A stretch of DNA of 64,000 nucleotides from Deltaproteobacteria bacterium (GTDB taxonomy: Bacteria; Desulfobacterota; Binatia; HRBIN30; CADEER01), in contig JAJCZJ010000086.1 in NCBI GenBank assembly GCA_029262455.1, positions 1 through 64,000 on the forward strand, read 5' to 3'. Positions 1-64,000 of this stretch are shown piece after piece (position 1 is the stretch's first letter; the number at the start of each line of letters is the position of its first letter). The notes below the pieces were generated by a model. It saw only the letters and a program-made list of their open reading frames with translations, searched no databases and was not told the origin of the DNA. The position numbers and the translations under genes are program-made.

Positions 1-7
1 ACAAGTG

Positions 8-71
8 CGGGGTACGGGGTACAAGTGCGGTGAATATTTTCACCGTACCCCGTAGGCCGTACCCCGTACCC
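8..71. repeat. Heptad CGTACCC repeats with a small hairpin
   Basis: Positions 44-71 are four 7-bp units of the CGTACCC type (one diverged, CGTAGGC). The same heptad occurs on the opposite strand around 8-23, so the block can fold. In its centre CGGTGAA (28-34) and TTCACCG (39-45) form a 7-bp stem with loop TATT. It lies just downstream of the minus-strand gene ending at 76 and could act as its terminator. That role is inferred. Confidence 0.6.
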
Positions 72-75
72 CGAC

Positions 76-636
76 TCAAGCTAATTCGCAGAACTTCAGG
101 AATTCGTTGGCGGTGCGCTTTCCGCTGCGCTTTCGATTCCAGGCCTTCACTTGATCTTCGAAGGTGTCGACCTGGTCGCAGTTCCAGCGTTCGGTTGCTT
201 TGAGCTCGCGGAGGGTATGTTCGCCATCCCATTCGTGGGGGCAGTCGACGATGTCACTGAGGGAGAGTTTCTGGACCGCCCAGGTGTCGGTGGTCTTGAT
301 CTCGAACGGATGCGACCGGCAGGTGACGGGTCGGTGTTCGTAGATTCCGCACATGTTCGTTTCGGCGTCGAGAAACTTGCACCGTCGCGGCTTGGTCGCC
401 CACTTGAGTCCCATGGCGACGCGCTTGTTGCCGAGCTTGATCCACAGGGAGTCGCGCTTTGGCATGTCGACGCTGGTGAAGAAGTGCACGAACTCCTTCG
501 CCGCCATGCCGGTGCCTTCCATGATGCGCTTCACGTCGCCGGCCGTGATCAAGACAATCGTCCCTTTGCAGCAGTTGCCGCACCCGGTGCAGCTAAAACC
601 TAGCAGCTTGCGCCAGTCTTCCTTCTTCGCGCTCAT
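76..636 (-). CDS. YkgJ-family cysteine cluster protein
   Basis: A 186-residue protein of the YkgJ (CxxCxxCC, putative Zn/Fe-chelating) family. The signature CTGCGNCC lies about 16 residues from the start. Further cysteines follow in a KFLD...MCGIYEHRPVTCR pattern typical of the family. Its biochemical role is unknown; members are thought to bind iron or zinc. The start was chosen at 636 because GGAGG stands 4 nt upstream. The longer in-frame start at 675 lies inside a heptanucleotide repeat array and is unlikely. The gene stands alone, flanked on both sides by 7-bp repeat arrays of different sequence, and no operon partner is visible. Confidence 0.85.
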   Translation of the reverse strand: MSAKKEDWRKLLGFSCTGCGNCCKGTIVLITAGDVKRIMEGTGMAAKEFVHFFTSVDMPKRDSLWIKLGNKRVAMGLKWATKPRRCKFLDAETNMCGIYEHRPVTCRSHPFEIKTTDTWAVQKLSLSDIVDCPHEWDGEHTLRELKATERWNCDQVDTFEDQVKAWNRKRSGKRTANEFLKFCELA

Positions 637-660
637 CAATCCTCCACGGCCGCACAAATA

Positions 661-737
661 AGTCTCAAGTCCCAAGTCTCAGGTCTCAGGTCTCAAGTCC
701 CAAGTCTCACGTCCCAAGTCTCGAATCTCAGGTTCCA
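661..737. repeat. Heptanucleotide tandem array, consensus AGTCTCA
   Basis: Eleven consecutive 7-bp units (AGTCTCA, AGTCCCA, GGTCTCA, CGTCCCA, AATCTCA and similar) run without interruption for 77 bp. They lie just upstream of the minus-strand Cys-cluster gene. The period is exact although single positions vary. No coding content is visible. Confidence 0.85.
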
Positions 738-880
738 ATCTTAGATCTTGGAATCCCTAATCTCGGGGATCCATTGATCGCCACGAGACTGGGCTATCAT
801 ATCGTTTTCTGGATGTCAGGATGCGTGCCGCTGCCTGGGGGCGTTCTTGACCATCGGGTGCATCTCGCTAACCTGCGGCT

Positions 881-1723
881 ATGGCCAAAGAGTACGAGTG
901 TTTTGAGGTGACGTTGGAGTCTGGGATTGCGCATCTGCAGATGTGTCGGCCGGAGAAGCGCAATACCATGATCCCGTCGTTCTGGACTGAGCTTCCGGAG
1001 ATCGTTCGCGAGATTGACGACAGCGGCGAGGCGCGGGTGATGGTGCTTTCTTCTACCGGGCCGCACTTCACGGCTGGAATGGATCTCGCGGTGTTTGCGA
1101 GCGATGGCGTAGACGGCGGGGTCCCGAAGGCGGTGCGGGGTGTGCGCATGTACGACACCGTCCACCTCCTGCAAGAGACGTTCTCTTGCCTCGAGCGTTG
1201 TCGGATTCCGGTGTTGGCTGCCGTTCAGGGTGGTTGCATCGGCGGTGGCGTCGATATGGTTACCGCCTGCGATATGCGGTACGCCAGCGAGGACGCGTTT
1301 TTCTGTGTCCAGGAGATCAACATCGGCATGACTGCGGACGTCGGAACTTTTCCGCGTTTGGCCAAGATCATCCCGGACGGGATCGCGCGCGAGATGGCCT
1401 ATATCGGCGCGCGATTGCCGGCGGCTCGGGCGCGCGAGGTGGGGTTGGTCAACGACCTCTACGCCGACGCCGAGGCTTTGCTGGTGGGTGTGATGGAGAC
1501 CGCAGCGGAGATCGCCTCGAAGTCGCCGCTGGCGATTTACGGCTCGAAGCGCATGCTCAACTACGCACGCGATCATTCGACCGCTGATGCCCTCGACTAT
1601 ATTGGAATTTGGAACGCCAGCATGTTTCAGCCGACGGAGATGGCCGAGGCGTTTTCAGCCAAGCAGGAGAAACGGGCGGCGAAGTTCACCGGGCTTCCGC
1701 CGAAGAGGAAAGGCCTTGGCTGA
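881..1723 (+). CDS. Delta3,5-delta2,4-dienoyl-CoA isomerase-like crotonase
   Basis: A 280-residue enoyl-CoA hydratase/isomerase (crotonase) family protein, probably acting in beta-oxidation of unsaturated acyl-CoA. The oxyanion segments FTAGMDL and GGCIGGGVD are present. The region CDMRY ... QEINIGMTADVGT carries the Asp, Glu and Asp that form the acidic triad of mammalian ECH1-type dienoyl-CoA isomerases, so that activity is more likely than hydratase. The downstream ferrochelatase overlaps its stop codon (TTG start at 1716, stop 1721-1723), so the two are probably co-transcribed although no shared pathway is evident. The start is the ATG at 881. The ribosome site is weak. Confidence 0.85.
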   Translation: MAKEYECFEVTLESGIAHLQMCRPEKRNTMIPSFWTELPEIVREIDDSGEARVMVLSSTGPHFTAGMDLAVFASDGVDGGVPKAVRGVRMYDTVHLLQETFSCLERCRIPVLAAVQGGCIGGGVDMVTACDMRYASEDAFFCVQEINIGMTADVGTFPRLAKIIPDGIAREMAYIGARLPAARAREVGLVNDLYADAEALLVGVMETAAEIASKSPLAIYGSKRMLNYARDHSTADALDYIGIWNASMFQPTEMAEAFSAKQEKRAAKFTGLPPKRKGLG

Positions 1724-2738
1724 CGTCGACTACGACGCAATCATTGTCGTGTCGTTCGGCGGCCCGGAGGGTCCCGACGACGTCATGCCGTTCCTCGAAA
1801 ACGTCACGCGCGGTCGAGACGTGCCGCGCGATCGCCTGCTCGAGGTCGCCGAGAACTACGCGCTCTTCGGTGGGGTGTCGCCGATCAATCAACAGAACCG
1901 CGACCTGATCGCAGCCCTGAAGGTCGAGCTGCGCGAACACGGGCCGGACCTCCCGATCTACTTCGGCAACCGCAACTGGAATCCGTATCTGGCCGACACG
2001 ATCGCCGAGATGGCGCGTGACGGGATCCAGCGGGCGTTGGCGTTTGTGACTTCGGCCTACAGTTCTTATTCCGGCTGTCGGCAGTATCGCGACAACATCG
2101 ACAAGGCCCGTGCTGAGGTCGGAGCGACCGCGCCGGTGATCGAGAAGCTGCGGGCGTTTTGGAATCACCCCGGCTTCGTCGAGCCGATGGCTGCGGGTGT
2201 CAACGCAGCAATTGCCGCGATTCCGAGAGAGCGGCGGTCGACGACGCGCATTGTCTACACCGCGCACAGCTTGCCGGTCGGGAGTGCCAGGAGCTGCGAT
2301 TATGAGTTGCAGCTTCGCGATGCTTGTGGGTTGGTCTCCGAGCGGCTGACCGACTCGATCGAGTGGGAACTGGCGTACCAGAGTCGCAGCGGGCCGCCGG
2401 CGGTCCCGTGGTTAGAACCAGACATCCTCGCGGTCTTGGATCGATTGGCCGAGCAGGGCAGGACCGACGTGATCAATCTGCCGGTCGGCTTCATTTGCGA
2501 TCACATGGAGGTCAAGTTCGACCTCGACACGCAGGCGGCACAGCGAGCGGATCAGCTCGGCTTGAACTTCTCCAGAGTGCCGACAGTGGGAACCGATCCG
2601 CGTTTCGTGGCGATGATTCGCGAGCTCATCCTCGAACGAATCGAGCCGGCGACTGAACGTCGAGCCCTTGGTTCATTGGCGGCGCGGTCGGATGTCTGTG
2701 CGGTGGATTGTTGTCCAGCGCCACGGCGTCCGAAATAG
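1716..2738 (+). CDS. hemH: Ferrochelatase with C-terminal cysteine motif
   Basis: A 340-residue ferrochelatase that inserts Fe2+ into a porphyrin for heme synthesis. Visible motifs are VVSFGGPEGPDDV at the N-terminus, the catalytic His in TAHSLP and the acidic GFICDHMEVKFDLD stretch. A TTG start at 1716 is preferred: GAGGAAAGG lies just upstream and the protein then begins ADVDYDAIIVVSFGG, as family members do. Earlier in-frame starts would add an unrelated Arg-rich shadow of the crotonase gene. The C-terminus CAVDCCP and a Cys in YSSYSGC match the ligand pattern of [2Fe-2S] ferrochelatases, so a cluster is likely. Whether the substrate is protoporphyrin or coproporphyrin cannot be told here. 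Confidence 0.92.
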   Translation: MADVDYDAIIVVSFGGPEGPDDVMPFLENVTRGRDVPRDRLLEVAENYALFGGVSPINQQNRDLIAALKVELREHGPDLPIYFGNRNWNPYLADTIAEMARDGIQRALAFVTSAYSSYSGCRQYRDNIDKARAEVGATAPVIEKLRAFWNHPGFVEPMAAGVNAAIAAIPRERRSTTRIVYTAHSLPVGSARSCDYELQLRDACGLVSERLTDSIEWELAYQSRSGPPAVPWLEPDILAVLDRLAEQGRTDVINLPVGFICDHMEVKFDLDTQAAQRADQLGLNFSRVPTVGTDPRFVAMIRELILERIEPATERRALGSLAARSDVCAVDCCPAPRRPK

Positions 2739-2827
2739 GAGTCGTAGCTCTGCCGGATTCCCAAGGGGTCCCCGACCTCCATGGAGACTGTCCATAAATG
2801 CAGATTTCCAACCCCCATCGACCAACC

Positions 2828-2864
2828 CACCCTGACCCTCTCCCGCCGGGAGAGGGTCAGGGTG
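2828..2864. terminator. 17-bp perfect hairpin after hemH
   Basis: CACCCTGACCCTCTCCC (2828-2844) pairs perfectly with 2848-2864 around a 3-nt GCC loop. It lies 90 bp after the ferrochelatase stop. There is no T-run, so it may be a Rho-assisted stop or a dispersed palindromic repeat rather than a classical intrinsic terminator. Confidence 0.6.
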
Positions 2865-2904
2865 AGGGGATCGAAATGCCAACATCCTTCTTGCCCTTGT
2901 GCCG

Positions 2905-2960
2905 CAGTGCTTTCGCGCAACGTTCAAGAACGTACCCTCACCTTTAATCCTCTCCCACGC
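2905..2960. repeat. Dispersed intergenic element, copy A (left part)
   Basis: This stretch, beginning GTGCTTTCGCGCAACGTTCA, is a clear relative of 35468-35535 upstream of recC. Together with the following tandem units it forms a non-coding element present twice in the window. The rest of the gap 2739-3268 holds no supported gene. Confidence 0.7.
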
Positions 2961-3164
2961 GCCATGTGGGAGAGGAGATCTTGTTGGGATTTGCCCGTCG
3001 TTTCGATGAAATGGACACCGTCCCGCGCGCCATGTGGGAGAGGAGACCTTGTTGGGCTTTGCCCGTCGTTTCGATGAAATGGACACCGTCCCGCGTGCAA
3101 TGCGGTAGAGGAGATCTTGTTGGGCTTTGCCCGTCATTTCGAGAAAATCGACAGCCTCCGAAGG
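2961..3164. repeat. 68-bp tandem repeat, three units
   Basis: Units start at 2961, 3029 and 3097, exactly 68 bp apart, each opening with a GCCATGTGGGAGAGGAG-like sequence. They continue through TTGTTGGGCTTTGCCCGTCGTTTCGA-type sequence. The first two units are nearly identical and the third has diverged. The equivalent element at 35.5 kb has only one unit. There are no spacers, so this is not a CRISPR array. Confidence 0.8.
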
Positions 3165-3268
3165 TGGAGTGGAAGGCTCTTAGGGTTTTAGCAAGTACTG
3201 GTATCGCAGCACCAAATCGACACCCTCGCCAGGGAGGGGCGATCTTGAGAGGAAGGGCTTCCGATCGT

Positions 3269-4144
3269 TTATGCGGCGAAGACTACGGTCTTGTTGTCGT
3301 GTACCAAGACCCGGTCGTCGAGGTGCCATCGTACGGCCCGGGCTAGGACGTTGCGCTCGACGTCGCGGCCTTTGCGCACCAGGTCGGCGATGGAATCGCG
3401 GTGCGATGCTCGGATGACGTCTTGCTCGATGATCGGGCCTTCGTCGAGGTCGGTGGTTGCGTAGTGTGCCGTGGCGCCAATCAGTTTTACGCCGCGCGTG
3501 TGGGCTTGGTGGTACGGCTTGCCGCCGATAAAGGCGGGCAGGAACGAGTGGTGGATGTTGATGATGCGCGCCGGGAACCGCTGGGTCAGGTCGGCGGTTA
3601 GGATCTGCATGTAGCGGGCGAGGACGATGAGATCGACGCCCTCGCTCTCGAAGAGCTCAGCGGTTTTGTCCTCCTGGGCGCGCTTGGTTTCTTTGGTGAT
3701 CGGAATGACATGGTACGGAATGTCGAATTGCCTTCCGATCGGCTCGAGATCGGGGTGGTTACTGACGATCATCGCGATGTCGCAGGTGAGCTCTCCGGCG
3801 CGATGACGCAGGACGAGATCATAGAGACAATGATCGTACTTCGAGACCATGATCGCCATCTTTTTGCGCCGGTCGGCATAGTGAATGCTCCACATCATCC
3901 CGAAGCGGTCGGCGACTTCGCGAACCGCCGTCTCGAGCGCGACCTTGTCGGTATGCATCTCCGCCATGTCGAAACGGATCCGTTGAAAGAATTGGCCATC
4001 GATCGGGTCGGTGTGTTGGTCCGAGTTCAGGATGTTGGCGCCATGGCCATAGAGCAGCTGCGCCAGCGCAGCAACGATTCCCTTGCGGTCCGTGCAGCAG
4101 ACCAAGAGCGTCGCGGTTTGGTTCGTGTCGGGTGCCGTCGTCAT
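3269..4144 (-). CDS. purU: Formyltetrahydrofolate deformylase
   Basis: A 291-residue PurU. It hydrolyses 10-formyl-THF to THF plus formate, balancing one-carbon pools and supplying formate to purine synthesis. An N-terminal ACT domain starts TATLLVCCTDRKGIVA. It is followed by a formyltransferase-like catalytic domain with INIHHSFLPAF, the GATAHY segment and the family Asp in TTDLDEGPI. Length matches the family (about 280-290). It is transcribed towards the repeat-rich gap, with no operon partner. The product assignment is secure. Confidence 0.95.
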   Translation of the reverse strand: MTTAPDTNQTATLLVCCTDRKGIVAALAQLLYGHGANILNSDQHTDPIDGQFFQRIRFDMAEMHTDKVALETAVREVADRFGMMWSIHYADRRKKMAIMVSKYDHCLYDLVLRHRAGELTCDIAMIVSNHPDLEPIGRQFDIPYHVIPITKETKRAQEDKTAELFESEGVDLIVLARYMQILTADLTQRFPARIINIHHSFLPAFIGGKPYHQAHTRGVKLIGATAHYATTDLDEGPIIEQDVIRASHRDSIADLVRKGRDVERNVLARAVRWHLDDRVLVHDNKTVVFAA

Positions 4145-4361
4145 CGGCTGGTTCTACCAAGACTGGCGCGGCGCGTCACTATGCGGCTACCCGGTCACCG
4201 CGGCGGGGGTAGCAGGTCGGCATTGAGGTGTCCGATCGCAGCGGCCAGCTCGATCCGGGCGGCGTTCGGAGCAGTCGACGGCTCGGCAGCAGCTGCGGCC
4301 TCTCGAGCCGTCTGTCGCTCGCGTTGGATCAGCGGACGCCGCGCTGTTATAGGGCGCAGCT

Positions 4362-6035
4362 ATGCGTACGTACGAAGAGATTCTCGCCGAAACGACGGGC
4401 CCCGGGGCCTTTTTTGAGATCGTCGAGCAAGAGGTGCTGGGCGAAGCGATGCAGGTCTTCAAGGATCGCAAGCTGTCGCTGCGTCAGATGTTGCAAGACT
4501 CGGCCGCTCACGGCGACAAAGAGTATATTGTGCTGGGTGACCGACGCATTACCTATGCCGAGCACCTGCGAATGGTGGCATCGGCGGCGCATACCCTGCG
4601 AACCAAGTACGGTGTCTCCAAGGGGGATCGGGTCGCTATCCTGGCCGAAAACCATCCAGAGTGGCTGATTACATTCTGGGCGAGCGTCAGCCTGGGCGCC
4701 ATCGTCGCTGCGCTGAACGGTTGGTGGACGCGCGACGAAATTTCGTACGGCCTGGAGCTGAGCGAGCCGAAGGTCCTGATCGCTGATCGGAAGCGTCTCG
4801 AGCGAGTGAACCGCGACCAAGTCACCGTTCCAATTGTCGAGATCGAAAGTGAGTTTGGAGCGCTTCTAAAAGACCAAGACGTGGCGCTGCCGGACACACC
4901 GCTCGCCGAGGATGACCCGGCGGTGATTCTGTTTACCAGTGGGACGACCGGACGGCCGAAAGGCGCGGTCAACTCGCACCGAAGTATTTGCGGGTTCGTT
5001 CATACGGCGTTCTGCGGCGGCCTCATGCGGATGATGACCGATCAAGCTGCCGGTGTCGCGCCGGGCGAGCCGCCGGCGCAGCAGGTCTCGCTGATGACCA
5101 TCCCCCTGTTTCACTTGTCGGGTTTGTATTCAGGCGCAGTACTGATGCTCGGTGTCGGTGGCAAAACGATTTGGCGGCTCGGTCGCTTCGATCCGGTCGA
5201 GGTGTTGCGCTTGATCGAGCAGGAGAAAGTGACGAACTGGTCGGGGCTCGGTAGTATGGCGCCGCGCGTTCTGTCGCATCCGGATCTGGACAAATTCGAT
5301 CTCTCTTCGATCCGAAACTTCGGCTCAGGTGGTGCTCCGACCAGCCCGGCGCTGCAGGAGAAGATGCGGCGCGCGGCTCCAAACGGCGCCAGCGCCATCG
5401 GTCTTGGCTACGGGCTGAGTGAGACGGTTACAGCGGTGGCGATGATCGGTGGCAGTGACTTGGAAAAGCATCCGACATCGGTGGGGCGACCGATGCCGAC
5501 GCACGACATCGAGATCCGCGGTGAAGATGGCGAGACTCGCCTCGGAGAAGGTGAGCAGGGGGAGATCTTCGTCCGATCGCCGTACTTGATGCTGGAGTAC
5601 TGGCGGAACCCGGGAGCGACGGCGAAAACGATTCGATCTGGACGTTGGTTGGCCACAGGTGACATCGGCTACTTTTCCGACGGGCGGTTGTACATCAACT
5701 CACGCGCTCGAGACATGATCCTGCGCGCCGCGGAGAACATCTACCCGGTGGAGATCGAACATCGGTTGGAGGAACACCCGAGTGTGACCGAAGCGGCCGT
5801 TGTCGGCGTCGATCATCCAGAGCTCGGCCAAGAGGTGAAAGCGATTGTGGTTCCCGCTGCCGGGCAAAGTGTCGATACGGATGCCCTTGGTGCCTGGGTC
5901 GGGGAGAGACTGGCGTCGTACAAGGTGCCGGCCCATTGGGAGGTCCGAAAAGAGCCACTGCCGCGCAACGCTGCTGGTAAGGTACTCAAGAACGTACTGA
6001 CCGGCGAATCGGAGAATCGTTTCGTCGAAGAATAG
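4362..6035 (+). CDS. Acyl-CoA synthetase (AMP-binding, class I)
   Basis: A 557-residue ATP-dependent acid-CoA ligase of the ANL superfamily. It shows the P-loop ILFTSGTTGRPKG, the A5 motif YGLSETVT, the A7/A8 region TGDIGYFSDGRLYINSRARDMI, and the A10 lysine in PRNAAGKVLKN. It activates a carboxylic acid, probably medium/long-chain or cyclic, via an acyl-adenylate. The substrate cannot be predicted. It is followed 23 nt later by a hotdog thioesterase and then a HAD phosphatase, a compact plus-strand operon, so CoA ester formation and hydrolysis seem to be paired. Confidence 0.9.
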   Translation: MRTYEEILAETTGPGAFFEIVEQEVLGEAMQVFKDRKLSLRQMLQDSAAHGDKEYIVLGDRRITYAEHLRMVASAAHTLRTKYGVSKGDRVAILAENHPEWLITFWASVSLGAIVAALNGWWTRDEISYGLELSEPKVLIADRKRLERVNRDQVTVPIVEIESEFGALLKDQDVALPDTPLAEDDPAVILFTSGTTGRPKGAVNSHRSICGFVHTAFCGGLMRMMTDQAAGVAPGEPPAQQVSLMTIPLFHLSGLYSGAVLMLGVGGKTIWRLGRFDPVEVLRLIEQEKVTNWSGLGSMAPRVLSHPDLDKFDLSSIRNFGSGGAPTSPALQEKMRRAAPNGASAIGLGYGLSETVTAVAMIGGSDLEKHPTSVGRPMPTHDIEIRGEDGETRLGEGEQGEIFVRSPYLMLEYWRNPGATAKTIRSGRWLATGDIGYFSDGRLYINSRARDMILRAAENIYPVEIEHRLEEHPSVTEAAVVGVDHPELGQEVKAIVVPAAGQSVDTDALGAWVGERLASYKVPAHWEVRKEPLPRNAAGKVLKNVLTGESENRFVEE

Positions 6036-6058
6036 ACCCTGCCGAAAGGTTTCGAGTG

Positions 6059-6514
6059 ATGAGCAATACAGAGCATCCGATCTGGGGTGCGATCCGCAAG
6101 ACCACGCCACCGCCTCCGTGCGCGCAGACTCTGGGGTGGGACGTGCTCGAGGCCGAGCCCGGCAGTGGTCGCGTGAAGATTGCGTTCGAGGGCAAACGGG
6201 AATTCCTGAACCCGATGGGCAACATCCAAGGCGGATTCGTCGCTGCGATGCTCGACGATACGATGGGCCCGGCTTTGGGGACGACCTTTGCGCCGGATGA
6301 GTTCGGCCCGACCATCGAGCTCAAGGTGAATTTTCTCAAGCCCACGAAACCCGGACGGCTCATCGCCGAGGCTCGGGTCGTGCAACGAGGTCGATCGATC
6401 GCGTTCTTGGCCGGTGAGATCTTCGACGAAGCGGGGAATCTCCTCGCGACCGCGACCGCAACCGCAAAGATTGTGAAGGTCGGTCGCGATGGTTTCGTCG
6501 GTTTCGGGAAGTGA
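6059..6514 (+). CDS. PaaI-type hotdog thioesterase
   Basis: A 151-residue hotdog-fold acyl-CoA thioesterase of the PaaI/YdiI group, hydrolysing CoA thioesters. The catalytic-loop region NIQGGFVAAMLDDTMG, with an acidic residue in the helix, is clear. The ATG at 6059 is used; a GTG at 6056 is adjacent and cannot be excluded. The upstream GAAAGG serves either. It lies between the acyl-CoA synthetase and a HAD phosphatase whose GTG start overlaps this stop codon, so translation is coupled. Confidence 0.88.
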   Translation: MSNTEHPIWGAIRKTTPPPPCAQTLGWDVLEAEPGSGRVKIAFEGKREFLNPMGNIQGGFVAAMLDDTMGPALGTTFAPDEFGPTIELKVNFLKPTKPGRLIAEARVVQRGRSIAFLAGEIFDEAGNLLATATATAKIVKVGRDGFVGFGK

Positions 6515-7128
6515 GGGCTGGCTCAAAGATTGAGACGGTGTTGTTCGACCTGGGGGGCGTGTTGGTTCACTTCGCTGGCTTCCAGTCGCTTCCAGAACTG
6601 CTGCTGGCACCGTTGTCGCCGGACGAAGTTCGGCGCCGCTGGATCGCTTCTCCTGCGGTGGCAAGCTTCGAGCGGGGGCGATTGACTCCAGACGAGTTTG
6701 CAGGGCGATTCGACGCGGAATGGGGTCTGCGCTGCTCCCGGCCGGAATTTCTTTCGCAGCTCTTGTCGTGGGCCGGCGACTTCTATCCAGGTGCACGCGA
6801 GTTGGTGGCGGAAGTACGTCAGGTATTGCCGGCTGCGTGCTTTAGCAACACGAACGAGTTGCACTGGCACAAGAATTTCACGGCGTACGGAATCCCTCAG
6901 TCGTTCGATCAAGTGTTTGCCTCGTTCGAACTGGGTGTCGTCAAGCCCGAGCGCGAGGCGTTTGAGCTCGTCATCAGCCGCCTCGGTTTGCGCCCCGAAG
7001 CAATTCTGTTTCTCGACGACACCGAAGTGAACGTCGAGGCGGCGCGGAGTGTCGGGTTGCACTCCGAATGTGTGCGAGGCGTGGACGATAGCCGTGCTGC
7101 ACTGACTCGCTGGGGCGTCTTGGGCTGA
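6511..7128 (+). CDS. HAD-superfamily hydrolase (subfamily IA, YihX-like)
   Basis: A 205-residue haloacid-dehalogenase phosphatase. Motif I is FDLGGVLV (nucleophile Asp). Motif II is the Ser in CFSNTNELHW. The lysine lies in VVKPEREAF. Motif IV is LFLDDTEVN. The FDLGGVL form and the length point to the YihX/epoxide-hydrolase-like branch acting on small phosphorylated metabolites. The GTG start overlaps the thioesterase stop (GTGA), showing translational coupling. The substrate is unknown. Confidence 0.85.
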   Translation: MRAGSKIETVLFDLGGVLVHFAGFQSLPELLLAPLSPDEVRRRWIASPAVASFERGRLTPDEFAGRFDAEWGLRCSRPEFLSQLLSWAGDFYPGARELVAEVRQVLPAACFSNTNELHWHKNFTAYGIPQSFDQVFASFELGVVKPEREAFELVISRLGLRPEAILFLDDTEVNVEAARSVGLHSECVRGVDDSRAALTRWGVLG

Positions 7129-7142
7129 CTCGCTCAAACTCC

Positions 7143-7163
7143 CATCCTACGGGATGACCTTTT
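7143..7163 (+). terminator. Possible weak intrinsic terminator
   Basis: CATCC-TACG-GGATG (7143-7156) followed by ACCTTTT stands 15 nt after the HAD gene stop. The stem is only 5 bp, so confidence is low. Confidence 0.35.
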
Positions 7164-7225
7164 CGGCCTCTGCCCTGACACGAAGATCTTCATTCCCGCT
7201 CGCGCATCCGTGTCTCAACGGAGTG

Positions 7226-8581
7226 CTAAACCAGGGACGCCCTTCGCAACCAGTTGCCTTTGGACATCCAGTACCCCGTAGCGACAAGAGTGACGATGTT
7301 GTGCATGAGCAGGGCGGTCCAGATGCCGAGATGGGCCAGTTCCGTGCGCGACAGCAGATAGGCGGCGGGAATCGTCACGAAGAAAGTGCTCGAGAGTGAA
7401 ATGGCCATGGGCACGATGAAGTCGCCAGCTCCCTGCAAGGATCGCAAGAGCACGAAGTAGATGGCAACGAGAGAAAACGAAGCTGCGAAGAACAGCAGAT
7501 AGGTCGCGCCGATCGCGATGACTTCGGGGTCCGCGGTCAGCGTCGCCATCAGCTCCCGGCGGAAGACGGCGAGCAGAAGTAGGGCAGGCCACATCACAGC
7601 GATGTGCAGTCGGATCATCATCGATACGGTGGCACGCGCCCGCTCCGGTTTGTTGGCTCCGACGGCCTGGCCGACCAACGTCGCACAGGCGTTGACCAGC
7701 GGGAAAGAGATGAGTGGTACGATCATCCCGAGTCGCAGGCCGATCGAATACGCCGCCTGAATTGCCGGAGCGAAGTCGCGCATGATGCGCAAGATGGCGA
7801 ACGTCGATGCGACCATACCGAGCATCTGCAGCGCCGGTGGCCAGGATTGCCGCACGATTTCGACGATGATTTGCGGTTGTGGCCGTATGTGTCTGGGGCG
7901 GATGGTTACATTCGACCAGCCGCGGGCGAGGACGGTGGCGTAGATCGCCAATGAGATGATCTGCCCGGTCACGAGCCCGATGGCGACACCTCGTATCCCG
8001 AGCTTGGGAAATCCCGCATTGCCGAAGATCAGGAGCCACTCGACGAATAGGGTGATCGGAAACTGCACCATCGAGACGATGAGCGGTGTGCGTCCGTCTC
8101 CAGAGCCGACCAGGATACCGCGGGCGATCATGCCGCCGACCAGGCCGATGTTGAATAGCAGCAAGATCGAGAGGTAGGGAATGCCGTGCTCGGCGAACTC
8201 AGATCGCGCGCCCGAGAGTGCGAATAGCTCCGGGGTGGCCAAAGTACCTGCCAGTGCGACCATCGTCGCGATGCAGAGTGCCATGAGGAGGGCCTGGCCC
8301 GCTGTGTGGTTGGCGCGCTCTTGGTTGCCCGAGCCGATGGCGCGCGCAATCAAGGATTGCGTTCCGAAGCTGGCTCCCATCATCAGCATCATGAGCAGTT
8401 GCCAGATTGTCTGGTTGACGATGATCGCTGCCGCCATTGGCTCGTCGCCGAGTCGGCTCAGGAACGAAAGGTCGAGGATCTGGAAGACGACGGCGCCGGC
8501 ATTGCTCGCCAGGAGCGGCGCCGCCAGGGTCAGGGCGTTGCGCGCGATCGATCCGGTCGTGAGCTGCGGCTGTGCTTTCAT
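7226..8581 (-). CDS. MATE-family efflux transporter
   Basis: A 451-residue integral membrane protein of the MATE/NorM type with about 12 hydrophobic segments arranged as two homologous halves. Conserved features include the N-terminal ALTLAAPLLASNAG segment, an LMMGASFGTQSLIARAIGSGN stretch and the VNACATLVGQAVGANKPERA stretch in the second half. It probably exports cationic drugs or metabolites in exchange for Na+ or H+. It precedes no obvious partner; the P450 gene upstream is on the same strand but separated by about 180 bp with a hairpin. Confidence 0.9.
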   Translation of the reverse strand: MKAQPQLTTGSIARNALTLAAPLLASNAGAVVFQILDLSFLSRLGDEPMAAAIIVNQTIWQLLMMLMMGASFGTQSLIARAIGSGNQERANHTAGQALLMALCIATMVALAGTLATPELFALSGARSEFAEHGIPYLSILLLFNIGLVGGMIARGILVGSGDGRTPLIVSMVQFPITLFVEWLLIFGNAGFPKLGIRGVAIGLVTGQIISLAIYATVLARGWSNVTIRPRHIRPQPQIIVEIVRQSWPPALQMLGMVASTFAILRIMRDFAPAIQAAYSIGLRLGMIVPLISFPLVNACATLVGQAVGANKPERARATVSMMIRLHIAVMWPALLLLAVFRRELMATLTADPEVIAIGATYLLFFAASFSLVAIYFVLLRSLQGAGDFIVPMAISLSSTFFVTIPAAYLLSRTELAHLGIWTALLMHNIVTLVATGYWMSKGNWLRRASLV

Positions 8582-8737
8582 GTTGGCAGCACCCCGGGTG
8601 CCTTTGTGATGGAAGCTCCGGGGGTGGTTTGGTGTTGGAAGCTCCCGGGGGAGGCGCTCATCCCATGGTCAATTGTCCAGGCCGGCGGCTTCCCTACGCC
8701 GGAACTTCGCGAAGTTTCGAGCTCGGCAATGCAACGG

Positions 8738-8752
8738 CGGCCGAAGCGGCCG
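8738..8752 (-). terminator. Short palindromic hairpin after the P450 gene
   Basis: CGGCCG-AAG-CGGCCG lies 6 nt beyond the cytochrome P450 stop codon. On the minus strand it is not followed by a T-tract, so its role as terminator is tentative. Confidence 0.4.
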
Positions 8753-8758
8753 GTTTCC

Positions 8759-10027
8759 TCACTTGAGTCCGCCGGCTTTGAATTCACAGGGCAAGTGCTT
8801 GATGCCGTTGATGAAGTTCGACACGAGTCGATCCGGTTCGCTCGTCACTTGTAAGTCCGGCAGTCGGGTCAGTATCTCTTTGAACATGACGCGGATCTCA
8901 CGGCGTGCGAGGTGCGCGCCGAGGCAGAAGTGAGGCCCGGGTCCTCCGAACGCGACGTGTTCGTTCGGGGTTCGGCGCACGTCGAATTGGTGGGGGTCGG
9001 GAAACGCCGCCGGGTCTCGGTTTCCGGAGCAATAGAACAATACGACCTTCTGGCCAGCCTCGATCTTCTGTCCGCCGAGCTCGGTGTCGCGGGTCGCGGT
9101 GCGGCGAAAGTGAATGACCGGTGTCGCCCAACGTATGATCTCTTCGATGGCGGTCGGGGCGACGGTTTCGAAGTCGGATTGCCAAACCGCGCGCTGCTCG
9201 GGATGGTCGCATAGCGCCTTCATGCCGTGGCTGATGGCGTTGCGCGTCGTCTCATTGCCGGCGACGACGAGGAGGATGAAAAACGATGCGAGCTCCTGAT
9301 CCGACAGTTGCTCGCCTTCGAGCTCGGCGTTGACGAGAGCCGATGTGAGATCGTCGATCGGGTTCTTGCGTCTTGCCTCGGCCAATCCGCTGAATAGCTG
9401 GTTGAGCTCCGACCCGGCTGTCAGCAGCGCGGGGATCGCCTGCATGAGATCGGGCACGTACTCAGGGTCCGCTGCGCCGAGGACGATGTTCGTGCGGTCG
9501 AACACGAACTGATACTCGCTGTCGGGGATGCCCATCATCTCGCAGATGATCCGGAGCGGCAGTGCTGCAGCGATATCGGTGACGAAGTCACAGGATCCGC
9601 GGTCGACGACCTGATCGATGATGTCTGTTGCCGCCGTGGCGACGTTCTCTTCGAGCTTCGCCAGCCTTCCGGGCGTGAAGCCGCGCGAAACGATTCGTCG
9701 CAATCGCGCGTGCTGCGGATCGTCCATGTTGATCATCGAGCCGAAGAACTCGAGAAATGCCTCGGGCATGTCGCCGATGTTGCTGCCCTTGCCTGAGCAA
9801 AAAACCTCCGGAGTGCGACTAGCCGTCAGGATGTCTTGGTAGCGAGTGAGCGCCCAATAGCCCGGCCCGCGCGGGATTATCTCGAGATCGGGTTCCTCGT
9901 GCCACGAAACCGGACGCTCTTCGCGCAACGTTTCGAAGGCACCCTCTCTTTCTTCGATGGGTCGCTTCCAAAACTCGAGGTCGGAAAGGTCGATGTCGTC
10001 AACGGCGAGTACCCGATTTGGCTTCAT
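8759..10027 (-). CDS. Cytochrome P450 (bacterial class I type)
   Basis: A 422-residue soluble P450 monooxygenase. The heme-ligand loop is FGGPGPHFCLGAHLARRE. The I-helix has VVAGNETTRNAI (A/GGxxTT). The K-helix pair is ExxR in EEIIRWATPV. The N-terminal half includes INMDDPQHARLRRIVSRGFTP, typical of CYP124/125/142-like families that oxidise methyl-branched lipids or sterol side chains. No ferredoxin or reductase gene is adjacent. Divergent transcription from the LLM oxidoreductase at 10214 leaves a 186-bp shared control region. The substrate assignment is inference. Confidence 0.9.
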   Translation of the reverse strand: MKPNRVLAVDDIDLSDLEFWKRPIEEREGAFETLREERPVSWHEEPDLEIIPRGPGYWALTRYQDILTASRTPEVFCSGKGSNIGDMPEAFLEFFGSMINMDDPQHARLRRIVSRGFTPGRLAKLEENVATAATDIIDQVVDRGSCDFVTDIAAALPLRIICEMMGIPDSEYQFVFDRTNIVLGAADPEYVPDLMQAIPALLTAGSELNQLFSGLAEARRKNPIDDLTSALVNAELEGEQLSDQELASFFILLVVAGNETTRNAISHGMKALCDHPEQRAVWQSDFETVAPTAIEEIIRWATPVIHFRRTATRDTELGGQKIEAGQKVVLFYCSGNRDPAAFPDPHQFDVRRTPNEHVAFGGPGPHFCLGAHLARREIRVMFKEILTRLPDLQVTSEPDRLVSNFINGIKHLPCEFKAGGLK

Positions 10028-10213
10028 AATCCGGCGAGCTTAAACGCCTGCCGAGCAAAGGCAAGCCATCTCTGAGCGTCGGGTAGGCTCGTCGCGGTCG
10101 GAAAGGCACTTCCCTTGGCTTGGCTGCTTATCCGTGGTGACATTGGACGTTCGATTTGCCAGCCGGCGGCGAGCGGTTCAGTCGATCGGCTTTTTGATTC
10201 TGGTGGAGGTGTT

Positions 10214-11152
10214 ATGAAGCATCCGATTCGATTCGGCGTTCAAACAGGGCAGCAAATGGCCACGTGGCCACAGATCCAGGAGGTTTGGACGAAGGCCGAC
10301 GCGCTCGGGTACGACTCGCTTTGGGCATACGACCATTTCTATCCGATTTTCACAGAGCCCACTGGGCCCTGCTTTGAAGCGTGGTCGCTGATCGGAGCTC
10401 TTGCCCAGGTCACGAAACGGGCCCGAATCGGTCATCTCGTGAATGGCAACACGTACCGAAACCCTTGTGTGCTTGTGAAGTCGGCGACGACGATCGACCA
10501 CATTAGCGGTGGGCGCCTCAACTTGGGTATCGGTGCCGGCTGGTTCGAGCACGAGCACGAGAGCTTGGGGATCGATTTCAAGACCGTCCGCGGCCGACTC
10601 GAGGCGCTGGATGAGTCATGTCAGATCATCAAGGGGATGTTTAGTGACGAGCCGTTCTCGCTCTCGGGAGCGCACTATCAGGTCAAAGACGCGATTTGTC
10701 AGCCGAAGTCGGTGCAATCCCCGCACCCTCCGATCATGATGGGAGGCTTTGGGCGCAAGGTCATGCTGCGACTCGTCGCGAAGTATGCGGACATGTGGAA
10801 TTCGAACAAGGGTCCGGATGAAATGGCGGAGTTGGTCGAGGTGATTCGGCGCCACGGCGATGATGTCGGGCGGGACACGTCTGTCATCGAGAATACGGTG
10901 ATGATGCCGCTGGGCTACAAGGCCGCGAAGGAAAAGGACGAGTTCCTTTGTGCGGTCGTCGCCGGCATGTTGGAGACGACGCCACAGGAAGCGCGCAAGG
11001 CGATCATGTTGGGCAGCAAGCAGGAGTGTCTCGATACGATCGAGCGCTACCAGAAGGCCGGAGTGACGCACTTCATCTTCATGTTGATGGCGCCGTACGA
11101 TCTCGATGAGATCGCGGGCTTTGCTGAAGACGTGATGGTCGAGTTTCGCTAG
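10214..11152 (+). CDS. LLM-class F420-dependent oxidoreductase
   Basis: A 312-residue luciferase-like TIM-barrel flavin/F420 oxidoreductase. Family marks are FGVQTGQQ at the N-terminus, DSLWAYDHF, the segment RARIGHLVNGNTYRNP and GRLNLGIGAGWFEHEH. The start at 10214 follows GGAGG at 10205-10209; an upstream in-frame codon at 10115 would add an unconserved tail. F420 rather than FMN is likely from the family, but the cofactor cannot be read from sequence alone. It is followed by an SDR gene only 24 nt later, so both probably oxidise or reduce a common substrate. Confidence 0.87.
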   Translation: MKHPIRFGVQTGQQMATWPQIQEVWTKADALGYDSLWAYDHFYPIFTEPTGPCFEAWSLIGALAQVTKRARIGHLVNGNTYRNPCVLVKSATTIDHISGGRLNLGIGAGWFEHEHESLGIDFKTVRGRLEALDESCQIIKGMFSDEPFSLSGAHYQVKDAICQPKSVQSPHPPIMMGGFGRKVMLRLVAKYADMWNSNKGPDEMAELVEVIRRHGDDVGRDTSVIENTVMMPLGYKAAKEKDEFLCAVVAGMLETTPQEARKAIMLGSKQECLDTIERYQKAGVTHFIFMLMAPYDLDEIAGFAEDVMVEFR

Positions 11153-11176
11153 ACCATGCACGCGGAGGAACAACAC

Positions 11177-11971
11177 GTGGGAAGACTGCAAGGGAAAGTT
11201 GCCTTGATCACAGGTGCTGCATCTGGGATCGGATCGGCGTGTGCACTGAGGTTTGCGGAAGAGGGTGCGCTGGTTGCTGGCATCGACGTCAGCGAGGAAG
11301 GTGACGAGCGTTGGAAGAAGGCGTGTGAGTTGGCGCCGAAAAGTTGGTTCGCGGTTGCGGATGTGCGCGATGGGGCACGGATCGCAGAGGTCGTGGGCGA
11401 AGTGTGCAGCCACCTAGGTGGTGTCGATGTTCTGGTCAATTCGGCGGGTACGGCCGGCGGGGGCGCCGTGCACGACGTCGCGCCCGAAGAGTTCGATCGG
11501 GTGATCGGAATCAACCTGACGGGCACCTTCCTGCCTTGCCACCACGTACTGCCGGTGATGCTCGAGCAGGGCAGCGGAAACATCATCAACATCGCCAGCA
11601 TTGAAGGTCTACAGGGGGCCGAGGGCGGAAGTGCATACAATGCTTCGAAGGGTGGGGTCGTCCTGCTGACCCGCTGCATGGCGATGGACTATGCGCGCAA
11701 GGGGATCCGGGTCAACGCCATCTGTCCGGGATTTATCGAGACCCCGATGTTCGACGCGGTCTGGGGGATGGAAGGTCTCGAAGAACTGAAAGACCGCGTG
11801 CGAAACGCTCACCAACTCGGTCGCTTCGGCAAGCCCGAAGAAATTGCCAACGCAGCCGTCTTTCTAGCTTGCGAGGAGTCGTCGTTCATTACCGGTCATG
11901 CTCTTCCGGTAGACGGAGGCTTCACCGCTGGACAACGCTTTGGCTTCGCCAAGATGATGGGTCTGGAATGA
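11177..11971 (+). CDS. SDR-family NAD(P)-dependent oxidoreductase
   Basis: A 264-residue classical short-chain dehydrogenase. The Rossmann motif is TGAASGIGSACA, the NAG-equivalent is NSAGTAGG, and the catalytic Ser (ASIEGL region) is followed by YNASKGG with the Tyr/Lys pair. CPGFIETPM is the usual post-catalytic segment. The GTG at 11177 is chosen because GCGGAGGA lies 7-8 nt upstream; an ATG at 11156 is a possible alternative. It follows the LLM oxidoreductase and ends at a strong hairpin. The substrate is unknown. Confidence 0.88.
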   Translation: MGRLQGKVALITGAASGIGSACALRFAEEGALVAGIDVSEEGDERWKKACELAPKSWFAVADVRDGARIAEVVGEVCSHLGGVDVLVNSAGTAGGGAVHDVAPEEFDRVIGINLTGTFLPCHHVLPVMLEQGSGNIINIASIEGLQGAEGGSAYNASKGGVVLLTRCMAMDYARKGIRVNAICPGFIETPMFDAVWGMEGLEELKDRVRNAHQLGRFGKPEEIANAAVFLACEESSFITGHALPVDGGFTAGQRFGFAKMMGLE

Positions 11972-11975
11972 TCTG

Positions 11976-12014
11976 ACGCAGGCGATAGGCGGTGGCACCG
12001 TCTATCGCCTGCGT
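11976..12014. terminator. Bidirectional terminator hairpin
   Basis: ACGCAGGCGATAG (11976-11988) and CTATCGCCTGCGT (12002-12014) are a perfect 13-bp inverted repeat around a 13-nt loop. It sits exactly between two convergent genes ending at 11971 and 12017 and can serve both. Confidence 0.75.
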
Positions 12015-12016
12015 GC

Positions 12017-13960
12017 TCACGGCTGGAAGTAGGAGCCGGTGAGTACGAACATCTCGTCGTCGGTCGTCACGCCGAATCCGGCAGCGCAAGCGTCGCAGTC
12101 GCCGTCGCCGGCACCGGGACTGGTGTCACAATCGCTGTCTCGTCGGCAGGCTGCGGCAACCCGACCCTCGGCGCAATGAGTTGGCTGGCAGCCGCTGCGC
12201 GGCGGAGACGTCGACCGCCTTTTGACTTCGTCCGGGTTCGTAAAGCCGTTGTCGTATAACGCGCAATAGGTCAGCGTGCGTTCTTCGGCGGTTGCGCCGC
12301 GCGGAGCCAAGTAGCGCGCCGGCACGAACTGACGCACGAGCGGATCCGCGTAGGTGAAGGTCGTGTAGAGTAGGCTATCTTGGGGGTTGCGTGCCTCGGG
12401 TGCGAGAGCGGATTGAACGCCGCCGACGAGCTCGCCGATCGCGACTCGCGAATCGGAGTTTCCATCGAATCGTGGGCAGTCGGCGAGGGGGCGCTGATTC
12501 AAGGCGATACGGATACCGGTGACGAGCTCGTTGACCTCGACCCTCATGTCGTGATTGCAGTCGCCGACGCGGGGCGTGAGCCGCGACTCGCAAGGGGCAC
12601 CTGCACAGAGGTCGTTGACAGGGAAGTCGTCGTCCGGGCCGAACGGTGTGCAGGGGGCGCGATTGTTGAAACCGCCGGCGCAGGCGAAGCGACCCTCAAA
12701 AATCTCGAAGCGCTTGCCGCGTTTGTGGGTGTGGGACGAGAGATCGAGCAACTGGGCGCCATCGGGGATGACCCTGTGTTGGCATACCAGATCGGCGCCA
12801 AAGGCGGGCGGCCGCATCTTTTGAATGCTGCTGATGTCGACGAAACGCTGCAGCTCGTGTTGTTGTTCTTCGGGAGCCGCGAACTCGATGTTGACCCAGA
12901 TGTCCAGCTTTGCCGGTTCGGCGGAAATGTTGAACGCGTGAGAGTTCCAGACCAGGATTCCTTCGACCGGTGCTTCGGCGAAAATCCCTTCGTTTTCGGC
13001 TGCAGCTGATGCCATGGTGTTGAAAAGGCTCTTGTCGCCGACGCCGATGCCGGCATCGCCGGGCCCGAAGCCGATGCAGGCCAACGATGCGGCCGGACGG
13101 CTACCGCAGACGCTATCCGGGCCGCAAAAAGTAGTGTCGACTGGGTCGCACTGAATGCCGTCCATGGCGCCGCCGCGGCAGGCGAAAGGCCCCCAGACGG
13201 GGCTTTGGATGGGCGTATCACCGCTGTAGACAATCACGACCGCGTGGTGGCTGAGCGGGTCCTGGCGAGCTTGAATACGCTTGTAGCGAAACCGTTCGCC
13301 ATCGCTGCTGAGCGCTTCGGCTGGGATTTCGTCGCGCACATTGTAGTAACTGACAAAGCATGTTTCCCGTTCGCTTTCCGGGTCCAGCACCTGATGAGGG
13401 GCGCGCAGTTGAAGCCCGGTTCCAGGTGGTGGCGGCGGCAGCGGTTGGACTTCGAGTCGCCCCGGCGGGCCGGTGCAGGCGTCTACGAGTTCACCGCTGC
13501 CGGGAACGACTCCGTTGCGCGTGGCCCCGTACTCAATCCACATGCGGACCAATTCGAGCTCGTTGAAGGTGAGCGGTTCGAGACCACCCAGAGGCATCGC
13601 ACGGAGCGGCGCCTGCCATAGATCCGGTAGCAGTGGTGCGGCGAGATTCAGCCAGAGGATGCTGTTGGCTTTGTTGATCGGAACAACTCTCTTGAGTGCT
13701 CCGCTACCAACGCCGGGTACGGTCTGTGAGTTGACGTCGAGGAGTTGCTCGTACGAGACCTCAGCGGTCAGGTCGAGTCCGCCCGAAGGTGTTGGCCCGC
13801 TGTGGCAGGTGACACTGGTGCAGCCTTTGCCTTCGAAGATGACCTCTTGAATCAGGTCGTAGGTGCTGTCGAACTCCTTGTCACACTCTTGCGCAGAGCT
13901 CGACGCAACGGCAAGAAGGGGCAGCGCGATGAGAACGCGCAGTACCTGGCGGATAAGCAT
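12017..13960 (-). CDS. Secreted PHM-like copper monooxygenase with CX4CH and EF-hand insert
   Basis: A 647-residue exported protein with a signal peptide of about 23 residues. A cytochrome-like N-terminal region has CTSVTCH (residues 47-53), a CX4CH spacing. The rest matches the copper type II (PHM/DBM-like) monooxygenase pattern. There is a His pair in PLSHHAV (238-239), a further His in WNSHAFN (341), the HTH pair in SSHTHKRG (410-412) and a C-terminal TDDEMF Met (637). These are equivalent to the CuH and CuM ligands. A double EF-hand module (about 466-520: GDCNHDMRVEVNEL, then FDGNSDSRVAIGEL) is inserted between HTH and the last beta part. An upstream GGAG supports the start. A paralogue lies at 25850-27811. 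The substrate is unknown; heme attachment by CX4CH is uncertain. Confidence 0.75.
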   Translation of the reverse strand: MLIRQVLRVLIALPLLAVASSSAQECDKEFDSTYDLIQEVIFEGKGCTSVTCHSGPTPSGGLDLTAEVSYEQLLDVNSQTVPGVGSGALKRVVPINKANSILWLNLAAPLLPDLWQAPLRAMPLGGLEPLTFNELELVRMWIEYGATRNGVVPGSGELVDACTGPPGRLEVQPLPPPPPGTGLQLRAPHQVLDPESERETCFVSYYNVRDEIPAEALSSDGERFRYKRIQARQDPLSHHAVVIVYSGDTPIQSPVWGPFACRGGAMDGIQCDPVDTTFCGPDSVCGSRPAASLACIGFGPGDAGIGVGDKSLFNTMASAAAENEGIFAEAPVEGILVWNSHAFNISAEPAKLDIWVNIEFAAPEEQQHELQRFVDISSIQKMRPPAFGADLVCQHRVIPDGAQLLDLSSHTHKRGKRFEIFEGRFACAGGFNNRAPCTPFGPDDDFPVNDLCAGAPCESRLTPRVGDCNHDMRVEVNELVTGIRIALNQRPLADCPRFDGNSDSRVAIGELVGGVQSALAPEARNPQDSLLYTTFTYADPLVRQFVPARYLAPRGATAEERTLTYCALYDNGFTNPDEVKRRSTSPPRSGCQPTHCAEGRVAAACRRDSDCDTSPGAGDGDCDACAAGFGVTTDDEMFVLTGSYFQP

Positions 13961-14046
13961 GGCTTAACTCCTATTTCATTTGTCTGTATCAAGGTGATCG
14001 AGATCGAGCAATTGATAATTGGCCGAGGCATACTGGGACCGTTCGT

Positions 14047-15051
14047 ATGAGGATTGCTCTGACAGGGGCAACCGGGTTTCTCGGGTCTCACGTGGCGGCG
14101 ACGCTTCAAAGGGCCGGGCACGAGCTGGTGTTGCTGGTGCGCGACCTGGAGAAGGCCGAGCGAGTCCTACGGCCACATGGCATTTGGCCGCTGCCGACGG
14201 TTGTTGGCGACATGTCCGATCGGTCAGCGGTGGCGCAGCTACTAGATGGTTGCGATGCCGCCGTCCACACCGCTGCGCTTCTCTACGGAGGTGAGGAGGC
14301 TTTGCGCGCAAACGTTGCGGGGGTGCACAATGTCATCGATCTCGGCCTCGATCTGGGGCTCGATCCGATCGTCTATATTTCGACGATCGCCGCGATGTTT
14401 CCTCCGCCCGGCGACGTGATTACCGTTAACGATCCGATCGTCGACATGGATACGATGTATGGCCGATCGAAGTCCGAGGGCGAGCGCTACGCGCGCGACA
14501 AGCAGGCCGAGGGACAGAGTGTGGTGACGGTCTATCCCGGCGCGATCAACGGCCCGATGGATCCGGGTCCCACGGAAGGAACAAAGGGGCTGCGGGATCG
14601 CCTTCGCTACGCTTGGGTGAAGACCTCGGGTGGATTGCCCCTGGTGGATGTTCGCGATGTGGCGGCGATCGCGGCAGCCGCTTGCCGCCCTGGGCAGGGA
14701 CCGAAGCGCTACATGGCTGGTGGCAACTTTCTTCCTTGGATGCTGGAAGCCGATATCTGCGAAGAGTTGACGGGTCGAAAGATTGTTCGTGTTCCCGGCC
14801 CACGAATCCTTCTGCGCGCGGTCGGTCGAAGCGTGGACCTTCTCCAGTGGCTGGTACCGTCGTTCGACTACCCCCTGACAAGGGAAGCAGTGGAATTCGT
14901 TACGAAGATGGTGCCGTGCGACAGTAGCGCGACACTGGACGAGCTCGGGGTCGGCTTTCGTTCGCCCGAGGAGACGTTACGCGATTCAATCCTATGGCTC
15001 TACGAGGCGGGTGAGTTGGAGGCCAAGCACGTTGGGAAGTTGGCCGATTGA
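14047..15051 (+). CDS. NAD-dependent epimerase/dehydratase (extended SDR)
   Basis: A 334-residue extended SDR related to dihydroflavonol reductase-like and HpnA-like proteins. It opens with LTGATGFLGSHVA (nucleotide-binding GxxGxxG), followed by HTAALLYGG and the catalytic YGRSKSEGER (YxxxK). PGAINGPMDPG is the usual post-catalytic loop. The C-terminal part is probably substrate-binding. It may reduce or epimerise a ketone/alcohol on a lipid or sugar; which one cannot be told. An SDR gene follows 37 nt later in the same direction. Confidence 0.85.
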   Translation: MRIALTGATGFLGSHVAATLQRAGHELVLLVRDLEKAERVLRPHGIWPLPTVVGDMSDRSAVAQLLDGCDAAVHTAALLYGGEEALRANVAGVHNVIDLGLDLGLDPIVYISTIAAMFPPPGDVITVNDPIVDMDTMYGRSKSEGERYARDKQAEGQSVVTVYPGAINGPMDPGPTEGTKGLRDRLRYAWVKTSGGLPLVDVRDVAAIAAAACRPGQGPKRYMAGGNFLPWMLEADICEELTGRKIVRVPGPRILLRAVGRSVDLLQWLVPSFDYPLTREAVEFVTKMVPCDSSATLDELGVGFRSPEETLRDSILWLYEAGELEAKHVGKLAD

Positions 15052-15088
15052 GAGTCTCGTTTCCCGCAATTGATAACGGAGAGGTGTG

Positions 15089-16051
15089 ATGGAAGATTTT
15101 GCAGGTAAGCTGGCGGTGATCACCGGCGGTGGGACCGGGATGGGGCGTGAGCTCGCCATCCAGTTGAGCGGCAGCGGCTGTTCGGTTGCACTGTGTGACG
15201 TGTCTGAGGCGGCCATGGACGAGACACGCCGGCTTTGCGGAACGACGGCCAAGGCGGATGCGAAAACGACGGCTCATCGCTGTGACGTTGCGGTCGAGAG
15301 TGAGGTCGAGGCTTTTCGAGATGCGGCTCTGTCGGAGCACGCCAGCGACCATCTAAACTTGCTGTTCAACAACGCTGGAATCTCCGGTGGCGGCAGTTTT
15401 GTCGCGGGAGATCGCGTCGAGTGGGATCGAGTTTTCAATATCTGTTGGGGTGGTGTCTACCACTGTTCGCGCGCGTTCATGCCGGCGCTCGTAGCAAGCG
15501 ACAGTGCGTGCATCATCAACACCAGCAGTGTGAACGGCTTCTGGGCCAGTCTTGGGCCCGACACCCCGCACACCGCGTACAGCAGTGCGAAGTTCGCCGT
15601 AAAGGGGTTCTCCGAGGCCTTATTGGCTGATCTGCGGATTCACGCGCCACACGTGAAGGTTGCCTTAGTGATGCCGGGACATGTCGGGACCGAGATCGCC
15701 GCCAACAGCGTCGCGGGTCCGGGCGGCGAAGGGATTGCGAGCGAGCGGTTGGCGCAAATTCGACTGACGATGGAGCGTCAGGGGCTTGCCCACGAAGGTC
15801 TGGATGACGACACGCTGCGGCAGTTCATCGAGCAGCGCACGCGCGATTTTCGCGACAACGCTCCGCTCTCGGCGGCAGACGCAGCGACGCAGATCCTCGA
15901 TGGTGTGCGGGCTGGGCGCTGGCGAATTTTGGTCGGAGACGACGCCGAGGCAATCGATCGACTGGTTCGGCAAGATCCCGAAGCAGCCTACGCGCCAGAT
16001 TTCTTGAAACGGCTGCAAGCCGAAGGGCACATGACGGGCGGTCTCGGCTAG
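15089..16051 (+). CDS. SDR-family oxidoreductase
   Basis: A 320-residue short-chain dehydrogenase. Motifs are TGGGTGMGRELA, NNAGISGGG, the catalytic Ser in NTSSVNGFW and YSSAKFAVKG, then MPGHVGTEIA. The ATG at 15089 is used, with GGAGAGG upstream; a GTG at 15086 is adjacent. The C-terminal extension (about 60 residues, with RAGRWRILVGDDAEAID) is characteristic of a SDR group acting in lipid or steroid metabolism. It forms a pair with the preceding epimerase and is convergent with the HIBADH-like gene 9 nt away. Confidence 0.87.
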   Translation: MEDFAGKLAVITGGGTGMGRELAIQLSGSGCSVALCDVSEAAMDETRRLCGTTAKADAKTTAHRCDVAVESEVEAFRDAALSEHASDHLNLLFNNAGISGGGSFVAGDRVEWDRVFNICWGGVYHCSRAFMPALVASDSACIINTSSVNGFWASLGPDTPHTAYSSAKFAVKGFSEALLADLRIHAPHVKVALVMPGHVGTEIAANSVAGPGGEGIASERLAQIRLTMERQGLAHEGLDDDTLRQFIEQRTRDFRDNAPLSAADAATQILDGVRAGRWRILVGDDAEAIDRLVRQDPEAAYAPDFLKRLQAEGHMTGGLG

Positions 16052-16060
16052 AGCGGCGCT

Positions 16061-16975
16061 TCAGACCGACAATCCGGACATCCGAGCCAGCGCGAGGTAG
16101 AGAGCTTGGGTGCCGTCACGCCCGTGGCCTTGCTCCTGCAATTCGCAGTAGAGATCTCTCGCCAGCGTCAGCCCGGGGAGCTTCAGGTCGAGTCTTTCGG
16201 CCTCGGCCAGCGCAATCCCCATATCCTTGATGAAGTGCTCTACAAAGAAACCCGGGGCGAAGTCGCGTTTGAGGATTCGCGGCGCCAGGTTGGTCAGGGA
16301 AAAACTGCCAGCCGCCCCCGATGACACGGACTGTAGGACCGCGTCGAGGTCGAGTCCTGCCTTCTGCGCGTAGAGCAGCGCCTCGCATACTCCAATCATG
16401 TTCGTCGCGATCAAGGTTTGATTGACCATCTTGGTATGCTGTCCCGCTCCCGGTCCACCTTGCCTGACGATGGTCTTGCCGAGTGTGTTCCAGCAGGTCT
16501 CCAAGGCGTGCACTGCTGCCTCGTCACCACCGATCATGATTGAGAGGCGTGCTTCGCGCGCGCCGATGTCACCGCCCGAAACGGGCGCGTCGATCGAGTG
16601 TATGTCGCTGGCCAGCGCTCGTTCGGCGATTTCGACGGCCAAGGACGGTTCGCTGGTCGTCATGTCGACCAGGATGCTCCCGCTGCTGGCTCCGGCCAGA
16701 ACGCCGTCATCGCCGAGGACCACTTGACGGACATCGGATGGGAAGCCGACGATGCTGAACACGACGTCGCTCCGTTCGGCAACGCCCCGCGGGGTATCGG
16801 CCCAGGCTGCGCCCGCCTCGACGTGGGGCGCTGCTTTGGCTGAGGTGCGGGTGTGAACGGTCATGGCGAAGCCGGCGTCCATGAGGTGACGGCACATGCT
16901 GGCGCCCATGACTCCGAGGCCGATCCATCCGAGCCGCGTCTCGCCGGGTGTTGCGCTTCGAATACTCGTGGGCAT
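16061..16975 (-). CDS. 3-hydroxyisobutyrate dehydrogenase-like NAD(P)-dependent enzyme
   Basis: A 304-residue beta-hydroxyacid dehydrogenase. It shows the Rossmann start [12 protein letters not shown], the substrate-binding DAPVSGG, the catalytic Lys in [11 protein letters not shown] and the FIKDMGIA element. Family members oxidise 3-hydroxyisobutyrate or tartronate semialdehyde, or reduce succinic semialdehyde/glyoxylate. The substrate cannot be fixed here. It is divergently transcribed from the quinone oxidoreductase at 17097, with about 120 bp between. Confidence 0.88.
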
Positions 16976-17096
16976 CTCAATCCTCCAGTTCGGGCGGTGG
17001 GAAAGCCCTCCTCACATGGCGGTCACTGGGCGCGACCGCAAGTCCAGCCCGCGTCGCGTGCATCTCTCCACGCAGAGGGATATGAAGTGTACCGCC

Positions 17097-18071
17097 ATGC
17101 GAGCAGTAGTGTGTGAGAATTACGGAAGTCTGGACGATCTTCGCGTCGTAGACGTCGCGGAACCGGTAGCGACCGCGGACCAGGTTGTGGTTGAAGTCAG
17201 AGCCGCGGCAGTCAACTTCACGGACGTGTTGTTGGTGCACGACCGCTATCAGGTGTCGGCCTCTTTACCTTTTACGCCGGGAAGCGAGTTTTCCGGTGTC
17301 GTCAATAGCGTCGCTGACGACGTAACGACGCTGGCGGTCGGCGATCGAATTTTCGGAATGACGTTTGTTGGTGGCTTCGCTGAGAGAGTCGCCGTGGGTT
17401 GCTCTTCTCTCAAGAGAATCCCGGACGGAGTCGAGTTTGCGGCGGCGGCTGGATTCTACGTGACGTATGCGACGGCGCATGGGGCGTTGCGTTGGGCCGC
17501 CGAGATCCGACCGGGGGACTGTGTCGTCGTGCTCGGCGCAGCCGGAGGTGTTGGGCTCGCCGCCGTACAACTCGCCAAGAGCATGGGTGGCCGTGTGATC
17601 GCCGCCGCGTCGAGTCCTGCGAAACTCGCGATATGTCGTGAGGAGGGGGCGGTCGAGGGAATCGATTACAGCCGCGAACCGCTCAAGGAACGGATCAAAG
17701 AACTCACTGGCGGCGAAGGGGCTGACATCGTCATCGACCCCGTTGGCGGCGATCTAGCCGAAGCCGCGTTTCGTGCGCTCGGCTGGCGTGGACGTTTTGT
17801 CGTCGTCGGCTTCGCGTCGGGCGAGATTCCCAAGATTGCATTGAATCTTCCGCTCTTGAAGGGGTCCGAGATTCGGGCGTTCAACATCGCGCCGTTTTCT
17901 GTGAAGGAGCCGGGCGCGATGCGCGAGCTCGAGGATGAATTGATGGAAATGCTGGCTTCGGGGATCGCGCGGCCGCGGGTCACGGCGCGCTACCCATTGG
18001 CCGAAGCGGCTGCGGCTATTGGCGAAGTGGCGGAGCGCCGGGCAATGGGCAAGGTTGTCGTCGAACCCTGA
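17097..18071 (+). CDS. NADPH:quinone oxidoreductase (zinc-free MDR)
   Basis: A 324-residue medium-chain dehydrogenase/reductase of the quinone oxidoreductase type. It starts MRAVVCENYG, has NFTDVLLVHDRY, PGSEFSGVV and the cofactor motif GAAGGVGLAAVQLAK. No structural zinc Cys cluster is seen. An in-frame ATG at 17082 lies only 2-3 nt after an AGAGGG, so it might be the real start with five extra residues. Starts farther upstream would overlap the divergent gene and lack conserved sequence. The next gene starts 23 nt later, suggesting one transcript with the thiolase-like block. Confidence 0.87.
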   Translation: MRAVVCENYGSLDDLRVVDVAEPVATADQVVVEVRAAAVNFTDVLLVHDRYQVSASLPFTPGSEFSGVVNSVADDVTTLAVGDRIFGMTFVGGFAERVAVGCSSLKRIPDGVEFAAAAGFYVTYATAHGALRWAAEIRPGDCVVVLGAAGGVGLAAVQLAKSMGGRVIAAASSPAKLAICREEGAVEGIDYSREPLKERIKELTGGEGADIVIDPVGGDLAEAAFRALGWRGRFVVVGFASGEIPKIALNLPLLKGSEIRAFNIAPFSVKEPGAMRELEDELMEMLASGIARPRVTARYPLAEAAAAIGEVAERRAMGKVVVEP

Positions 18072-18094
18072 TCGAGGTAGCTCCTGAGGTTAGT

Positions 18095-19492
18095 ATGGTA
18101 GGGATCGTCGCTTTCGGGGCCTACATCCCCATGACCAGATTGCCGCTGTCGTTGATCAACGGCAGGCCTGCAGCAGACGGTGGGCCAGAAAAGGCAGTCG
18201 CGTTTTACGACGAAGACAGCGTAACGATGGCCGTCGCCGCGGCCTGTGACTGTCTCGGTTCAGAGGAGCGTTCGACGATCGATGCCGTAATGTTCGCCTC
18301 GACATCGTACGCACTGCGCGAGAAACAGGGTGCGGTCGTCATCGCCAAAGCTCTGGATCTGCGCGGTGATGTCGAAACCGCGGACTTCGGTGGATCGTTG
18401 CGCGCCGGAACCGATGCGCTCAAGGCGGCCGTGCGGGCGGTGGCGTCGGGTGCGACGGGTCGGGTTCTGGTTGTCGCCAGCGATTGCCGCATGGGTGCGC
18501 CGCGCGGCGCTTTAGAGCGCAACTTAGGAGATGCCGCCGTTGCGTTTCTGGTTGGCTCCGAGGGAGTCGTCGCGGTGCTCGAAGACAGCGCCGCGGTGGC
18601 GAACGAGATGCAGGATCTTTGGCGCACCGACGCCGATGACTTCACGCACTCGTGGGAGGAGCGTTTCGTCGTTCAGGAGGGCTACGTACCGTCGATGACG
18701 CGTGCTGCGACGGCCTTGCTGGAAAAATCCGGTAACGGGATTCAGGATTACGATCGGGTTGCGCTGTACGGCCACGATGCTCGAAGTCACGCCACGGTCG
18801 TACGCGGGTTGGGTGTCGTCGAGACCCAGGTCCAGCCGACTTACTTTGGGCGACTTGGGAACTGTGGTGCGGCCTTTGCCCCGCTCCTGCTATGCGCCGC
18901 ATTGGAGCAGGCGTCGGCAGGCGAACGCATCTTGTTGGTCGGGTACGGCGATGGTGCCGAGGCGTTTTCATTTTCCGTCGTCGGCGATAGCGCGGCGGCA
19001 CGGCTTGGTGTCGGTGGGCATCTCGAGCGGCGTCGCCCGCTGCGCTCGTACGACAGTTTTTTGCGTGCGCGCGGGCTCGATAAGAAAGAGTGGCAAGCGG
19101 GGACTGGCCCGGGTCTCGCTGCGACCATACGTTTGCGAGAGCGAGACGCCGACATTGGATTGATTGGCGCCGTGTGCGAAGCCTGCGGGCAGGTCCATTT
19201 CCCCCGCTCTCGGGTCTGCGTGAAGTGCCATGTACGTGACCGCTGGCAACCCTACCGTCTGTCTGACAAGACCGGTCAGGTGCTCGCCTATACATTTGAC
19301 TACTTCTTCCCCACGCCGGAGCCGCCCGCGATCATGACGGTTGCAGATGTCGACGGTGCACGTGTTCATATCCAGCTCTCCGATGTCGCCCCCGACCAGG
19401 TCCAGCTCGACATGCCGGTGCGTTTCACGTTTCGCAAGATTCACGAGGCTGGTGGCAAGGCGAACTATTTTTGGAAGGCTGTGCCGGTTTGA
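18095..19492 (+). CDS. HMG-CoA synthase-like protein fused to DUF35 (Zn ribbon/OB fold)
   Basis: A 465-residue two-domain protein. The first 340 residues or so have the thiolase-fold HMG-CoA synthase layout (FGAYIPMTRLPL, a second-half GRLGNCGAAFAPLLL). The last 110 residues form a DUF35 module: a zinc ribbon CEACGQ...CVKCH followed by an OB fold. In the segment where HMG-CoA synthases carry the catalytic Cys, the sequence reads ADFGGSLRAGTDAL, without a cysteine. It therefore may be a structural or acyl-CoA-binding partner of the thiolase encoded 4 nt downstream, as known for archaeal and steroid-degrading thiolase-DUF35 complexes. The partnership is inferred from context. Confidence 0.82.
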   Translation: MVGIVAFGAYIPMTRLPLSLINGRPAADGGPEKAVAFYDEDSVTMAVAAACDCLGSEERSTIDAVMFASTSYALREKQGAVVIAKALDLRGDVETADFGGSLRAGTDALKAAVRAVASGATGRVLVVASDCRMGAPRGALERNLGDAAVAFLVGSEGVVAVLEDSAAVANEMQDLWRTDADDFTHSWEERFVVQEGYVPSMTRAATALLEKSGNGIQDYDRVALYGHDARSHATVVRGLGVVETQVQPTYFGRLGNCGAAFAPLLLCAALEQASAGERILLVGYGDGAEAFSFSVVGDSAAARLGVGGHLERRRPLRSYDSFLRARGLDKKEWQAGTGPGLAATIRLRERDADIGLIGAVCEACGQVHFPRSRVCVKCHVRDRWQPYRLSDKTGQVLAYTFDYFFPTPEPPAIMTVADVDGARVHIQLSDVAPDQVQLDMPVRFTFRKIHEAGGKANYFWKAVPV

Positions 19493-19496
19493 AACG

Positions 19497-20639
19497 ATGA
19501 GGGACAAGACTGCGATCGTGGGTGTGGGCTGCTGCAAGTTTGGTGAGAACTGGGGGCAGTCGCGCGAAGACATGATGGTCGAAGCGGCGTACCAGGCGTA
19601 CGAGGACGCTGGAATCGACAATCCTCAGAAGCAGATCGAAGCTGTTTTCTGTGGAGTGGTCTATCCGAACTTCTCGACCGGAGAGGTCGCGGACGCGCTG
19701 CGATTCTACGATCGGCCGATCTCACATGTGCAGAACTATTGCGCCACAGGGACCGATGCCTTTCGCTTTGGTGCCTTTGGCGTCGCCGCGGGTGTCTATG
19801 ACACCGTACTGGTGCTGGGTTACGACAAGCCGAAAGACCGAGGGGTCTCCGGTCCTTCGGTGGCCTTTGATCGAGTGCGTGGGCTACCGGCGACGCCGGC
19901 GGGTTGGTTCTCGCTGTGCGCGGCGCGCTACTTCGATACCTTCGGGGCAGATCGGAGCGACCTTGCGAAGATCGCGGTGAAGAATCATCACAACGGAACG
20001 CTGGCGCCGAATTCCATGCTCAAGCGCGAGATCACGGTCGACGACGTGCTCAATGCCCGGATGATTTCATGGCCCTTTGGGCTCTACGACTGCGCCGCAC
20101 AGTCCGACGGAGCGGCGGCGGCCATCATCACGCGGGCTGACAAGGCGAAGGACTTTCGCGACGACTTCGTATTGGTCAAGGCCGTGGCGATCGCGCTTGG
20201 GGAGAATCCCCAGACCGATCCCGACTTCGATTTTCTCCGCTGGAAGCCTACCGAATACGCGGCTCGGCAGGCCTACGAGATGGCGGGGATCTCGAAGCCG
20301 TTCGACGAGATCGACGTGGCTCAGGTGCACGACTGTTTTACTCTCACCGAGTTGCTGACATACGAAGACCTGGGTTTTATCGAGAAGGGGGCTGCGCGCG
20401 AGCACATTGCCAGCGGTACCTTCGAACTCGACGGAGAGCTGCCGGTGAACACCGACGGTGGCTTGAAGACCTTCGGTCACCCGACCGGCGCGACTGGCGT
20501 CCGCATGATCTACGAGAATGTCTTGCAGCTGCGCGGCCAAGCGGGGCCGCGGCAAGTGAAGGGCGCAACCACCGCGCTGAGCCACAATATCGGTGGCGCG
20601 CCGCAGGCTTGCGGTATCACCATTCTCGGGACCCCGTGA
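19497..20639 (+). CDS. SCP-x-type thiolase / acetyl-CoA acetyltransferase
   Basis: A 380-residue thiolase of the lipid-transfer (SCP-x) subgroup. The nucleophile is Cys in QNYCATGTDA. The second-half HDCFTLTELLTYEDLGF and the GHPTGATG loop are complete. It should cleave 3-oxoacyl-CoA, probably branched or side-chain substrates, or act with the DUF35 partner in a retro-aldol or condensation step. The ATG at 19497 immediately follows the HMGCS/DUF35 gene; the ORF continues upstream only as a shadow of that gene. The following MFS gene's GTG overlaps this stop codon, so all three are probably coupled. Confidence 0.9.
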   Translation: MRDKTAIVGVGCCKFGENWGQSREDMMVEAAYQAYEDAGIDNPQKQIEAVFCGVVYPNFSTGEVADALRFYDRPISHVQNYCATGTDAFRFGAFGVAAGVYDTVLVLGYDKPKDRGVSGPSVAFDRVRGLPATPAGWFSLCAARYFDTFGADRSDLAKIAVKNHHNGTLAPNSMLKREITVDDVLNARMISWPFGLYDCAAQSDGAAAAIITRADKAKDFRDDFVLVKAVAIALGENPQTDPDFDFLRWKPTEYAARQAYEMAGISKPFDEIDVAQVHDCFTLTELLTYEDLGFIEKGAAREHIASGTFELDGELPVNTDGGLKTFGHPTGATGVRMIYENVLQLRGQAGPRQVKGATTALSHNIGGAPQACGITILGTP

Positions 20640-21853
20640 ATCCGAGGGGGCGCGTTGCGCGTTTCGCTCCGCTCTTCCGCGCCCTCCGACATCGAGGGTA
20701 TCGGCTGTTTTTCTGCGCCTTTCTCGCCAACCAAATGGGCTTCTGGCTCGCAAACCTTGCGCTCCAGGGCGTGATGGTCGAGCTCACCGATAACGATCCG
20801 GCCTGGGTTGGTCGCTTGTTCTTTGCACTCTTTAGCCCGGCCCTGCTGTTTTCTCCGATTGCCGGTGTCGTCGCTGACCGCGTCAATCGCAAAGGCGTGA
20901 TGATTCTTTGCTACTTCGGGGTGACCGTCGCCAGCGCGTTGCTGGGGTTTCTCGCAGCTACGGACCAGTTGAATCCGCTGTCGGTGATGGGTCTCGCATT
21001 CGCGTGCGGAGTTTCGTTTTCGTTCTCCGGCCCGGCCGCGAGCGCGGTCGCCGCCAACATCGTCGAGACGGAAGATCTCGCTTCGGCTATCTCGCTGCAG
21101 TCTACGGCGAACAACCTGACGAGGGTGCTGGGGCCGGCGATCGCAGCCCCTCTGATCGCCGGCGGACGATATGCAACATCGTTCGGAGTATTTGCCGTGT
21201 CGAGTTTGGTCGCGGCGGCATTCATCTATGCGATTCGCGTCCCTGACTACGAGCGCGATTCGGATACAGCTGGCATGTGGAGCCGAGTTCGCAGCGGATT
21301 CTCTCACGCGCGCGAGCGCCGGCCGGCCATGCTGGCATTGATCACGGCATCGATGCTGTCGGTCTTTGGAGTGGCTCACACCGCATTGATCCCGAGCTTC
21401 GCAGAGGAGGTCCTGGGTGCGAGAGATGCGTTTCCGTGGATCTTTGCGAGTACCGGGGTTGGCGCGATGGCCGGTGCGATCACGACTGGTGTCGAGGGTA
21501 GGCCGAAGCTGCGGCGTTCGACTTTTCGTCTATTCTTGTACGGAGTTGCCCTGATGGGCTTTGCGTTGTCGCCGAATCTTCTGTGGGCATTGGTGGCCCA
21601 GGCGACGGTGGGATTCTTCTACTTTTCGGTGATGACGAGTCTGCAAACCCTGCTGCAAGAGGTGGTCGACGAAGCAAAGCGCGGTCGGGTGATGAGCCTC
21701 TTTCATGTGGCTTGGGGAGGATTGTTTCCGATCGGCGCCCTGGCACTCGGCGAGGTGGCGAAAGTGGTCGGTGTTGTGGCTGCGATCACCGGCTCAGGGA
21801 TGGTCTGCGTGCTGTTCGGCGTGGGAGTGACGTTCTGGCTGGCGCGGCGCTGA
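20636..21853 (+). CDS. MFS transporter (MFS_3 / EntS-like)
   Basis: A 405-residue major facilitator with about 12 membrane helices. It has the N-terminal RHRGYRLFFCAFLANQMGFW, the loop 2-3 motif FSPIAGVVADRVNRKGVM (DRxxR-type) and a QSTANNLTRVLGPA segment typical of the MFS_3 exporters. The GTG at 20636 overlaps the thiolase stop codon (GTGA); a TTG at 20609 is less likely. It probably exports a metabolite or drug. Its link to the thiolase block is by position only. Confidence 0.85.
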   Translation: MNPRGRVARFAPLFRALRHRGYRLFFCAFLANQMGFWLANLALQGVMVELTDNDPAWVGRLFFALFSPALLFSPIAGVVADRVNRKGVMILCYFGVTVASALLGFLAATDQLNPLSVMGLAFACGVSFSFSGPAASAVAANIVETEDLASAISLQSTANNLTRVLGPAIAAPLIAGGRYATSFGVFAVSSLVAAAFIYAIRVPDYERDSDTAGMWSRVRSGFSHARERRPAMLALITASMLSVFGVAHTALIPSFAEEVLGARDAFPWIFASTGVGAMAGAITTGVEGRPKLRRSTFRLFLYGVALMGFALSPNLLWALVAQATVGFFYFSVMTSLQTLLQEVVDEAKRGRVMSLFHVAWGGLFPIGALALGEVAKVVGVVAAITGSGMVCVLFGVGVTFWLARR

Positions 21854-21923
21854 TAGCTAGCCGTGGGACCTGCATCGATGGTACCAAAGGATTGGTTCAA
21901 CTGAAGTGACGAGGTATGCTGAA

Positions 21924-23396
21924 ATGTCTCTAGAGGGCGTCGAGTCAAGGCTATTGGTGAATGGTGAGCTGTGCGAGGCCGAAGCTGGCCGGCTCTATGA
22001 CAATATCAATCCGGCGACCGAAGAGGTCATCGGCAATTGTGCCGATGCGTCGGCGTCCGACGCCGACCGGGCGATTGCTGCCGCGCGTAGAGCATTTGAC
22101 GGCACAGGCTGGGCGACGGACCTGGCTTTTCGCAAGAAATGTCTGGAGCAGCTGCACAAAGCGTTGGACGAGAATCGCGAAGTTCTGCGGCCTCAGATCA
22201 TCGCAGAAGTCGGAGCGCCGATCGGTCTTACGTACGCGGTGCAGCAAGACACGTGTATCAACGACATGCTGTGGGATATCGAGGTGGCCACCAACTACGA
22301 GTGGGAACGTCAGCTGCCCGACAGTGACTTCTTCGGCATCAAAAGTAGCAAGCGGGTGGTTCACGAGCCGGTGGGAGTCGTGGCCGCGATTACACCTTGG
22401 AACTTTCCCTTCATGCTCAATCTGTCGAAGATCGTTCCAGCGCTGATGGCGGGTAATACAGTCGTGCTCAAACCTGCTCCGGATACTCCGTGGTCGGCGA
22501 CTTTTATCGGCAAGATGGTCGCCGAACATACTGACATCCCTGCAGGAGTCTTGAACATACTGACGTCTCAGCACCCGGCGGAGGTTGGCGACGTTCTGAC
22601 CGGTGACGCGCGCGTGGACATGGTCAGCTTCACGGGTTCCACGGCAGTCGGCAAGCACATCGCCAAGCGTGGCGCTGACACTGTCAAAAAGGTGTTTCTG
22701 GAGCTCGGCGGCAAGTCCGCGAGTATCTTGCTCGACGACGCGGATTTCTCCGCGGCGATAGCGGGCGCGGCGATGGGAGTCTGTACGCACGCGGGGCAGG
22801 GATGCGCGATTACGACCCGTCTGTTGTTGCCGCGATCTCGCTACGAGGAGGGGCTCGGAGTTGCGACGAAGGCGATGGAGAACATGAAGTTTGGCGACCC
22901 TTTGAATATCGAAAACTTGATGGGTCCGCTCATCAACGCTCGGCAACGTGAGCGCGTCCTGGGTTTGATCGAGACGGGGAAGTCCGAAGGTGCGCGATTG
23001 CTGGTTGGGGGGAATCGTCCGAGTCATCTCGAGCGAGGATTCTTCGTCGAACCCACATTGTTTGCCGATGTCGATCCGGATTCGACCATTGCGCAGGAAG
23101 AAATTTTCGGTCCGGTCTTGGCGGTCATGCCGTTCGAGGATGACGACGATGCCGTGCGCATCGCGAACAACTCGAAGTACGGGCTGTCGGGCGCGGTTTC
23201 GAGTGGTTCGCTCGATCGGGCGATGGCTGTGGCGCGGCGCATCAGGACCGGGACGATGTCAGTCAACGGTGGCATGTGGTTCGGCGCAGACACCCCCTTT
23301 GGCGGCTATCGTCAGAGTGGCACTGGTCGCGAGCACGGGATCGAGGGGTTTCGCGAGTACCTCGAGACCAAAGCGATCGCGTATCCTGTCGCCTGA
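21924..23396 (+). CDS. Aldehyde dehydrogenase family protein
   Basis: A 490-residue NAD(P)+ aldehyde dehydrogenase. Motifs are TPWNFPF, the cofactor segment GSTAVGKHIA, the general base Glu in LELGGKSASI, the catalytic Cys in HAGQGCAITTR and the EEIFGPVL motif. The ATG at 21924 has GAGG 9 nt upstream; a GTG at 21906 would add six residues. It would oxidise an aldehyde to the acid; the natural substrate is unknown. It is monocistronic or the last gene of the plus-strand run starting at 17097. Confidence 0.92.
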   Translation: MSLEGVESRLLVNGELCEAEAGRLYDNINPATEEVIGNCADASASDADRAIAAARRAFDGTGWATDLAFRKKCLEQLHKALDENREVLRPQIIAEVGAPIGLTYAVQQDTCINDMLWDIEVATNYEWERQLPDSDFFGIKSSKRVVHEPVGVVAAITPWNFPFMLNLSKIVPALMAGNTVVLKPAPDTPWSATFIGKMVAEHTDIPAGVLNILTSQHPAEVGDVLTGDARVDMVSFTGSTAVGKHIAKRGADTVKKVFLELGGKSASILLDDADFSAAIAGAAMGVCTHAGQGCAITTRLLLPRSRYEEGLGVATKAMENMKFGDPLNIENLMGPLINARQRERVLGLIETGKSEGARLLVGGNRPSHLERGFFVEPTLFADVDPDSTIAQEEIFGPVLAVMPFEDDDDAVRIANNSKYGLSGAVSSGSLDRAMAVARRIRTGTMSVNGGMWFGADTPFGGYRQSGTGREHGIEGFREYLETKAIAYPVA

Positions 23397-23603
23397 GGGG
23401 GCGCTATTTCGTGTCGCGGAAGTACGATCGATCGACTTGATCGCTTCGAGGTCGCGATTGGTTGGGCCTAGGGGGCGCGGCATCTTACAGTTTTGCTCGG
23501 GATATCTCCGCTGACGGGGTGACGATATGTGCCGGCGCTGCGGCGCTCCGGTCCTCCGGTGCTCGTGGCGCGTGGGCTGAATATCCTATAGCCGTCTGAG
23601 GTC

Positions 23604-24836
23604 ATGGTGCAGGTGGGACGGTCAACCGAAGCTTCAGGGTATACGTACGAGTCTTGGCGCTTGTGGTTGTTGGGCCTGCTGGCGCTCTTGACTCTCGTTC
23701 CGGTCACTTTGCCGGTGCCGATTCTCCGGGCCCTGGTGCACGAGCGCTTCGGCGTGGACGAGGCGATGACGTCGTGGTTCATGTCGATCAATATGGTCGG
23801 AGCGTTTCTTGCTGCGCCGATCGCTGGACTCCTTGCCGATCGTTACGGGCGGCGCCGCGAGCTGATCGTTGGTGCTTTGGTCGTCGATGGCTTCTGTTTC
23901 ATTGCGTTGCCCCTGATCGACGACTTTTCGACTCTTTTGGTGGTGCGTTTTTTCGAGGGCTGTGCTCATATCCTTGCGCTGTCTCTCATTCTGGCGCTCG
24001 CCTCGACCTCTCAGGAGGAGGCCAAGCGTGGGCGTGCGATGGGGATGGTCGGCGCAGGATTGCTCTTGGGGGTTGCTCTCGGAGCGCCACTCGGTGGCGC
24101 GCTGGGCAATCGCAGCGTTGTTCTGCCACTCCACTTCGGCGCTGGAGTCTTGTTCGCCGCGGCGGCATTGGCGGCGGCGACTTTGCGAGAGACCGGTCGA
24201 GAGCGTGAGCGGCCGGGGCTGTCGACGATCCTTGACGCGGTGAGAAAGAACCGCGGCGTCATGGTGCCTCTGGCGTTTGCCTTCGCGGATCGATTCACGG
24301 TCGGGTTCTATACGACCACGCTCACTCTCTATCTGACCCGCATCCACTTTGCCGCACCGGCGACTGTCGGCGCGCTGATCGCCTCGTTCATGCTGCCGTT
24401 CGCACTACTCTCGTACCCGTTTGGGCGGCTCGCGGAAGGCCGTTCTCTGGTAGTCATGCTGTGTGTCGGTAGTCTCCTGTACGGGATCGGGACCGCGGCG
24501 GTTGGCTATTGCTCACTCACCGAGCTTCGTTTCCTGATGCCAGCGATCGGGATGGCGGCGGCTGTGATGTTCGTGCCGTCGATGGTGATGACGGCAGAGT
24601 TGGTGCCGGAAGAAGCGCGGACGACGGCACTCGGTGCCTTCAATGCGGCAGGTTCGCTCGGCTTTATCGTCGGGCCGCTGACCGGGGGCTACGTCAGCGA
24701 GTTCGTGGCGCGCGGGAGTGGATGGTTGGAGGGGTACCGAGCGGCCTTCCTTGTCGCCGGCGTGTCCGAATTTCTTTGCGTGGCGCTCGCCTTGCCGGCT
24801 TTGTGGCGGCTGCGGCGCAGCGGGCGCACACGTTGA
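23604..24836 (+). CDS. MFS transporter
   Basis: A 410-residue major facilitator with about 12 membrane helices. The motif A equivalent is GLLADRYGRRRELIVGA after helix 2, and a second-half SYPFGRLAEGRSLVV is its repeat. It opens with TYESWRLWLLGLLALLTLVPVTLPVPILRALV, a hydrophobic first helix. It probably exports a drug or metabolite by proton antiport. GAGG precedes the ATG. The 207 bp upstream contain no gene. It is convergent with the DMT transporter. Confidence 0.88.
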   Translation: MVQVGRSTEASGYTYESWRLWLLGLLALLTLVPVTLPVPILRALVHERFGVDEAMTSWFMSINMVGAFLAAPIAGLLADRYGRRRELIVGALVVDGFCFIALPLIDDFSTLLVVRFFEGCAHILALSLILALASTSQEEAKRGRAMGMVGAGLLLGVALGAPLGGALGNRSVVLPLHFGAGVLFAAAALAAATLRETGRERERPGLSTILDAVRKNRGVMVPLAFAFADRFTVGFYTTTLTLYLTRIHFAAPATVGALIASFMLPFALLSYPFGRLAEGRSLVVMLCVGSLLYGIGTAAVGYCSLTELRFLMPAIGMAAAVMFVPSMVMTAELVPEEARTTALGAFNAAGSLGFIVGPLTGGYVSEFVARGSGWLEGYRAAFLVAGVSEFLCVALALPALWRLRRSGRTR

Positions 24837-24858
24837 CACTAGGCTGCCCGGAGTCGAC

Positions 24859-25752
24859 CTAGCTCGGCGCACTCGCATCGGTTGTGGTGCGAAGGACCAT
24901 GGCAACGCCGGCCAGCGTGACCCCACCGCCGAGGATTTGCCATTGGGTCAGCGCTTCCCCGAGGAAGAAGAATGCCGCGACCGAGGCGATCACCGGGATC
25001 GCGAGGATCGTGGTAGAGATCGTGAAGGCCGACAAATATGGGTGGGCCCACGCCAGCAGGATGTGGCCGATGGTGCCCGGTAGGATGGCAACGGCAATTA
25101 GCTTGGCGATGTCGGACTGAGATGGCGTTACCGGATTGCTGATGGTGACCAACACGACCGCCGATACCATCAGAGCCGCGATGGTGGTCATACCCGTAAT
25201 GAACTCAATCGAGCCGAGATGGTCGCGTATGCGTTTCGATGCGAGAAAGTACGCGGTGAAGGCGAATAGATTGGCGGTCGCGATCGCGTTGCCGTAAGTC
25301 TCCACACCGGGGAGTCCGTTTGTGGCCGTGACAACGATGACCATGCCGGTCAGCGCGACTCCGAGATACGGCAGAGCGCGCCAGGGGGTCGCTTCGGAAA
25401 AGATCGGTCCTGAAATGAACGCGACCAAAGCTGGCTGAAGCGATGCGATGATGGTGACGTTGGCAATCCGGGTTGCATCGAGCGAGGTGAAGAATAGTAT
25501 CTGGTGGACTCCGAAGAGCAGTCCTCCAGCGGTCGATAGGCGCAGCCAGCGCCAGTTGATGATGCTCAGCGCTTTGCCGCGAAACAATGCAACCGTCCAT
25601 AAAAGCGCCACGCCGAACCAGAGTCGATAGCAGGAAGCGAGGATCGGCTGTGTCTCGACCGACTTCACGAGGACCCCTGAGAATCCCCACAAGAAGATCG
25701 CGACTGCCACCGCGATCACCGCGCGGGTTGTGTTGGAGTCGCTCGCGCTCAT
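24859..25752 (-). CDS. EamA/DMT-family transporter
   Basis: A 297-residue permease with ten predicted membrane helices in two EamA repeats. The first repeat contains FLWGFSGVLVKS and the second starts near AFTAYFLASKRIRDH. The C-terminal SVAAFFFLGEALTQWQILGGGVTLAGV is the family hallmark. Members export amino acids, metabolites or drugs; the substrate cannot be predicted. It starts just downstream of the strong hairpin at 25783-25821, so it is probably transcribed separately from the upstream copper protein. Confidence 0.88.
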   Translation of the reverse strand: MSASDSNTTRAVIAVAVAIFLWGFSGVLVKSVETQPILASCYRLWFGVALLWTVALFRGKALSIINWRWLRLSTAGGLLFGVHQILFFTSLDATRIANVTIIASLQPALVAFISGPIFSEATPWRALPYLGVALTGMVIVVTATNGLPGVETYGNAIATANLFAFTAYFLASKRIRDHLGSIEFITGMTTIAALMVSAVVLVTISNPVTPSQSDIAKLIAVAILPGTIGHILLAWAHPYLSAFTISTTILAIPVIASVAAFFFLGEALTQWQILGGGVTLAGVAMVLRTTTDASAPS

Positions 25753-25782
25753 TTGTCAGACCGATCGCAGCCGGTGTGGGTC

Positions 25783-25821
25783 GGCAACCGGGGTGGTCGG
25801 GAGCCGACCACCCCGGTTGCC
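25783..25821 (-). terminator. 18-bp perfect hairpin terminator
   Basis: GGCAACCGGGGTGGTCGG (25783-25800) pairs fully with 25804-25821 around a GAG loop. It lies 29 nt after the minus-strand copper protein gene and just upstream of the DMT gene. There is no T-run, but the stem is unusually strong. Confidence 0.75.
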
Positions 25822-25849
25822 TCGTATCGCCAGCTTCGGCTGCGCGCGG

Positions 25850-27811
25850 CTATTCTTCAGTGAACGAAGCGCCCAGGAGGATGAACATCTCGTCGTCAGT
25901 GGTTGTGCCGAAACCCACGGCGCATGCGTCGCAATCGCCATCGCCGGCGCCCGGGGAAGAGTCGCAGTCTGTGTCGGTTGAACAAGCGCGGCCGACTGCA
26001 CCCTCGGCGCAGGCAACGGGTGTTCGACAGGGGCCACCGGGAAATCCTCCCACGGATTCAGGCGATGTCGATTGGCGCTTGACGGTTGCCGGATCGAGGG
26101 CGCCGTTCTCGTACAGCCCGCAGAACGTGAAGGTCCGCTCGTCGTCGACCGAACGCGCATCACCCAGTTGGAGCGGCGGGTCGAAACGAGTGACCGCCGG
26201 ATCGGCGTACGACAGGCTTGTGTACAGCGTGCTCTCGGCCACGTCCCGAAGGGTCGGCTCGAGCAGAGCACGGACTGCGAGCACGATCTCGTTGACCGCT
26301 ACGGATCCGTTGCCGTTCGCATCGGCGCGTTCGCATCGGACGATCGGTATCAGATCCAGCGCTATGCCGATGCCGGTGACGATCTCGTCGACGCGCACCT
26401 CCAGATCGCCGTTGCAGTCGCCGGCGCCGGGGGGCATACGAGCAGCGCAAGGCGCGCCGGCGCATAGGTCTGGAGCTCCGAGGTCGTCGTCGTCTGTGAT
26501 CGGCGAGCAAGGGGCACCGTCGTTGTCGCCGCCCTGGCATCGAAATGCGCCTTCGAAGGTCTGGAATCGGACGCCGCGTTTGTGGTTGTGGGAGCTCAAC
26601 TCAATGACGCGTGCGTCGGCGCTGATGGCATGGTGGCCGCAGATTTCCCGGGTCTCGTACGGCGGGATATCGAGGCCGAACATTGCGTCGATCACGGTGA
26701 ACCTGCGGAGCTGGTGCTCTTGTTCGGCGGGTGGGGCGAACTCCAGATTAACCCAGATGTCGAGCTTGCCGTCGACATCGTTGACATTGAAGGCATGGGA
26801 GTTCCAAACCAGAATCCCCTTGAGCGGCGCTTCGGCGTAGACGCCGGTGGTTGCTCCGAGACCTGTCGCCATCGTGTTGAAGAGGCTCTCGTTGCCGAGG
26901 CCGATTCCGGCGTTGCCCGGGCCAAACCCGAAGCAACCGACCGATGGTCGAGGCGTGCTCCCGCAAAGTCCTTCGCCGCAAGCCGCGGCGTTGCTGGGGT
27001 CACAACTCTCACCGTGCCGTTCGCCGCCGCCACAAATGAAGGGCCCCCACGACGGCGACTCGAGCGGTGTGTCGCCGAAGTAGTTGACCAGCACGGCGTG
27101 GTGGCTGAGCGGGTCTTGCCGTGCTTCGATTCGCTTGTATCGAAAGGTGTCTCCTTCGCCGCGGAACATCGCTGGGACCTGGTCGGTGACGTCGTAGGGT
27201 GTGATGAAGCAGACTTCGCTTTCGCTATGGGGAGGGATTATCTGAGTCGGTGCGCGCAATTGAACCCCGGTGCCTGCGACGGGCGGGGCAAGGGGCTTGG
27301 TCTCGAGTGGCTCTGGCGGTGGAAGGCAGGCGTCGAGAAGTTCTCCGGTGCCTTCGACGACCCCCGCTTGCGGAGCGCCGCTTTCGATCCAGAGACGGAT
27401 CACCTCGAGTTCGTCGAGAGTGATGGGCGGGAGTCCGCCGACCGGCATCGACCGCAGAGGCGCCTGCCATTGGTCGGGCAGAGTTGCCGCTGCGAGATTG
27501 ATCCAAAGTAGACTGTCTTCCTTCTTGGCTGGAAAGACTCGTTTGACATTGGCCCGAAGCGCAACGCTCTCGACCGCTGCGTCGACCAGGTTGTCGTATG
27601 AGGCAGCCGCGCTCAGGTCGAGTCCGCCGGCCCGCGAAGCAGCGCTGTGGCAGGTGATGCTGTTGCAGCCGTTGCGGTCGAAGATGGCCTGTTGGATCAG
27701 CTCGAATGTCGAATCGAAGGTCTCGTTGCACGGCTCGGTCGTGGCGTGGGCTGAACTCGCGGCCAGCAGAGACGCGGCGGCGATAGCGAGAAACGGATTG
27801 GGGCGGATCAT
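25850..27811 (-). CDS. Secreted PHM-like copper monooxygenase with CX4CH and EF-hand insert (paralogue)
   Basis: A 653-residue paralogue of the protein at 12017-13960 with the same architecture. It has a signal peptide (MIRPNPFLAIAAASLLAA...), CNSITCH with CX4CH spacing, the PLSHHAV His pair and WNSHAFN. SSHNHKRG (HNH instead of HTH) is followed by a double EF-hand (GDCNGDLEVRVDEI, ADANGNGSVAVNEI). The C-terminal TDDEMF carries the Met equivalent to the PHM CuM ligand. The start at 27811 has GGGAG 7 nt upstream; an upstream in-frame start would precede the signal peptide with unrelated sequence. It is probably a periplasmic or extracellular oxidase using copper; the substrate and electron donor are unknown. 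Confidence 0.75.
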   Translation of the reverse strand: MIRPNPFLAIAAASLLAASSAHATTEPCNETFDSTFELIQQAIFDRNGCNSITCHSAASRAGGLDLSAAASYDNLVDAAVESVALRANVKRVFPAKKEDSLLWINLAAATLPDQWQAPLRSMPVGGLPPITLDELEVIRLWIESGAPQAGVVEGTGELLDACLPPPEPLETKPLAPPVAGTGVQLRAPTQIIPPHSESEVCFITPYDVTDQVPAMFRGEGDTFRYKRIEARQDPLSHHAVLVNYFGDTPLESPSWGPFICGGGERHGESCDPSNAAACGEGLCGSTPRPSVGCFGFGPGNAGIGLGNESLFNTMATGLGATTGVYAEAPLKGILVWNSHAFNVNDVDGKLDIWVNLEFAPPAEQEHQLRRFTVIDAMFGLDIPPYETREICGHHAISADARVIELSSHNHKRGVRFQTFEGAFRCQGGDNDGAPCSPITDDDDLGAPDLCAGAPCAARMPPGAGDCNGDLEVRVDEIVTGIGIALDLIPIVRCERADANGNGSVAVNEIVLAVRALLEPTLRDVAESTLYTSLSYADPAVTRFDPPLQLGDARSVDDERTFTFCGLYENGALDPATVKRQSTSPESVGGFPGGPCRTPVACAEGAVGRACSTDTDCDSSPGAGDGDCDACAVGFGTTTDDEMFILLGASFTEE

Positions 27812-27942
27812 TAGCAGGCTCCCTGGAAACGTAGCCCTGGTATCCCAGAACGACGCTGTCATTGGAAGCCTGAATAGGCGGCTTGTGGTTGGCGGGAGGG
27901 ATTTGGTTTGGTCGCCGGCACCGTCTCGGTTAGAGTTCCGCG

Positions 27943-28842
27943 ATGCGATTTGCCGTCGAGTTACCCACGCAGCGAGTCGATCTGGGTGACGAGTTCGTCA
28001 GTGCGAGCGGAGTTTCGACGGTAGCACGAGCCGCCGAGGCGGCCGGATTTAGCTCGTGCTTTGTTACCGACCACCCGTTTCCGAGCGATCGGTGGCTCGA
28101 TTCCGGTGGTCACCACACGCTGGATCCCTTTGTTGCTTTGTCTTTTGCTGCCGCCGCGACGACGACGATTCGCCTGCAGACGCATATTGCCGTCTTGCCC
28201 TATCGCAATCCTTTTCTTGTCGCGAAGTCCGCGGCGAGTCTCGATGTTCTATCGAACGGAAGACTCATCCTCGGAGTGGCGGCCGGGTATCTGAAGGGAG
28301 AGTTCGCAGCGCTCGGGGCGAATTACGAACGGCGCGACGAAGACAGCGATGCGGCACTTGTGGCGATCAAACGCGCCTGGGGCGAGGCGGGTGTAGCGTT
28401 CGAGGGCCGCGGATTCTCAGCCGAGGGGAATACCATGCTGCCTCGGCCGCTCCAGCAGCCGCACCCACCGCTATGGATCGGTGGGAACAGCCGAAAAGCG
28501 ATTCGCAGGGCCGTCGAGCATGGGGACGGTTGGGTGCCCTTCCCGAATCCGCCAAAGCTTGCAAAGTACTCCCGCTCTGCGGTGATGGTGACACGCGCGG
28601 ATCTCGCCGATCGGCTCGAATATGCCCGTGACCATGCGGACAAGATTGGCAGAGTGCGAAAATTGGAGGTTTGCTACGCGCTCATCGACCAGCGCGGTGC
28701 GTCTGCCGAGATCTTGGACCGAGTCTCCGAATTTGCGGCGCTTGGGGTTGGGTGGCTTACGGTTGGGGTGCGTGGACGGAGTCGCGCCGAATATTGTGAT
28801 GGCCTGTCGGAATTTGGCGAACTTGTGATTCGTCGTCTGTAG
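27943..28842 (+). CDS. LLM-class F420-dependent oxidoreductase (TIGR03619-like)
   Basis: A 299-residue luciferase-like monooxygenase or F420 reductase/dehydrogenase. It shows GFSSCFVTDHPFP, the RLQTHIAVLPYRNP barrel segment, LSNGRLILGVAAGYLKGEF and PPLWIGGNSRKAI. The pattern fits the TIGR03619 group. It is a second LLM gene in the window, not closely similar to the one at 10214, suggesting F420 use by this organism. It is divergent from the copper protein gene at 27811 and leads the metG direction, with an 80-bp gap. Confidence 0.87.
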   Translation: MRFAVELPTQRVDLGDEFVSASGVSTVARAAEAAGFSSCFVTDHPFPSDRWLDSGGHHTLDPFVALSFAAAATTTIRLQTHIAVLPYRNPFLVAKSAASLDVLSNGRLILGVAAGYLKGEFAALGANYERRDEDSDAALVAIKRAWGEAGVAFEGRGFSAEGNTMLPRPLQQPHPPLWIGGNSRKAIRRAVEHGDGWVPFPNPPKLAKYSRSAVMVTRADLADRLEYARDHADKIGRVRKLEVCYALIDQRGASAEILDRVSEFAALGVGWLTVGVRGRSRAEYCDGLSEFGELVIRRL

Positions 28843-28921
28843 CCAGTGCGATTGGGTGCGTCGGCGGCCGAATCGTGGTGGTCTGGAACGCTCTGGGGTT
28901 CCGGGATAACGGTAGGCGGCG

Positions 28922-30937
28922 ATGCCTGCTGACCGATTCTACATAACGACCGCGATCGACTATCCCAACAGTGTGCCGCATATGGGGCATGCTTACGAGA
29001 AAGTCGTCGCTGACTTTTACGCGCGGGCTGCGCGTTTACGCGGGATCGAAACCCACTTCCTCATCGGGCTCGACGAGCATGGACAGAAGATCCAAGAGGC
29101 TGCGGACAAGGCGGGCCATCCGCCGCAAGAGTTCGTGGACGAAAAGGCGGAAGTGTTTCGGCGGCTTTATGGTCAGCTGAACATTTCGTTTGACGACTTC
29201 ATACGGACCTCAGAGCCGCGGCACCATGAGTTCGCCCGCGAGCTCTACGAGCGCGTGTCGAAGCGTGGGGATATCTACAAGGATCACTACGAAGGCGACT
29301 ACTGCATTTCGTGCGAGAAGTTTCTCACGGCGACAGAACTCGTCGACGGAAAGTGCCCGATCCACGAGCGGCCAACGACGGTCGTGAAGGAAGAGTCGTA
29401 TTTCTTCCGTTTGAGCAAGTACCGCGATCAGGTTCGGGCGCACATCGAATCCCATCCGGAGTTTATCTACCCCGAAGAGCGCCGGCGGGAGATCTTGTCA
29501 CGGTTGAACGACGACGTGCGCGACCTTTCGATCTCTCGTTCGACGTTCGATTGGGGCATTCCATTGCCGGATGACCCGGAGCACGTGCTCTACGTCTGGT
29601 TCGACGCGCTGGCGAATTACTATTCGGCGTTGGTTCGACCGAAGGACATCACGTCAAGATTTTGGCCGGCTGACTGTCACGTCATCGGCAAGGACATCCT
29701 GTGGTTTCACACGATGATTTGGCCGGCGATGTTGCTTTCGGCTGGCTATGAGCTGCCGCGGCAAGTCATGGTTCACGGATTCATTCTCGACAAAGACGGT
29801 CGCAAGATGGCGAAACACGTCGGCAATGTCGTCGATCCCGTTGAGGTGATGGACGAGTATACGGTCGATGTCTTGCGCTACTACTTCATCCGTTCTTTTT
29901 CGAGCGGCAAAGACGGCAAATTTTCTGTCAGCGACCTCGAGGAACGCTACAACTCCGAGCTTGGCAACGACTTGGGCAACTTGATCCTGCGAGTCGCCAA
30001 ATTGGTCCAGACGAAGTTGGGCGGGCGGGTTCGGATCGGCGGTGAGCAGCGAGAGTTTTCCGAGCGTCTCAACCCAGAGGCCATGATCGAGGCCTACTGG
30101 AAGGCGGTCGACGCTCGCGAACACAATCGTGCCCTCGAGGAGTTGTGGGAGTATGTGCGAGCGACGAATGCGTACCTCAACGACCGGGCTCCGTGGCGGA
30201 TCAAGGACGAAGGCGAGCTTGCGGAGGTCCTTGGTGCGGGAGTTGCGGCTTTGCGGATCGTTGCGCACTTGCTGAGCCCGGTGATGCCGACGGTGGCGGC
30301 GGAAATCGCCGCCTCGCTGGGGGTGCCTCTGGAGAGCGTCGAGACGATGAGCGTCGAGATGGAGTGCGAGGTCAGCGCGTCGAAGCCACTGTTTCCGCGC
30401 CGTGAGGACGAGAAGAGAGTCTCGGCCGGAAAGGGTAAGGCCAAACAGCCGCAGGCGGATGTCGATCCGTTCTCGAAGCTGGAGATCAAAGTGGGCAAGA
30501 TCGAGGCGGTGGAGAACCATCCCGATGCCGACCAGCTGTTTGTTCTCAAGGTCGACCTTGGCGAGGAAGAGAGTCGTACGATCTGCGCTGGACTAAGGGC
30601 GCATTTACAGCCGGCGGATTTGGTCGATCGCAAGGTGATCGTCCTCGCGAATCTCAAGCCGGCGGTACTGCGCGGTGTGCCGAGTGCGGGAATGGTGCTG
30701 GCGAGTGATCGGAATGACGGGGCGGTAGTGCCGGCGGACCCGGGTGACGCGCCGATCGGCGAGACCATCACCGTCGAGGGAATTGAATCCAATCCGAAGA
30801 AGAAGCTGTCGAAGAGCAACTTCGAGAAGGCTCCGCTGTCGATGAAAGGCGGCGTCGTCGTATATCGAGACAAGCCGCTGCGAACGAGCGCCGGTGAAAT
30901 CCGCTGTGACGCCAACGACGGAGCATCGGTCCGGTAG
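28922..30937 (+). CDS. metG: Methionyl-tRNA synthetase with C-terminal tRNA-binding domain
   Basis: A 671-residue class I methionyl-tRNA synthetase. The HIGH motif appears as PHMGHAYE. The Zn-binding insertion has CISCEKF...CPIHERP. The KMSKS loop reads KMAKHVGN, keeping the second lysine but with Ala and His changes. The last 120 residues form an EMAP/Trbp111-like OB-fold tRNA-binding domain (KLEIKVGKIEAVENHPDADQ). GGTAGGCGG precedes the ATG. This is the only visible aminoacyl-tRNA synthetase in the window and should be essential. Confidence 0.95.
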   Translation: MPADRFYITTAIDYPNSVPHMGHAYEKVVADFYARAARLRGIETHFLIGLDEHGQKIQEAADKAGHPPQEFVDEKAEVFRRLYGQLNISFDDFIRTSEPRHHEFARELYERVSKRGDIYKDHYEGDYCISCEKFLTATELVDGKCPIHERPTTVVKEESYFFRLSKYRDQVRAHIESHPEFIYPEERRREILSRLNDDVRDLSISRSTFDWGIPLPDDPEHVLYVWFDALANYYSALVRPKDITSRFWPADCHVIGKDILWFHTMIWPAMLLSAGYELPRQVMVHGFILDKDGRKMAKHVGNVVDPVEVMDEYTVDVLRYYFIRSFSSGKDGKFSVSDLEERYNSELGNDLGNLILRVAKLVQTKLGGRVRIGGEQREFSERLNPEAMIEAYWKAVDAREHNRALEELWEYVRATNAYLNDRAPWRIKDEGELAEVLGAGVAALRIVAHLLSPVMPTVAAEIAASLGVPLESVETMSVEMECEVSASKPLFPRREDEKRVSAGKGKAKQPQADVDPFSKLEIKVGKIEAVENHPDADQLFVLKVDLGEEESRTICAGLRAHLQPADLVDRKVIVLANLKPAVLRGVPSAGMVLASDRNDGAVVPADPGDAPIGETITVEGIESNPKKKLSKSNFEKAPLSMKGGVVVYRDKPLRTSAGEIRCDANDGASVR

Positions 30938-30966
30938 AGCTTGGTCGAAGGCGGGCCGAGTCGTTT

Positions 30967-31072
30967 CGTAGGGTTGGCTTTAGCCTACCGACGCGCGAAG
31001 CGCGCCCGATGACACGCGGCGCGGACGGGCGATTCCGAAGTTGATTGTCAGGCTAAAGCCTGACCTACGAGG
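30967..31072. repeat. Imperfect inverted repeat with GGCTTTAGCC cores
   Basis: The arm CGTAGGGTTGGCTTTAGCC (from 30967) matches the reverse complement of the arm ending at 31072 (GTCAGGCTAAAGCCTGACCTACG) with a few changes. Each arm contains its own small GGCTTTAGCC/GGCTAAAGCC palindrome. It lies between convergent metG and the DUF6174 gene and could terminate both. Similar motifs occur as dispersed elements in other genomes. Confidence 0.6.
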
Positions 31073-31112
31073 GGCTGCTACGTGAGGCAGCGGCAATTGG
31101 GGCGGCGCTCGC

Positions 31113-32213
31113 CTACGGCGGGGGGAGCTGGCATGAGCCGGCGGTCTCATAGCACCGCCCGTTGACACATGTACCCGCGTCGACCGCACAGTCGTTGTCT
31201 GACGTGCACGTTCTGCGTTCGCATCGACCTGTGCGAGAGTCGCCCAGGTTGCACGCGAAGTTGGCGAGACACCTGCTATCTTCCCGACAGCCGATCGGGC
31301 GGCAGTGACGATCACTGTCGCATGTTTCTCCGGGTGAGCACTGGATGACGCTATCGCAGCCGGGCTGACAGGTGAGGAGGCTCGGATCGCAAGCGCACGA
31401 GTCGAAGCCGGCTGGCTTGCAGATTGAACCAACTTCGCAGTCCATGTCGATGCTACAAGAGGTCTCGCTGAAGTCGAAACAGACACCGCAGCCGACCGTA
31501 CCGCCGGGCTCGACGCAGACTCCTCCGCTGGGGTCGCAATCTGACGAGTTGCGGCAAGCGCCGCCATCGACCACCGTGATGTTCGAATATTGAATGGACA
31601 GCTCATCGTCGGCCAGGTTTTCGATCGGATCGACGACAAAGTTGGTCGGATAGCCCAGCTGATCGTCATAGCTTACGTCGAGACGGAATGCGGAGTCCAG
31701 ATGATGTTCGATGCGGTCAAACACTTCAGCGACGCTCAAGTAGGGAAGGCCTGCTTCGACGTTGAGTCGATCGCCGTTCGACGGATCGCGCGCGCCGACG
31801 ACCTTGCCGTCGACGACCTCGACTACGATGTCGTGTGGACCGGGGCAGAAGCAGCCGAAACGGTAGTTGGCTTGATAGTGGCGAATGTCGGCAGCAGTCC
31901 AGAGCGCTCGCGCTTCTTCGAATGCCTGGCGGTCGTGCCGCGGTGTCGGCGTCGGTGGTGCGAATTCGCAACCGCGGAGGGCTGCGTCGACGCCGCGGAT
32001 GAGCTCGTTGATCTCGACTTCTGAGTCGGAATCCATGTCGGCCGCAGGGCAGCGACTGACCGGCATCCGATGGAGCCCGATCGCGACGCCGGTGGTTAGC
32101 TCACCGACCCGTACGGAGCTGTCATCGTTGCAGTCGCAGGGGCAAGAATCAGCCACGGCCGCAACCGAACCCAAGATGATCGATAGGACGGAGACACCAA
32201 TAATCTTAGTCAT
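31113..32213 (-). CDS. Secreted DUF6174 protein with EF-hand pair and Cys-rich tail
   Basis: A 366-residue exported protein. A signal peptide (MTKIIGVSVLSIILG...) is followed by a double EF-hand module (CDCNDDSSVRVGEL, ADMDSDSEVEINEL). A DUF6174-like domain follows (HYQANYRFGCFCPGPHDIVVEV, then VAEVFDRIEHHLD). About 130 residues of Cys-rich repeats end the protein (CSPGETCDSD, CRPIGCREDSRC, CTSDNDC). The EF-hand module is the same type as in the two copper proteins. Its role is unknown; the Cys-rich tail suggests a disulfide-stabilised surface or periplasmic protein. Confidence 0.7.
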   Translation of the reverse strand: MTKIIGVSVLSIILGSVAAVADSCPCDCNDDSSVRVGELTTGVAIGLHRMPVSRCPAADMDSDSEVEINELIRGVDAALRGCEFAPPTPTPRHDRQAFEEARALWTAADIRHYQANYRFGCFCPGPHDIVVEVVDGKVVGARDPSNGDRLNVEAGLPYLSVAEVFDRIEHHLDSAFRLDVSYDDQLGYPTNFVVDPIENLADDELSIQYSNITVVDGGACRNSSDCDPSGGVCVEPGGTVGCGVCFDFSETSCSIDMDCEVGSICKPAGFDSCACDPSLLTCQPGCDSVIQCSPGETCDSDRHCRPIGCREDSRCLANFACNLGDSRTGRCERRTCTSDNDCAVDAGTCVNGRCYETAGSCQLPPP

Positions 32214-32426
32214 GGCGGGACTCTGCCATGACCCGGGCGAAAAAACAAGACTTGTTTGCTAATCCCCCGAGTTTCGTGTTGTTCGGCTGAGTTGGGTGCC
32301 GTTGAGGAGCCCGAACCCGCGAATTGTCAGCGCCTTGTTGGCGCCGTGCGCATAGGTTGTTTTGGGCTTTTGATTCCAAGACGCGTTGCGGATTGATAGG
32401 ACGACTCCACAACCGGAGGGGCATCG

Positions 32427-34034
32427 ATGAAGGTTACACGACGGGAAGTACTGCGATTGACGGCTGGCGCGGGCATGCTGCCGATGAGCGCTTGGGTGGC
32501 GGCATGCGGTGACGATTCTCAAACGATCGTACGCGGCCCCTCGAATCTGTTCAATCACAACGTCGCCAGCGGCGATCCGCTTGCTGACGCGGTCATCCTT
32601 TGGACTCGGGTATCACCCGATGGTCCCGGCGAGGTTCGGGTCGATTGGGAGATTGCGGCAGATCCAGACTTTCGGCAGGTGGTCGGGGGCGGGGCAGTGA
32701 TGACCGATGAATCGCTGGACTACACCGTGAAAGTGGACGCGACCGGCCTACGCGACGCGACGACCTACTACTACCGTTTCCATGCGCAGCTGCGGACCTC
32801 GCCGATCGGGCGAACCAGAACCGCTCCCGCCGGCGCTGCTGACCGTCTGCGTTTTGCCGTTGCCTCGTGTTCGAAATACTCGGAAGGCTACTTCGTTGCG
32901 TATCGCGCCATTGCCCGTCGCCAGGATATCGATGCGGTGATCCATCTGGGCGATTACATTTACGAGACGGGCGACCGCGGACCGGTGCGGCCGCACGATC
33001 CTCCCCATGAGATCGTCGAGATTGAGGATTACCGAGCTCGCTACGCTCAGTATCGCAGCGACCCCGATTTGCAGGAGGCGCATCGTCAGCACCCGTTCAT
33101 CAACGTTTGGGACGACCACGAGTCGACGAATAACTCATGGCGTGATGGAGCATCGAACCATACGGAGGGGCCTGAAGGGGAGGGCTCTTGGGTCGAGCGC
33201 AAGGCGCGGGCGCAGCGCGTGTATTCGGAATGGATGCCGATCCGGGTTGGCTCGCCAGATCGAATCTTTCGGAAATTGTCGTACGGCGATCTGCTCGACA
33301 TCATCATGTTGGATACCAGGCTTTGGGGGCGCGACGAGCCGGTGGACCGCCTCGACGTAGAGGCCGTCTTCGACCCGGAACGCAGCCTGCTTGGGTTCGA
33401 CCAGGAGGAGTGGCTCGCCGACCGCTTGATCGAGTCGACAGCGCAGTGGAAGATCCTCGGCCAACAGGTGATTCTGTCGCAATGGAAGCTTTCGGCTGAG
33501 CCAAACTCGCAAGGCGGCGGTCAGGTGGCCAACTCCGATGGATGGGACGGTTATGACGCGACGCGCCAGCGATTCTACGAAGTGTTGCGCGAGAACGATA
33601 TCGCCAATGTCGTGGTGCTGACAGGCGATGTCCACAGTTCGTGGGCGTTTGAGTTTACCGAAGACCCGAACAATCCGGACACGTATGATCGCGAGACTGG
33701 TGAAGGCTCGCTCGGTGTTGAGTTCGTTGCGCCGGGTGTCACGAACACGTTCTTCGGGGGCATTCCGCCGCAGGTATTCACCGGGCCCAATCCGCACACC
33801 AAGTACGGAGAGACGACGCAGCGGGGCTATTTGGTTTTGGATATCACTGCAGAGCGCACGCAGTCGGCATGGTTTCATTTCGATAGTGTCGCCGCGGTCG
33901 ATGACGAGGAGCACTTCGCTGTCGCCCTCTCCACTGCAGATGGGGAGAGTCACTTGGTCGAAGACGACGCTCCGGCTGATCCCATCGCCCCTGCACCTGA
34001 GTTTGCACCCGAATTTGCACCCGACACGGAGTGA
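32427..34034 (+). CDS. phoD: PhoD-like alkaline phosphatase, TAT lipoprotein
   Basis: A 535-residue PhoD-family phosphatase/phosphodiesterase. The N-terminus has a twin-arginine signal TRREVLRLTAG ending in AAC, a lipobox. A PhoD_N beta domain (NHNVASGDP) is followed by the metallophosphatase core with HLGDYIYE, NVWDDHE and LTGDVHSS, metal-ligand motifs of the Ca/Fe enzymes. It should release phosphate from phospho-mono- or diesters outside the inner membrane. GGAGGGG precedes the ATG. The selenoprotein candidate starts 7 nt after its stop. Confidence 0.9.
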   Translation: MKVTRREVLRLTAGAGMLPMSAWVAACGDDSQTIVRGPSNLFNHNVASGDPLADAVILWTRVSPDGPGEVRVDWEIAADPDFRQVVGGGAVMTDESLDYTVKVDATGLRDATTYYYRFHAQLRTSPIGRTRTAPAGAADRLRFAVASCSKYSEGYFVAYRAIARRQDIDAVIHLGDYIYETGDRGPVRPHDPPHEIVEIEDYRARYAQYRSDPDLQEAHRQHPFINVWDDHESTNNSWRDGASNHTEGPEGEGSWVERKARAQRVYSEWMPIRVGSPDRIFRKLSYGDLLDIIMLDTRLWGRDEPVDRLDVEAVFDPERSLLGFDQEEWLADRLIESTAQWKILGQQVILSQWKLSAEPNSQGGGQVANSDGWDGYDATRQRFYEVLRENDIANVVVLTGDVHSSWAFEFTEDPNNPDTYDRETGEGSLGVEFVAPGVTNTFFGGIPPQVFTGPNPHTKYGETTQRGYLVLDITAERTQSAWFHFDSVAAVDDEEHFAVALSTADGESHLVEDDAPADPIAPAPEFAPEFAPDTE

Positions 34035-34041
34035 GGTAGCG

Positions 34042-34566
34042 ATGGACGTTGCCGGTCTCGAGAAGACTCAGCTGCGCGATTCGGACGGCGCGATCGTTCG
34101 GCTCGGCGACCTATGGAAGGAACGTCCGACCGTTCTCGTCTTCGCGCGGCATTTTGGCTGACTGCATTGCCGCGCACACGCGGCGCAGTTGCGCCGCCAC
34201 TATTCTGAGGTGACCGACCGCGGTGCTGATCTCGCGGTCGTTGGAACCGGCGATCTTCGGCATGCCAAGAGCTTCGCCGAAGATGAGGACGTTCCGTTCC
34301 CGGTCCTGGTCGACGACCAGGGGGAGGCTGCGACTGCCGCTGCGGTCCGGAGTGTTGGCTTTCTCGAGCTCTTTCACCCGCAGTCGTGGGCGGCAACGCG
34401 TCGGGCTTGGCGCGAAGGCTACCGTCTCTATCGTCCCGGCAAGCGCACGACGCAACTCGGCGCTACTTTCGTGCTCGGCCCGGGGGCCACGTTGCGCTAC
34501 GAACACTACGACAAACACCCTGCCGATCACGCACCGATGGAGGAGATCTTGGCGGCGCTTGGCTAG
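34042..34566 (+). CDS. Peroxiredoxin-like selenoprotein (in-frame TGA at U40)
   Basis: A 174-residue AhpC/TSA-like (PXL2/SelL-type) peroxiredoxin-like protein. The frame is open from the ATG at 34042 (TGAGG upstream) to the TAG at 34566 except for one TGA at 34159-34161. Family members have RHFGCxxCR here; this sequence reads RHFG-U-LHC-R, so the stop codon falls exactly on the catalytic Cys of a CxxC pair and gives a UxxC motif. Sequence on both sides is family-like (RPTVLVFAR before; AAQLRRHYSEV and VPFPVLVDDQG after). A hairpin with a G/U-containing apical loop lies at the right distance. It should reduce peroxides or act as a thiol oxidoreductase. A single nonsense mutation is the alternative. 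Confidence 0.82.
34159..34197 (+). promoter_or_regulatory. Candidate bacterial SECIS element
   Basis: From the in-frame TGA at 34159-34161, a 7-bp GC-rich stem GCGGCGC (34180-34186) / GCGCCGC (34191-34197) closes the 4-nt apical loop AGTT. The loop G is 26 nt after the TGA. Bacterial SECIS hairpins sit immediately downstream of UGA and carry an early G in the apical loop. An overlapping alternative hairpin (34169-34184) is mutually exclusive. The fold was found by eye, without an energy calculation. Confidence 0.6.
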
Positions 34567-35348
34567 CGAATAATTGCTGGGTCGACGTCGATTCCCACTG
34601 GGCAGTGGTCGGATCCCCGCACGTCCTTCAGAACAAACGCCCGTCTTACGAACGACATCGCCTCAGCTGACGCGAGGACGTAGTCGATGCGCCAGCCGAC
34701 GTTGCGTTCGCGGGCGCCCTGGCGCTGGCTCCACCAGGAATAGTGTCCGCCTTGACCGTGGAACGCGCGGAAAGTGTCTACCCAACCGGCTTCGATCCAG
34801 CGCTGAAACTCCTGCCGTTCTTCGGGCAGGAATCCGCTGTTTTCTCGATTCTCTCGCGGTCGGGCGAGGTCGATTTCACAGTGGGCCGTATTGAAATCGC
34901 CAAGGACCAGTTGCCGACTGGTTGTGGTTCGCATCTCGTTGAGCACTTCAAACAATCGTTGGTAGAATCCCAGCTTGTATGGCACCCGGCTGTTGTCACG
35001 CTGTGTACCGCTGCCCTTGGGGAAGTATCCGTTGGCGACAATCAGGTTGCCAAATCGTGCGATCTGAATCCGGCCCTCTCGATCGAATTGCTCCTCCCCG
35101 AGGCTGGATACGATTTCGTCGGGCCGGCGTCGGGAGAGAATGCCGACCCCGGAGTACCCTAGTCGCTCGGCCGGATGGTAAGCCTGATGCCATCTCTTGA
35201 GTCGCCGAATGCCCTCCGGCAGCTGGTTGGGTAGGGCGCGGACCTCTTGAAGAGCGACGATCTGTGCGCCAGCGCCGCCGAGCCAGTCGACGAAGCCCTT
35301 GCGGGCGCAGGCACGGAGTCCGTTGACGTTCCAAGAAACAATTCGCAT
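34563..35348 (-). CDS. xthA: Exodeoxyribonuclease III
   Basis: A 261-residue ExoIII/AP endonuclease. It shows RIVSWNVNGLRAC, the LQE metal ligand in IVALQEVRA, GYSGVGILSR, LVLGDFNTAH, RIDYVLAS and the active-site SDHCPV. It repairs abasic sites and 3'-blocked ends. It runs convergent with the selenoprotein candidate, overlapping its stop by 4 nt, and is divergent from recC, so DNA-repair genes are clustered here. Confidence 0.95.
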   Translation of the reverse strand: MRIVSWNVNGLRACARKGFVDWLGGAGAQIVALQEVRALPNQLPEGIRRLKRWHQAYHPAERLGYSGVGILSRRRPDEIVSSLGEEQFDREGRIQIARFGNLIVANGYFPKGSGTQRDNSRVPYKLGFYQRLFEVLNEMRTTTSRQLVLGDFNTAHCEIDLARPRENRENSGFLPEERQEFQRWIEAGWVDTFRAFHGQGGHYSWWSQRQGARERNVGWRIDYVLASAEAMSFVRRAFVLKDVRGSDHCPVGIDVDPAIIR

Positions 35349-35467
35349 GGGAGAGCTTGTTCGCTGTCACCATTCCTATTGATCAGCGTGTCGAAACACT
35401 ACAGCTTAGGCGACCGAATGCGAGTCTTGCGTGCGATCGAGGAATGGGGAAGGCGGGGAGCCAGGCC

Positions 35468-35604
35468 GAGTGCTTTCGCGCACACGTTCAAAAACGAACC
35501 CTCACCTTTCATTCTCTCGCGCGTTCAATGCGGGCGACGAATTTTTCGGAGCCTTGCCGGTCATTTCGAGACGATCGACAGTCTCCCAAGCGGGGCGCAA
35601 GGGG
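35468..35604. repeat. Dispersed intergenic element, copy B
   Basis: GAGTGCTTTCGCGCACACGT and the following 60 bp closely match 2905-2975, and the right part (TTGCCGGTCATTTCGAGACG...) matches the third tandem unit near 3127-3165. So this is a single-unit version of the 68-bp tandem element at 2.9 kb. It fills most of the 314-bp gap between xthA and recC. No other gene is seen in this gap. Confidence 0.7.
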
Positions 35605-35662
35605 GCGGTCGCGGTGGGTCCGGCAGGCCGAATCGAGTGCAGGTCTATCCCCCTCTCACGCC

Positions 35663-38600
35663 ATGTTGATCGTCCACCGCTCGAATCGAGCCGAGAATCT
35701 GGTTGCCGAGCTCGGCGACACTCTCGCATTGAAGCCGCCTGGGCCGTTTGAGCCGGAGACCGTCATCGTACAAGGCCGCGGTATGGAGCGCTGGCTTTCG
35801 ATGAAGCTAGCCGAGCGCTTTGGGGTGTGGGCACAACCGGATTTTCCGTTCCCACGCCGCTTCTTGTTGCGACTCTTTGAACGCAACCTCCAAGATGATC
35901 CTCGGGCTCTGGTGCGATTCGAACCCGAAGCGCTGTCTTGGGCGATCGCTGCGCGATTGCCCGATCTTCTCGAACGAAAGGAATTTGTGCCGCTCCTTTC
36001 CTACCTCCGCGAGGATGACGACCCGGCGCGCCTATTGGCCCTGGCCGACAAGATCGCGCGCACCTTCGACGACTACGTCGTGTTTCGGGCGAGGTTGATC
36101 GAGTCGTGGGAAGATGGCGCTGACGATGGATGGGAGGGGGTGTTGTGGCGCCGCTTGGTGGAGGACCTTGGCCGCAACCATGTTGCCGCTCGGGCCCGCG
36201 CGCTGCTGGCCCTTCTTGATGGCAACGCAAGCGACGACTTCGATCTTCCGGACAGGATCTCTTTGTTCGGTGTATCGACCCTTGCTCCTCTCTATTTGGA
36301 AATCTTTCACCAACTCGCCAGGCGGTGCGATGTTCATCTCTACGTACTCAGCCCATCGCGCGAGTATTGGGCCGACATTCGGGGCAAGCGGCAGGCGCTG
36401 GTTGAGGCATTGCGCGCTCCGGCCATGACGGATGGGGATCTCGACGCACTGCTCGAACGCGAGGTGGGCAACCGGCTGTTGGCTTCCTTGGGGCGCATCG
36501 GACGTGAGTTCCAGGCGATTCTCGAAGCCAGCGGCGACTATCAAGAAAGCGAGACCTACAGCGATCCCCGCCTAGGGGGAGAGGACAATGCTCTTTGTGT
36601 GATTCAGTCCGACATGCTCGACCTCAGATACCGCTCGGCCGATTCGGAGGATCGCGTCCCCTATCGTTTGGACGACGATTCGATCACAGTGCATTCCTGT
36701 CACGGGCCGATGCGAGAAGTCCAGGTCTTGCACGATCAACTGCGCGCGATGTTCGACGCGGATTCGTCTCTTCGTCCCCGCGATGTCATCGTCATGACGC
36801 CGGACATCGATACGTATGCACCCTTCATCGAGGCCGTTTTTGACAGTGGCGAGGGCCACCTGAGCATTCCCTTCCGAATCGCCGACCGCGGTCCTTCGGC
36901 GACGAGCGAAGTGTTCGACGCTTTCGGTGAAGTTCTCCGGATTCTACCGACTCGGATGCCATCGTCATCGGTCGTGGATCTGCTCAGGCGCCGTGTGGTT
37001 CGCGACCGCTTTGGTTTTGCTGAGAGTGACATCGAGGTGGTCCGCGAGTGGGTGGATCGGACAGAAATTCGCTGGGGGATGGATGCAAAGCATCGGGCTG
37101 AGTACGGACATTTGGAGGTCGATCAGAATACGTGGGATTTTGGATTGCGCCGGCTCTTTCTCGGCTATGCGGTCGGCGGCGAAGGGGAGAGCGAATCGAG
37201 CGGGTATGCGCCTTACGGTGATGTTGATGGCGGCGATGCTGCGATTCTAGGTCGCCTTGCGGATTATACGGATCGACTCTTCTCGTCGGCCCGCAGACTG
37301 AGTGGGCTTCGCAGAGTCGACGAGTGGCGAGCCAACCTCAGTGTGCTGCTCGACGATTTATTGCGTGCCGGGCGTGAAGAAGATTTTCAGGTTCAGGAGT
37401 TGCGTGAGGCGCTGGCAGCAATCGATGCGAGGGCGGTCGCGGCGGCCTTTGATCAACCGATCGGGATTGCCTCGGTGGCGAAGCTCGTCGAGGAGGAGAT
37501 TCGGCTCAATACTTTGGCGCGCGGATTTCTTACCGGTGCACTTACCTTCTGCGAGCTGGTACCGATGCGAACGATCCCGTTTCGCGTGGTCTGTTTGGTC
37601 GGCATGAATGACGGCGCCTTTCCGCGAATTGATCGGCGGCCTGATTTCGACCGTATCGGTCAGCATCGGCGTTGGGGGGACCGGTCTTTACGCGATGATG
37701 ACCGCTACATGTTTCTCGAAGCTATCCTGTCGGCGAGGGAGAAGCTCTACATCAGCTTCGTCGGTCAAGATGCGCAGGCCAACAGCCAACTCGCTCCCTC
37801 CGTCGTCGTACAAGAACTGTTGGATGCGATGAGCGACACCTTTCTCGATTTTGACTCGGACCGGCAGGTGATTCGCCATCCGATGCAGGCTTTCAGTCCG
37901 CAGTATTTTGCCAAGGAGAAGTCGGGTGATGGAGCCGGTCAGAACGTTGTGCCGGCGTTAGATCAGCAACCGTTGGTGTCCTATTCGCGGACGGCCTATG
38001 AGGGCGCATTGGCCCTGGTCGGGGCCCGGGCCGAGCGTCGACCGTTTTTTGATCGAGAGATCGACTGGACCCCGGTCGAGGTCGTCTCGGTATACGACTT
38101 TGTGCGCTTCTTCGAAAATCCGTCACGAGCATTTTTGCAGAGGCAATTGGGGCTGTACCTCGGTCGAGATCTCGAAACCCTGGACAGCCGCGAGCCGCTC
38201 GATGTCGATGACCTCGAACGTTGGAAAATCGGCGACGCGATGCTGCGGCGGTTGTCCGAAGGGGAGGATTGCGACTTTGCGTCCATGGCCCGCGGCGGTA
38301 CGCTGCCGGTTGGCTCGATCGGCGAAGCCCTCTACGAGGAGGTCTTGGTCGTTGCCCAGCGGATTGCCTCTGGCGTCGGCCGTGAGGTCGCCGCCGAGAG
38401 CGTGGAGGTCGACTTTGATTTTGCGGACATTCGTGTAGCCGGAGTAGCGGGAGAGTTGGCGAGCGGCGAGCGGAGAGTGCTGCAGTATTCCCAGGTTGGA
38501 GGCCGGCAAGAGCTGTCGTTGTGGCTTCGGCACTTGCTGTTGTGCGCGGCCCGTCCGGAAGGCGAATGTGTTTCGCGATTGTACGGGCGATTAGGATCCC

Positions 38601-38944
38601 GTGACGGCGCTGTGGTCTGGTTCGAGCGAGTCCCCGAACCCATGCCGATCCTGGCCGCATTTGTTGATCTCTATGTCGCTGGCATGCGTCAGCCGCTACC
38701 ACTGTTTTCGAAGGCGTCGCGGGACTATGCGTCGACATTTCTGAAAAGTGGCGCGATCGAGGCGCGCCGCAAGGCGGAGCAGGGGTACGAAAATGATCGC
38801 GGCGACAGCCAGGACGACTACGTCCGCAAGCTGTTCGGAGATTCAGCTCCGTTTGAAGGGGCCGACGGTATCGATCGCTTCGCAGAGGTGGCGCTTGCTG
38901 TTTACCGGGACTTCTTGTCGCAGCGCGTCGAGGTGAAGCTGTGA
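35663..38944 (+). CDS. recC: RecBCD subunit RecC
   Basis: A 1093-residue RecC (exonuclease V gamma), the Chi-recognition subunit of RecBCD. The N-terminus MLIVHRSNRAENLVAEL and ERWLSMKLAERFGVWA with PFPRRFLLRLFE are RecC hallmarks. Further features are VSTLAPLYLEIFHQLA, VHSCHGPMREVQVLHDQL and the late MNDGAFPR. The length fits the family (about 1100). The ATG at 35663 is chosen since the protein there starts like other RecC; the longer frame extends through the dispersed repeat. Its stop overlaps the recB GTG by 4 nt. Confidence 0.95.
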   Translation: MLIVHRSNRAENLVAELGDTLALKPPGPFEPETVIVQGRGMERWLSMKLAERFGVWAQPDFPFPRRFLLRLFERNLQDDPRALVRFEPEALSWAIAARLPDLLERKEFVPLLSYLREDDDPARLLALADKIARTFDDYVVFRARLIESWEDGADDGWEGVLWRRLVEDLGRNHVAARARALLALLDGNASDDFDLPDRISLFGVSTLAPLYLEIFHQLARRCDVHLYVLSPSREYWADIRGKRQALVEALRAPAMTDGDLDALLEREVGNRLLASLGRIGREFQAILEASGDYQESETYSDPRLGGEDNALCVIQSDMLDLRYRSADSEDRVPYRLDDDSITVHSCHGPMREVQVLHDQLRAMFDADSSLRPRDVIVMTPDIDTYAPFIEAVFDSGEGHLSIPFRIADRGPSATSEVFDAFGEVLRILPTRMPSSSVVDLLRRRVVRDRFGFAESDIEVVREWVDRTEIRWGMDAKHRAEYGHLEVDQNTWDFGLRRLFLGYAVGGEGESESSGYAPYGDVDGGDAAILGRLADYTDRLFSSARRLSGLRRVDEWRANLSVLLDDLLRAGREEDFQVQELREALAAIDARAVAAAFDQPIGIASVAKLVEEEIRLNTLARGFLTGALTFCELVPMRTIPFRVVCLVGMNDGAFPRIDRRPDFDRIGQHRRWGDRSLRDDDRYMFLEAILSAREKLYISFVGQDAQANSQLAPSVVVQELLDAMSDTFLDFDSDRQVIRHPMQAFSPQYFAKEKSGDGAGQNVVPALDQQPLVSYSRTAYEGALALVGARAERRPFFDREIDWTPVEVVSVYDFVRFFENPSRAFLQRQLGLYLGRDLETLDSREPLDVDDLERWKIGDAMLRRLSEGEDCDFASMARGGTLPVGSIGEALYEEVLVVAQRIASGVGREVAAESVEVDFDFADIRVAGVAGELASGERRVLQYSQVGGRQELSLWLRHLLLCAARPEGECVSRLYGRLGSRDGAVVWFERVPEPMPILAAFVDLYVAGMRQPLPLFSKASRDYASTFLKSGAIEARRKAEQGYENDRGDSQDDYVRKLFGDSAPFEGADGIDRFAEVALAVYRDFLSQRVEVKL

Positions 38945-41900
38945 GCGAGCTGGATCCGCTCAGCGACGCCCTAGAAGGTGTCACGTTCGTCGAGGCTAGT
39001 GCCGGGACCGGCAAAACCTATGCGATCGAGATGTTCTATCTCCGTCTGCTGGTCGAAGACGGCCTCTCTCCGGAGCAAATCGTCGTCGTGACGTATACCA
39101 ACGCTGCAGCCGCGGAGTTGCGCAAGCGGATCCGCGCGCGACTTCGGGCGGCGCAGAGCCTTTTGCAGCGAGGCGCGGGGGAGGATGAGCCTTGGGCGCA
39201 TTTCGTGCTGGGTCAGGCCGACCCGGATCTCGTGCGGCAGCGTCTGCTGACCGCACTCTACTGCTTCGATCAGGCGGCGATCTATACGATCCACGGTTTC
39301 TGTCAGAGGGTGTTGGTCGAGCACGCGTTTGACAGCGGTGTGTCGTTCGACCTCGAGATGATCGTCGATCAGACGGCACTGGTTGATGAGGTTTCACGCG
39401 ATTTCGTCGCCAGGCGGTTGTCTTCGGTCGAGCGTCCGCTTTTGGATGCGGTTTGGGATCGCGAAGCCCTCGGAGTGATAGCGCGCTTTGTGTCGCTGGT
39501 CAGTGCGCAACCCGATCTGCGGCTGATGCCCCCAGCCTTCGATTGGGCGGCCGAGAGAGAACGATGGCTCGACGTGCTATCTGAGGCGCGCACGCTGTGG
39601 GCCAACGACGGCGAGAAGATCACGGAGCTGCGCTGTACTTCACGGTCGTTGAGGGTGACCTCCCGAATGAAAGCCGCGAAGTTTGAGTCGGCAATCGAAG
39701 CTATAACCGTTGGAGCGGGTTTGCTGACCAACAGCGGGCGAAAAGAGCTCGAGGCATTGAGCTCGGGTAAGCTCGCCAGCGTAACGACCAAGGGGAACGA
39801 TCCACCGCAGCATGCGTTCTTTGATCGTTGCCAAGAACTCTGGGAGCTATGGCCGCGCGTCAAGGGAGGGTTCTCGACAGACTTGTTTCAGAATCTTGCC
39901 GTCTTCGGCCGCGAGCAGATGAAGGTTCGCAAGGAGCAGGCACGCGTAGCGTATTTCGACGACTTGTTGATCAAGCTGCACGAGGCATTGTCGTCTGCCA
40001 GCGGTGAGAGACTGGCGAACCGCTTGCGGCAGAGGTTTGCCGCCGCATTGATCGACGAGTTCCAGGACACGGATCCAGTTCAGTACGAAATCTTCAAGAA
40101 AGTCTTCGTCGGCCAAGGCCAGCCGCTCATGCTGATCGGTGATCCGAAGCAGAGCATCTACGGGTTTCGCGGCGGCGATATTCACACCTATGTGAGGGCC
40201 CGTTCCGATGCGGATCGCCGCTCGACACTGGGCACCAATCGCCGTTCTGGCGACAACGTTGTGCAAGCGGTGAATGCACTGTTCGATCGCGAAAACGCTT
40301 TTGTGGACGAGGCCATCAAATACGAGCCAGTGCGACCCGTTGGGGGCGTGCCGGGGCTCGATGGGTCTCGAGCAGGGCTTACGATTCTTCGGTCGGTTCC
40401 GGACAAGGGAGTCGGCCAAATGCGGAACGTAAAGCGCGGTATCGCTTCGCGCGTTGTGCGGCTGCTGAATAGCGGTGCGACGATCGACGGTGTCGCGGTG
40501 GGAGCCGGCGACCTCGCCGTGTTGTGTCGAACCAACCAGCAAGCCGCGGAGGTTCAGGAGGAACTGCGTCGGCGATCGGTCCCGAGTGTACTGCAGGGCG
40601 ATCGCAGCGTCTTCGGTACCCCGGAAGCAGCGGAGCTAGTGCGAGTCTTGCGCGGGTTGGTCGATCCGCACGATAGCGCTGCCATGCGGGCGGCGATGTG
40701 TACGAGCCTGTGTGGCCTCCAGGGTGGTGATCTTTACGATGCGCGCGACGACGAGTCGCTCTGGCAGGACTGGGTCGATCGTTTCCGAGGCTGGCGAGCC
40801 CGCTGGGACGAGCATGGCTTCACCGCGGCGTTTCGCGCCTTGCAGGACGATTGTGCTACGGCGGGCCGGTTGTTGGCGGAGAGTCAAGGAGAGCGCAGTC
40901 TGACGAACTACCTGCACCTCGGCGAGTTGCTTCAGATTGCCTCGCGGCGCCAGCGAAGTGGCCCTCAGGGGCTGGTGGACTGGTTGGCGTTGATGATCAA
41001 CGACGCGAGCGCGCGTGCAGAGTTGGCGACGGAGGATGTTCAAGTCCGCCTTGAGAGTGATGCAGACGCGGTGGTATTGACGACCGTGCACAAGAGCAAA
41101 GGATTGGAGTATCCGATCGTCTTTGCGCCGTACCTTTGGGCAGAGACGAAGCTCATGAAGCGCGACGGTAAACAGCCGCGATACTACGATGAGGAGTTGG
41201 GGGGGCGATGCGTCTATGTGTCGTCTGTGGACAACGACGCGGCCAGGGCAGCGGCCGAGAGGGAACAACTGGGTGAGGCGATGCGTTTGGCTTACGTCGC
41301 GTTGACGCGGGCCAAGAGCGCGGTTTTTGTCGTCACGACTGCGGAGATGGACGGCGAGAAGTCGCCCCTCGGCCGCCTGCTCAGCAAGGGAGTGGAGCAG
41401 CTGGTCACAGATGCGGGCGGGGCCGTCGCAGTCGAGGATCTGGAGATTTCGCTTACCTCTTTAATCGACGGTTCGGAAACCGTTGAGATAGCCCAGCCCC
41501 CGACTCCCCCGGCGATCTCGCGCGGATGGAGAGTGTCGAGTTTTTCCGGGCTGACGCGTAAGGCCAACCTTCCGAGCCAAGAGGGGGAAGACGCTGTCGA
41601 TCGCGACCAGGATGGGGATCTTGCGCCGCCGGCGGGCGTGACGGGATCGCCCGGGATCGCGCTTGCGGATCTCGAAGCGGGGACACGCGTCGGGCTGATG
41701 CTGCACTCGGTTTTCGAGGACTTGGATTTCTACCGCGGTGACGCCGAGAGCTTGCGCACCCTGGTGGAACAGAAGGTCGGAGCGTTTCGCTGCGGCACAG
41801 GCTCGGTCGATGTAATCTGCCGGTCTGTCAGTGACATTCTCGAGACTCCGCTGGCGTCGGAGGCGGCCACCATCTCTCTGTCGCAAGTCGAGCGCGGACA

Positions 41901-42420
41901 CCGCTTGGACGAGCTGGAGTTCATCTTGCCGGTCGTCCCCGACGGTGGGCAACGACTCACGGCGGACCGATTAGCCCAAGTCTTGGCAAATCACGGTGCA
42001 CCGGTATCGAGCCCTGGCTACGCCACACGGGTGGCGGAGCTCGACTTCAAGGCACTCGCTGGATTTCTTCGCGGCTACATCGACATGGTGTTTGCGCATG
42101 CTGGGCGTTGGTATGTCGTCGACTATAAGTCGAACCATCTCGGCACGAGCTGGTCTGACTATCGGCCCGAAGTCCTCGTCGAGCCGATGTCGCATCACGA
42201 CTACTATCTGCAATACCTCTTGTATGTCGTGGCCACCGATCGTTACCTCGCGCATCGTGTCGTCGGCTATTCGTACGAGACACACTTTGGGGGTGTGTTC
42301 TACTTGTTTCTGCGCGGGATGGCCCCTGATCGACCGGGCAGTGGGGTTTTCTTCGACTTGCCTACTCCAGAATTGGTTGCGGATTTGTCTGAGTTGTTCC
42401 GAGGGCCGCTCGATGGCTGA
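38941..42420 (+). CDS. recB: RecBCD subunit RecB (helicase-nuclease)
   Basis: A 1159-residue UvrD-type helicase-nuclease. Walker A is VEASAGTGKTYAIE, motif Ia VVTYTNAAAAELRKRI, motif II LIDEFQDTDP and the motif III region LIGDPKQSIYGFRGGD. Motif V/VI regions TTVHKSKGLEYPIVF and AYVALTRAKSA follow. The C-terminal nuclease has GYIDMVF and VVDYKSNHLG. It degrades and processes double-strand ends for recombination. The GTG start overlaps the recC stop, and its own stop overlaps the recD ATG, so the three subunits are translationally coupled. Confidence 0.96.
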   Translation: MSELDPLSDALEGVTFVEASAGTGKTYAIEMFYLRLLVEDGLSPEQIVVVTYTNAAAAELRKRIRARLRAAQSLLQRGAGEDEPWAHFVLGQADPDLVRQRLLTALYCFDQAAIYTIHGFCQRVLVEHAFDSGVSFDLEMIVDQTALVDEVSRDFVARRLSSVERPLLDAVWDREALGVIARFVSLVSAQPDLRLMPPAFDWAAERERWLDVLSEARTLWANDGEKITELRCTSRSLRVTSRMKAAKFESAIEAITVGAGLLTNSGRKELEALSSGKLASVTTKGNDPPQHAFFDRCQELWELWPRVKGGFSTDLFQNLAVFGREQMKVRKEQARVAYFDDLLIKLHEALSSASGERLANRLRQRFAAALIDEFQDTDPVQYEIFKKVFVGQGQPLMLIGDPKQSIYGFRGGDIHTYVRARSDADRRSTLGTNRRSGDNVVQAVNALFDRENAFVDEAIKYEPVRPVGGVPGLDGSRAGLTILRSVPDKGVGQMRNVKRGIASRVVRLLNSGATIDGVAVGAGDLAVLCRTNQQAAEVQEELRRRSVPSVLQGDRSVFGTPEAAELVRVLRGLVDPHDSAAMRAAMCTSLCGLQGGDLYDARDDESLWQDWVDRFRGWRARWDEHGFTAAFRALQDDCATAGRLLAESQGERSLTNYLHLGELLQIASRRQRSGPQGLVDWLALMINDASARAELATEDVQVRLESDADAVVLTTVHKSKGLEYPIVFAPYLWAETKLMKRDGKQPRYYDEELGGRCVYVSSVDNDAARAAAEREQLGEAMRLAYVALTRAKSAVFVVTTAEMDGEKSPLGRLLSKGVEQLVTDAGGAVAVEDLEISLTSLIDGSETVEIAQPPTPPAISRGWRVSSFSGLTRKANLPSQEGEDAVDRDQDGDLAPPAGVTGSPGIALADLEAGTRVGLMLHSVFEDLDFYRGDAESLRTLVEQKVGAFRCGTGSVDVICRSVSDILETPLASEAATISLSQVERGHRLDELEFILPVVPDGGQRLTADRLAQVLANHGAPVSSPGYATRVAELDFKALAGFLRGYIDMVFAHAGRWYVVDYKSNHLGTSWSDYRPEVLVEPMSHHDYYLQYLLYVVATDRYLAHRVVGYSYETHFGGVFYLFLRGMAPDRPGSGVFFDLPTPELVADLSELFRGPLDG

Positions 42421-44248
42421 CGCTGACAACGACGTGCGATCGCTGCGTTCGGCGGGTGTTCTTAGCTCGCTCGATCAGCACTTCGCGCGCATTCTGTGCG
42501 ATGTAGTCGGCGAGACGGATCCCTCGGTTCGCCTGGCCAGTGCTCTGCTGAGTCGAGCGCTGTCGCAAGGGCACGTTTGTCTTGATCTGTCTCATCGTGG
42601 AGTGCCGAGCAATCAAGTTGGTGATGATAGAGACCCGGTCGCGGTTGAGGTTCCGGATGTGGAATCCTGGCACGCAGCGATTGCCGCCAGCCCCCTGGTC
42701 GGTGACACGACTTCGACTTCGCCGTTGGTCTTGGATGGTTTTCGACTCTATTCTCGCCGCTACTGGCGATTGGAGACCGACCTGGCAAGTCGCCTGCTGG
42801 AACGTTGTGTTGACGTCGAACCATCGATGAGCCGCGATCAATTGGCGCAGCTGTTCACCCGGCTGTTTGGCCCCGGCGACGGTGGGACCGACTGGCAGCG
42901 AGTGGCTGCGGTTGTCGCGTTGCATCGCCGACTGTGCGTGATTACCGGCGGGCCGGGGACTGGCAAGACGCACACCGTAGCGAAGATCGTGGTGGTTCTG
43001 GCGGAGGAGCATCGAGCGGGAAGCGGCGAGTTGCCAGACGTCCTGCTGGTTGCGCCGACCGGAAAGGCGGCCAATCGCTTGGGCGAGTCGCTCGCCGCGG
43101 CAGCGTCAACTTTGGACTGTGACGACGAAGTCCGGCAGTTGGTGTGCACTGGCCCGATGACGATTCACCGTGCGTTGCGGCGCCAGCCGCGCACGCGAAC
43201 GCGCTTTCTACACGGCCCGCAGGATCCGCTACCTGCGGATCTCGTTATCGTCGACGAAGCTTCGATGGTTGACGTGGCCTTGATGTCGCGACTGGTAGCT
43301 GCGACACGCAGGCGCTGTCGGCTAGTATTGCTCGGTGACCGCGATCAGCTGGCTTCAGTGGAAGCCGGCGCCATCTTGGCTGACCTCGGTGGAGATGCCG
43401 AGCGGACGGGCTTCACGCCAGCGGCTGCGAAGAGGATAGCCAGGATTGGTGGGGACGTAGTGCCGGTGGCACCAGGCGAGGTTCCAGTGATTCGCGATAG
43501 CATCGTCGCGTTGAGCCGCAACTATCGATACGCCGCGGCTAGCGGGATCGGACAGTTGGCAGCGGCAATCAACCGCGGTGCCGCGGACGAAGTCGCGGAG
43601 GTATTGGTCTCGGAAGATGTGCCCGACGTAGTGCTTTGTCCGTGGGACCGCGGGAGCCCGGTTCTCGATCGAGCCCGCGGAGCGCTGCGCCGACTGTTTG
43701 CTGACGATGTAGGCGAGCGACTATCGGCTCTGGGTGCGTTCCGTATTTTGTGCGCGCTGCGTCGAGGTCCCTACGGCGTGGAAGGGGTCAATCGATTCAT
43801 CGAAGAGCGCATGCGGAGGGCCTCTGCGACCGCTCAGGGCGAGGAGAATTACGCTGGTCGCCCCATCATGATCGTACAGAACGATATCGAGACAGGTTTG
43901 TTCAACGGCGATGTCGGGGTCATGGCGCCGGTAGTAGGCGGCGGGCTGCGCGCCTGGTTCCCGCAAGGTGAAGGGGCCCGTTCGTTGTCGTTGGGGCGGT
44001 TGCCGTCGTTCGAGACCGTGTATGCGACGACAGTCCACAAGAGCCAGGGCTCTGAGTTCGATGAGGTAGCGATCGTCCTCCCCGATCAGCAATCGCCGAT
44101 CTTGAACCGTGAGCTGCTGTACACAGCGGTCACGCGCGCCAAGTCGAAAGTCACGATCTACGGAACCCTCGAGATCGTAAAATTGGCAGTATCTCAGCGG
44201 GTCGAAAGAGCCTCGGGCCTGCGCGACAGGCTTTGGGGCGATGATTGA
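42413..44248 (+). CDS. recD: RecBCD subunit RecD
   Basis: A 611-residue SF1B 5'-3' helicase. It shows Walker A VITGGPGTGKTHTV, motif II IVDEASMVDVALM, motif III LLGDRDQLASVEAG and the C-terminal FETVYATTVHKSQGSEF plus LLYTAVTRAK. The ATG at 42413 overlaps the recB stop by 8 nt; earlier in-frame sequence is only a recB shadow. The order recC-recB-recD is the standard arrangement, without ptrA. Confidence 0.95.
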   Translation: MADADNDVRSLRSAGVLSSLDQHFARILCDVVGETDPSVRLASALLSRALSQGHVCLDLSHRGVPSNQVGDDRDPVAVEVPDVESWHAAIAASPLVGDTTSTSPLVLDGFRLYSRRYWRLETDLASRLLERCVDVEPSMSRDQLAQLFTRLFGPGDGGTDWQRVAAVVALHRRLCVITGGPGTGKTHTVAKIVVVLAEEHRAGSGELPDVLLVAPTGKAANRLGESLAAAASTLDCDDEVRQLVCTGPMTIHRALRRQPRTRTRFLHGPQDPLPADLVIVDEASMVDVALMSRLVAATRRRCRLVLLGDRDQLASVEAGAILADLGGDAERTGFTPAAAKRIARIGGDVVPVAPGEVPVIRDSIVALSRNYRYAAASGIGQLAAAINRGAADEVAEVLVSEDVPDVVLCPWDRGSPVLDRARGALRRLFADDVGERLSALGAFRILCALRRGPYGVEGVNRFIEERMRRASATAQGEENYAGRPIMIVQNDIETGLFNGDVGVMAPVVGGGLRAWFPQGEGARSLSLGRLPSFETVYATTVHKSQGSEFDEVAIVLPDQQSPILNRELLYTAVTRAKSKVTIYGTLEIVKLAVSQRVERASGLRDRLWGDD

Positions 44249-44349
44249 TGCCGCGAGATTCCGATCCGCATGAGGCAGGGGTATTGGGGTGCGCCAGATT
44301 CCGGTGAGCGCTCAACAGTCGAGCCGCGGTCCCTTTTGCGTATGCTACG

Positions 44350-44916
44350 ATGGCGACCATGCTGACCGAACGTTTCGAACGCGCTCTCGTCTTTGCCACG
44401 CAACGTCACAGTGACCAACGTCGCAAAGGTGGGGATGTGCCCTATGTGGCACATCTACTGTCGGTTTGCGGACTCGTCCTCGATGCCGGCGGCGACGAAG
44501 ACGCAGCGATCGGCGCACTGTTGCACGATACGGTCGAGGATCAGAAGGCGACGCTCGACGAAATACGCTGGCTTTTCGGCGAACAGGTGGCGTCGATCGT
44601 CGATCAGTGTTCGGATACCGACGAGGACCCGAAGCCGCCTTGGCGAGCGCGGAAAGAAACTTTCGTCGCCAGAGTCCCGCTGATGACCGAAGCGGCGAGG
44701 CTGGTGACCTGCGCCGACAAGCTACACAATATTCGGTGTATCCTTGCCGACTACCGTGTGGTTGGCCACGGCGTTTGGGATAAGTTCACCGGTGGCCGCG
44801 ATGGCTCGCTGTGGTACTACAGGGCTGTGCTCGATGCCCTCGGTTCTGGACCACTCTGGGCTACCCTGGAGGCTGCGGTCTGCGACTTGGAAATTGCAGC
44901 GCGAGACGGTTCCTAG
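44350..44916 (+). CDS. HD-domain (p)ppGpp hydrolase-like protein
   Basis: A 188-residue single-domain HD phosphohydrolase related to the hydrolase half of SpoT/Rel (small alarmone hydrolase type). The motif order is His in RHSDQRRK, then YVAHLLSVCGLV, LLHDTVED (the metal-binding HD), and CADKLHN. Synthetase and TGS domains are absent. It could degrade (p)ppGpp or another nucleotide; this is inferred from family. A second in-frame ATG at 44359 may be the start instead. It stands alone after recD with a 101-bp gap. Confidence 0.8.
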   Translation: MATMLTERFERALVFATQRHSDQRRKGGDVPYVAHLLSVCGLVLDAGGDEDAAIGALLHDTVEDQKATLDEIRWLFGEQVASIVDQCSDTDEDPKPPWRARKETFVARVPLMTEAARLVTCADKLHNIRCILADYRVVGHGVWDKFTGGRDGSLWYYRAVLDALGSGPLWATLEAAVCDLEIAARDGS

Positions 44917-45030
44917 TTTTGCCTCGAGTGCAGGCCCGGGATGGCCAACGATCAATTGAGGTGGATTCGCCCTCGACATTTTTCGATATATTCGGATAAG
45001 TACACTGCATTGGACGAAGGGGGAGTCGCG

Positions 45031-46344
45031 GTGGCGCGCCTACGGTTGGTTCTAGTGGTATTGGGCACGTTGTGCGTCCCTGATTCGCAAATTGCCTGGG
45101 GTCAGTGCGGAGGAATTTGCTCATACGAAGTGGGTTCCAGCCATCTGGGTAGCGCCTACGCGGGTGCGGCTGCTGCGGTCAGAGATGCCTCGACTGCCTA
45201 TCTGAATCCTGCCGGATTGACGGTGCTGAATTCGGATCAATTCGCGATTGGGGGCATTGGGGTCTTTTCCAATCGGCGATTCACCCCAGACGACGGCACC
45301 GCCGCATCGGGGCGCGACGGTGGCGGACGGCTCGCCGATACGATCGGGAGCTATGGGGCCTACAGCGCGATCGAGATCACGGATCGGCTGAGCTTCGGGC
45401 TGGCACTCAACTTTCCGTATGGCGGCGACCTGTCTTATAGTGACCGCTTCGTCGGGAGCTCTTACGTGACGGACATCACGTTCGTCGGCACGAACATTCA
45501 GCCGACCCTGGCTTTCGAGGTTGTGGACGGGGTTAGTTTCGGGGCTGGCGTAGGCATTCTGAATTTTCGGCTCGACCAGAAGCTGCTGCTACAGCAAGGG
45601 GGCACGGCGAGCGAAGTCGAAATACGACGCGCCGACGATTGGGACGTTGGTTTCACCTTGGGGGGCCTCGTCGAACGGGTTTGGTTGGGGCGGTTGACGA
45701 GAATCGGATTGGTTTACCGCAGTGGGTTCGATGCCGACCTGCGTGGTGGTGTCAGTTCCAATGTGCCCGGTGTCGCGGGCTCGTTTACGTCGAGCTTCGA
45801 ACTGGCTCGCGGTGTCAATCTGGCATTCTTTCGAGAGGTCACGGAGAAGGTTGCGGTCTTCGCGGACTTTGGTTGGAGTGACTGGAGCAAGTATAGCGGG
45901 CAGACCGCAACGTTTCTGGGCGTCGAAGTGACGCGTGCCGAGGGGCGGGCGATACGCGACTGGCGCGATACTTGGCGGATCGGATTGGGGGCGGAATATC
46001 GTTTGCTGGACGGTCTGCTGCGCGGCGGCGAAGACGCACTCGATATCGAGTGCGGCGTTTCCTGGGATAGCTCGCCGGTGAAGTCCTTCAACCGCCTGCC
46101 GGATGTACCCATTGGCAATACGTTTCGGGTTGCTGCCGGACTTCGGTACGCCGCGTTGTCTTGGCTGGACGTCGGACTGGGGTACAGCTTCCTCTCGCTA
46201 GACGAGGCTCGTGTCAACGATGTGGAGCTGGCCGCGGCCGGCGCAGCGTCGACGCGGATTAGTGGACGCTACGGTCCAAACCATTCGAGTCTCGTTGGAC
46301 TTACGTTTACGAGCAAGTTTTCACTCTCGCTGTCGACGACATGA
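45031..46344 (+). CDS. FadL/OmpP1-type outer membrane transporter
   Basis: A 437-residue outer-membrane beta-barrel of the FadL/TodX/OmpP1 family, importing fatty acids or other hydrophobic compounds. After the signal peptide (LRLVLVVLGTLCV), SSHLGSAYAGAAAAVRDASTAYLNPAGL is the family hatch-region signature. The remainder is alternating beta-strands ending in FTSKFSLSLSTT, with a hydrophobic C-terminal strand. The GTG at 45031, with AGGGGGAG 7 nt before it, places the signal peptide at the N-terminus; the in-frame ATG at 44941 would bury it. Substrates probably feed the acyl-CoA enzymes of this genome. Confidence 0.87.
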   Translation: MARLRLVLVVLGTLCVPDSQIAWGQCGGICSYEVGSSHLGSAYAGAAAAVRDASTAYLNPAGLTVLNSDQFAIGGIGVFSNRRFTPDDGTAASGRDGGGRLADTIGSYGAYSAIEITDRLSFGLALNFPYGGDLSYSDRFVGSSYVTDITFVGTNIQPTLAFEVVDGVSFGAGVGILNFRLDQKLLLQQGGTASEVEIRRADDWDVGFTLGGLVERVWLGRLTRIGLVYRSGFDADLRGGVSSNVPGVAGSFTSSFELARGVNLAFFREVTEKVAVFADFGWSDWSKYSGQTATFLGVEVTRAEGRAIRDWRDTWRIGLGAEYRLLDGLLRGGEDALDIECGVSWDSSPVKSFNRLPDVPIGNTFRVAAGLRYAALSWLDVGLGYSFLSLDEARVNDVELAAAGAASTRISGRYGPNHSSLVGLTFTSKFSLSLSTT

Positions 46345-46413
46345 AGTACCCGAAAGCCGATGTGACTGTGATCGGTGGGCAACGTGGTGGCCCAGCGCAA
46401 TGTGAGGTCGCGG

Positions 46414-49400
46414 ATGCCTTCTGAACTGATGGGGCCCGACAGGGCCGAGGTTCAACAGGCGATTGCCGGCTACAAGATTGGCCGCTTGTTACACGCAGGG
46501 CCTCAGTCAACGGTTTTCGAGGGAACTCAGGATACGACGGGGCAACGAGTAGCGATCAAGGTCTATTCGGGGCCAGCAGGTGAAAAAAGCGCCCGTGCGG
46601 AGGTGGAGGTGAGCGTCAAGCTCGCCCACCCTCATGTCGTGCGCGTGATTGATGCGGGATTAGAGCCAGGTGCGCTGCCTGTGGTTGTGTTGGAGTTCGT
46701 CGATGGGGGCACTCTCGAGCAACGCCTTTCGGAAGGGCCGCTTGCGGAGCCGATGGCCCTCCTGCTGATGGGGCGGATTTTGGATGCATTGATCGCGGCG
46801 CACGCTGCTGGAGTCGTTCATGGAGACCTCAAGCCCGCCAACATTCTATTGCGAGATCAAGCCGGTACGGTTTGCCCTGTGGTTGCAGATTTTGGGCTCT
46901 CCCGGGGCTCTTGCAGCGGGTTGAGTGGAGAAGGGCTGTTCTCGGGTACGCTGGCTTACGCAAACGAGTTGGTGTTGTGCGAGGGGGACTCGGCTGAGCG
47001 GATCGATTTGGTCGCGTGGGGGCTCACGTTTCTGGAGTGCCTGACTGGGCGCAAGCCGCAGGGCGGCAATCCGGCCGACTTTAACGGACGTTTGAGAGAG
47101 GTTCGGAGTCGCTCGATCCGTGCGATGATTCGGTCGGCGGTTGGCGCGTCACCCACCTTGGTCACCGCCAATGAAGTGATGACCCAGATCGTCCAGCTGA
47201 GCGGTGCTGGTGGCGAACGACCGCTGGAGGTGGGCGCGACGCGCCAATGCTTGCTGTCGATGGCTGCCTTCGCACTTCGTCCCAAGCCGCATCTTGGGTG
47301 GACTCAGCGCCACGAAAATGAGTTGTACCGGGCGGCACGGGCCGCCTGTCAGGTATTAGCAGGACTCGAGTCCCCGCCCGCAGTGTCGGTCTCTGGGCGA
47401 ACGGTTTGCGCATACTTCGGCCTCGATGGAAATCGAGAGGACGATGTAGCCCGCGCGGTTGCGGCGGCCGAGCAAGTGGTGTCGTCGGTGCGCGAGGTTG
47501 AGTCGATCGACGTCGGTGTTGGTGTTCAGTGGGGGCGTGCGATCGTTGAACACGAGCGGCACGGCGGCGGTGTGTTGGTGGTTGGAGACGCTGTCGAAGA
47601 GATGATCGATCTGGCTAGAGATGCGGCGGCTGGCCAAGTGTTACTCAGTCCGGACGCACGTGAGGTGTTGCGTGTCTCGGGGCGATCCGCGGGCGGGGAG
47701 CTCGCTGGCGATGTTTTCGGCGAGGAGGGGGCCGAAGCGGGTTCGCCAAATGGGCCAGCTGTCGCCGTGGATCCATCGGATCGGCTACCTTTTGTTGGGC
47801 GCGAGGTTGAGAAGTCAGCTCTCTTGGATGGTTGGCGCTCGATCCAAGAAGGCGGACGAAGCGCCACTTTTTTGGTGTCTGGCGAGGCTGGTCTGGGCAA
47901 GACCAGACTGCTCGGCGAAGTGTGTCAGGTGGTCGCTCCGTCGTCGAGGATGCAGCTGCGCTGCCGGCCAGAATCGGTGAACTCCCCCCTCGCGCCGGTT
48001 CGCGAGAGTCTGGGGCGGATCGACTCGAGCTTGGCGACCTACCTCGAGGGGCTCGGTCTACCCCTCGAGCGCTCGTACGCGCTGCTCGCCCCGCTCGCTT
48101 CGCTGCCCGAGCATCCCGACTACCCTCCGCTATCGATGACGCCAGAGCAGCAGAGGGACCGGACGCTCGCCGAGTTGCAGAGTCTCGTTGATGCCCGCGC
48201 CCGGCGCGGGCCCCTTTTGGTATTGGTTGAAAACATTCAGTGGATCGACCGCACGACAGCTGAACTCGTGCGAATGATACTAGCCCTGGTCGAGCGCGCT
48301 GACGGTCCATCGATGATGGTGGTTCTAAGCGGTCGGCCCTCTTGGTTTTGTGAAGAAATGCGCGGGCGATCGGAAGCGATCGAGTTAGCGCCGCTCACCG
48401 AGACCGCGGTCGCTGAAATGGTTCGCGGGGCCGATTTCGATCTCGATGAGGCTCCGCGACTGGTCCGAGAGATCCTGGATCGCGCCGACGGAATACCCTT
48501 ATTCGTCGAAGAGCTGGTACGGATGGCCCGGGCCAATCCCACACATAGTATCGCCGGCGTTCCGGCTAGCTTACAGGGCGTTCTGACTTCTCAGGTCGAT
48601 GCCCTCTCTTCTGACGGTCGCCGGGTGCTGAGCTTGGTGGCGGTCGGCGGGCGAGAGATGGACGCGGAGCTGGTATGGTTGGCCTGGGGTGGTAGCGGAG
48701 AGTCGTTGTCGGAGGGGCTGTCCGAATTGGTCCGATCAGGTCTCCTGAAGGTCGGCGACCTCGGGGTAGGCAAGAGCGGCTATCAGTTTCGCCACGCGCT
48801 GATTCAAGAAGCGGTCTACGAGTTGCTCGATCCTGCCGAGCGCCGGAGCCTCCATGCGCGAGTTGGGATCGCCTTGGAGGAGTCGTTTCCTGACTTGGCG
48901 AGTCGGCAGCCGGAGGTTTTGGCGCAACATTTTGCGAACGCAGGCGACATCGACCGGGCGGCTGCGTATTGGAACGAGGCGAGTCAGAACTCGATCAAGT
49001 CGGCCTTCTTCGAGGAAGCGGCTGGGAAAGCCGAAATCGGACTGAAGTTGTTGGATGCGTGGGAAAGCGGAGGTGCGGCGCGTCACCGTCGCGAGCTCGA
49101 GTTGCTGACCGCTCTCGGGACGGCGCACTTCATGCGGATGGGGTATGCGGCTCCGCTCGTCAAGGAGACGTTCGAACGAGCCGAGCAAGTGTGTGACAAA
49201 CTCGGCGGCTCGCTTGATCTTCGGGTTCTCAACGGCTTGTGGAGTTATTACTTGGCCCGGAATGACCTCGAACGGACGCAAGGCTTATTGCCGACGATGA
49301 ATGAGCTGGCGGAGCAGGAAGACCCGGTTCTCGCCTTCCAGGGGTTTGCAGTGCTCGGTGCCAACGCGTCCTACCGGGGAGCGTTTCGTGAGGCCGTGTC

Positions 49401-50223
49401 GTTTGCACGACGTGCGCGAGAACTGTTTTGGACGCCGGAGTTTCAAGCCTACGCGAAGGACTACGGATACAACGGCGGAATCTATTGTTACACCTACGAG
49501 ATGACCGGCCTTTGGTACCTCGGCTATCCCGATCAGGCGCAGGCGGTCCGCCGAGAACTCGACGACGCGGCCGTCCGTGCCGGAGACCCATACTCACTGT
49601 CGATCGCTCGCGTGTACGGGGCGATCCTCGACGTGAAGTGCGGCTTTTTCGAGAAAGCCGTCGAAGATTGTGCGCGGCAGGTCGACTATTCGATCGAAAA
49701 CAACCTCCTCCTGTGGATTGCGGCGGCGCGCTGCGAAATGGCGGAGGGGCTGAATCAGTTGGAGCGTTACGATGACGCGCTCGAGCAACTAGAGGCGGGT
49801 CTCCAGCTGTATCAAATGCTCGGCCTCGAGATGACGTGTTCTTATTACAAGATGTACCGGGCGTCGGCCTACCTCGGCGCGCAGAGGCATGACGAGGCCT
49901 TGGCCGAAGTCGATCAGGCTTTAGCCGACTGCAGTTGCAAGTTCAGCCGTTTTCAACAGTTGGATCTTCTGCGCGTCAAGGCCGAAGTGCTCGCTGCAAC
50001 GGGCGATTGGCTGGGCTCGCGTCACTTCTATGAGCAATCAGTCGCCCTGGCGCGGCAATGGGAGGCGCGGTCATCCGAATTGCACACACTATTGAGCTGG
50101 GTAGACCACTGTGAGAGTCCCGCAGCGACCGAAGCAGTGGTAGCAGACATCGCGACTCTGCGCTCGCAGTTTAGTGAAGGGTTTGGTACATCGGACTTAG
50201 CGCGGGCAGCGGACTTAGCGTAG
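46414..50223 (+). CDS. Giant Ser/Thr kinase with cyclase-like, ATPase and TPR-like domains
   Basis: A 1269-residue signalling protein. Residues about 20-290 form a Hanks-type kinase: AIKVYSG lysine, HGDLKPANILL catalytic loop (HGD instead of HRD, near residue 136) and VADFGLS (near 158). Its glycine loop, LLHAGPQSTVFEG, is degenerate. A degenerate nucleotidyl-cyclase-like segment (about 335-440) follows, then a STAND/AAA-type ATPase with Walker A SGEAGLGKT (near 490). The C-terminal 450 residues are TPR-like helical repeats. The start at 46414 has GAGG 7 nt upstream. It is 34 nt from the next gene and probably the first gene of a three-gene operon with the lipoprotein and helical/beta protein. 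Confidence 0.82.
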   Translation: MPSELMGPDRAEVQQAIAGYKIGRLLHAGPQSTVFEGTQDTTGQRVAIKVYSGPAGEKSARAEVEVSVKLAHPHVVRVIDAGLEPGALPVVVLEFVDGGTLEQRLSEGPLAEPMALLLMGRILDALIAAHAAGVVHGDLKPANILLRDQAGTVCPVVADFGLSRGSCSGLSGEGLFSGTLAYANELVLCEGDSAERIDLVAWGLTFLECLTGRKPQGGNPADFNGRLREVRSRSIRAMIRSAVGASPTLVTANEVMTQIVQLSGAGGERPLEVGATRQCLLSMAAFALRPKPHLGWTQRHENELYRAARAACQVLAGLESPPAVSVSGRTVCAYFGLDGNREDDVARAVAAAEQVVSSVREVESIDVGVGVQWGRAIVEHERHGGGVLVVGDAVEEMIDLARDAAAGQVLLSPDAREVLRVSGRSAGGELAGDVFGEEGAEAGSPNGPAVAVDPSDRLPFVGREVEKSALLDGWRSIQEGGRSATFLVSGEAGLGKTRLLGEVCQVVAPSSRMQLRCRPESVNSPLAPVRESLGRIDSSLATYLEGLGLPLERSYALLAPLASLPEHPDYPPLSMTPEQQRDRTLAELQSLVDARARRGPLLVLVENIQWIDRTTAELVRMILALVERADGPSMMVVLSGRPSWFCEEMRGRSEAIELAPLTETAVAEMVRGADFDLDEAPRLVREILDRADGIPLFVEELVRMARANPTHSIAGVPASLQGVLTSQVDALSSDGRRVLSLVAVGGREMDAELVWLAWGGSGESLSEGLSELVRSGLLKVGDLGVGKSGYQFRHALIQEAVYELLDPAERRSLHARVGIALEESFPDLASRQPEVLAQHFANAGDIDRAAAYWNEASQNSIKSAFFEEAAGKAEIGLKLLDAWESGGAARHRRELELLTALGTAHFMRMGYAAPLVKETFERAEQVCDKLGGSLDLRVLNGLWSYYLARNDLERTQGLLPTMNELAEQEDPVLAFQGFAVLGANASYRGAFREAVSFARRARELFWTPEFQAYAKDYGYNGGIYCYTYEMTGLWYLGYPDQAQAVRRELDDAAVRAGDPYSLSIARVYGAILDVKCGFFEKAVEDCARQVDYSIENNLLLWIAAARCEMAEGLNQLERYDDALEQLEAGLQLYQMLGLEMTCSYYKMYRASAYLGAQRHDEALAEVDQALADCSCKFSRFQQLDLLRVKAEVLAATGDWLGSRHFYEQSVALARQWEARSSELHTLLSWVDHCESPAATEAVVADIATLRSQFSEGFGTSDLARAADLA

Positions 50224-50257
50224 AAACGAATTTTTTAATCTGTTGAGGAACGTTAGA

Positions 50258-51505
50258 ATGCGGTATCGGAGATCCGAACTGAGTCTATATTCACTCTTGT
50301 GTGTCAATTTCGCTTTCGTGGCTCTCGGCTGTAGGACGATTCCTGACACGCCTGACAACCCAAAATTTGTTGGTGCAGGGGCTCCGCTCGAGGCGAGCGC
50401 CCATATGAGATTGGTGCCCGCGGATGTAGCACTTTCCGCACCTGGGAGCGGTTCTCGTGCCTCTGGCCTGGACTCCGAAACGCAGTCGGCGATCTTTGCC
50501 GTGCTGCACCGAAGTTCGAATCGTGAGGACCTGGATGCGGGGCCCACCTTTAAACAGGCAATTGTCGTGCTCGAGAAAGAGGATTGGGAGAGCCGGCTAG
50601 AGAAGGCCCAGCGGCAGATTGTCGTGGAGAGTATTCTCGAGGGAATGCTAGGGGAAAAGATTGATCAAGTGGAGGGTAGCGACGCGCTTAGACGGCTTGG
50701 AGTGATCGAGGACAACGCGCTCGGAGGGCTCGAAGGGCTCGGGGGAGGGACCTACAGCGCGAGTCAATTACAGAGCTTGGTCGCCAAATTTAGCCGCGTC
50801 TGTTGTACCCAACTTCTGTCCTATAGTTCGGAAGTCTCCGAGGCCGGGCCGACTGGAGCGGTGTCCTTTACGTTTTTGGCAGCGGGATCTGTCCAGGAAG
50901 TGGCGGAGGAGTTTTGGCCACAGAACTGGGGTCGTTGCGACAAGGAGTTCTTTCCAGAGGTGTACGCGGCATGCGTCGGGCCGACCTGCTCGCATACACC
51001 CGACTGCGATGCGCCTCTGGACCCGACCCCTGCACCAGCGGCCAATCCGCCAACCAATGGAGATTGGCAGGGGATTCTCTACGAGCGTTTTACGGTAGCA
51101 GATGCCGGTCAATCGAATACCGTCCTAAAGAATTCTCTCAAGATCACGACACATAGTTCTGACAGCTCCTACGCCGTCAAGTACTCTCTTGCGGGGAACC
51201 ACAGTAGTCAGGTGCGAGGCGACGCGGAACGCGAGTGTGGATTGACCAAGGACTGCGGGTCGATCGTCGTGACGCCCGGCGATGTCGAGGGCCAATCGAA
51301 GGTCCTTATCACTAAGACCGTGGCCTATGCGGACCGCGGGCCGCAGGGTAACAAGTTCACCAAGGAAGAGATGAAATTGTCTTTGGACTACATGCGGCGG
51401 ATGATGGTGAACTACGGTGTCTGTTGCGGCGTTGCCGAACCCAATTGCCCGCTGCAGGCGAATTTCCCCGCGGCGTCGGGGAACGCAGTTCCTTACTGCC
51501 AATAA
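50258..51505 (+). CDS. Predicted lipoprotein of unknown function
   Basis: A 415-residue exported protein. A hydrophobic N-terminus ends in VALGC, a plausible lipobox, after a positively charged MRYRRSE start. The mature part has several Cys pairs (VCCTQLL, CVGPTCSHTPDCD, VCCGVAEPNC) and a Pro/Ala-rich linker near residue 255. No known domain is recognised. GAGG lies 9 nt upstream of the ATG at 50258. It sits between the kinase gene (34-nt gap) and the helical/beta protein gene (28-nt gap), so it probably belongs to the same regulated unit. Confidence 0.65.
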   Translation: MRYRRSELSLYSLLCVNFAFVALGCRTIPDTPDNPKFVGAGAPLEASAHMRLVPADVALSAPGSGSRASGLDSETQSAIFAVLHRSSNREDLDAGPTFKQAIVVLEKEDWESRLEKAQRQIVVESILEGMLGEKIDQVEGSDALRRLGVIEDNALGGLEGLGGGTYSASQLQSLVAKFSRVCCTQLLSYSSEVSEAGPTGAVSFTFLAAGSVQEVAEEFWPQNWGRCDKEFFPEVYAACVGPTCSHTPDCDAPLDPTPAPAANPPTNGDWQGILYERFTVADAGQSNTVLKNSLKITTHSSDSSYAVKYSLAGNHSSQVRGDAERECGLTKDCGSIVVTPGDVEGQSKVLITKTVAYADRGPQGNKFTKEEMKLSLDYMRRMMVNYGVCCGVAEPNCPLQANFPAASGNAVPYCQ

Positions 51506-51533
51506 GCTAGATTCTTGAAATGAGGAGAATGCG

Positions 51534-52298
51534 ATGGGAAACAATTTAGAAGGATCATCGAAGACTTCGGAGTTGCTCTCGTTGGCGTATGCGGCCCTGG
51601 ATCAAAACCTCGGTTTGGTCGGGAAGGCCCTGAGTGAGGCCCGGCAGAGGCAGTATGGCGCAACGGAACTTCTGAGCGACACTGTGCGCGCCTGGGATGG
51701 CATGAGCGCTCTGTGGCTGAAGGGATTGGGTGTTCTCAGCCAGTGGGATGTCACGGCCACGATCCAAGTCGATGGGAGTGGAGAAAACGTTGCTCCGCTC
51801 GTCCTCCGGGTGCCGGACCACGGCCTGGACGAGGTTCAGCTGGGGTCGGCCCAGCGGACCAGCCCGATCAATGGATTGTACGCGCCGCAGTTGGGGCAAG
51901 AAGCGGTATCGGCGGAGCTGTCGATTGATCGGAGAACCTTGGTCGTCGATGTGGATCCCAACAAGATCGACGACGCAGCGGTCGAGGCTCTTGCCTTGGC
52001 TACGGCTGCGGTTGATTCGGCAGTCGCGGACATCGCGCAGAAGCAGGAAGCGGTCGCGGTCGCGGAGGCTGCAGCGCAACAGAACGGTGGCGACCCATCA
52101 AATCTAGTCGGGATCGCACAAGAGGCACTTGGCAAGGCGGAGGAGGCCTTGGCAGCGGCCCAGGAGCAGGTGGCTCTGTCGGATCGACTGTCGCCAGTTC
52201 CCGACGGGGACTACGCGATGCGGATCTCTGTCGGCCGAAATGCCGCGGTTACCTTGGCAAACGTGCAGATTCGCCTGGATCGCAACATCACGGCATAG
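51534..52298 (+). CDS. Helical plus beta protein, phasin-like N-terminus, unknown function
   Basis: A 254-residue protein with no signal peptide. The first 70 residues are helical (LAYAALDQNLGLVGKALSE, then DTVRAWDGMSALWLKGLG), resembling phasins and other granule-associated amphipathic helices. The middle and end are beta-rich (WDVTATIQVDG, DGDYAMRISVG, VQIRLD). An Ala/Gln-rich coiled coil of about 55 residues is inserted (residues about 155-210). The protein at 53377-54174 on the other strand has the same overall plan, so the two may be distant paralogues. It is the last gene of the kinase operon, convergent with the polyprenyl synthase gene. The function is unknown. Confidence 0.65.
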   Translation: MGNNLEGSSKTSELLSLAYAALDQNLGLVGKALSEARQRQYGATELLSDTVRAWDGMSALWLKGLGVLSQWDVTATIQVDGSGENVAPLVLRVPDHGLDEVQLGSAQRTSPINGLYAPQLGQEAVSAELSIDRRTLVVDVDPNKIDDAAVEALALATAAVDSAVADIAQKQEAVAVAEAAAQQNGGDPSNLVGIAQEALGKAEEALAAAQEQVALSDRLSPVPDGDYAMRISVGRNAAVTLANVQIRLDRNITA

Positions 52299-52333
52299 CT
52301 CAGAGACTTCGTTGGCGGTAGTCTAGGTTGTCC

Positions 52334-53377
52334 TCAAGCGCGCTCGAGGACCCAGGTCGGGAGTTGTTCGAGGAAGCGCTTGTCGCGGCTGTCGGGGATG
52401 TCTGTGAGCAGCGTGCTGATTTCGTGGATCGCCGCGCCGGCTAGCGCGTGCGCGACGCAGCGCGCGTACTCGACACTGCCGTAGTGAGCCATCATGTTGG
52501 CGATCTTTGCTACGTCTTTTGCGGAGTGTTGCGTGCGCGGACGGCATAAGTAGGACCGCACGAACTCCTGGTCCGACATTGAGGCGTCGCGGAGTAGGTG
52601 AATGAGGAGGAGTGTTCTTTTGCCTTCCCAGATGTCGCCATTGATCTCTTTGCCGTACTTTTGGGCGTCTCCGCGGATGTTGAGAATGTCGTCTTGGATC
52701 TGGAAGGCAGCTCCCAAAAAGAAGCCGAAATTGTTGAGACGGTCGACTCCCTCGCTCGATCGCCGCGCCAGAAGGTATCCGGCGCGCAGCGGAAAAAGCG
52801 TCGTGTACCAGCAAGTCTTGTTGAGGACGAGTTCGAGATAGTCCTGGTCGTGGAGATTTGTGACGTTTTGGTCGCGCCACTCAATCTCCATCGCCTGGCC
52901 CTCGACGCTCTTGGCTGCCATCGTCGCCGCTTCGCTGGCAATCGCGAGCGTGGTCGGCGCACCGACGCTTGCGCAATTTCCAAGCAGGGCGGTGAAGCCC
53001 ATGACGAAGAGGCCGTCTCCGGCGTTGATCGCAGCAGCAGTGCCGTGCTGCTTGTGAAGCGTTGGACGGCCGCGGCGTTCGTCACTCGCATCCTCGATGT
53101 CGTCGTGGACCAAGAATGCGTTGTGGATGAGCTCGAGCGCGGCTGCGGTCTGCAGAGGTGCGTCGTCGTTTGAGCCAAACGCGCGGGCCGTCGCGATCAG
53201 TAGGCTTGGCCGAAGCATGCGTCCGCCGCGGCTCGGGTAGTCTGCGATGAGATCGTATAGGTAGGTCGGGTCTCTTGGCGCGAGGTAGTGTTGGAGAGTT
53301 GCGCGGGTATGAGTGCCGTACTCTTCCAGCATTTCTGGAATCAGTTGCTCACACGGTTTTGGTTGGGCCAGGCCCAT
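52334..53377 (-). CDS. Polyprenyl diphosphate synthase (trans-isoprenyl type)
   Basis: A 347-residue trans-isoprenyl diphosphate synthase. The first Asp-rich motif is HDDIEDASDERRGRPT (DDxxD). The second reads QDDILNIRGD, with Asn in place of the last Asp, as in some GGPP synthases. The segment FLVHDDIED and a Lys/Arg-rich start (RGGRMLRPSLL) fit. It condenses IPP with allylic diphosphates to a C15-C20 or longer chain. The ATG at 53377 overlaps the upstream gene's stop in a TGATG arrangement, so translation is coupled. It is the last gene of the minus operon. Confidence 0.88.
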   Translation of the reverse strand: MGLAQPKPCEQLIPEMLEEYGTHTRATLQHYLAPRDPTYLYDLIADYPSRGGRMLRPSLLIATARAFGSNDDAPLQTAAALELIHNAFLVHDDIEDASDERRGRPTLHKQHGTAAAINAGDGLFVMGFTALLGNCASVGAPTTLAIASEAATMAAKSVEGQAMEIEWRDQNVTNLHDQDYLELVLNKTCWYTTLFPLRAGYLLARRSSEGVDRLNNFGFFLGAAFQIQDDILNIRGDAQKYGKEINGDIWEGKRTLLLIHLLRDASMSDQEFVRSYLCRPRTQHSAKDVAKIANMMAHYGSVEYARCVAHALAGAAIHEISTLLTDIPDSRDKRFLEQLPTWVLERA

Positions 53378-54174
53378 CACTGAGCGGACCCGATCCAAAC
53401 CGTCAGCTCGCCGACGCGGCGGTTGGTATCCTCCTCGATGATGGGGGCTCGATACTTACCAGGCGCTTGGTCGCTGGTGATTGCCAGCACGGGCGTGGCG
53501 ATCTCGTCTGTGTCGGCGGAGCCGATCTGTACCGCGGGGATGCGGCCACCAGCTTCGGTGGTGCAGAGGAGATCCGTGGTCCGCAAACGGCCGCGCGGGT
53601 CGAGAGCCTCGATCGAGATGGATAGCTTGACGGAAGGGGAAACCCTGACGCCTAGTGTGAGCGATAGGGGCTTTGTCGGTTCGATCTGGGGCGCCGCTGC
53701 GGGTGATGGTTCGGTGGGTCGCGACGTCGACGGGCTCGGGTTGGGTCCATGAGCGGCCGGAGGAGTGGTTGGGGCGTAGAGGGTCGGATCGAAGAATCTC
53801 CCCAAGGCGCCGGCCCAGAGAGACATGGCCTCGGCGATTAGGGTTCCGGTGTCCTGCACCCGGTTCCACTGGTCGGTGTTGGAGGCTTGTGGCGATTCTG
53901 AGTCGGCGCCGTTGGTCGCCGAATTGTTGCTTGCGGCGCGGCGGCCGACTTGTAGGAGATCTTGGCTTGCCTGAGAAATGTTCTCTCCCAGTCGATATGC
54001 CAGGTCGGTGGTATTGGCGGCGAGCGCGTCGATGGTCGTGGGTGAGGGAATGAATCGGCTGCTGTCGATGTCGGTCCCGGGGTACTGATTCGACCACTGT
54101 CGGTTGGGCTCGGTACGATCGAGCTTCGGTCGGACGGGCCTATCGGAATCGGGTGGAGTTTTAGGGGTGGTCAT
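53377..54174 (-). CDS. Helical plus beta protein paired with polyprenyl synthase, unknown function
   Basis: A 265-residue protein without signal peptide or recognised domain. Its N-terminal part is Pro/polar-rich, then helical (TTDLAYRLGENISQASQDLLQVGRR, DTGTLIAEAMSLWAGALGRFF). A Pro/Ser/Thr-rich linker (residues about 140-170) precedes a beta domain (LSLTLGVRVSPSVKLSISIEAL ... GELTVWIG). The plan mirrors the protein at 51534. Its start lies 14 nt before the end of the FAD oxidoreductase gene, and its stop overlaps the polyprenyl synthase start, so it is tightly coupled to isoprenoid enzymes. A role at a lipid or granule surface is only a guess. Confidence 0.68.
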   Translation of the reverse strand: MTTPKTPPDSDRPVRPKLDRTEPNRQWSNQYPGTDIDSSRFIPSPTTIDALAANTTDLAYRLGENISQASQDLLQVGRRAASNNSATNGADSESPQASNTDQWNRVQDTGTLIAEAMSLWAGALGRFFDPTLYAPTTPPAAHGPNPSPSTSRPTEPSPAAAPQIEPTKPLSLTLGVRVSPSVKLSISIEALDPRGRLRTTDLLCTTEAGGRIPAVQIGSADTDEIATPVLAITSDQAPGKYRAPIIEEDTNRRVGELTVWIGSAQ

Positions 54175-56245
54175 ATCCTGTGATCTCTTCCAGTTTTGGG
54201 GACCGCGACAGAGCGTGTGCAGCCAGGCGGCCCGACATGACGGCTGCTTCGACACAGCCCGCGTTGAATCCACAGTTCGTCCAGTCGCCTGCGATGGTCA
54301 GGTTCTCGAACATGCCGTCCAGAGGTGAGATGCGGTCGGCGCTGGTCCCTGGGAGGGAAAGTGAATATCGATCCGACGGATTCACGTTTGCTGTCCAGTA
54401 CTGGCTGTCGAAACGGTGGCCGCCATCGTCCTTGCCGGCGAGTAGCTCCCAGCGAAAGCCGTTGCCGTTGGCGGCGTTGGGCCACAGATGTCCGACGTCG
54501 CGGTTGAGAAAGGTGATGGCGTTTTTTCGTACCTGTTGGTAACGCTGTTCTCTGTATTCCGTACGCGAGCGGTCGAAGGGGTTCCCGACGTCGTCAAGGA
54601 CGTTGCAGAAGTAGGCCAGCGACTTCGGTGCTTCGGACCACTGCTCCTTCGATATTAGATGACCCATGTCCGCCCATGTATCGAAGGGCTCGACAAAGCC
54701 AGAGACGTTGATGCCGTCGTTGTTCCAGCCGAGGCTTTGCATATCTTGGTTCATCCAGATCTGAAACGCCTGAGTTGCAACACTCTGAACGCGGGTGGTC
54801 ATGTTCCTCCACCGTGGGTCCCGATCGAGGATCTCCGGGCAGATCTGCGGAATAGCGCCGATCCCAATTCCCAGGACGACGAAGTCGAAGTCGTCGCCAT
54901 CGACCAAGGTTCGCGTCGAGTGTTTCCGACGGTCCCAAAACGACTCGAAGTGATGTTGCTCGGCGCGAAGGCGCTGGCCGTCGCGCAGGTTGTCGTAGAT
55001 CGGCTGCGAAGGCCAGCACGGCAGTCCTCCAACGTCGACCAGTGGAGCGTATTCGTCGGCCTTGGGCACCGCTTGCACGTCGAACGTAAGGCTCTGGATC
55101 CGATCTGTTTTTCCGACACCGACGTTTTCGAGCCGGTGAAAAAAGTCGAAGCGAACGCCGCGTTGCTTGAGCACTTGGTACAAAGGGGCGAAGACAACAT
55201 CCCCCATCCCCGCAGTCATGCGCCAGAAGAACGATCCTCGATAGGTGAAGAAGGATCTGGCCATCCCGCGCAAGGCTTGGCCGGCCGATACGCTGCGCTG
55301 GGTGGATGCGCCGGGTAGAAACGAGAATCCCAGATCGTAGAGGCCGCGCACGAAACCGGAGTTGATCGCGTCGTCGGTGCCGCCGTAGTCCTTGAGCCAC
55401 TTTCGGCAGTCCACGTCGTCGATTACGTCGAAGCCCCGCGGATCCCAGGGAATTCGCTCGGCGATTTCGCCGCGGAGAGTGGCAAGCGCTAGATTGAGAA
55501 CGTGCCAAACCCGCATCGCGGCGATATCGTCGCGAGCCACGTCTGCGAGTAGTCCGGCAGCTCGACGGTGGATGTCTGCAGCTAGGCCGGCCATCTGTTG
55601 CGGCGCAGCCCCATCGAAGCGGCGCGCGATTGTCTGCAATATGTTGCTCGCTTCGATGAGTGCCGCCGGCGGCCCGATCCGGAGAGCTCGTTGCGCCAGC
55701 CGCGCCAACTGCTCGCCGCTGTTCGCGCCTCGATCCGCGGAAGGCATGGCACTGCCACTCATTAGCGTCTGAAGCAGAGTCGATACGAGTTGCGTGACTC
55801 GCTGAAAATATTCCGGGGCAGTGGGTAGGGTGGGGGAGGTGGGGTCGCCCGGCAGTTGGCCGTCGATCGCGGGAAGAATCCCTTTCCAGACATCCCAATT
55901 TCCGTCGGGAAGCTGGTCGGTGACTCCCACCAGCGGGGCTGGTTCGAAGGACTGGTAAGGAAAGTCCGACAGGTCGCAGTAGCGGACGTCGTTCTCCGGG
56001 AGCTCGGCGAAGCACTCCCGCATGAGGCGGAACGCGTTCTCGTAGAACCCCATCCAAAGGTGCAGGCCGTGCTCTTCAATGCGGCCGTTTGCTCCGCGGC
56101 CCGAGGCACCCTTGCCCCCAAGTCGCCATCCGACCTGATAGACGGTTACGTCGAACTCGCCCTCGAGTTCCGGTTTGGTGAGCTCGAAGGCAGCCGCCAT
56201 GGCCGCGCATCCGCCCCCGATGATGGCGACTCTTTTTCTTTTCAC
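54161..56245 (-). CDS. FAD-dependent oxidoreductase, phytoene desaturase/amine oxidase-like
   Basis: A 694-residue FAD enzyme. The dinucleotide motif IIGGGCAAMAAAFEL and GWRLGGKGASGRG are followed by EEHGLHLWMGFYENAF. The C-terminal FAD motif is TIAGDWTNCGFNAGCVEAAVMSGRLAA. A helix-rich insert of about 200 residues (residues about 140-340) makes it longer than usual carotenoid desaturases (about 500). It may desaturate or dehydrogenate an isoprenoid made with the adjacent polyprenyl synthase. Within the minus operon it lies between the TER-like gene and the helical/beta protein. The substrate is inferred. Confidence 0.8.
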   Translation of the reverse strand: MKRKRVAIIGGGCAAMAAAFELTKPELEGEFDVTVYQVGWRLGGKGASGRGANGRIEEHGLHLWMGFYENAFRLMRECFAELPENDVRYCDLSDFPYQSFEPAPLVGVTDQLPDGNWDVWKGILPAIDGQLPGDPTSPTLPTAPEYFQRVTQLVSTLLQTLMSGSAMPSADRGANSGEQLARLAQRALRIGPPAALIEASNILQTIARRFDGAAPQQMAGLAADIHRRAAGLLADVARDDIAAMRVWHVLNLALATLRGEIAERIPWDPRGFDVIDDVDCRKWLKDYGGTDDAINSGFVRGLYDLGFSFLPGASTQRSVSAGQALRGMARSFFTYRGSFFWRMTAGMGDVVFAPLYQVLKQRGVRFDFFHRLENVGVGKTDRIQSLTFDVQAVPKADEYAPLVDVGGLPCWPSQPIYDNLRDGQRLRAEQHHFESFWDRRKHSTRTLVDGDDFDFVVLGIGIGAIPQICPEILDRDPRWRNMTTRVQSVATQAFQIWMNQDMQSLGWNNDGINVSGFVEPFDTWADMGHLISKEQWSEAPKSLAYFCNVLDDVGNPFDRSRTEYREQRYQQVRKNAITFLNRDVGHLWPNAANGNGFRWELLAGKDDGGHRFDSQYWTANVNPSDRYSLSLPGTSADRISPLDGMFENLTIAGDWTNCGFNAGCVEAAVMSGRLAAHALSRSPKLEEITGYDHP

Positions 56246-56351
56246 GGTCGGTCCTGGTCTGGTGGGTTCGGGTCGCTCAAGGAAGACTCCGTAGACTTGC
56301 GAAGATAGCGACTCTTAGCCAACCGGGGCAACCTCCCGGAGATCTATAATT

Positions 56352-57407
56352 CTATTGAATATCTTCTCTGGAGACGCCTGTCAGTGGAAGTACGTAGTCA
56401 GGACCGTAGACGCGTGCCGCGGTTTGGAATCCTGTTGCGTAGCGTTTGTCGAGAACGCTTCGGGCTACGGCGGAAGCGACGATTCCTGTAAATGTGTACG
56501 CCTCGGGGGTGGTCATTCTCGAGATCGACAGGTTTCCGGCTGCGTCTTCAACTTCGGCGACGATCACCATCTGTTTGCTGGCTCGTTGTTGGTCCGTCGG
56601 GCCTTCGGGCAGCATGTCCATCCAGCTCTTGGCGATGGCTTGCCATTGCGGCATGGCTAGAACTGGGCTGGCGAGGCGACTGGCTCCCATCATGACTCGC
56701 AGTCCTGTGAGGTCATCAAAGTATACTTCAATATTCGGAATGCCGGTGGTGTAGTAGGCGCAAGAGACATCGCCCCACCCGACGTTGATGCCGAGGCTGG
56801 GGCCCCATCCGTAGTCGAACTCACGCCTCAGCTCACCGGCGGGAAGTCGGCGGAGTTGACCGTCTCTACGAATATTGACTCCGAAGCCTGCCAATTCCAT
56901 TAGCGTCTTGGCGGAGCCCCGGGTTGTGAATTCGAGTCCGGTGAAGCCCAGGAGCAGTCGGGTTGCGTTTGGCAGACGCTTCGCGACGTGGAGAGAGAGG
57001 CAGTCGGAAGGGACGACGTCGAACCCGACCGACGGCATGATCGTGATCCCTTGGGCGCGGGCCTCTTCGTCGTAGTGGGCGAGAGCCTCGATCACGGGAA
57101 CCTCCCCGGTGACGTCCAAATAGTGGGTCCTGGTGCGGAGGCAGGACTCGACGAATGGTTGATAGGTGGCCGAGAACGGACCTGCGGCGAGCAAGCCGAC
57201 ATCGACATCGGCGAGAGCCCGGTCGAGACCTTGGGGATCGCCCAAGTTGACGATCCGGTACTCCAGTCCTAGTTCGGCAGCGACCGGTGCAAGCTTAGCT
57301 TGGTTTCGACCAGCGAGGATCGGCCGGATTCCATTGGTGACTAGGTTCCTGGCGATGAGTTTGCCAGTGAAGCCGTTCCCGCCGTAAATTAGAAGATCGT
57401 CAGACAC
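56352..57407 (-). CDS. Trans-acting enoyl reductase-like (saccharopine dehydrogenase fold)
   Basis: A 351-residue protein of the saccharopine-dehydrogenase-like / trans-acting enoyl reductase family. The N-terminus LLIYGGNGFTGKLIARNLV is a Rossmann motif, then PILAGRNQAKLA, LLAAGPFSATYQPFVESC, HYLDVTGEVPV and PSVGFDVVPSDCLS. Mycobacterial members reduce double bonds of polyketide chains. The GTG at 57407 is preferred, because the longer ATG at 57518 overlaps the divergent gene and gives unconserved sequence; no clear ribosome site is seen. It is the first gene of the operon with the FAD enzyme and polyprenyl synthase, so it may reduce an isoprenoid or acyl intermediate. Confidence 0.78.
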   Translation of the reverse strand: MSDDLLIYGGNGFTGKLIARNLVTNGIRPILAGRNQAKLAPVAAELGLEYRIVNLGDPQGLDRALADVDVGLLAAGPFSATYQPFVESCLRTRTHYLDVTGEVPVIEALAHYDEEARAQGITIMPSVGFDVVPSDCLSLHVAKRLPNATRLLLGFTGLEFTTRGSAKTLMELAGFGVNIRRDGQLRRLPAGELRREFDYGWGPSLGINVGWGDVSCAYYTTGIPNIEVYFDDLTGLRVMMGASRLASPVLAMPQWQAIAKSWMDMLPEGPTDQQRASKQMVIVAEVEDAAGNLSISRMTTPEAYTFTGIVASAVARSVLDKRYATGFQTAARVYGPDYVLPLTGVSREDIQ

Positions 57408-57476
57408 GTGATCGATGAGTAGGATGGTTCTTGTGTCGCGCAAACTCTCACATAACTTCGAAGGTGAAAAGCCGCT

Positions 57477-58304
57477 ATGACCAATGGCTCGATGTCGAGT
57501 GGCCCAGCGATCGGTCAAGCGAGCGAGGAATCCACGCCACCCCTCGTTGCTGGCAGGGCTCTGTTCGATGGGTATCTGGTGTCAGTTCCGCTGCCGGTGG
57601 TTGTCGCGCAGGAGCTGGTGCCGCCGCAGGTCGAACTCGACCAAGAGAGGGTCTTGGACGGAACCTACCCGGTCGTTCTTGTGATGGGGCAACAGAAGCA
57701 CGGATCGATTGTTCGAGCCGGCGTGCCGATCCCCGTAGGTTCGAACTATTCCGAATTTGGATTGTTTGTCCCCGATGTCCTGTGGCGCGGAAGTGGCTTG
57801 AGGTTCAACTACGTGGCGCAGATGTATTCCGGCTACTTCCCGGCGGTGTTCGTCGGCAACGTCGACTACGGGTACGCGAAACACTTTGGCGACATCGTAC
57901 GCGAGGATGATCGGCTCTTTCTCAACTCGGAGAATGGTGAGCTGTTGTTTCACGCGTATTTCGATGGAAACGCACCGTGGCGACGCTGGCGGGCGGAATC
58001 CGAACCGACGATGGACTTCATTCAGTCCTCGCTGAGCCAGCCGATGCTCGGACTCCGGCTTTCGGGACAGTGGGTTTACTCGTTCAACTGGTGGAACCTG
58101 GACCGGGCGCTGTTTCGCCGCGTCGGCGCGACACTCTCCGTAGACCAACCGCTGGTTCGCGGGTTTGGGCCTCTCACTGCTTCAGTCCCCCGGGGGGGGG
58201 CGTTCGAGGTGAAGAGTATGCTGTGGGAACTCAGTTGGCCGCGGTTCCCGGCGTCGGATTGGGACAGTCCGACTACGACTTCTTTAGGCCGAAGGCAGAG
58301 ATGA
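57477..58304 (+). CDS. Acetoacetate decarboxylase-fold protein lacking the catalytic Lys
   Basis: A 275-residue protein with an ADC-like beta fold (YPVVLVMGQQKHG, NYSEFGLFVPDV, YSGYFPAVFVGNVDYGYA). Where acetoacetate decarboxylases have GFPKK with the Schiff-base Lys, this reads KHFGDIVRED, so decarboxylation by the classical route is unlikely. The C-terminus (WDLS-like MLWELSWPRFP) resembles other ADC-like proteins. It is divergent from the TER-like gene over a 70-bp control region and may belong to the same pathway. It overlaps the regulator gene at its 3' end by 32 nt. Confidence 0.7.
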   Translation: MTNGSMSSGPAIGQASEESTPPLVAGRALFDGYLVSVPLPVVVAQELVPPQVELDQERVLDGTYPVVLVMGQQKHGSIVRAGVPIPVGSNYSEFGLFVPDVLWRGSGLRFNYVAQMYSGYFPAVFVGNVDYGYAKHFGDIVREDDRLFLNSENGELLFHAYFDGNAPWRRWRAESEPTMDFIQSSLSQPMLGLRLSGQWVYSFNWWNLDRALFRRVGATLSVDQPLVRGFGPLTASVPRGGAFEVKSMLWELSWPRFPASDWDSPTTTSLGRRQR

Positions 58305-59862
58305 GTTTGTACACGTGGGACCTCGCTACATCGAGCTGTCGGCTGACTTCCGTGATGTTCCAGTCGGTGGCCTCGAGAGTATCGCGCAATAGTTTGGCCT
58401 GGAATTGCCGAGTGGCATCCTGGTAGCTCCCGGTGGGGGTCGATGGATCATGTCTCGTCGAGTCCGGGAATAGATGACGCGATTCTAGCTGCTGCGAGCC
58501 CTGGCCGGCGGCGTTGATGGTGGCGGCTTCGACGCGATTTGCCAAGTCGCGGATGTTGCCCGGCCAGTCGGCGGCCTCCGCTGCCCGAAAGGCGCTGGGC
58601 GATACGCGAATCTGCGGCAAATTATGTCGCGCGATCGTGGCCTGCGTGAAAGTTTCGACCAGCAATCGAATGTCCTCGGGGCGTTCCGACAGTGACGGGA
58701 CGCGGAGCGGAACAACGTTGAGCCGGTAGTAGAGATCGTCGCGAAAGGTTCGTTCGCGGATCGCGTCTTTCAGGTTTGTGCTTGTCGCCGCAATCAGTCG
58801 AATATTTGCGGTTGCCGGCGTATTCGAGCCGAGCCGGTAGTACTGGCCGGACTGCAGAACTTGGAGCAGCTTGGCCTGCGCTTCGATCTGGATCTCCGAA
58901 ATCTCGTCGAGGACGAGCGTACCGCCTTCTGCTGCGGCGATCTTGCCATCGCGATCGGTCGCGTCGTTGTGGATGCCTTTTACGGTTCCGAACAGTTCGC
59001 TCTCGATGAGGTTGGGGTTGAGCGTGGCGCAGTTCAACTCGACGTAGGGTCCATCGTGGCGCGAGCTGTTGTCGTGAATCACTTTGGCTAGTTGGGTTTT
59101 GCCAGTGCCGCTCTCGCCGGTGATCAGGAGGTTCACATCGAGTTTCGCGACGTTGCAAACACTCTCGAGCAGTTGCCTGAGTGCGTGGCTCTTGCCGACG
59201 ATCGAGTCTGCTGCGAGGCGAGTTCGGACGTCAGATGTCGGATTGCGAGCCCCGTCGCTGGTCGCCTCGATGAGACGGTCCGACAGTGGGCCGAGGTGGT
59301 GAGCAAAGGCCTCTGCCGATCGCCGCTCTTCTTTGTTGAACAAGCCGGCCCTCTCTCGGCCTTGTAAGTAGAGAACCCCGCGGACCGGGTTGTCACCGAT
59401 AGGCGAGCAGAGCACCGCCTCGATCTTATGGTCCCGCACGCTGGCGAACTCGTTGAAGCGAGGATCGAGCATGGCCGACGGAGTGACGATTTGTTCGCCT
59501 GTGGAGACGGCTCTCGAGATGATTCCTTTGGAAATTCTGCAGCGGACCTCTTTGACTTCTTCGTCCGCAAAGCCGTGAGCGAACCAGCATTCCGGAGAAC
59601 CGTCGGATTGATCGTTGGCGTAGACTTCGAGGTATCCCTGCTTTGCTTCGGTCGCTCGTACGATCAGTCCTAGTGCTTCCTCTAGGAACCGCTCCAGGTC
59701 ATCTTGGTGCCCCAATGAGAGGAGACCGAGATAGAGATCTCGTTCGGCCTTGATCCGAAGAAAGTGCTCGGTACTGGCCGCACTTCGTTCGGTCGGGGTG
59801 TTGCGTACGATCGACGGACGGCTCGCGGCTTGCGGACTTTTCATAGTTGGCTCAAACCCCAT
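58273..59862 (-). CDS. GAF-AAA+ sigma54-activator-like regulator with altered GAFTGA loop
   Basis: A 529-residue NtrC-like regulator. It has an N-terminal GAF domain (about 40-190: KQGYLEVY, CSPIGDNPVRGVLYLQ) and an AAA+ domain with Walker A TGESGTGKT (near 250) and Walker B TLVLDEISEI. A C-terminal Fis-type HTH (NITEVSRQLDVARSHVYKLI) follows. The loop that contacts sigma54, GAFTGA, is replaced by GIHNDA in ELFGTVKGIHNDA, so sigma54 activation by the standard route is doubtful. A perfect -10 (TATAAT) at 59955-59960 makes the longer start at 59949 unlikely. Starts at 59862 and 59844 are both possible. The stop overlaps the ADC-like gene. Confidence 0.85.
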   Translation of the reverse strand: MGFEPTMKSPQAASRPSIVRNTPTERSAASTEHFLRIKAERDLYLGLLSLGHQDDLERFLEEALGLIVRATEAKQGYLEVYANDQSDGSPECWFAHGFADEEVKEVRCRISKGIISRAVSTGEQIVTPSAMLDPRFNEFASVRDHKIEAVLCSPIGDNPVRGVLYLQGRERAGLFNKEERRSAEAFAHHLGPLSDRLIEATSDGARNPTSDVRTRLAADSIVGKSHALRQLLESVCNVAKLDVNLLITGESGTGKTQLAKVIHDNSSRHDGPYVELNCATLNPNLIESELFGTVKGIHNDATDRDGKIAAAEGGTLVLDEISEIQIEAQAKLLQVLQSGQYYRLGSNTPATANIRLIAATSTNLKDAIRERTFRDDLYYRLNVVPLRVPSLSERPEDIRLLVETFTQATIARHNLPQIRVSPSAFRAAEAADWPGNIRDLANRVEAATINAAGQGSQQLESRHLFPDSTRHDPSTPTGSYQDATRQFQAKLLRDTLEATDWNITEVSRQLDVARSHVYKLISAFGLKKS

Positions 59863-59954
59863 TATCGGTACGCGGGATTCGTTCTCCGGACGATCTGAAA
59901 TTCGCCGCTGTGTCTGCGCGGACGAAGCCGTCGTCGCCGAACCTCGCATCGGTG

Positions 59955-59960
59955 ATTATA
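59955..59960 (-). promoter_or_regulatory. Probable -10 element of the GAF-AAA+ gene
   Basis: TATAAT on the minus strand, placing transcription start near 59948. The -35 match is weak (TTTGTA, 16 bp away). It supports a coding start downstream of 59948. Confidence 0.45.
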
Positions 59961-60133
59961 CTGGTAAAAGTTGCTTTACAAATGTGAAATCCCCGTAAGG
60001 TATCCGGTTAGCCTTTGTGCTGTTGGAGACTTAACAATCGCGGGCTAGCCTCTGTCAACGACCAGGGCGACAAGATCGGCGTATGTGCCGACTCTGATCG
60101 GGTGGACAGGCCGCTGTTGATCCGGGGTCCTCG

Positions 60134-60183
60134 GTGTCCTCTTTGCCGGAAACACCGGTGTGGGTGTCCTCGGAAGTGGACAC
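60134..60183 (+). promoter_or_regulatory. Paired dyads, candidate enhancer (UAS)
   Basis: GTGTCC-N8-GGACAC at 60164-60183 is a perfect 6-bp dyad. GTGTCC-N8-GGAAAC at 60134-60153 is the same with one change. The two are exactly 30 bp apart, about three DNA turns, and centred roughly 77 and 107 bp before the start expected from the -24/-12 promoter below. That spacing is normal for enhancer-binding proteins. The remainder of 59961-60133 shows no gene. Confidence 0.6.
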
Positions 60184-60224
60184 TCGGCCTCTGAGGACGG
60201 TCGATCCTGCGAATTCTAGGCTAC

Positions 60225-60240
60225 TGGCACGCTTGGTGCT
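60225..60240 (+). promoter_or_regulatory. Sigma54-type -24/-12 promoter
   Basis: TGGCACGCTTGGTGCT fits TGGCACG-N4-TTGCW with one mismatch and has the invariant GG-N10-GC. It lies 49 nt before the ATG at 60289, leaving a leader of about 38 nt with a GGGAGGGAG ribosome site. Confidence 0.68.
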
Positions 60241-60288
60241 CTTCATCACTGTCGACCGCATTCAGCGGTTGGGAGGGAGTACCTACTC

Positions 60289-60981
60289 ATGGAACAAGCG
60301 ATAGGAGCGGATCGGTGGTGTGGGGATCGGCAAATTGGCGCTGGTCGAAATTCAAATGGAGTTGCGGAATCGGCGCCTGTGTTCGTCGTCGAGCCGGACT
60401 CTGGGGCAAGGCGTTCGCTCGGTTGGATCTTTCGGTCGGAGGGCTTTGAGGTCGTCGAATTCCCGAATGGAGAAGATCTGTTGGAGGGGCTGGAGTCTGA
60501 TACCGCGGGTTGTTTGCTGGTCAATTTACGCCTGCCAGGAATGAGTGGGGTGGCGTTGCTAGAGGAGCTGGGCCGGCGCGGGATCGCCATGCCGGTCATC
60601 TTACTAACTGGTTACGGCGAGGCGATGGCGGCCGTGGAAGCGTTCCGGTCGGGAGCATTCGACGTTGTCGGACAGGCCTTCGACATCGCAGTGGTCGAAA
60701 AGGTACGCAAGGCGCTGGGGGTTGATGCGCAGAGACGTCAGAGGCGGATGGCGCAGGCCGAGTTGCGCGCGCGCCTCGCCCGACTTACCTCGCGCGAGCG
60801 ACAGATCGCCGGTCTGATTGCCAAGGGCCATGCCAACAAGGTGATCGCCTACGATCTCGGCATCAGTGAGCGCACCGTCGAGTGCCACCGCGCGCGGATC
60901 ATGCACAAGGTCCAGGCTAAGACAGCTGCCGAACTCGTTCGCATTGTGCTGCTGGCCGGAGACTTCGAAGGGGATTCCTAG
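60289..60981 (+). CDS. FixJ/NarL-like regulator with pseudo-receiver (Asp to Asn)
   Basis: A 230-residue two-domain regulator: a receiver (about 30-145) and a LuxR-type HTH (about 165-225, LTSRERQIAGLIAKGHANKVIA ... TVECHRARIMHK). The phosphoacceptor Asp is Asn79 (LLVNLRLPGMSG). The conserved Lys is Gln129 (VVGQAFD). The acidic pocket reads VEPD rather than VDDD, so phosphorylation by a histidine kinase is not expected. It likely works as a phospho-independent regulator or interacts with a partner. It lies downstream of a -24/-12 promoter and paired dyads, and 56 nt before a second regulator with a differently altered receiver. Confidence 0.85.
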   Translation: MEQAIGADRWCGDRQIGAGRNSNGVAESAPVFVVEPDSGARRSLGWIFRSEGFEVVEFPNGEDLLEGLESDTAGCLLVNLRLPGMSGVALLEELGRRGIAMPVILLTGYGEAMAAVEAFRSGAFDVVGQAFDIAVVEKVRKALGVDAQRRQRRMAQAELRARLARLTSRERQIAGLIAKGHANKVIAYDLGISERTVECHRARIMHKVQAKTAAELVRIVLLAGDFEGDS

Positions 60982-61037
60982 CGCTGGTGCCCGCTCAATT
61001 AGGCAAGCGGCGAAAGCCATGAAAAGGGGAGTGTAAA

Positions 61038-61673
61038 ATGTCGGATGCGGTATCACCGACGGTATTCAGTGTCTGTTCCAATTCCGTTCGGTCGGCTTGG
61101 TTTGGTGAATGTGCGGCGCGCGCGGGGGCGCAGGCGGTTGCTTTCGATTCGATGCGCGCGTTCCTACGCGTATCGGATCGCCGTGGTCCGGCGGTTGCAC
61201 TCGTCGAAGCGGCGATCCCTAGTACCTTTGAGCTGTTGGCACAGTTGCGGGGTGAACCAGCGGCACTGCCGGTCTTGGTTCTGACCGAGTCGGTCGAGTT
61301 CAATGCGGTGGTACGAGCGTTTCGCTTGGGCGCGATGGATATTCTGCAGCTTCCGATCGGAGAGCAGTTCTTGGTGGAACGGATCGTACAAGCCTTGGAC
61401 GAGGATCGGGAGCGATCACGTCGCCGTTGGCTCTATCGCCGCCTCAGCGAGCTAGTTCATTCTCTGACACCACGTGAGCGCCAAGTGATGCATGGTGTCG
61501 TCGATGGTGGTGCGAACAAGCAGATTGCCGCCGACCTGGGCATCAGCGAGAAAACGGTCGAAGTGCATCGGCACAAAGTGATGCTCAAGATGGACGCCGA
61601 CTCGTTGGCGGATCTCGTGCGCAAGAATGTGATTATGGAGCAGGCGGCGGCGCCGCTTAGCTTGAGAGGATAA
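61038..61673 (+). CDS. FixJ/NarL-like regulator with pseudo-receiver (Asp to Glu)
   Basis: A 211-residue regulator with a degenerate receiver (about 8-120) and a LuxR-type HTH (about 145-205, LTPRERQVMHGVVDGGANKQIA ... TVEVHRHKVMLK). The residue at the phospho-Asp position is Glu57 (ALVEAAIP), a charge similar to phospho-Asp. The Lys position is Leu (MDILQLPIG). The Thr of the switch (LVLTES) is kept. GGGGAG precedes the ATG at a good distance. The gene pair with 60289 suggests a dimer or hierarchy of constitutive regulators. Confidence 0.85.
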   Translation: MSDAVSPTVFSVCSNSVRSAWFGECAARAGAQAVAFDSMRAFLRVSDRRGPAVALVEAAIPSTFELLAQLRGEPAALPVLVLTESVEFNAVVRAFRLGAMDILQLPIGEQFLVERIVQALDEDRERSRRRWLYRRLSELVHSLTPRERQVMHGVVDGGANKQIAADLGISEKTVEVHRHKVMLKMDADSLADLVRKNVIMEQAAAPLSLRG

Positions 61674-61681
61674 AACGCGAT

Positions 61682-61735
61682 AGCAAGACAGCCGAACGGC
61701 GGAGATGCGTTGTGGCTCCGTCGCGGCGTCTTGCT
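61682..61735. terminator. Bidirectional hairpin between convergent genes
   Basis: AGCAAGAC (61682-61689) pairs with GTCTTGCT (61728-61735), extended inward with imperfect pairing of GCCGAACGGCGGAG-type sequence. It separates the regulator ending at 61673 and the exported protein gene ending at 61745. Confidence 0.5.
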
Positions 61736-61744
61736 GGTCGCGGC

Positions 61745-62380
61745 TCAATCCAAGTTCATCCGAAACTGGATGATGCCGCCGAAGTGCCCATCGGCCTTTT
61801 TCATTTGGGCTGGCAGTCCTACGCCAATCGCGATCGGGCGGGTCGGGTGCCTCCAGTGCAAACCGGCGATCGCGAGGTAGCCGAATTCGCTATCTTTGCC
61901 GCCCTCGACGCGCAGGGTCAGTGATTTGACTGGCCAGATCACCGCCCAGCGCACCCCGCTGTGGCTGGCGTAGAACGCTCCCATCGACTCGGGAGTCTTG
62001 TCGCCGAGGTGTAGCGCCAAATCTGGCAGATCCTCGCGCAGGCTCACGGTCGCGGTAACGGCGACTGGCTTCTTGCCGTCGCGGAACTCTTTAACCCCAA
62101 AACCCTTGTCCTGTAGGTAAGACACGACGTTGCCGACAACGGGGGCGAGGTCGATCTTCCACGGGTTGCGGCGTTTCCTTGGGGGCTTGTAGTTCAGGAA
62201 TGAGGGCCGCCATGGTTCACTTGAAACGATGGACAGGGATGGCGCCGATTTCCGATCCGTCAGGTCCTGCGCTCGGGCGATTTCGTTCGCCGCGAACGCT
62301 AAGGTGAGAGCCATGGCAGCTGCGACCGTCCGAATTTGTGTTCGCACCTGCCATGAATTCATCTCCTGCCGACGCCCCAT
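61745..62380 (-). CDS. Exported protein of unknown function
   Basis: A 211-residue secreted protein. The signal peptide is about 38 residues (VRTQIRTVAAAMALTLAFAANEIARA). The mature part contains PPRKRRNPWKIDLAPVVGNVV, LREDLPDLALHLGDK, LTLRVEGGKDSEFGYLAIAG and GGIIQFRMNLD, a beta-rich pattern without recognised family. The start at 62380 has AGGAGG 8 nt upstream, clearer than any alternative. A -24/-12-like promoter lies immediately upstream (62410-62425), linking it to the regulatory block. Confidence 0.65.
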   Translation of the reverse strand: MGRRQEMNSWQVRTQIRTVAAAMALTLAFAANEIARAQDLTDRKSAPSLSIVSSEPWRPSFLNYKPPRKRRNPWKIDLAPVVGNVVSYLQDKGFGVKEFRDGKKPVAVTATVSLREDLPDLALHLGDKTPESMGAFYASHSGVRWAVIWPVKSLTLRVEGGKDSEFGYLAIAGLHWRHPTRPIAIGVGLPAQMKKADGHFGGIIQFRMNLD

Positions 62381-62409
62381 CCGAAGCTGCCTCCTGTTGG
62401 CCAAGTTTG

Positions 62410-62425
62410 TGCATTGGTCGTGCCA
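62410..62425 (-). promoter_or_regulatory. Sigma54-type -24/-12 promoter
   Basis: On the minus strand TGGCACGACCAATGCA matches TGGCACG-N4-TTGCW with one mismatch and has GG-N10-GC. Transcription start is expected near 62399, about 19 nt before the ATG at 62380, which still leaves room for the AGGAGG. Confidence 0.6.
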
Positions 62426-62824
62426 AGGGGCGTGGATCATGGAGGGTGTGGCGTTGGTGGAGACTGCTCAGGACAGAAGCAAAGCAATGTTTGCGGGGAT
62501 AGACGAATGAGTGCCGCTTGGTCATACATGTTGTCGCTTTGTGGTGTCCGTTGCGGCGCGCCAATGGGGACGGCGGCCTGTTTGGCGGCGCGCTGGATGG
62601 GCAGTGGAGAAAACACAAAGTTTGCGGCAGCAAAATTTGCCTTGCCGTCATCTCTCATGTCGAAGCCGGCTGCGGTGAGGCCTCGCGGGGCTCTTCGGCT
62701 GGCATGGGAGACGCGGTTTCGGGTGAATTCGACCCCGGCACCCAAACACTCGAAATCGCGTCTCCGATTCATGCGACAGGAATGGGGGCCTTCCGGACAC
62801 GTGGATCTCAAGGAGCAGATTGGT
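62426..62824. other. Intergenic stretch with no supported gene
   Basis: About 400 bp between divergent genes. Reading frames here are only shadows or conflict with the secreted repeat protein that begins near 62825. A GTGTCC half-site occurs at 62544-62549, but no full dyad like that at 60164 was found. No hairpin or RNA gene was recognised. Confidence 0.4.
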
Positions 62825-64000
62825 TTGCACGAAAAGGCAATAAAAGTCGGGAAGGACTGGCAAACGCGGCGTCGCGGACTCCCGGCTCTGATTGCCCTGG
62901 TGGGAATCCTGGTTCCCGGCGCAGCTTTTGGGATGAGTTTTGTCGCCAACACCTACACGCTCGGAGTCCAAGGGGAGCCGGTAGTCGCCGCGTTCGATAC
63001 GTCGGAGTTCGTCGTAGTGTGGGAGAGCGACGGACAAGATGGGGACGACCTGGGGGTATTCGCGCGTGTCTTTGATTCGCAGGGTAACGCCATAGGGGCT
63101 GAGTTTGTCGTCAACCAAACCACAACCGACATTCAGTCTTCGCCGACGGTGGCAGCGGACGGCGATGGCTTCGTGGTTGTTTGGGAAGAGTACGATGTTC
63201 TGGCCGTCGAGGACCGCTTGCTGGGGAGGATCTTTGACAGCCGAGTGGGACCGGTCGGTGACGAGTTCCGCATCGATACGGAGATCTCGGACTATCATAT
63301 AGCTCCAGTCATCAGCGCGCCTTCCGGCGGTCGATTTGTCGTTGCCTGGGATGATTACTCGGACGTTTTCGCGCAGCTCGTTGGGGTGAACGGTACCCTC
63401 GTGGGGAGCGAATTTCGCGTCAACGCGGCCACCTCCGGTTACCAATCATTGGCGACGGTGGCGATGCAGCCGGACGGTGGATTTGTCATTGCCTGGACCG
63501 ACGGCAGCTACTACGGCGGTAGCGACGGGGACGGGTACGGAATATTCGCCCGACGATTCGGCAGCAACGGCTTCGCCATCGGTAGCGATTTTCAGGTTAA
63601 CGTAACCAGTACTGGCGACCAGTTTGCGCCAAACGTCGTTGCGCATAGCGACGGAGGCTTCACCGTTCTGTGGGAGTCCTACGACCCCTTCGTCGGAGAC
63701 AGCCGCATAGCCAGTCGTCGATTCGACTCGCTGGGTGTTGCCCGGAGTAGCGAGTTCGAGCTCTCGGACGAGACCGCCGAGTACCCCAGCGCGGTTGCAG
63801 GCGCATCGGCCGTCAATGACGAGATGGTGGTGGTGTGGAGCGATCTACAGCAGACCTTCAATCTCGGCGTTGTTGGGCGCCGTGTGGATTCGGAAGGGGT
63901 TCCGATCGAGCCTCCGTTGGCAATCGATCCACTCTCTTCAGTCGATCAAGCCAGTCCGGATGTAACGTACTTGCCCGACGGGCGATTCGTTGCGGTGTGG
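62825..64000 (+). CDS. Secreted repeat protein, truncated by the window end
   Basis: An open frame of more than 390 codons runs from about 62825 to the window edge without a stop. After a signal peptide (RRRGLPALIALVGILVPGAAFG) come about 60-residue repeats. Their pattern is FxVNxxTxxxQxxPxVAxxxDGGFVVxWxxxxxDGDxxGxFARxFDSxG. Clear copies contain VVVWESDGQDGDDLGVFARVFD, AWTDGSYYGGSDGDGYGIFARRFG and VLWESYDPFVGDSRIASRRFD. Such repeats are found in large secreted/surface proteins and may form a beta-propeller. The TTG at 62825 has AAGGAG 9 nt upstream; GTG 62801 and ATG 62771 are alternatives. The function is unknown. Confidence 0.7.
   Translation, partial: MHEKAIKVGKDWQTRRRGLPALIALVGILVPGAAFGMSFVANTYTLGVQGEPVVAAFDTSEFVVVWESDGQDGDDLGVFARVFDSQGNAIGAEFVVNQTTTDIQSSPTVAADGDGFVVVWEEYDVLAVEDRLLGRIFDSRVGPVGDEFRIDTEISDYHIAPVISAPSGGRFVVAWDDYSDVFAQLVGVNGTLVGSEFRVNAATSGYQSLATVAMQPDGGFVIAWTDGSYYGGSDGDGYGIFARRFGSNGFAIGSDFQVNVTSTGDQFAPNVVAHSDGGFTVLWESYDPFVGDSRIASRRFDSLGVARSSEFELSDETAEYPSAVAGASAVNDEMVVVWSDLQQTFNLGVVGRRVDSEGVPIEPPLAIDPLSSVDQASPDVTYLPDGRFVAVW

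Follow-up and report, generated by a model that had tools for sequence, protein, structure and literature searches.

Short-chain polyprenyl synthases such as IdsA and the GGPP synthases (PDB 1wmw, 1wy0) match the synthase (PPS) of the locus analysed here over nearly its full length (PDB E 1.7e-51), with the DDxxD motif in common. HpnE and the plant-type phytoene and zeta-carotene desaturases share with its flavoenzyme (FAD) a flavin fold together with N-terminal glycine-rich and C-terminal GDW motifs. The acetoacetate decarboxylase superfamily (PF06314) has its lysine motif in common with a further enzyme (ADC). TOMM_kin_cyc (TIGR03903) and other cyclase/kinase-AAA-TPR regulators resemble the large regulator (KIN) in domain order (397 bits), and the genes next to those of TIGR03903 proteins are, as we assume, azole-peptide genes. 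Further, START/SRPBCC (Bet v 1) proteins, including the ZhuI aromatase (Z 12.4) and the PYL abscisic-acid receptors (Z about 10-11), align with the model of a homologue of a predicted START-like protein (LIPO; c7 family). In the window, i.e., the whole 64,000-nucleotide stretch of DNA that was analysed, the genes for these proteins lie together with those for two helical/beta proteins (MID and HB2) and a NAD(P)H reductase (TER).

Layout and recurrence of the locus

The window contained 381 open reading frames (ORFs), among which the profile rankings given below were counted. All ORFs named in an earlier sequence-only reading were recovered (Table 1), and the plus- and minus-strand gene groups were convergent as it had described, meeting at 52298/52334. 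Its 14-nt overlap between FAD and MID was confirmed with the ATG at 54174, but its 3-nt overlap between MID and PPS was revised to 1 nt (PPS start at ATG 53377) or 4 nt (PPS start at GTG 53380). No Rfam match was found anywhere in the window. Sigma-54 promoter matches numbered 26, with 24 expected, and no promoter is claimed; the promoter and terminator scan was at or below chance level.

Table 1. Features of the locus and adjoining genes (positions in the window).
Feature	Position	Strand	Description
FadL/TodX-type outer-membrane channel	44941..46344	+	PF03349, 152 bits; doubtful member
KIN	46375..50223	+	1282 aa; Ser/Thr kinase, degenerate cyclase and AAA_16 (STAND-like) ATPase domains; weak TPR lines in the tail
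LIPO (c7 family)	50243..51505	+	START/Bet v 1-like domain predicted at about residues 213-387; N terminus signal-like, with ...ALGC at its end; likely start 50258
HB2 (x family)	51534..52298	+	Helical N, beta C, with an insertion resembling a coiled coil; the second protein with the MID plan
PPS, polyprenyl diphosphate synthase	52334..53398	-	PF00348; likely start ATG 53377
MID	53377..54273	-	N tail rich in Arg/Pro, then two helices and a modelled Ig-like beta sandwich; likely start ATG codon 34, at 54174
FAD, HpnE/phytoene-desaturase-type flavoenzyme	54161..56245	-	694 aa
TER, saccharopine-dehydrogenase/TER-like NAD(P)H reductase	56352..57518	-	PF03435, 37.4 bits; likely start GTG 57407
ADC, acetoacetate-decarboxylase-fold protein	57477..58304	+	Lysine motif GNVDYGYAK
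S54, GAF + sigma-54 activator	58273..59949	-	PF00158, 197 bits; possible local regulator, weakly associated

All 44 type I loci had FAD, MID and PPS in this order on one strand, with MID between the two enzymes; five loci with a FAD ORF shorter than 550 aa were left out of the count. The carriers are labelled as Binatota, Myxococcota, Acidobacteriota, Gemmatimonadota and Pseudomonadota, and include named strains of Archangium, Pyxidicoccus, Minicystis, Polyangium, Sulfitobacter and Phaeobacter; at least the locus core recurs in unrelated soil and sea bacteria. The sequence-only reading had proposed one isoprenoid/lipid locus and had named the absence of a conserved gene order in relatives as the main ground for giving it up; the order proved conserved. 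The window's genome (7.3 Mb) contains three polyprenyl synthase genes, PPS being one of them, and by our own arithmetic (3 genes/7.3 Mb) a random 20-kb stretch would carry a synthase about 1% of the time. A chance neighbourhood is excluded because FAD-MID-PPS is conserved in 44 loci. Type I FAD proteins formed a single clade (support 100/100), and the pairwise distances of FAD, PPS, MID and KIN were correlated (r 0.74-0.85, n = 40 or 28). Because of cut or split ORFs or a different gene order, L004, L030, L031, L071 and L074 were left out of the alignment used for motifs and distances, as were loci with a cut synthase or flavoenzyme; the split ORF of L030 was also left out of analysis A5.

A search seeded with MID instead of FAD detected MID in 13 genomes besides the window's. 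FAD-MID-PPS was present in 12 of these 13, and in six of the seven that were not already within the FAD set; in the remaining genome, MID-PPS adjoined ispH (LYTB, 278 bits). Of eight MID carriers in one search, three repeat L008, L010 and L011 (G301 being the genome of L010), G302 is the genome of L061, and of four matches from the phylum search, G121 and G284 were taken as the same records as L037 and L057.

Among the 28 well-flanked type I loci, KIN was present in 25, ADC in 23 and a close relative of TER in 13. With the window-seeded KIN profile, 25 scored above 300 bits and 21 above 700; three loci were without KIN, four had distant KIN relatives only (375-430 bits), and ADC was not detected in five. 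A genome of the same class as the window's (G092) carried all eight families and a sigma-54 gene inside 20 kb. A separate S54-like gene was also found in two of the 28 well-flanked loci, and four more matches were KIN proteins. Departures from the layout were a rearranged MID-PPS-FAD order in a genome of the window's family (G300), FAD without MID or PPS in 12 loci, no detected c7 in L108 and no detected TER in L108 and L109; a FAD match was not found in a genome of the same genus (G298). FadL was not supported as a core part: the loci searched yielded no relative at E 1e-4, although this search also missed a PF03349 protein beside a FAD gene in Azospirillum.

Proteins encoded by the locus

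PPS belongs to the polyprenyl synthase family (PF00348, 194 bits, cut-off 27). DDxxD and a second motif, DDxxN, were each kept in 40 of 40 aligned synthases, and the residue five positions before the first motif was small (A in 37, S in 3). PPS scored 172 bits against GGPP synthase NF041003, below its equivalog cut-off of 500; from its sequence, the product is probably a prenyl diphosphate with a C20 chain. Assignment to the polyprenyl-transferase cargo of family 2 encapsulins (NF041169) was rejected (180 bits, cut-off 450).

FAD contains NAD_binding_8 (38 bits) and Amino_oxidase (35 bits) domains, and its GG, R.GG and GDW residues were kept in 40 of 40 sequences. No match to PDB sequences was found at 0.001 by single-sequence or profile search. 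HpnE and zeta-carotene desaturase gave its best NCBIfam lines, with a score for HpnE (TIGR03467) of 61 bits, far under the equivalog cut-off of 283. Squalene/phytoene synthase (SQS_PSY) was not found in the window's genome, in a search whose control was positive in seven of 14 genomes, nor in three other carriers of the locus, two of them of the same genus; 14 of the 17 other carriers had it. Because the window's genome lacks this synthase, FAD would there need a substrate other than a squalene/phytoene product, and a head-to-head substrate would be excluded only where SQS_PSY is absent.

MID and HB2 were described in the sequence-only reading as two phasin-like proteins of one helical/beta plan. 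The shared plan held: the profiles of the MID and x families matched each other (E 2.9e-5, probability 74), which indicates a homologous C-terminal domain. No Pfam family above threshold was found for 34 MID relatives, the x family or HB2, nor any NCBIfam family for MID; the window's MID gave one HicB line, below threshold (14 bits against 21). HB2, single copy in its own genome, did not match MID significantly as a single sequence, and was ranked first of the window's ORFs by the x profile (E 8.4e-7, next 0.13). Family profiles were needed because single-sequence searches were too insensitive, the MID query (P0005) returning only the window's own copy from 297 genomes and the HB2 query (P0003) no match in the loci. 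In a model of MID (pLDDT 74, pTM 0.44), the C-terminal half was predicted as an Ig-like sandwich; in the fold search no match exceeded Z 4.8, and there were only weak Ig-like and MD-2-like rows, which we do not read as lipid binding. The best PDB line of the MID profile (8k2f, E 0.00086) covered the Ig-like end only, and a sub-threshold NEW3 line of the distant MID of G271 (19.3 against 24.4 bits) agrees with an Ig-like domain. The phasin likeness did not hold: one of 34 MID relatives touched Phasin_2 (E 0.049), and there was no phasin among the NCBIfam matches.

Among the window's ORFs, the c7 profile placed LIPO (P0002) first at E 1.3e-9, with the runner-up at 0.79; hhalign gave E 3.2e-8. 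A same-class member (L087) was part of both the c7 and the x profile by which LIPO and HB2 (P0003) were picked up, and the initial choice of the x members from L015 and L021 was by position. The modelled homologue from L010 (pLDDT 77.5) was predicted to have a helix-grip fold, with Z at least 8 for 334 of 991 aligned chains (best 12.5), which points to a START/Bet v 1 fold of the hydrophobic-ligand type for the family, with ligand binding predicted. This homologue is 19% identical to LIPO, which is joined to the fold by profile only. The name lipoprotein, given to LIPO earlier, agrees with its signal-like N terminus but is incomplete, as a START-like ligand-binding fold is predicted for the family and, by eye, no obvious signal peptide was seen in the remaining members. 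The c7 and x families stood side by side in the same eight of 44 type I loci (seven of the 28 well-flanked ones); judged by these sequence searches, LIPO and HB2 belong to the locus, but only in the window's branch and not to its core.

KIN contains a kinase domain (Pkinase, residues 34-232, 93 bits), an AAA_16 domain (472-649, 65 bits) and a cyclase remnant, with AAFALRP and GRTV in the columns that read, e.g., CDLVGST and GDGV in cyclase-type relatives; both metal Asp positions of a class III nucleotide cyclase are lost. Across the family, a cyclase domain was matched in 31 of 35 proteins and a kinase in nine, all nine from loci with c7 and x. The proposed kinase control was right in including a signalling ATPase; the kinase is the exception in the family, which usually carries a cyclase.

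No Pfam family matched the window's ADC at E up to 1, while three relatives exceeded the PF06314 cut-off of 29.8 bits (L009, 33.9; L077, 31.3; L078, 35.2). Its GNVDYGYAK keeps the lysine of GREVYGWPK, which we take to be the Schiff-base residue; with a strict pattern, the motif was recovered in 35 of 56 relatives. The iterated profile used to find ADC relatives was started from the window's protein. In L077, FAD and ADC are fused in one protein, both parts over the Pfam cut-off. Beyond these families, 93 of 147 candidate neighbour ORFs from 22 loci were scanned; of the 125 families matched, the 25 most frequent were examined. Three cNMP-binding proteins and one PHB depolymerase were found among the 93; no transporter, PHA/wax synthase or SQS_PSY family was matched by at least two of them.

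Proposed pathway and alternatives

At about even odds (probability near 0.5), we read the locus as a dedicated pathway for the synthesis and modification of a prenyl chain, probably C20. In this reading, MID would be the synthase's partner, a STAND cyclase/kinase would regulate the pathway and, in the window's branch, a START-like binder would join it; product, substrate and all interactions are inferred. PPS would supply the prenyl diphosphate, and FAD would oxidise or reduce the chain or a derivative of it. The ADC-fold enzyme, via its lysine, and TER would complete the product. MID, and by analogy HB2, may be non-catalytic, their helices binding a partner (the synthase in the case of MID) or a membrane and the Ig-like domain docking a second protein, which would couple the synthase to the flavoenzyme. 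The START-like protein may bind the hydrophobic product or an intermediate, and the STAND protein would read its state and set an output via cyclic nucleotide or phosphorylation.

A doubtful alternative holds that the product is itself a diffusible or membrane signal, with the START-like protein as receptor, as in PYR/PYL and abscisic acid, and the STAND cyclase/kinase as relay. In eight of 13 c7/x loci, c7 and then x immediately precede KIN on the same strand, which is consistent with it, as are the cNMP-binding neighbours, the Crp/Fnr gene that immediately follows the cyclase in L077, and the exchange of kinase and cyclase outputs, the kinase type occurring only in c7/x loci. Abscisic-acid receptors were also Foldseek's closest solved folds for the c7 model; however, E was only 4e-4, the START fold is general and aromatase/cyclases scored equally or higher. 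Moreover, most type I loci lack such a receptor, the kinase link may reflect shared descent, and no transporter family recurred among the neighbours. Its fuller form, an isoprenoid-hormone module in which MID and HB2 are new Ig-like synthase scaffolds, is equally doubtful. A carotenoid- or hopanoid-type branch, with FAD desaturating or dehydroxylating a head-to-head C30/C40 product, seems unlikely. The NCBIfam lines of FAD, the SQS_PSY genes of most other carriers and the carotenoid production reported for Binatota (PMC8262859) speak for it, but FAD scores far under the HpnE cut-off and SQS_PSY was absent from the window's genome and three other carriers and did not recur among the neighbours.

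The sequence-only reading had MID and HB2 coating a lipid or isoprenoid storage body, or a membrane domain hosting the enzymes, which we regard as very unlikely. The two related proteins, the single Phasin_2 line and the PHB depolymerase, the only storage-granule hint, would fit it; the Phasin_2 line is confined to one MID member, the C-terminal domain of MID is modelled as folded and Ig-like, no PHA or wax synthase family recurred, and the pairing of MID with one synthase is better explained by a partner subunit. The least credible reading is a catabolic locus, in which acyclic isoprenoids or alkanes from outside the cell would enter through FadL and be oxidised: a FadL gene adjoins KIN in the window and another lies beside a FAD gene in Azospirillum, but the other loci yielded no relative at E 1e-4, and a synthase in the same gene row argues for biosynthesis.

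The preferred reading, a dedicated prenyl pathway, would add an isoprenoid pathway without a described product, spread over records of five phylum labels, and three protein families without annotation (MID, x/HB2 and c7). A keyword search of the open-access literature returned no account of the locus product or of these families, a miss that is no proof of absence. FAD resembles carotenoid and hopanoid enzymes, yet some carriers lack their precursors, and automated pathway calls could misread it as carotenoid biosynthesis. The named-strain carriers make the question testable.

Comparison with described systems

The five proteins compared each depart from their closest described relatives. PPS reaches the cut-off of none of the 16 listed NCBIfam models, and is set apart from known short-chain synthases by its DDxxN second motif and its MID neighbour. 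FAD is about 700 aa long, compared with model lengths of 430-474 for HpnE and the desaturases, and is tied to a GGPP-type synthase and MID, in the window's case in a genome without a head-to-head synthase. Unlike the acetoacetate decarboxylase superfamily, the window's ADC is without a Pfam match, and its relatives are often tandem double-ADC proteins (735-1300 aa) or fused to FAD. KIN falls under the TIGR03903 equivalog cut-off of 706, and its neighbours are isoprenoid-type enzymes and not azole-peptide genes. Compared with START/SRPBCC proteins, the c7 family has an extra helical N-terminal domain and, in LIPO as in 13 members of the family, no Pfam match.

Conservation of the locus and its minimal unit

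All eight open reading frames claimed by the sequence-only reading were found in the window, which is contig C86 of a 7.34-Mb host genome in 127 contigs. The gene order there included KIN (kinase/cyclase-STAND ATPase) > LIPO (the lipoprotein-like protein) > HB2 (the second helical/beta protein), and two LuxR-type regulators lay downstream of the block.

Positions of features in the window and in compared loci
Feature	Position	Remark
RecC-, RecB- and RecD-like genes, then small HD_4 protein	window 35357-44916	directly upstream of FadL gene
FadL channel	window 44941	flanks block
KIN	window 46375-50223	included in domain survey
GAF/sigma-54 activator	window 58273	flanks block
Giant proteins with two tandem acetoacetate-decarboxylase-like halves	L009:13274-16771, L025:18357-22157, others	
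Flavoenzyme-ADC fusion	L077:11992-14895	Qingshengfaniella plasmid
Distant MID-like protein and synthase	L090:7194-9952	genome G271

GTDB contigs were scanned with the HpnE/desaturase-like flavoenzyme (FAD), giving 64 loci, 59 of which had a flavoenzyme ORF of at least 550 aa. Both the helical/beta protein MID and the polyprenyl synthase (PPS) were present in 39 of the 51 loci having at least 2 kb downstream. Loci with both genes, termed type I, numbered 44, and the same-strand order FAD>MID>PPS was kept in every one. Among the 28 type I loci that were well flanked (at least 6 kb on each side), KIN was matched above 300 bits in 25 and above 700 bits in 21, an acetoacetate-decarboxylase-fold (ADC) ORF was found in 23, and a close relative of the saccharopine-dehydrogenase/TER-like reductase (TER) in 13. 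A separate sigma-54 activator occurred in 2/28; four further matches of the sigma-54 profile were KIN proteins.

Type I loci formed a single group on the flavoenzyme tree (support 100/100), with record labels of Binatota, Myxococcota, Acidobacteriota, Gemmatimonadota, and Pseudomonadota. Two rows without MID and PPS were set inside this group (L026 and L039), both at contig ends, and a partial MID gene was still present in L039. Distances of FAD, MID, PPS, and KIN were correlated (r 0.74-0.85, permutation p 0.0005; n=40, or n=28 with KIN), as expected of a jointly inherited gene row. The order is not absolute, since a genome of the same family (G300) showed MID-PPS-FAD-TER with KIN convergent. 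The strongest statement to be made is that the locus is one conserved unit for an undescribed isoprenoid pathway, in most cases together with a signalling ATPase of its own. Keyword searches of the open-access literature returned no published description of it, a miss that is no proof of absence in print.

An independent retrieval was seeded with MID instead of FAD. Of 294 genomes drawn from the phylum, MID was detected in five, the window's own among them; in the Archangium order it was detected in eight of 145, counting the genome on which the draw was centred, and in the Phaeobacter family the central genome was the sole carrier among 295. The system was patchy: no MID was seen in most genomes of each draw, where weak matches may be missed. 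FAD-MID-PPS was found in 12 of the 13 carriers besides the window's genome; seven of the 13 were absent from the FAD set, and six of these had all three genes. In the exception, G271, a synthase of this kind (501 bits) came immediately after the gene for a distant MID-like protein and was followed by ispH (LYTB, 278 bits), and the flavoenzyme had no match in this genome; the minimal unit is thus MID plus synthase. This case and the constant adjacency of the two genes suggest that MID is a partner of the synthase. A 1185-aa PKD-domain protein was also encoded near the pair of G271.

Flavoenzyme and an ADC-fold partner were found without MID and PPS in 12/64 loci, each with at least 2 kb downstream, and KIN exceeded 300 bits in five of these. 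A flavoenzyme was accompanied nearby by an ADC-fold protein, by a large ATPase/cyclase, or by both on plasmids of Azospirillum, Qingshengfaniella, Rufibacter, and Catenovulum. Since such loci occur without MID and PPS, the older core would seem to be flavoenzyme, ADC, and signalling ATPase; on the midpoint-rooted tree, synthase and MID appear to have been added to it once. One Azospirillum plasmid (L079; eight plasmids of this genus matched) combined two flavoenzyme genes with those for an ADC-fold protein, a 1927-aa AAA ATPase, and a channel of the FadL type.

Enzymes and candidate substrates

The DDxxD and DDxxN motifs were present in 40/40 synthases, and the residue five before the first motif was A in 37 and S in 3. 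A small residue at this position permits products longer than C15, and by this chain-length rule GGPP is the likely product. The window's genome encoded two other polyprenyl synthases. The tested glycine-rich and GDW residues were kept in 40/40 flavoenzymes, whose best named lines were HpnE (61 bits against a cut-off of 283) and zeta-carotene desaturase; no sequence relative was found in the PDB at 0.001.

The ADC-fold protein retained the lysine position (GNVDYGYAK versus GREVYGWPK), and a strict pattern of the lysine motif was matched in 35 of 56 relatives. In many loci its counterpart was a protein of 735-1300 aa with two ADC-like halves in tandem; in the five inspected by eye, the motif was kept only in the first half. 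Both parts of the L077 fusion exceeded Pfam cut-offs, and in L042 an ADC-like part (26.7 versus a cut-off of 29.8 bits) preceded the flavin part in a single frame. Among four ADC-labelled relatives, one was over the ADC cut-off, one 0.4 bits short, one weak, and one without a match. The fused gene of L077 was followed by a cyclase and then a Crp/Fnr regulator.

No squalene/phytoene synthase was found in the window's genome (listed as 100% complete) by a search whose control was positive in 7/14 genomes, or in three other carriers, two of them of the same genus (G297 and G299). The gene was present in 14 of 17 other locus-bearing genomes, an argument against excluding carotenoid-type substrates in general. 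In the Binatota genome paper, carotenoids are predicted across the phylum (PMC8262859); in contrast, our search detected no phytoene-synthase-type gene in the window's genome, G297, or G299.

Accessory families and the regulator

A family of ~400 aa (c7) adjoined one of ~200 aa (x) in seven loci. Their profiles, extended with more members including one from the same-class genome G092, were used to search the window's full set of 381 ORFs of 60 aa or more: LIPO ranked first for c7 (E 1.3e-9; next 0.79) and HB2 for x (E 8.4e-7; next 0.13). The two families occurred together in 8/44 type I loci (7/28 well-flanked), among them L051, whose flavoenzyme is the nearest to that of the window by path, and the profile search of FAD loci found neither in the remaining type I loci. 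LIPO and HB2, earlier read as parts of the locus, thus belong to it within this one branch and not outside it. The pair was present in 13 loci counting L087, L104, L107, L109, and L110; c7 > x stood directly before KIN on the same strand in eight, and KIN was elsewhere or convergent in L051, L015, L018, L021, and G092. In G092, the set of eight families was complete within 20 kb, together with a sigma-54 gene.

Among 35 KIN proteins scanned for domains, AAA_16 was found in all, a nucleotide-cyclase match in 31, a double zinc ribbon in 13, a kinase domain in 9, and a SAM domain in 6. Both cyclase metal aspartates were missing in eight of the nine kinase-type proteins, that of L051 being without the first; the L031 protein had neither aspartate and no kinase loop. 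From this survey, the output module (cyclase versus kinase) swaps and the ATPase body stays constant. All nine kinase-type proteins were in c7/x loci, as were 4 of the 26 others (L006, L015, L018, and L021), with some flanks cut; shared descent could explain this association. MalT-like TPR matches in 9/35 are reminiscent, by analogy, of a ligand-gated STAND switch.

Predicted folds and likeness to known proteins

The MID model (pLDDT 74, pTM 0.44) comprised a poorly ordered Arg/Pro-rich tail, helices 46-89 and 100-127, and an Ig-like sandwich from ~170 to 265; no solved structure stood out as resembling it (best Z 4.8). The x and MID profiles aligned across the C-terminal beta domain (E 2.9e-5, probability 74), bearing out the proposal that the two helical/beta proteins share one plan. 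Almost no positive evidence was obtained for the further idea that they coat a lipid body.

The c7 model, built for the L010 homologue (pLDDT 77.5, pTM 0.77), had a helical domain at the N terminus and a helix-grip domain at the C terminus; LIPO aligned over the latter (~213-387), its fold being taken from this homologue. The fold and the gene row suggest that, in the window's branch, the START-like protein may bind the pathway product. Z was at least 8 for 334 of the 991 chains aligned to this model, which resembled TTHA0849 (Z 12.5), the ZhuI aromatase/cyclase (Z 12.4), and abscisic-acid receptors (Z about 10-11).
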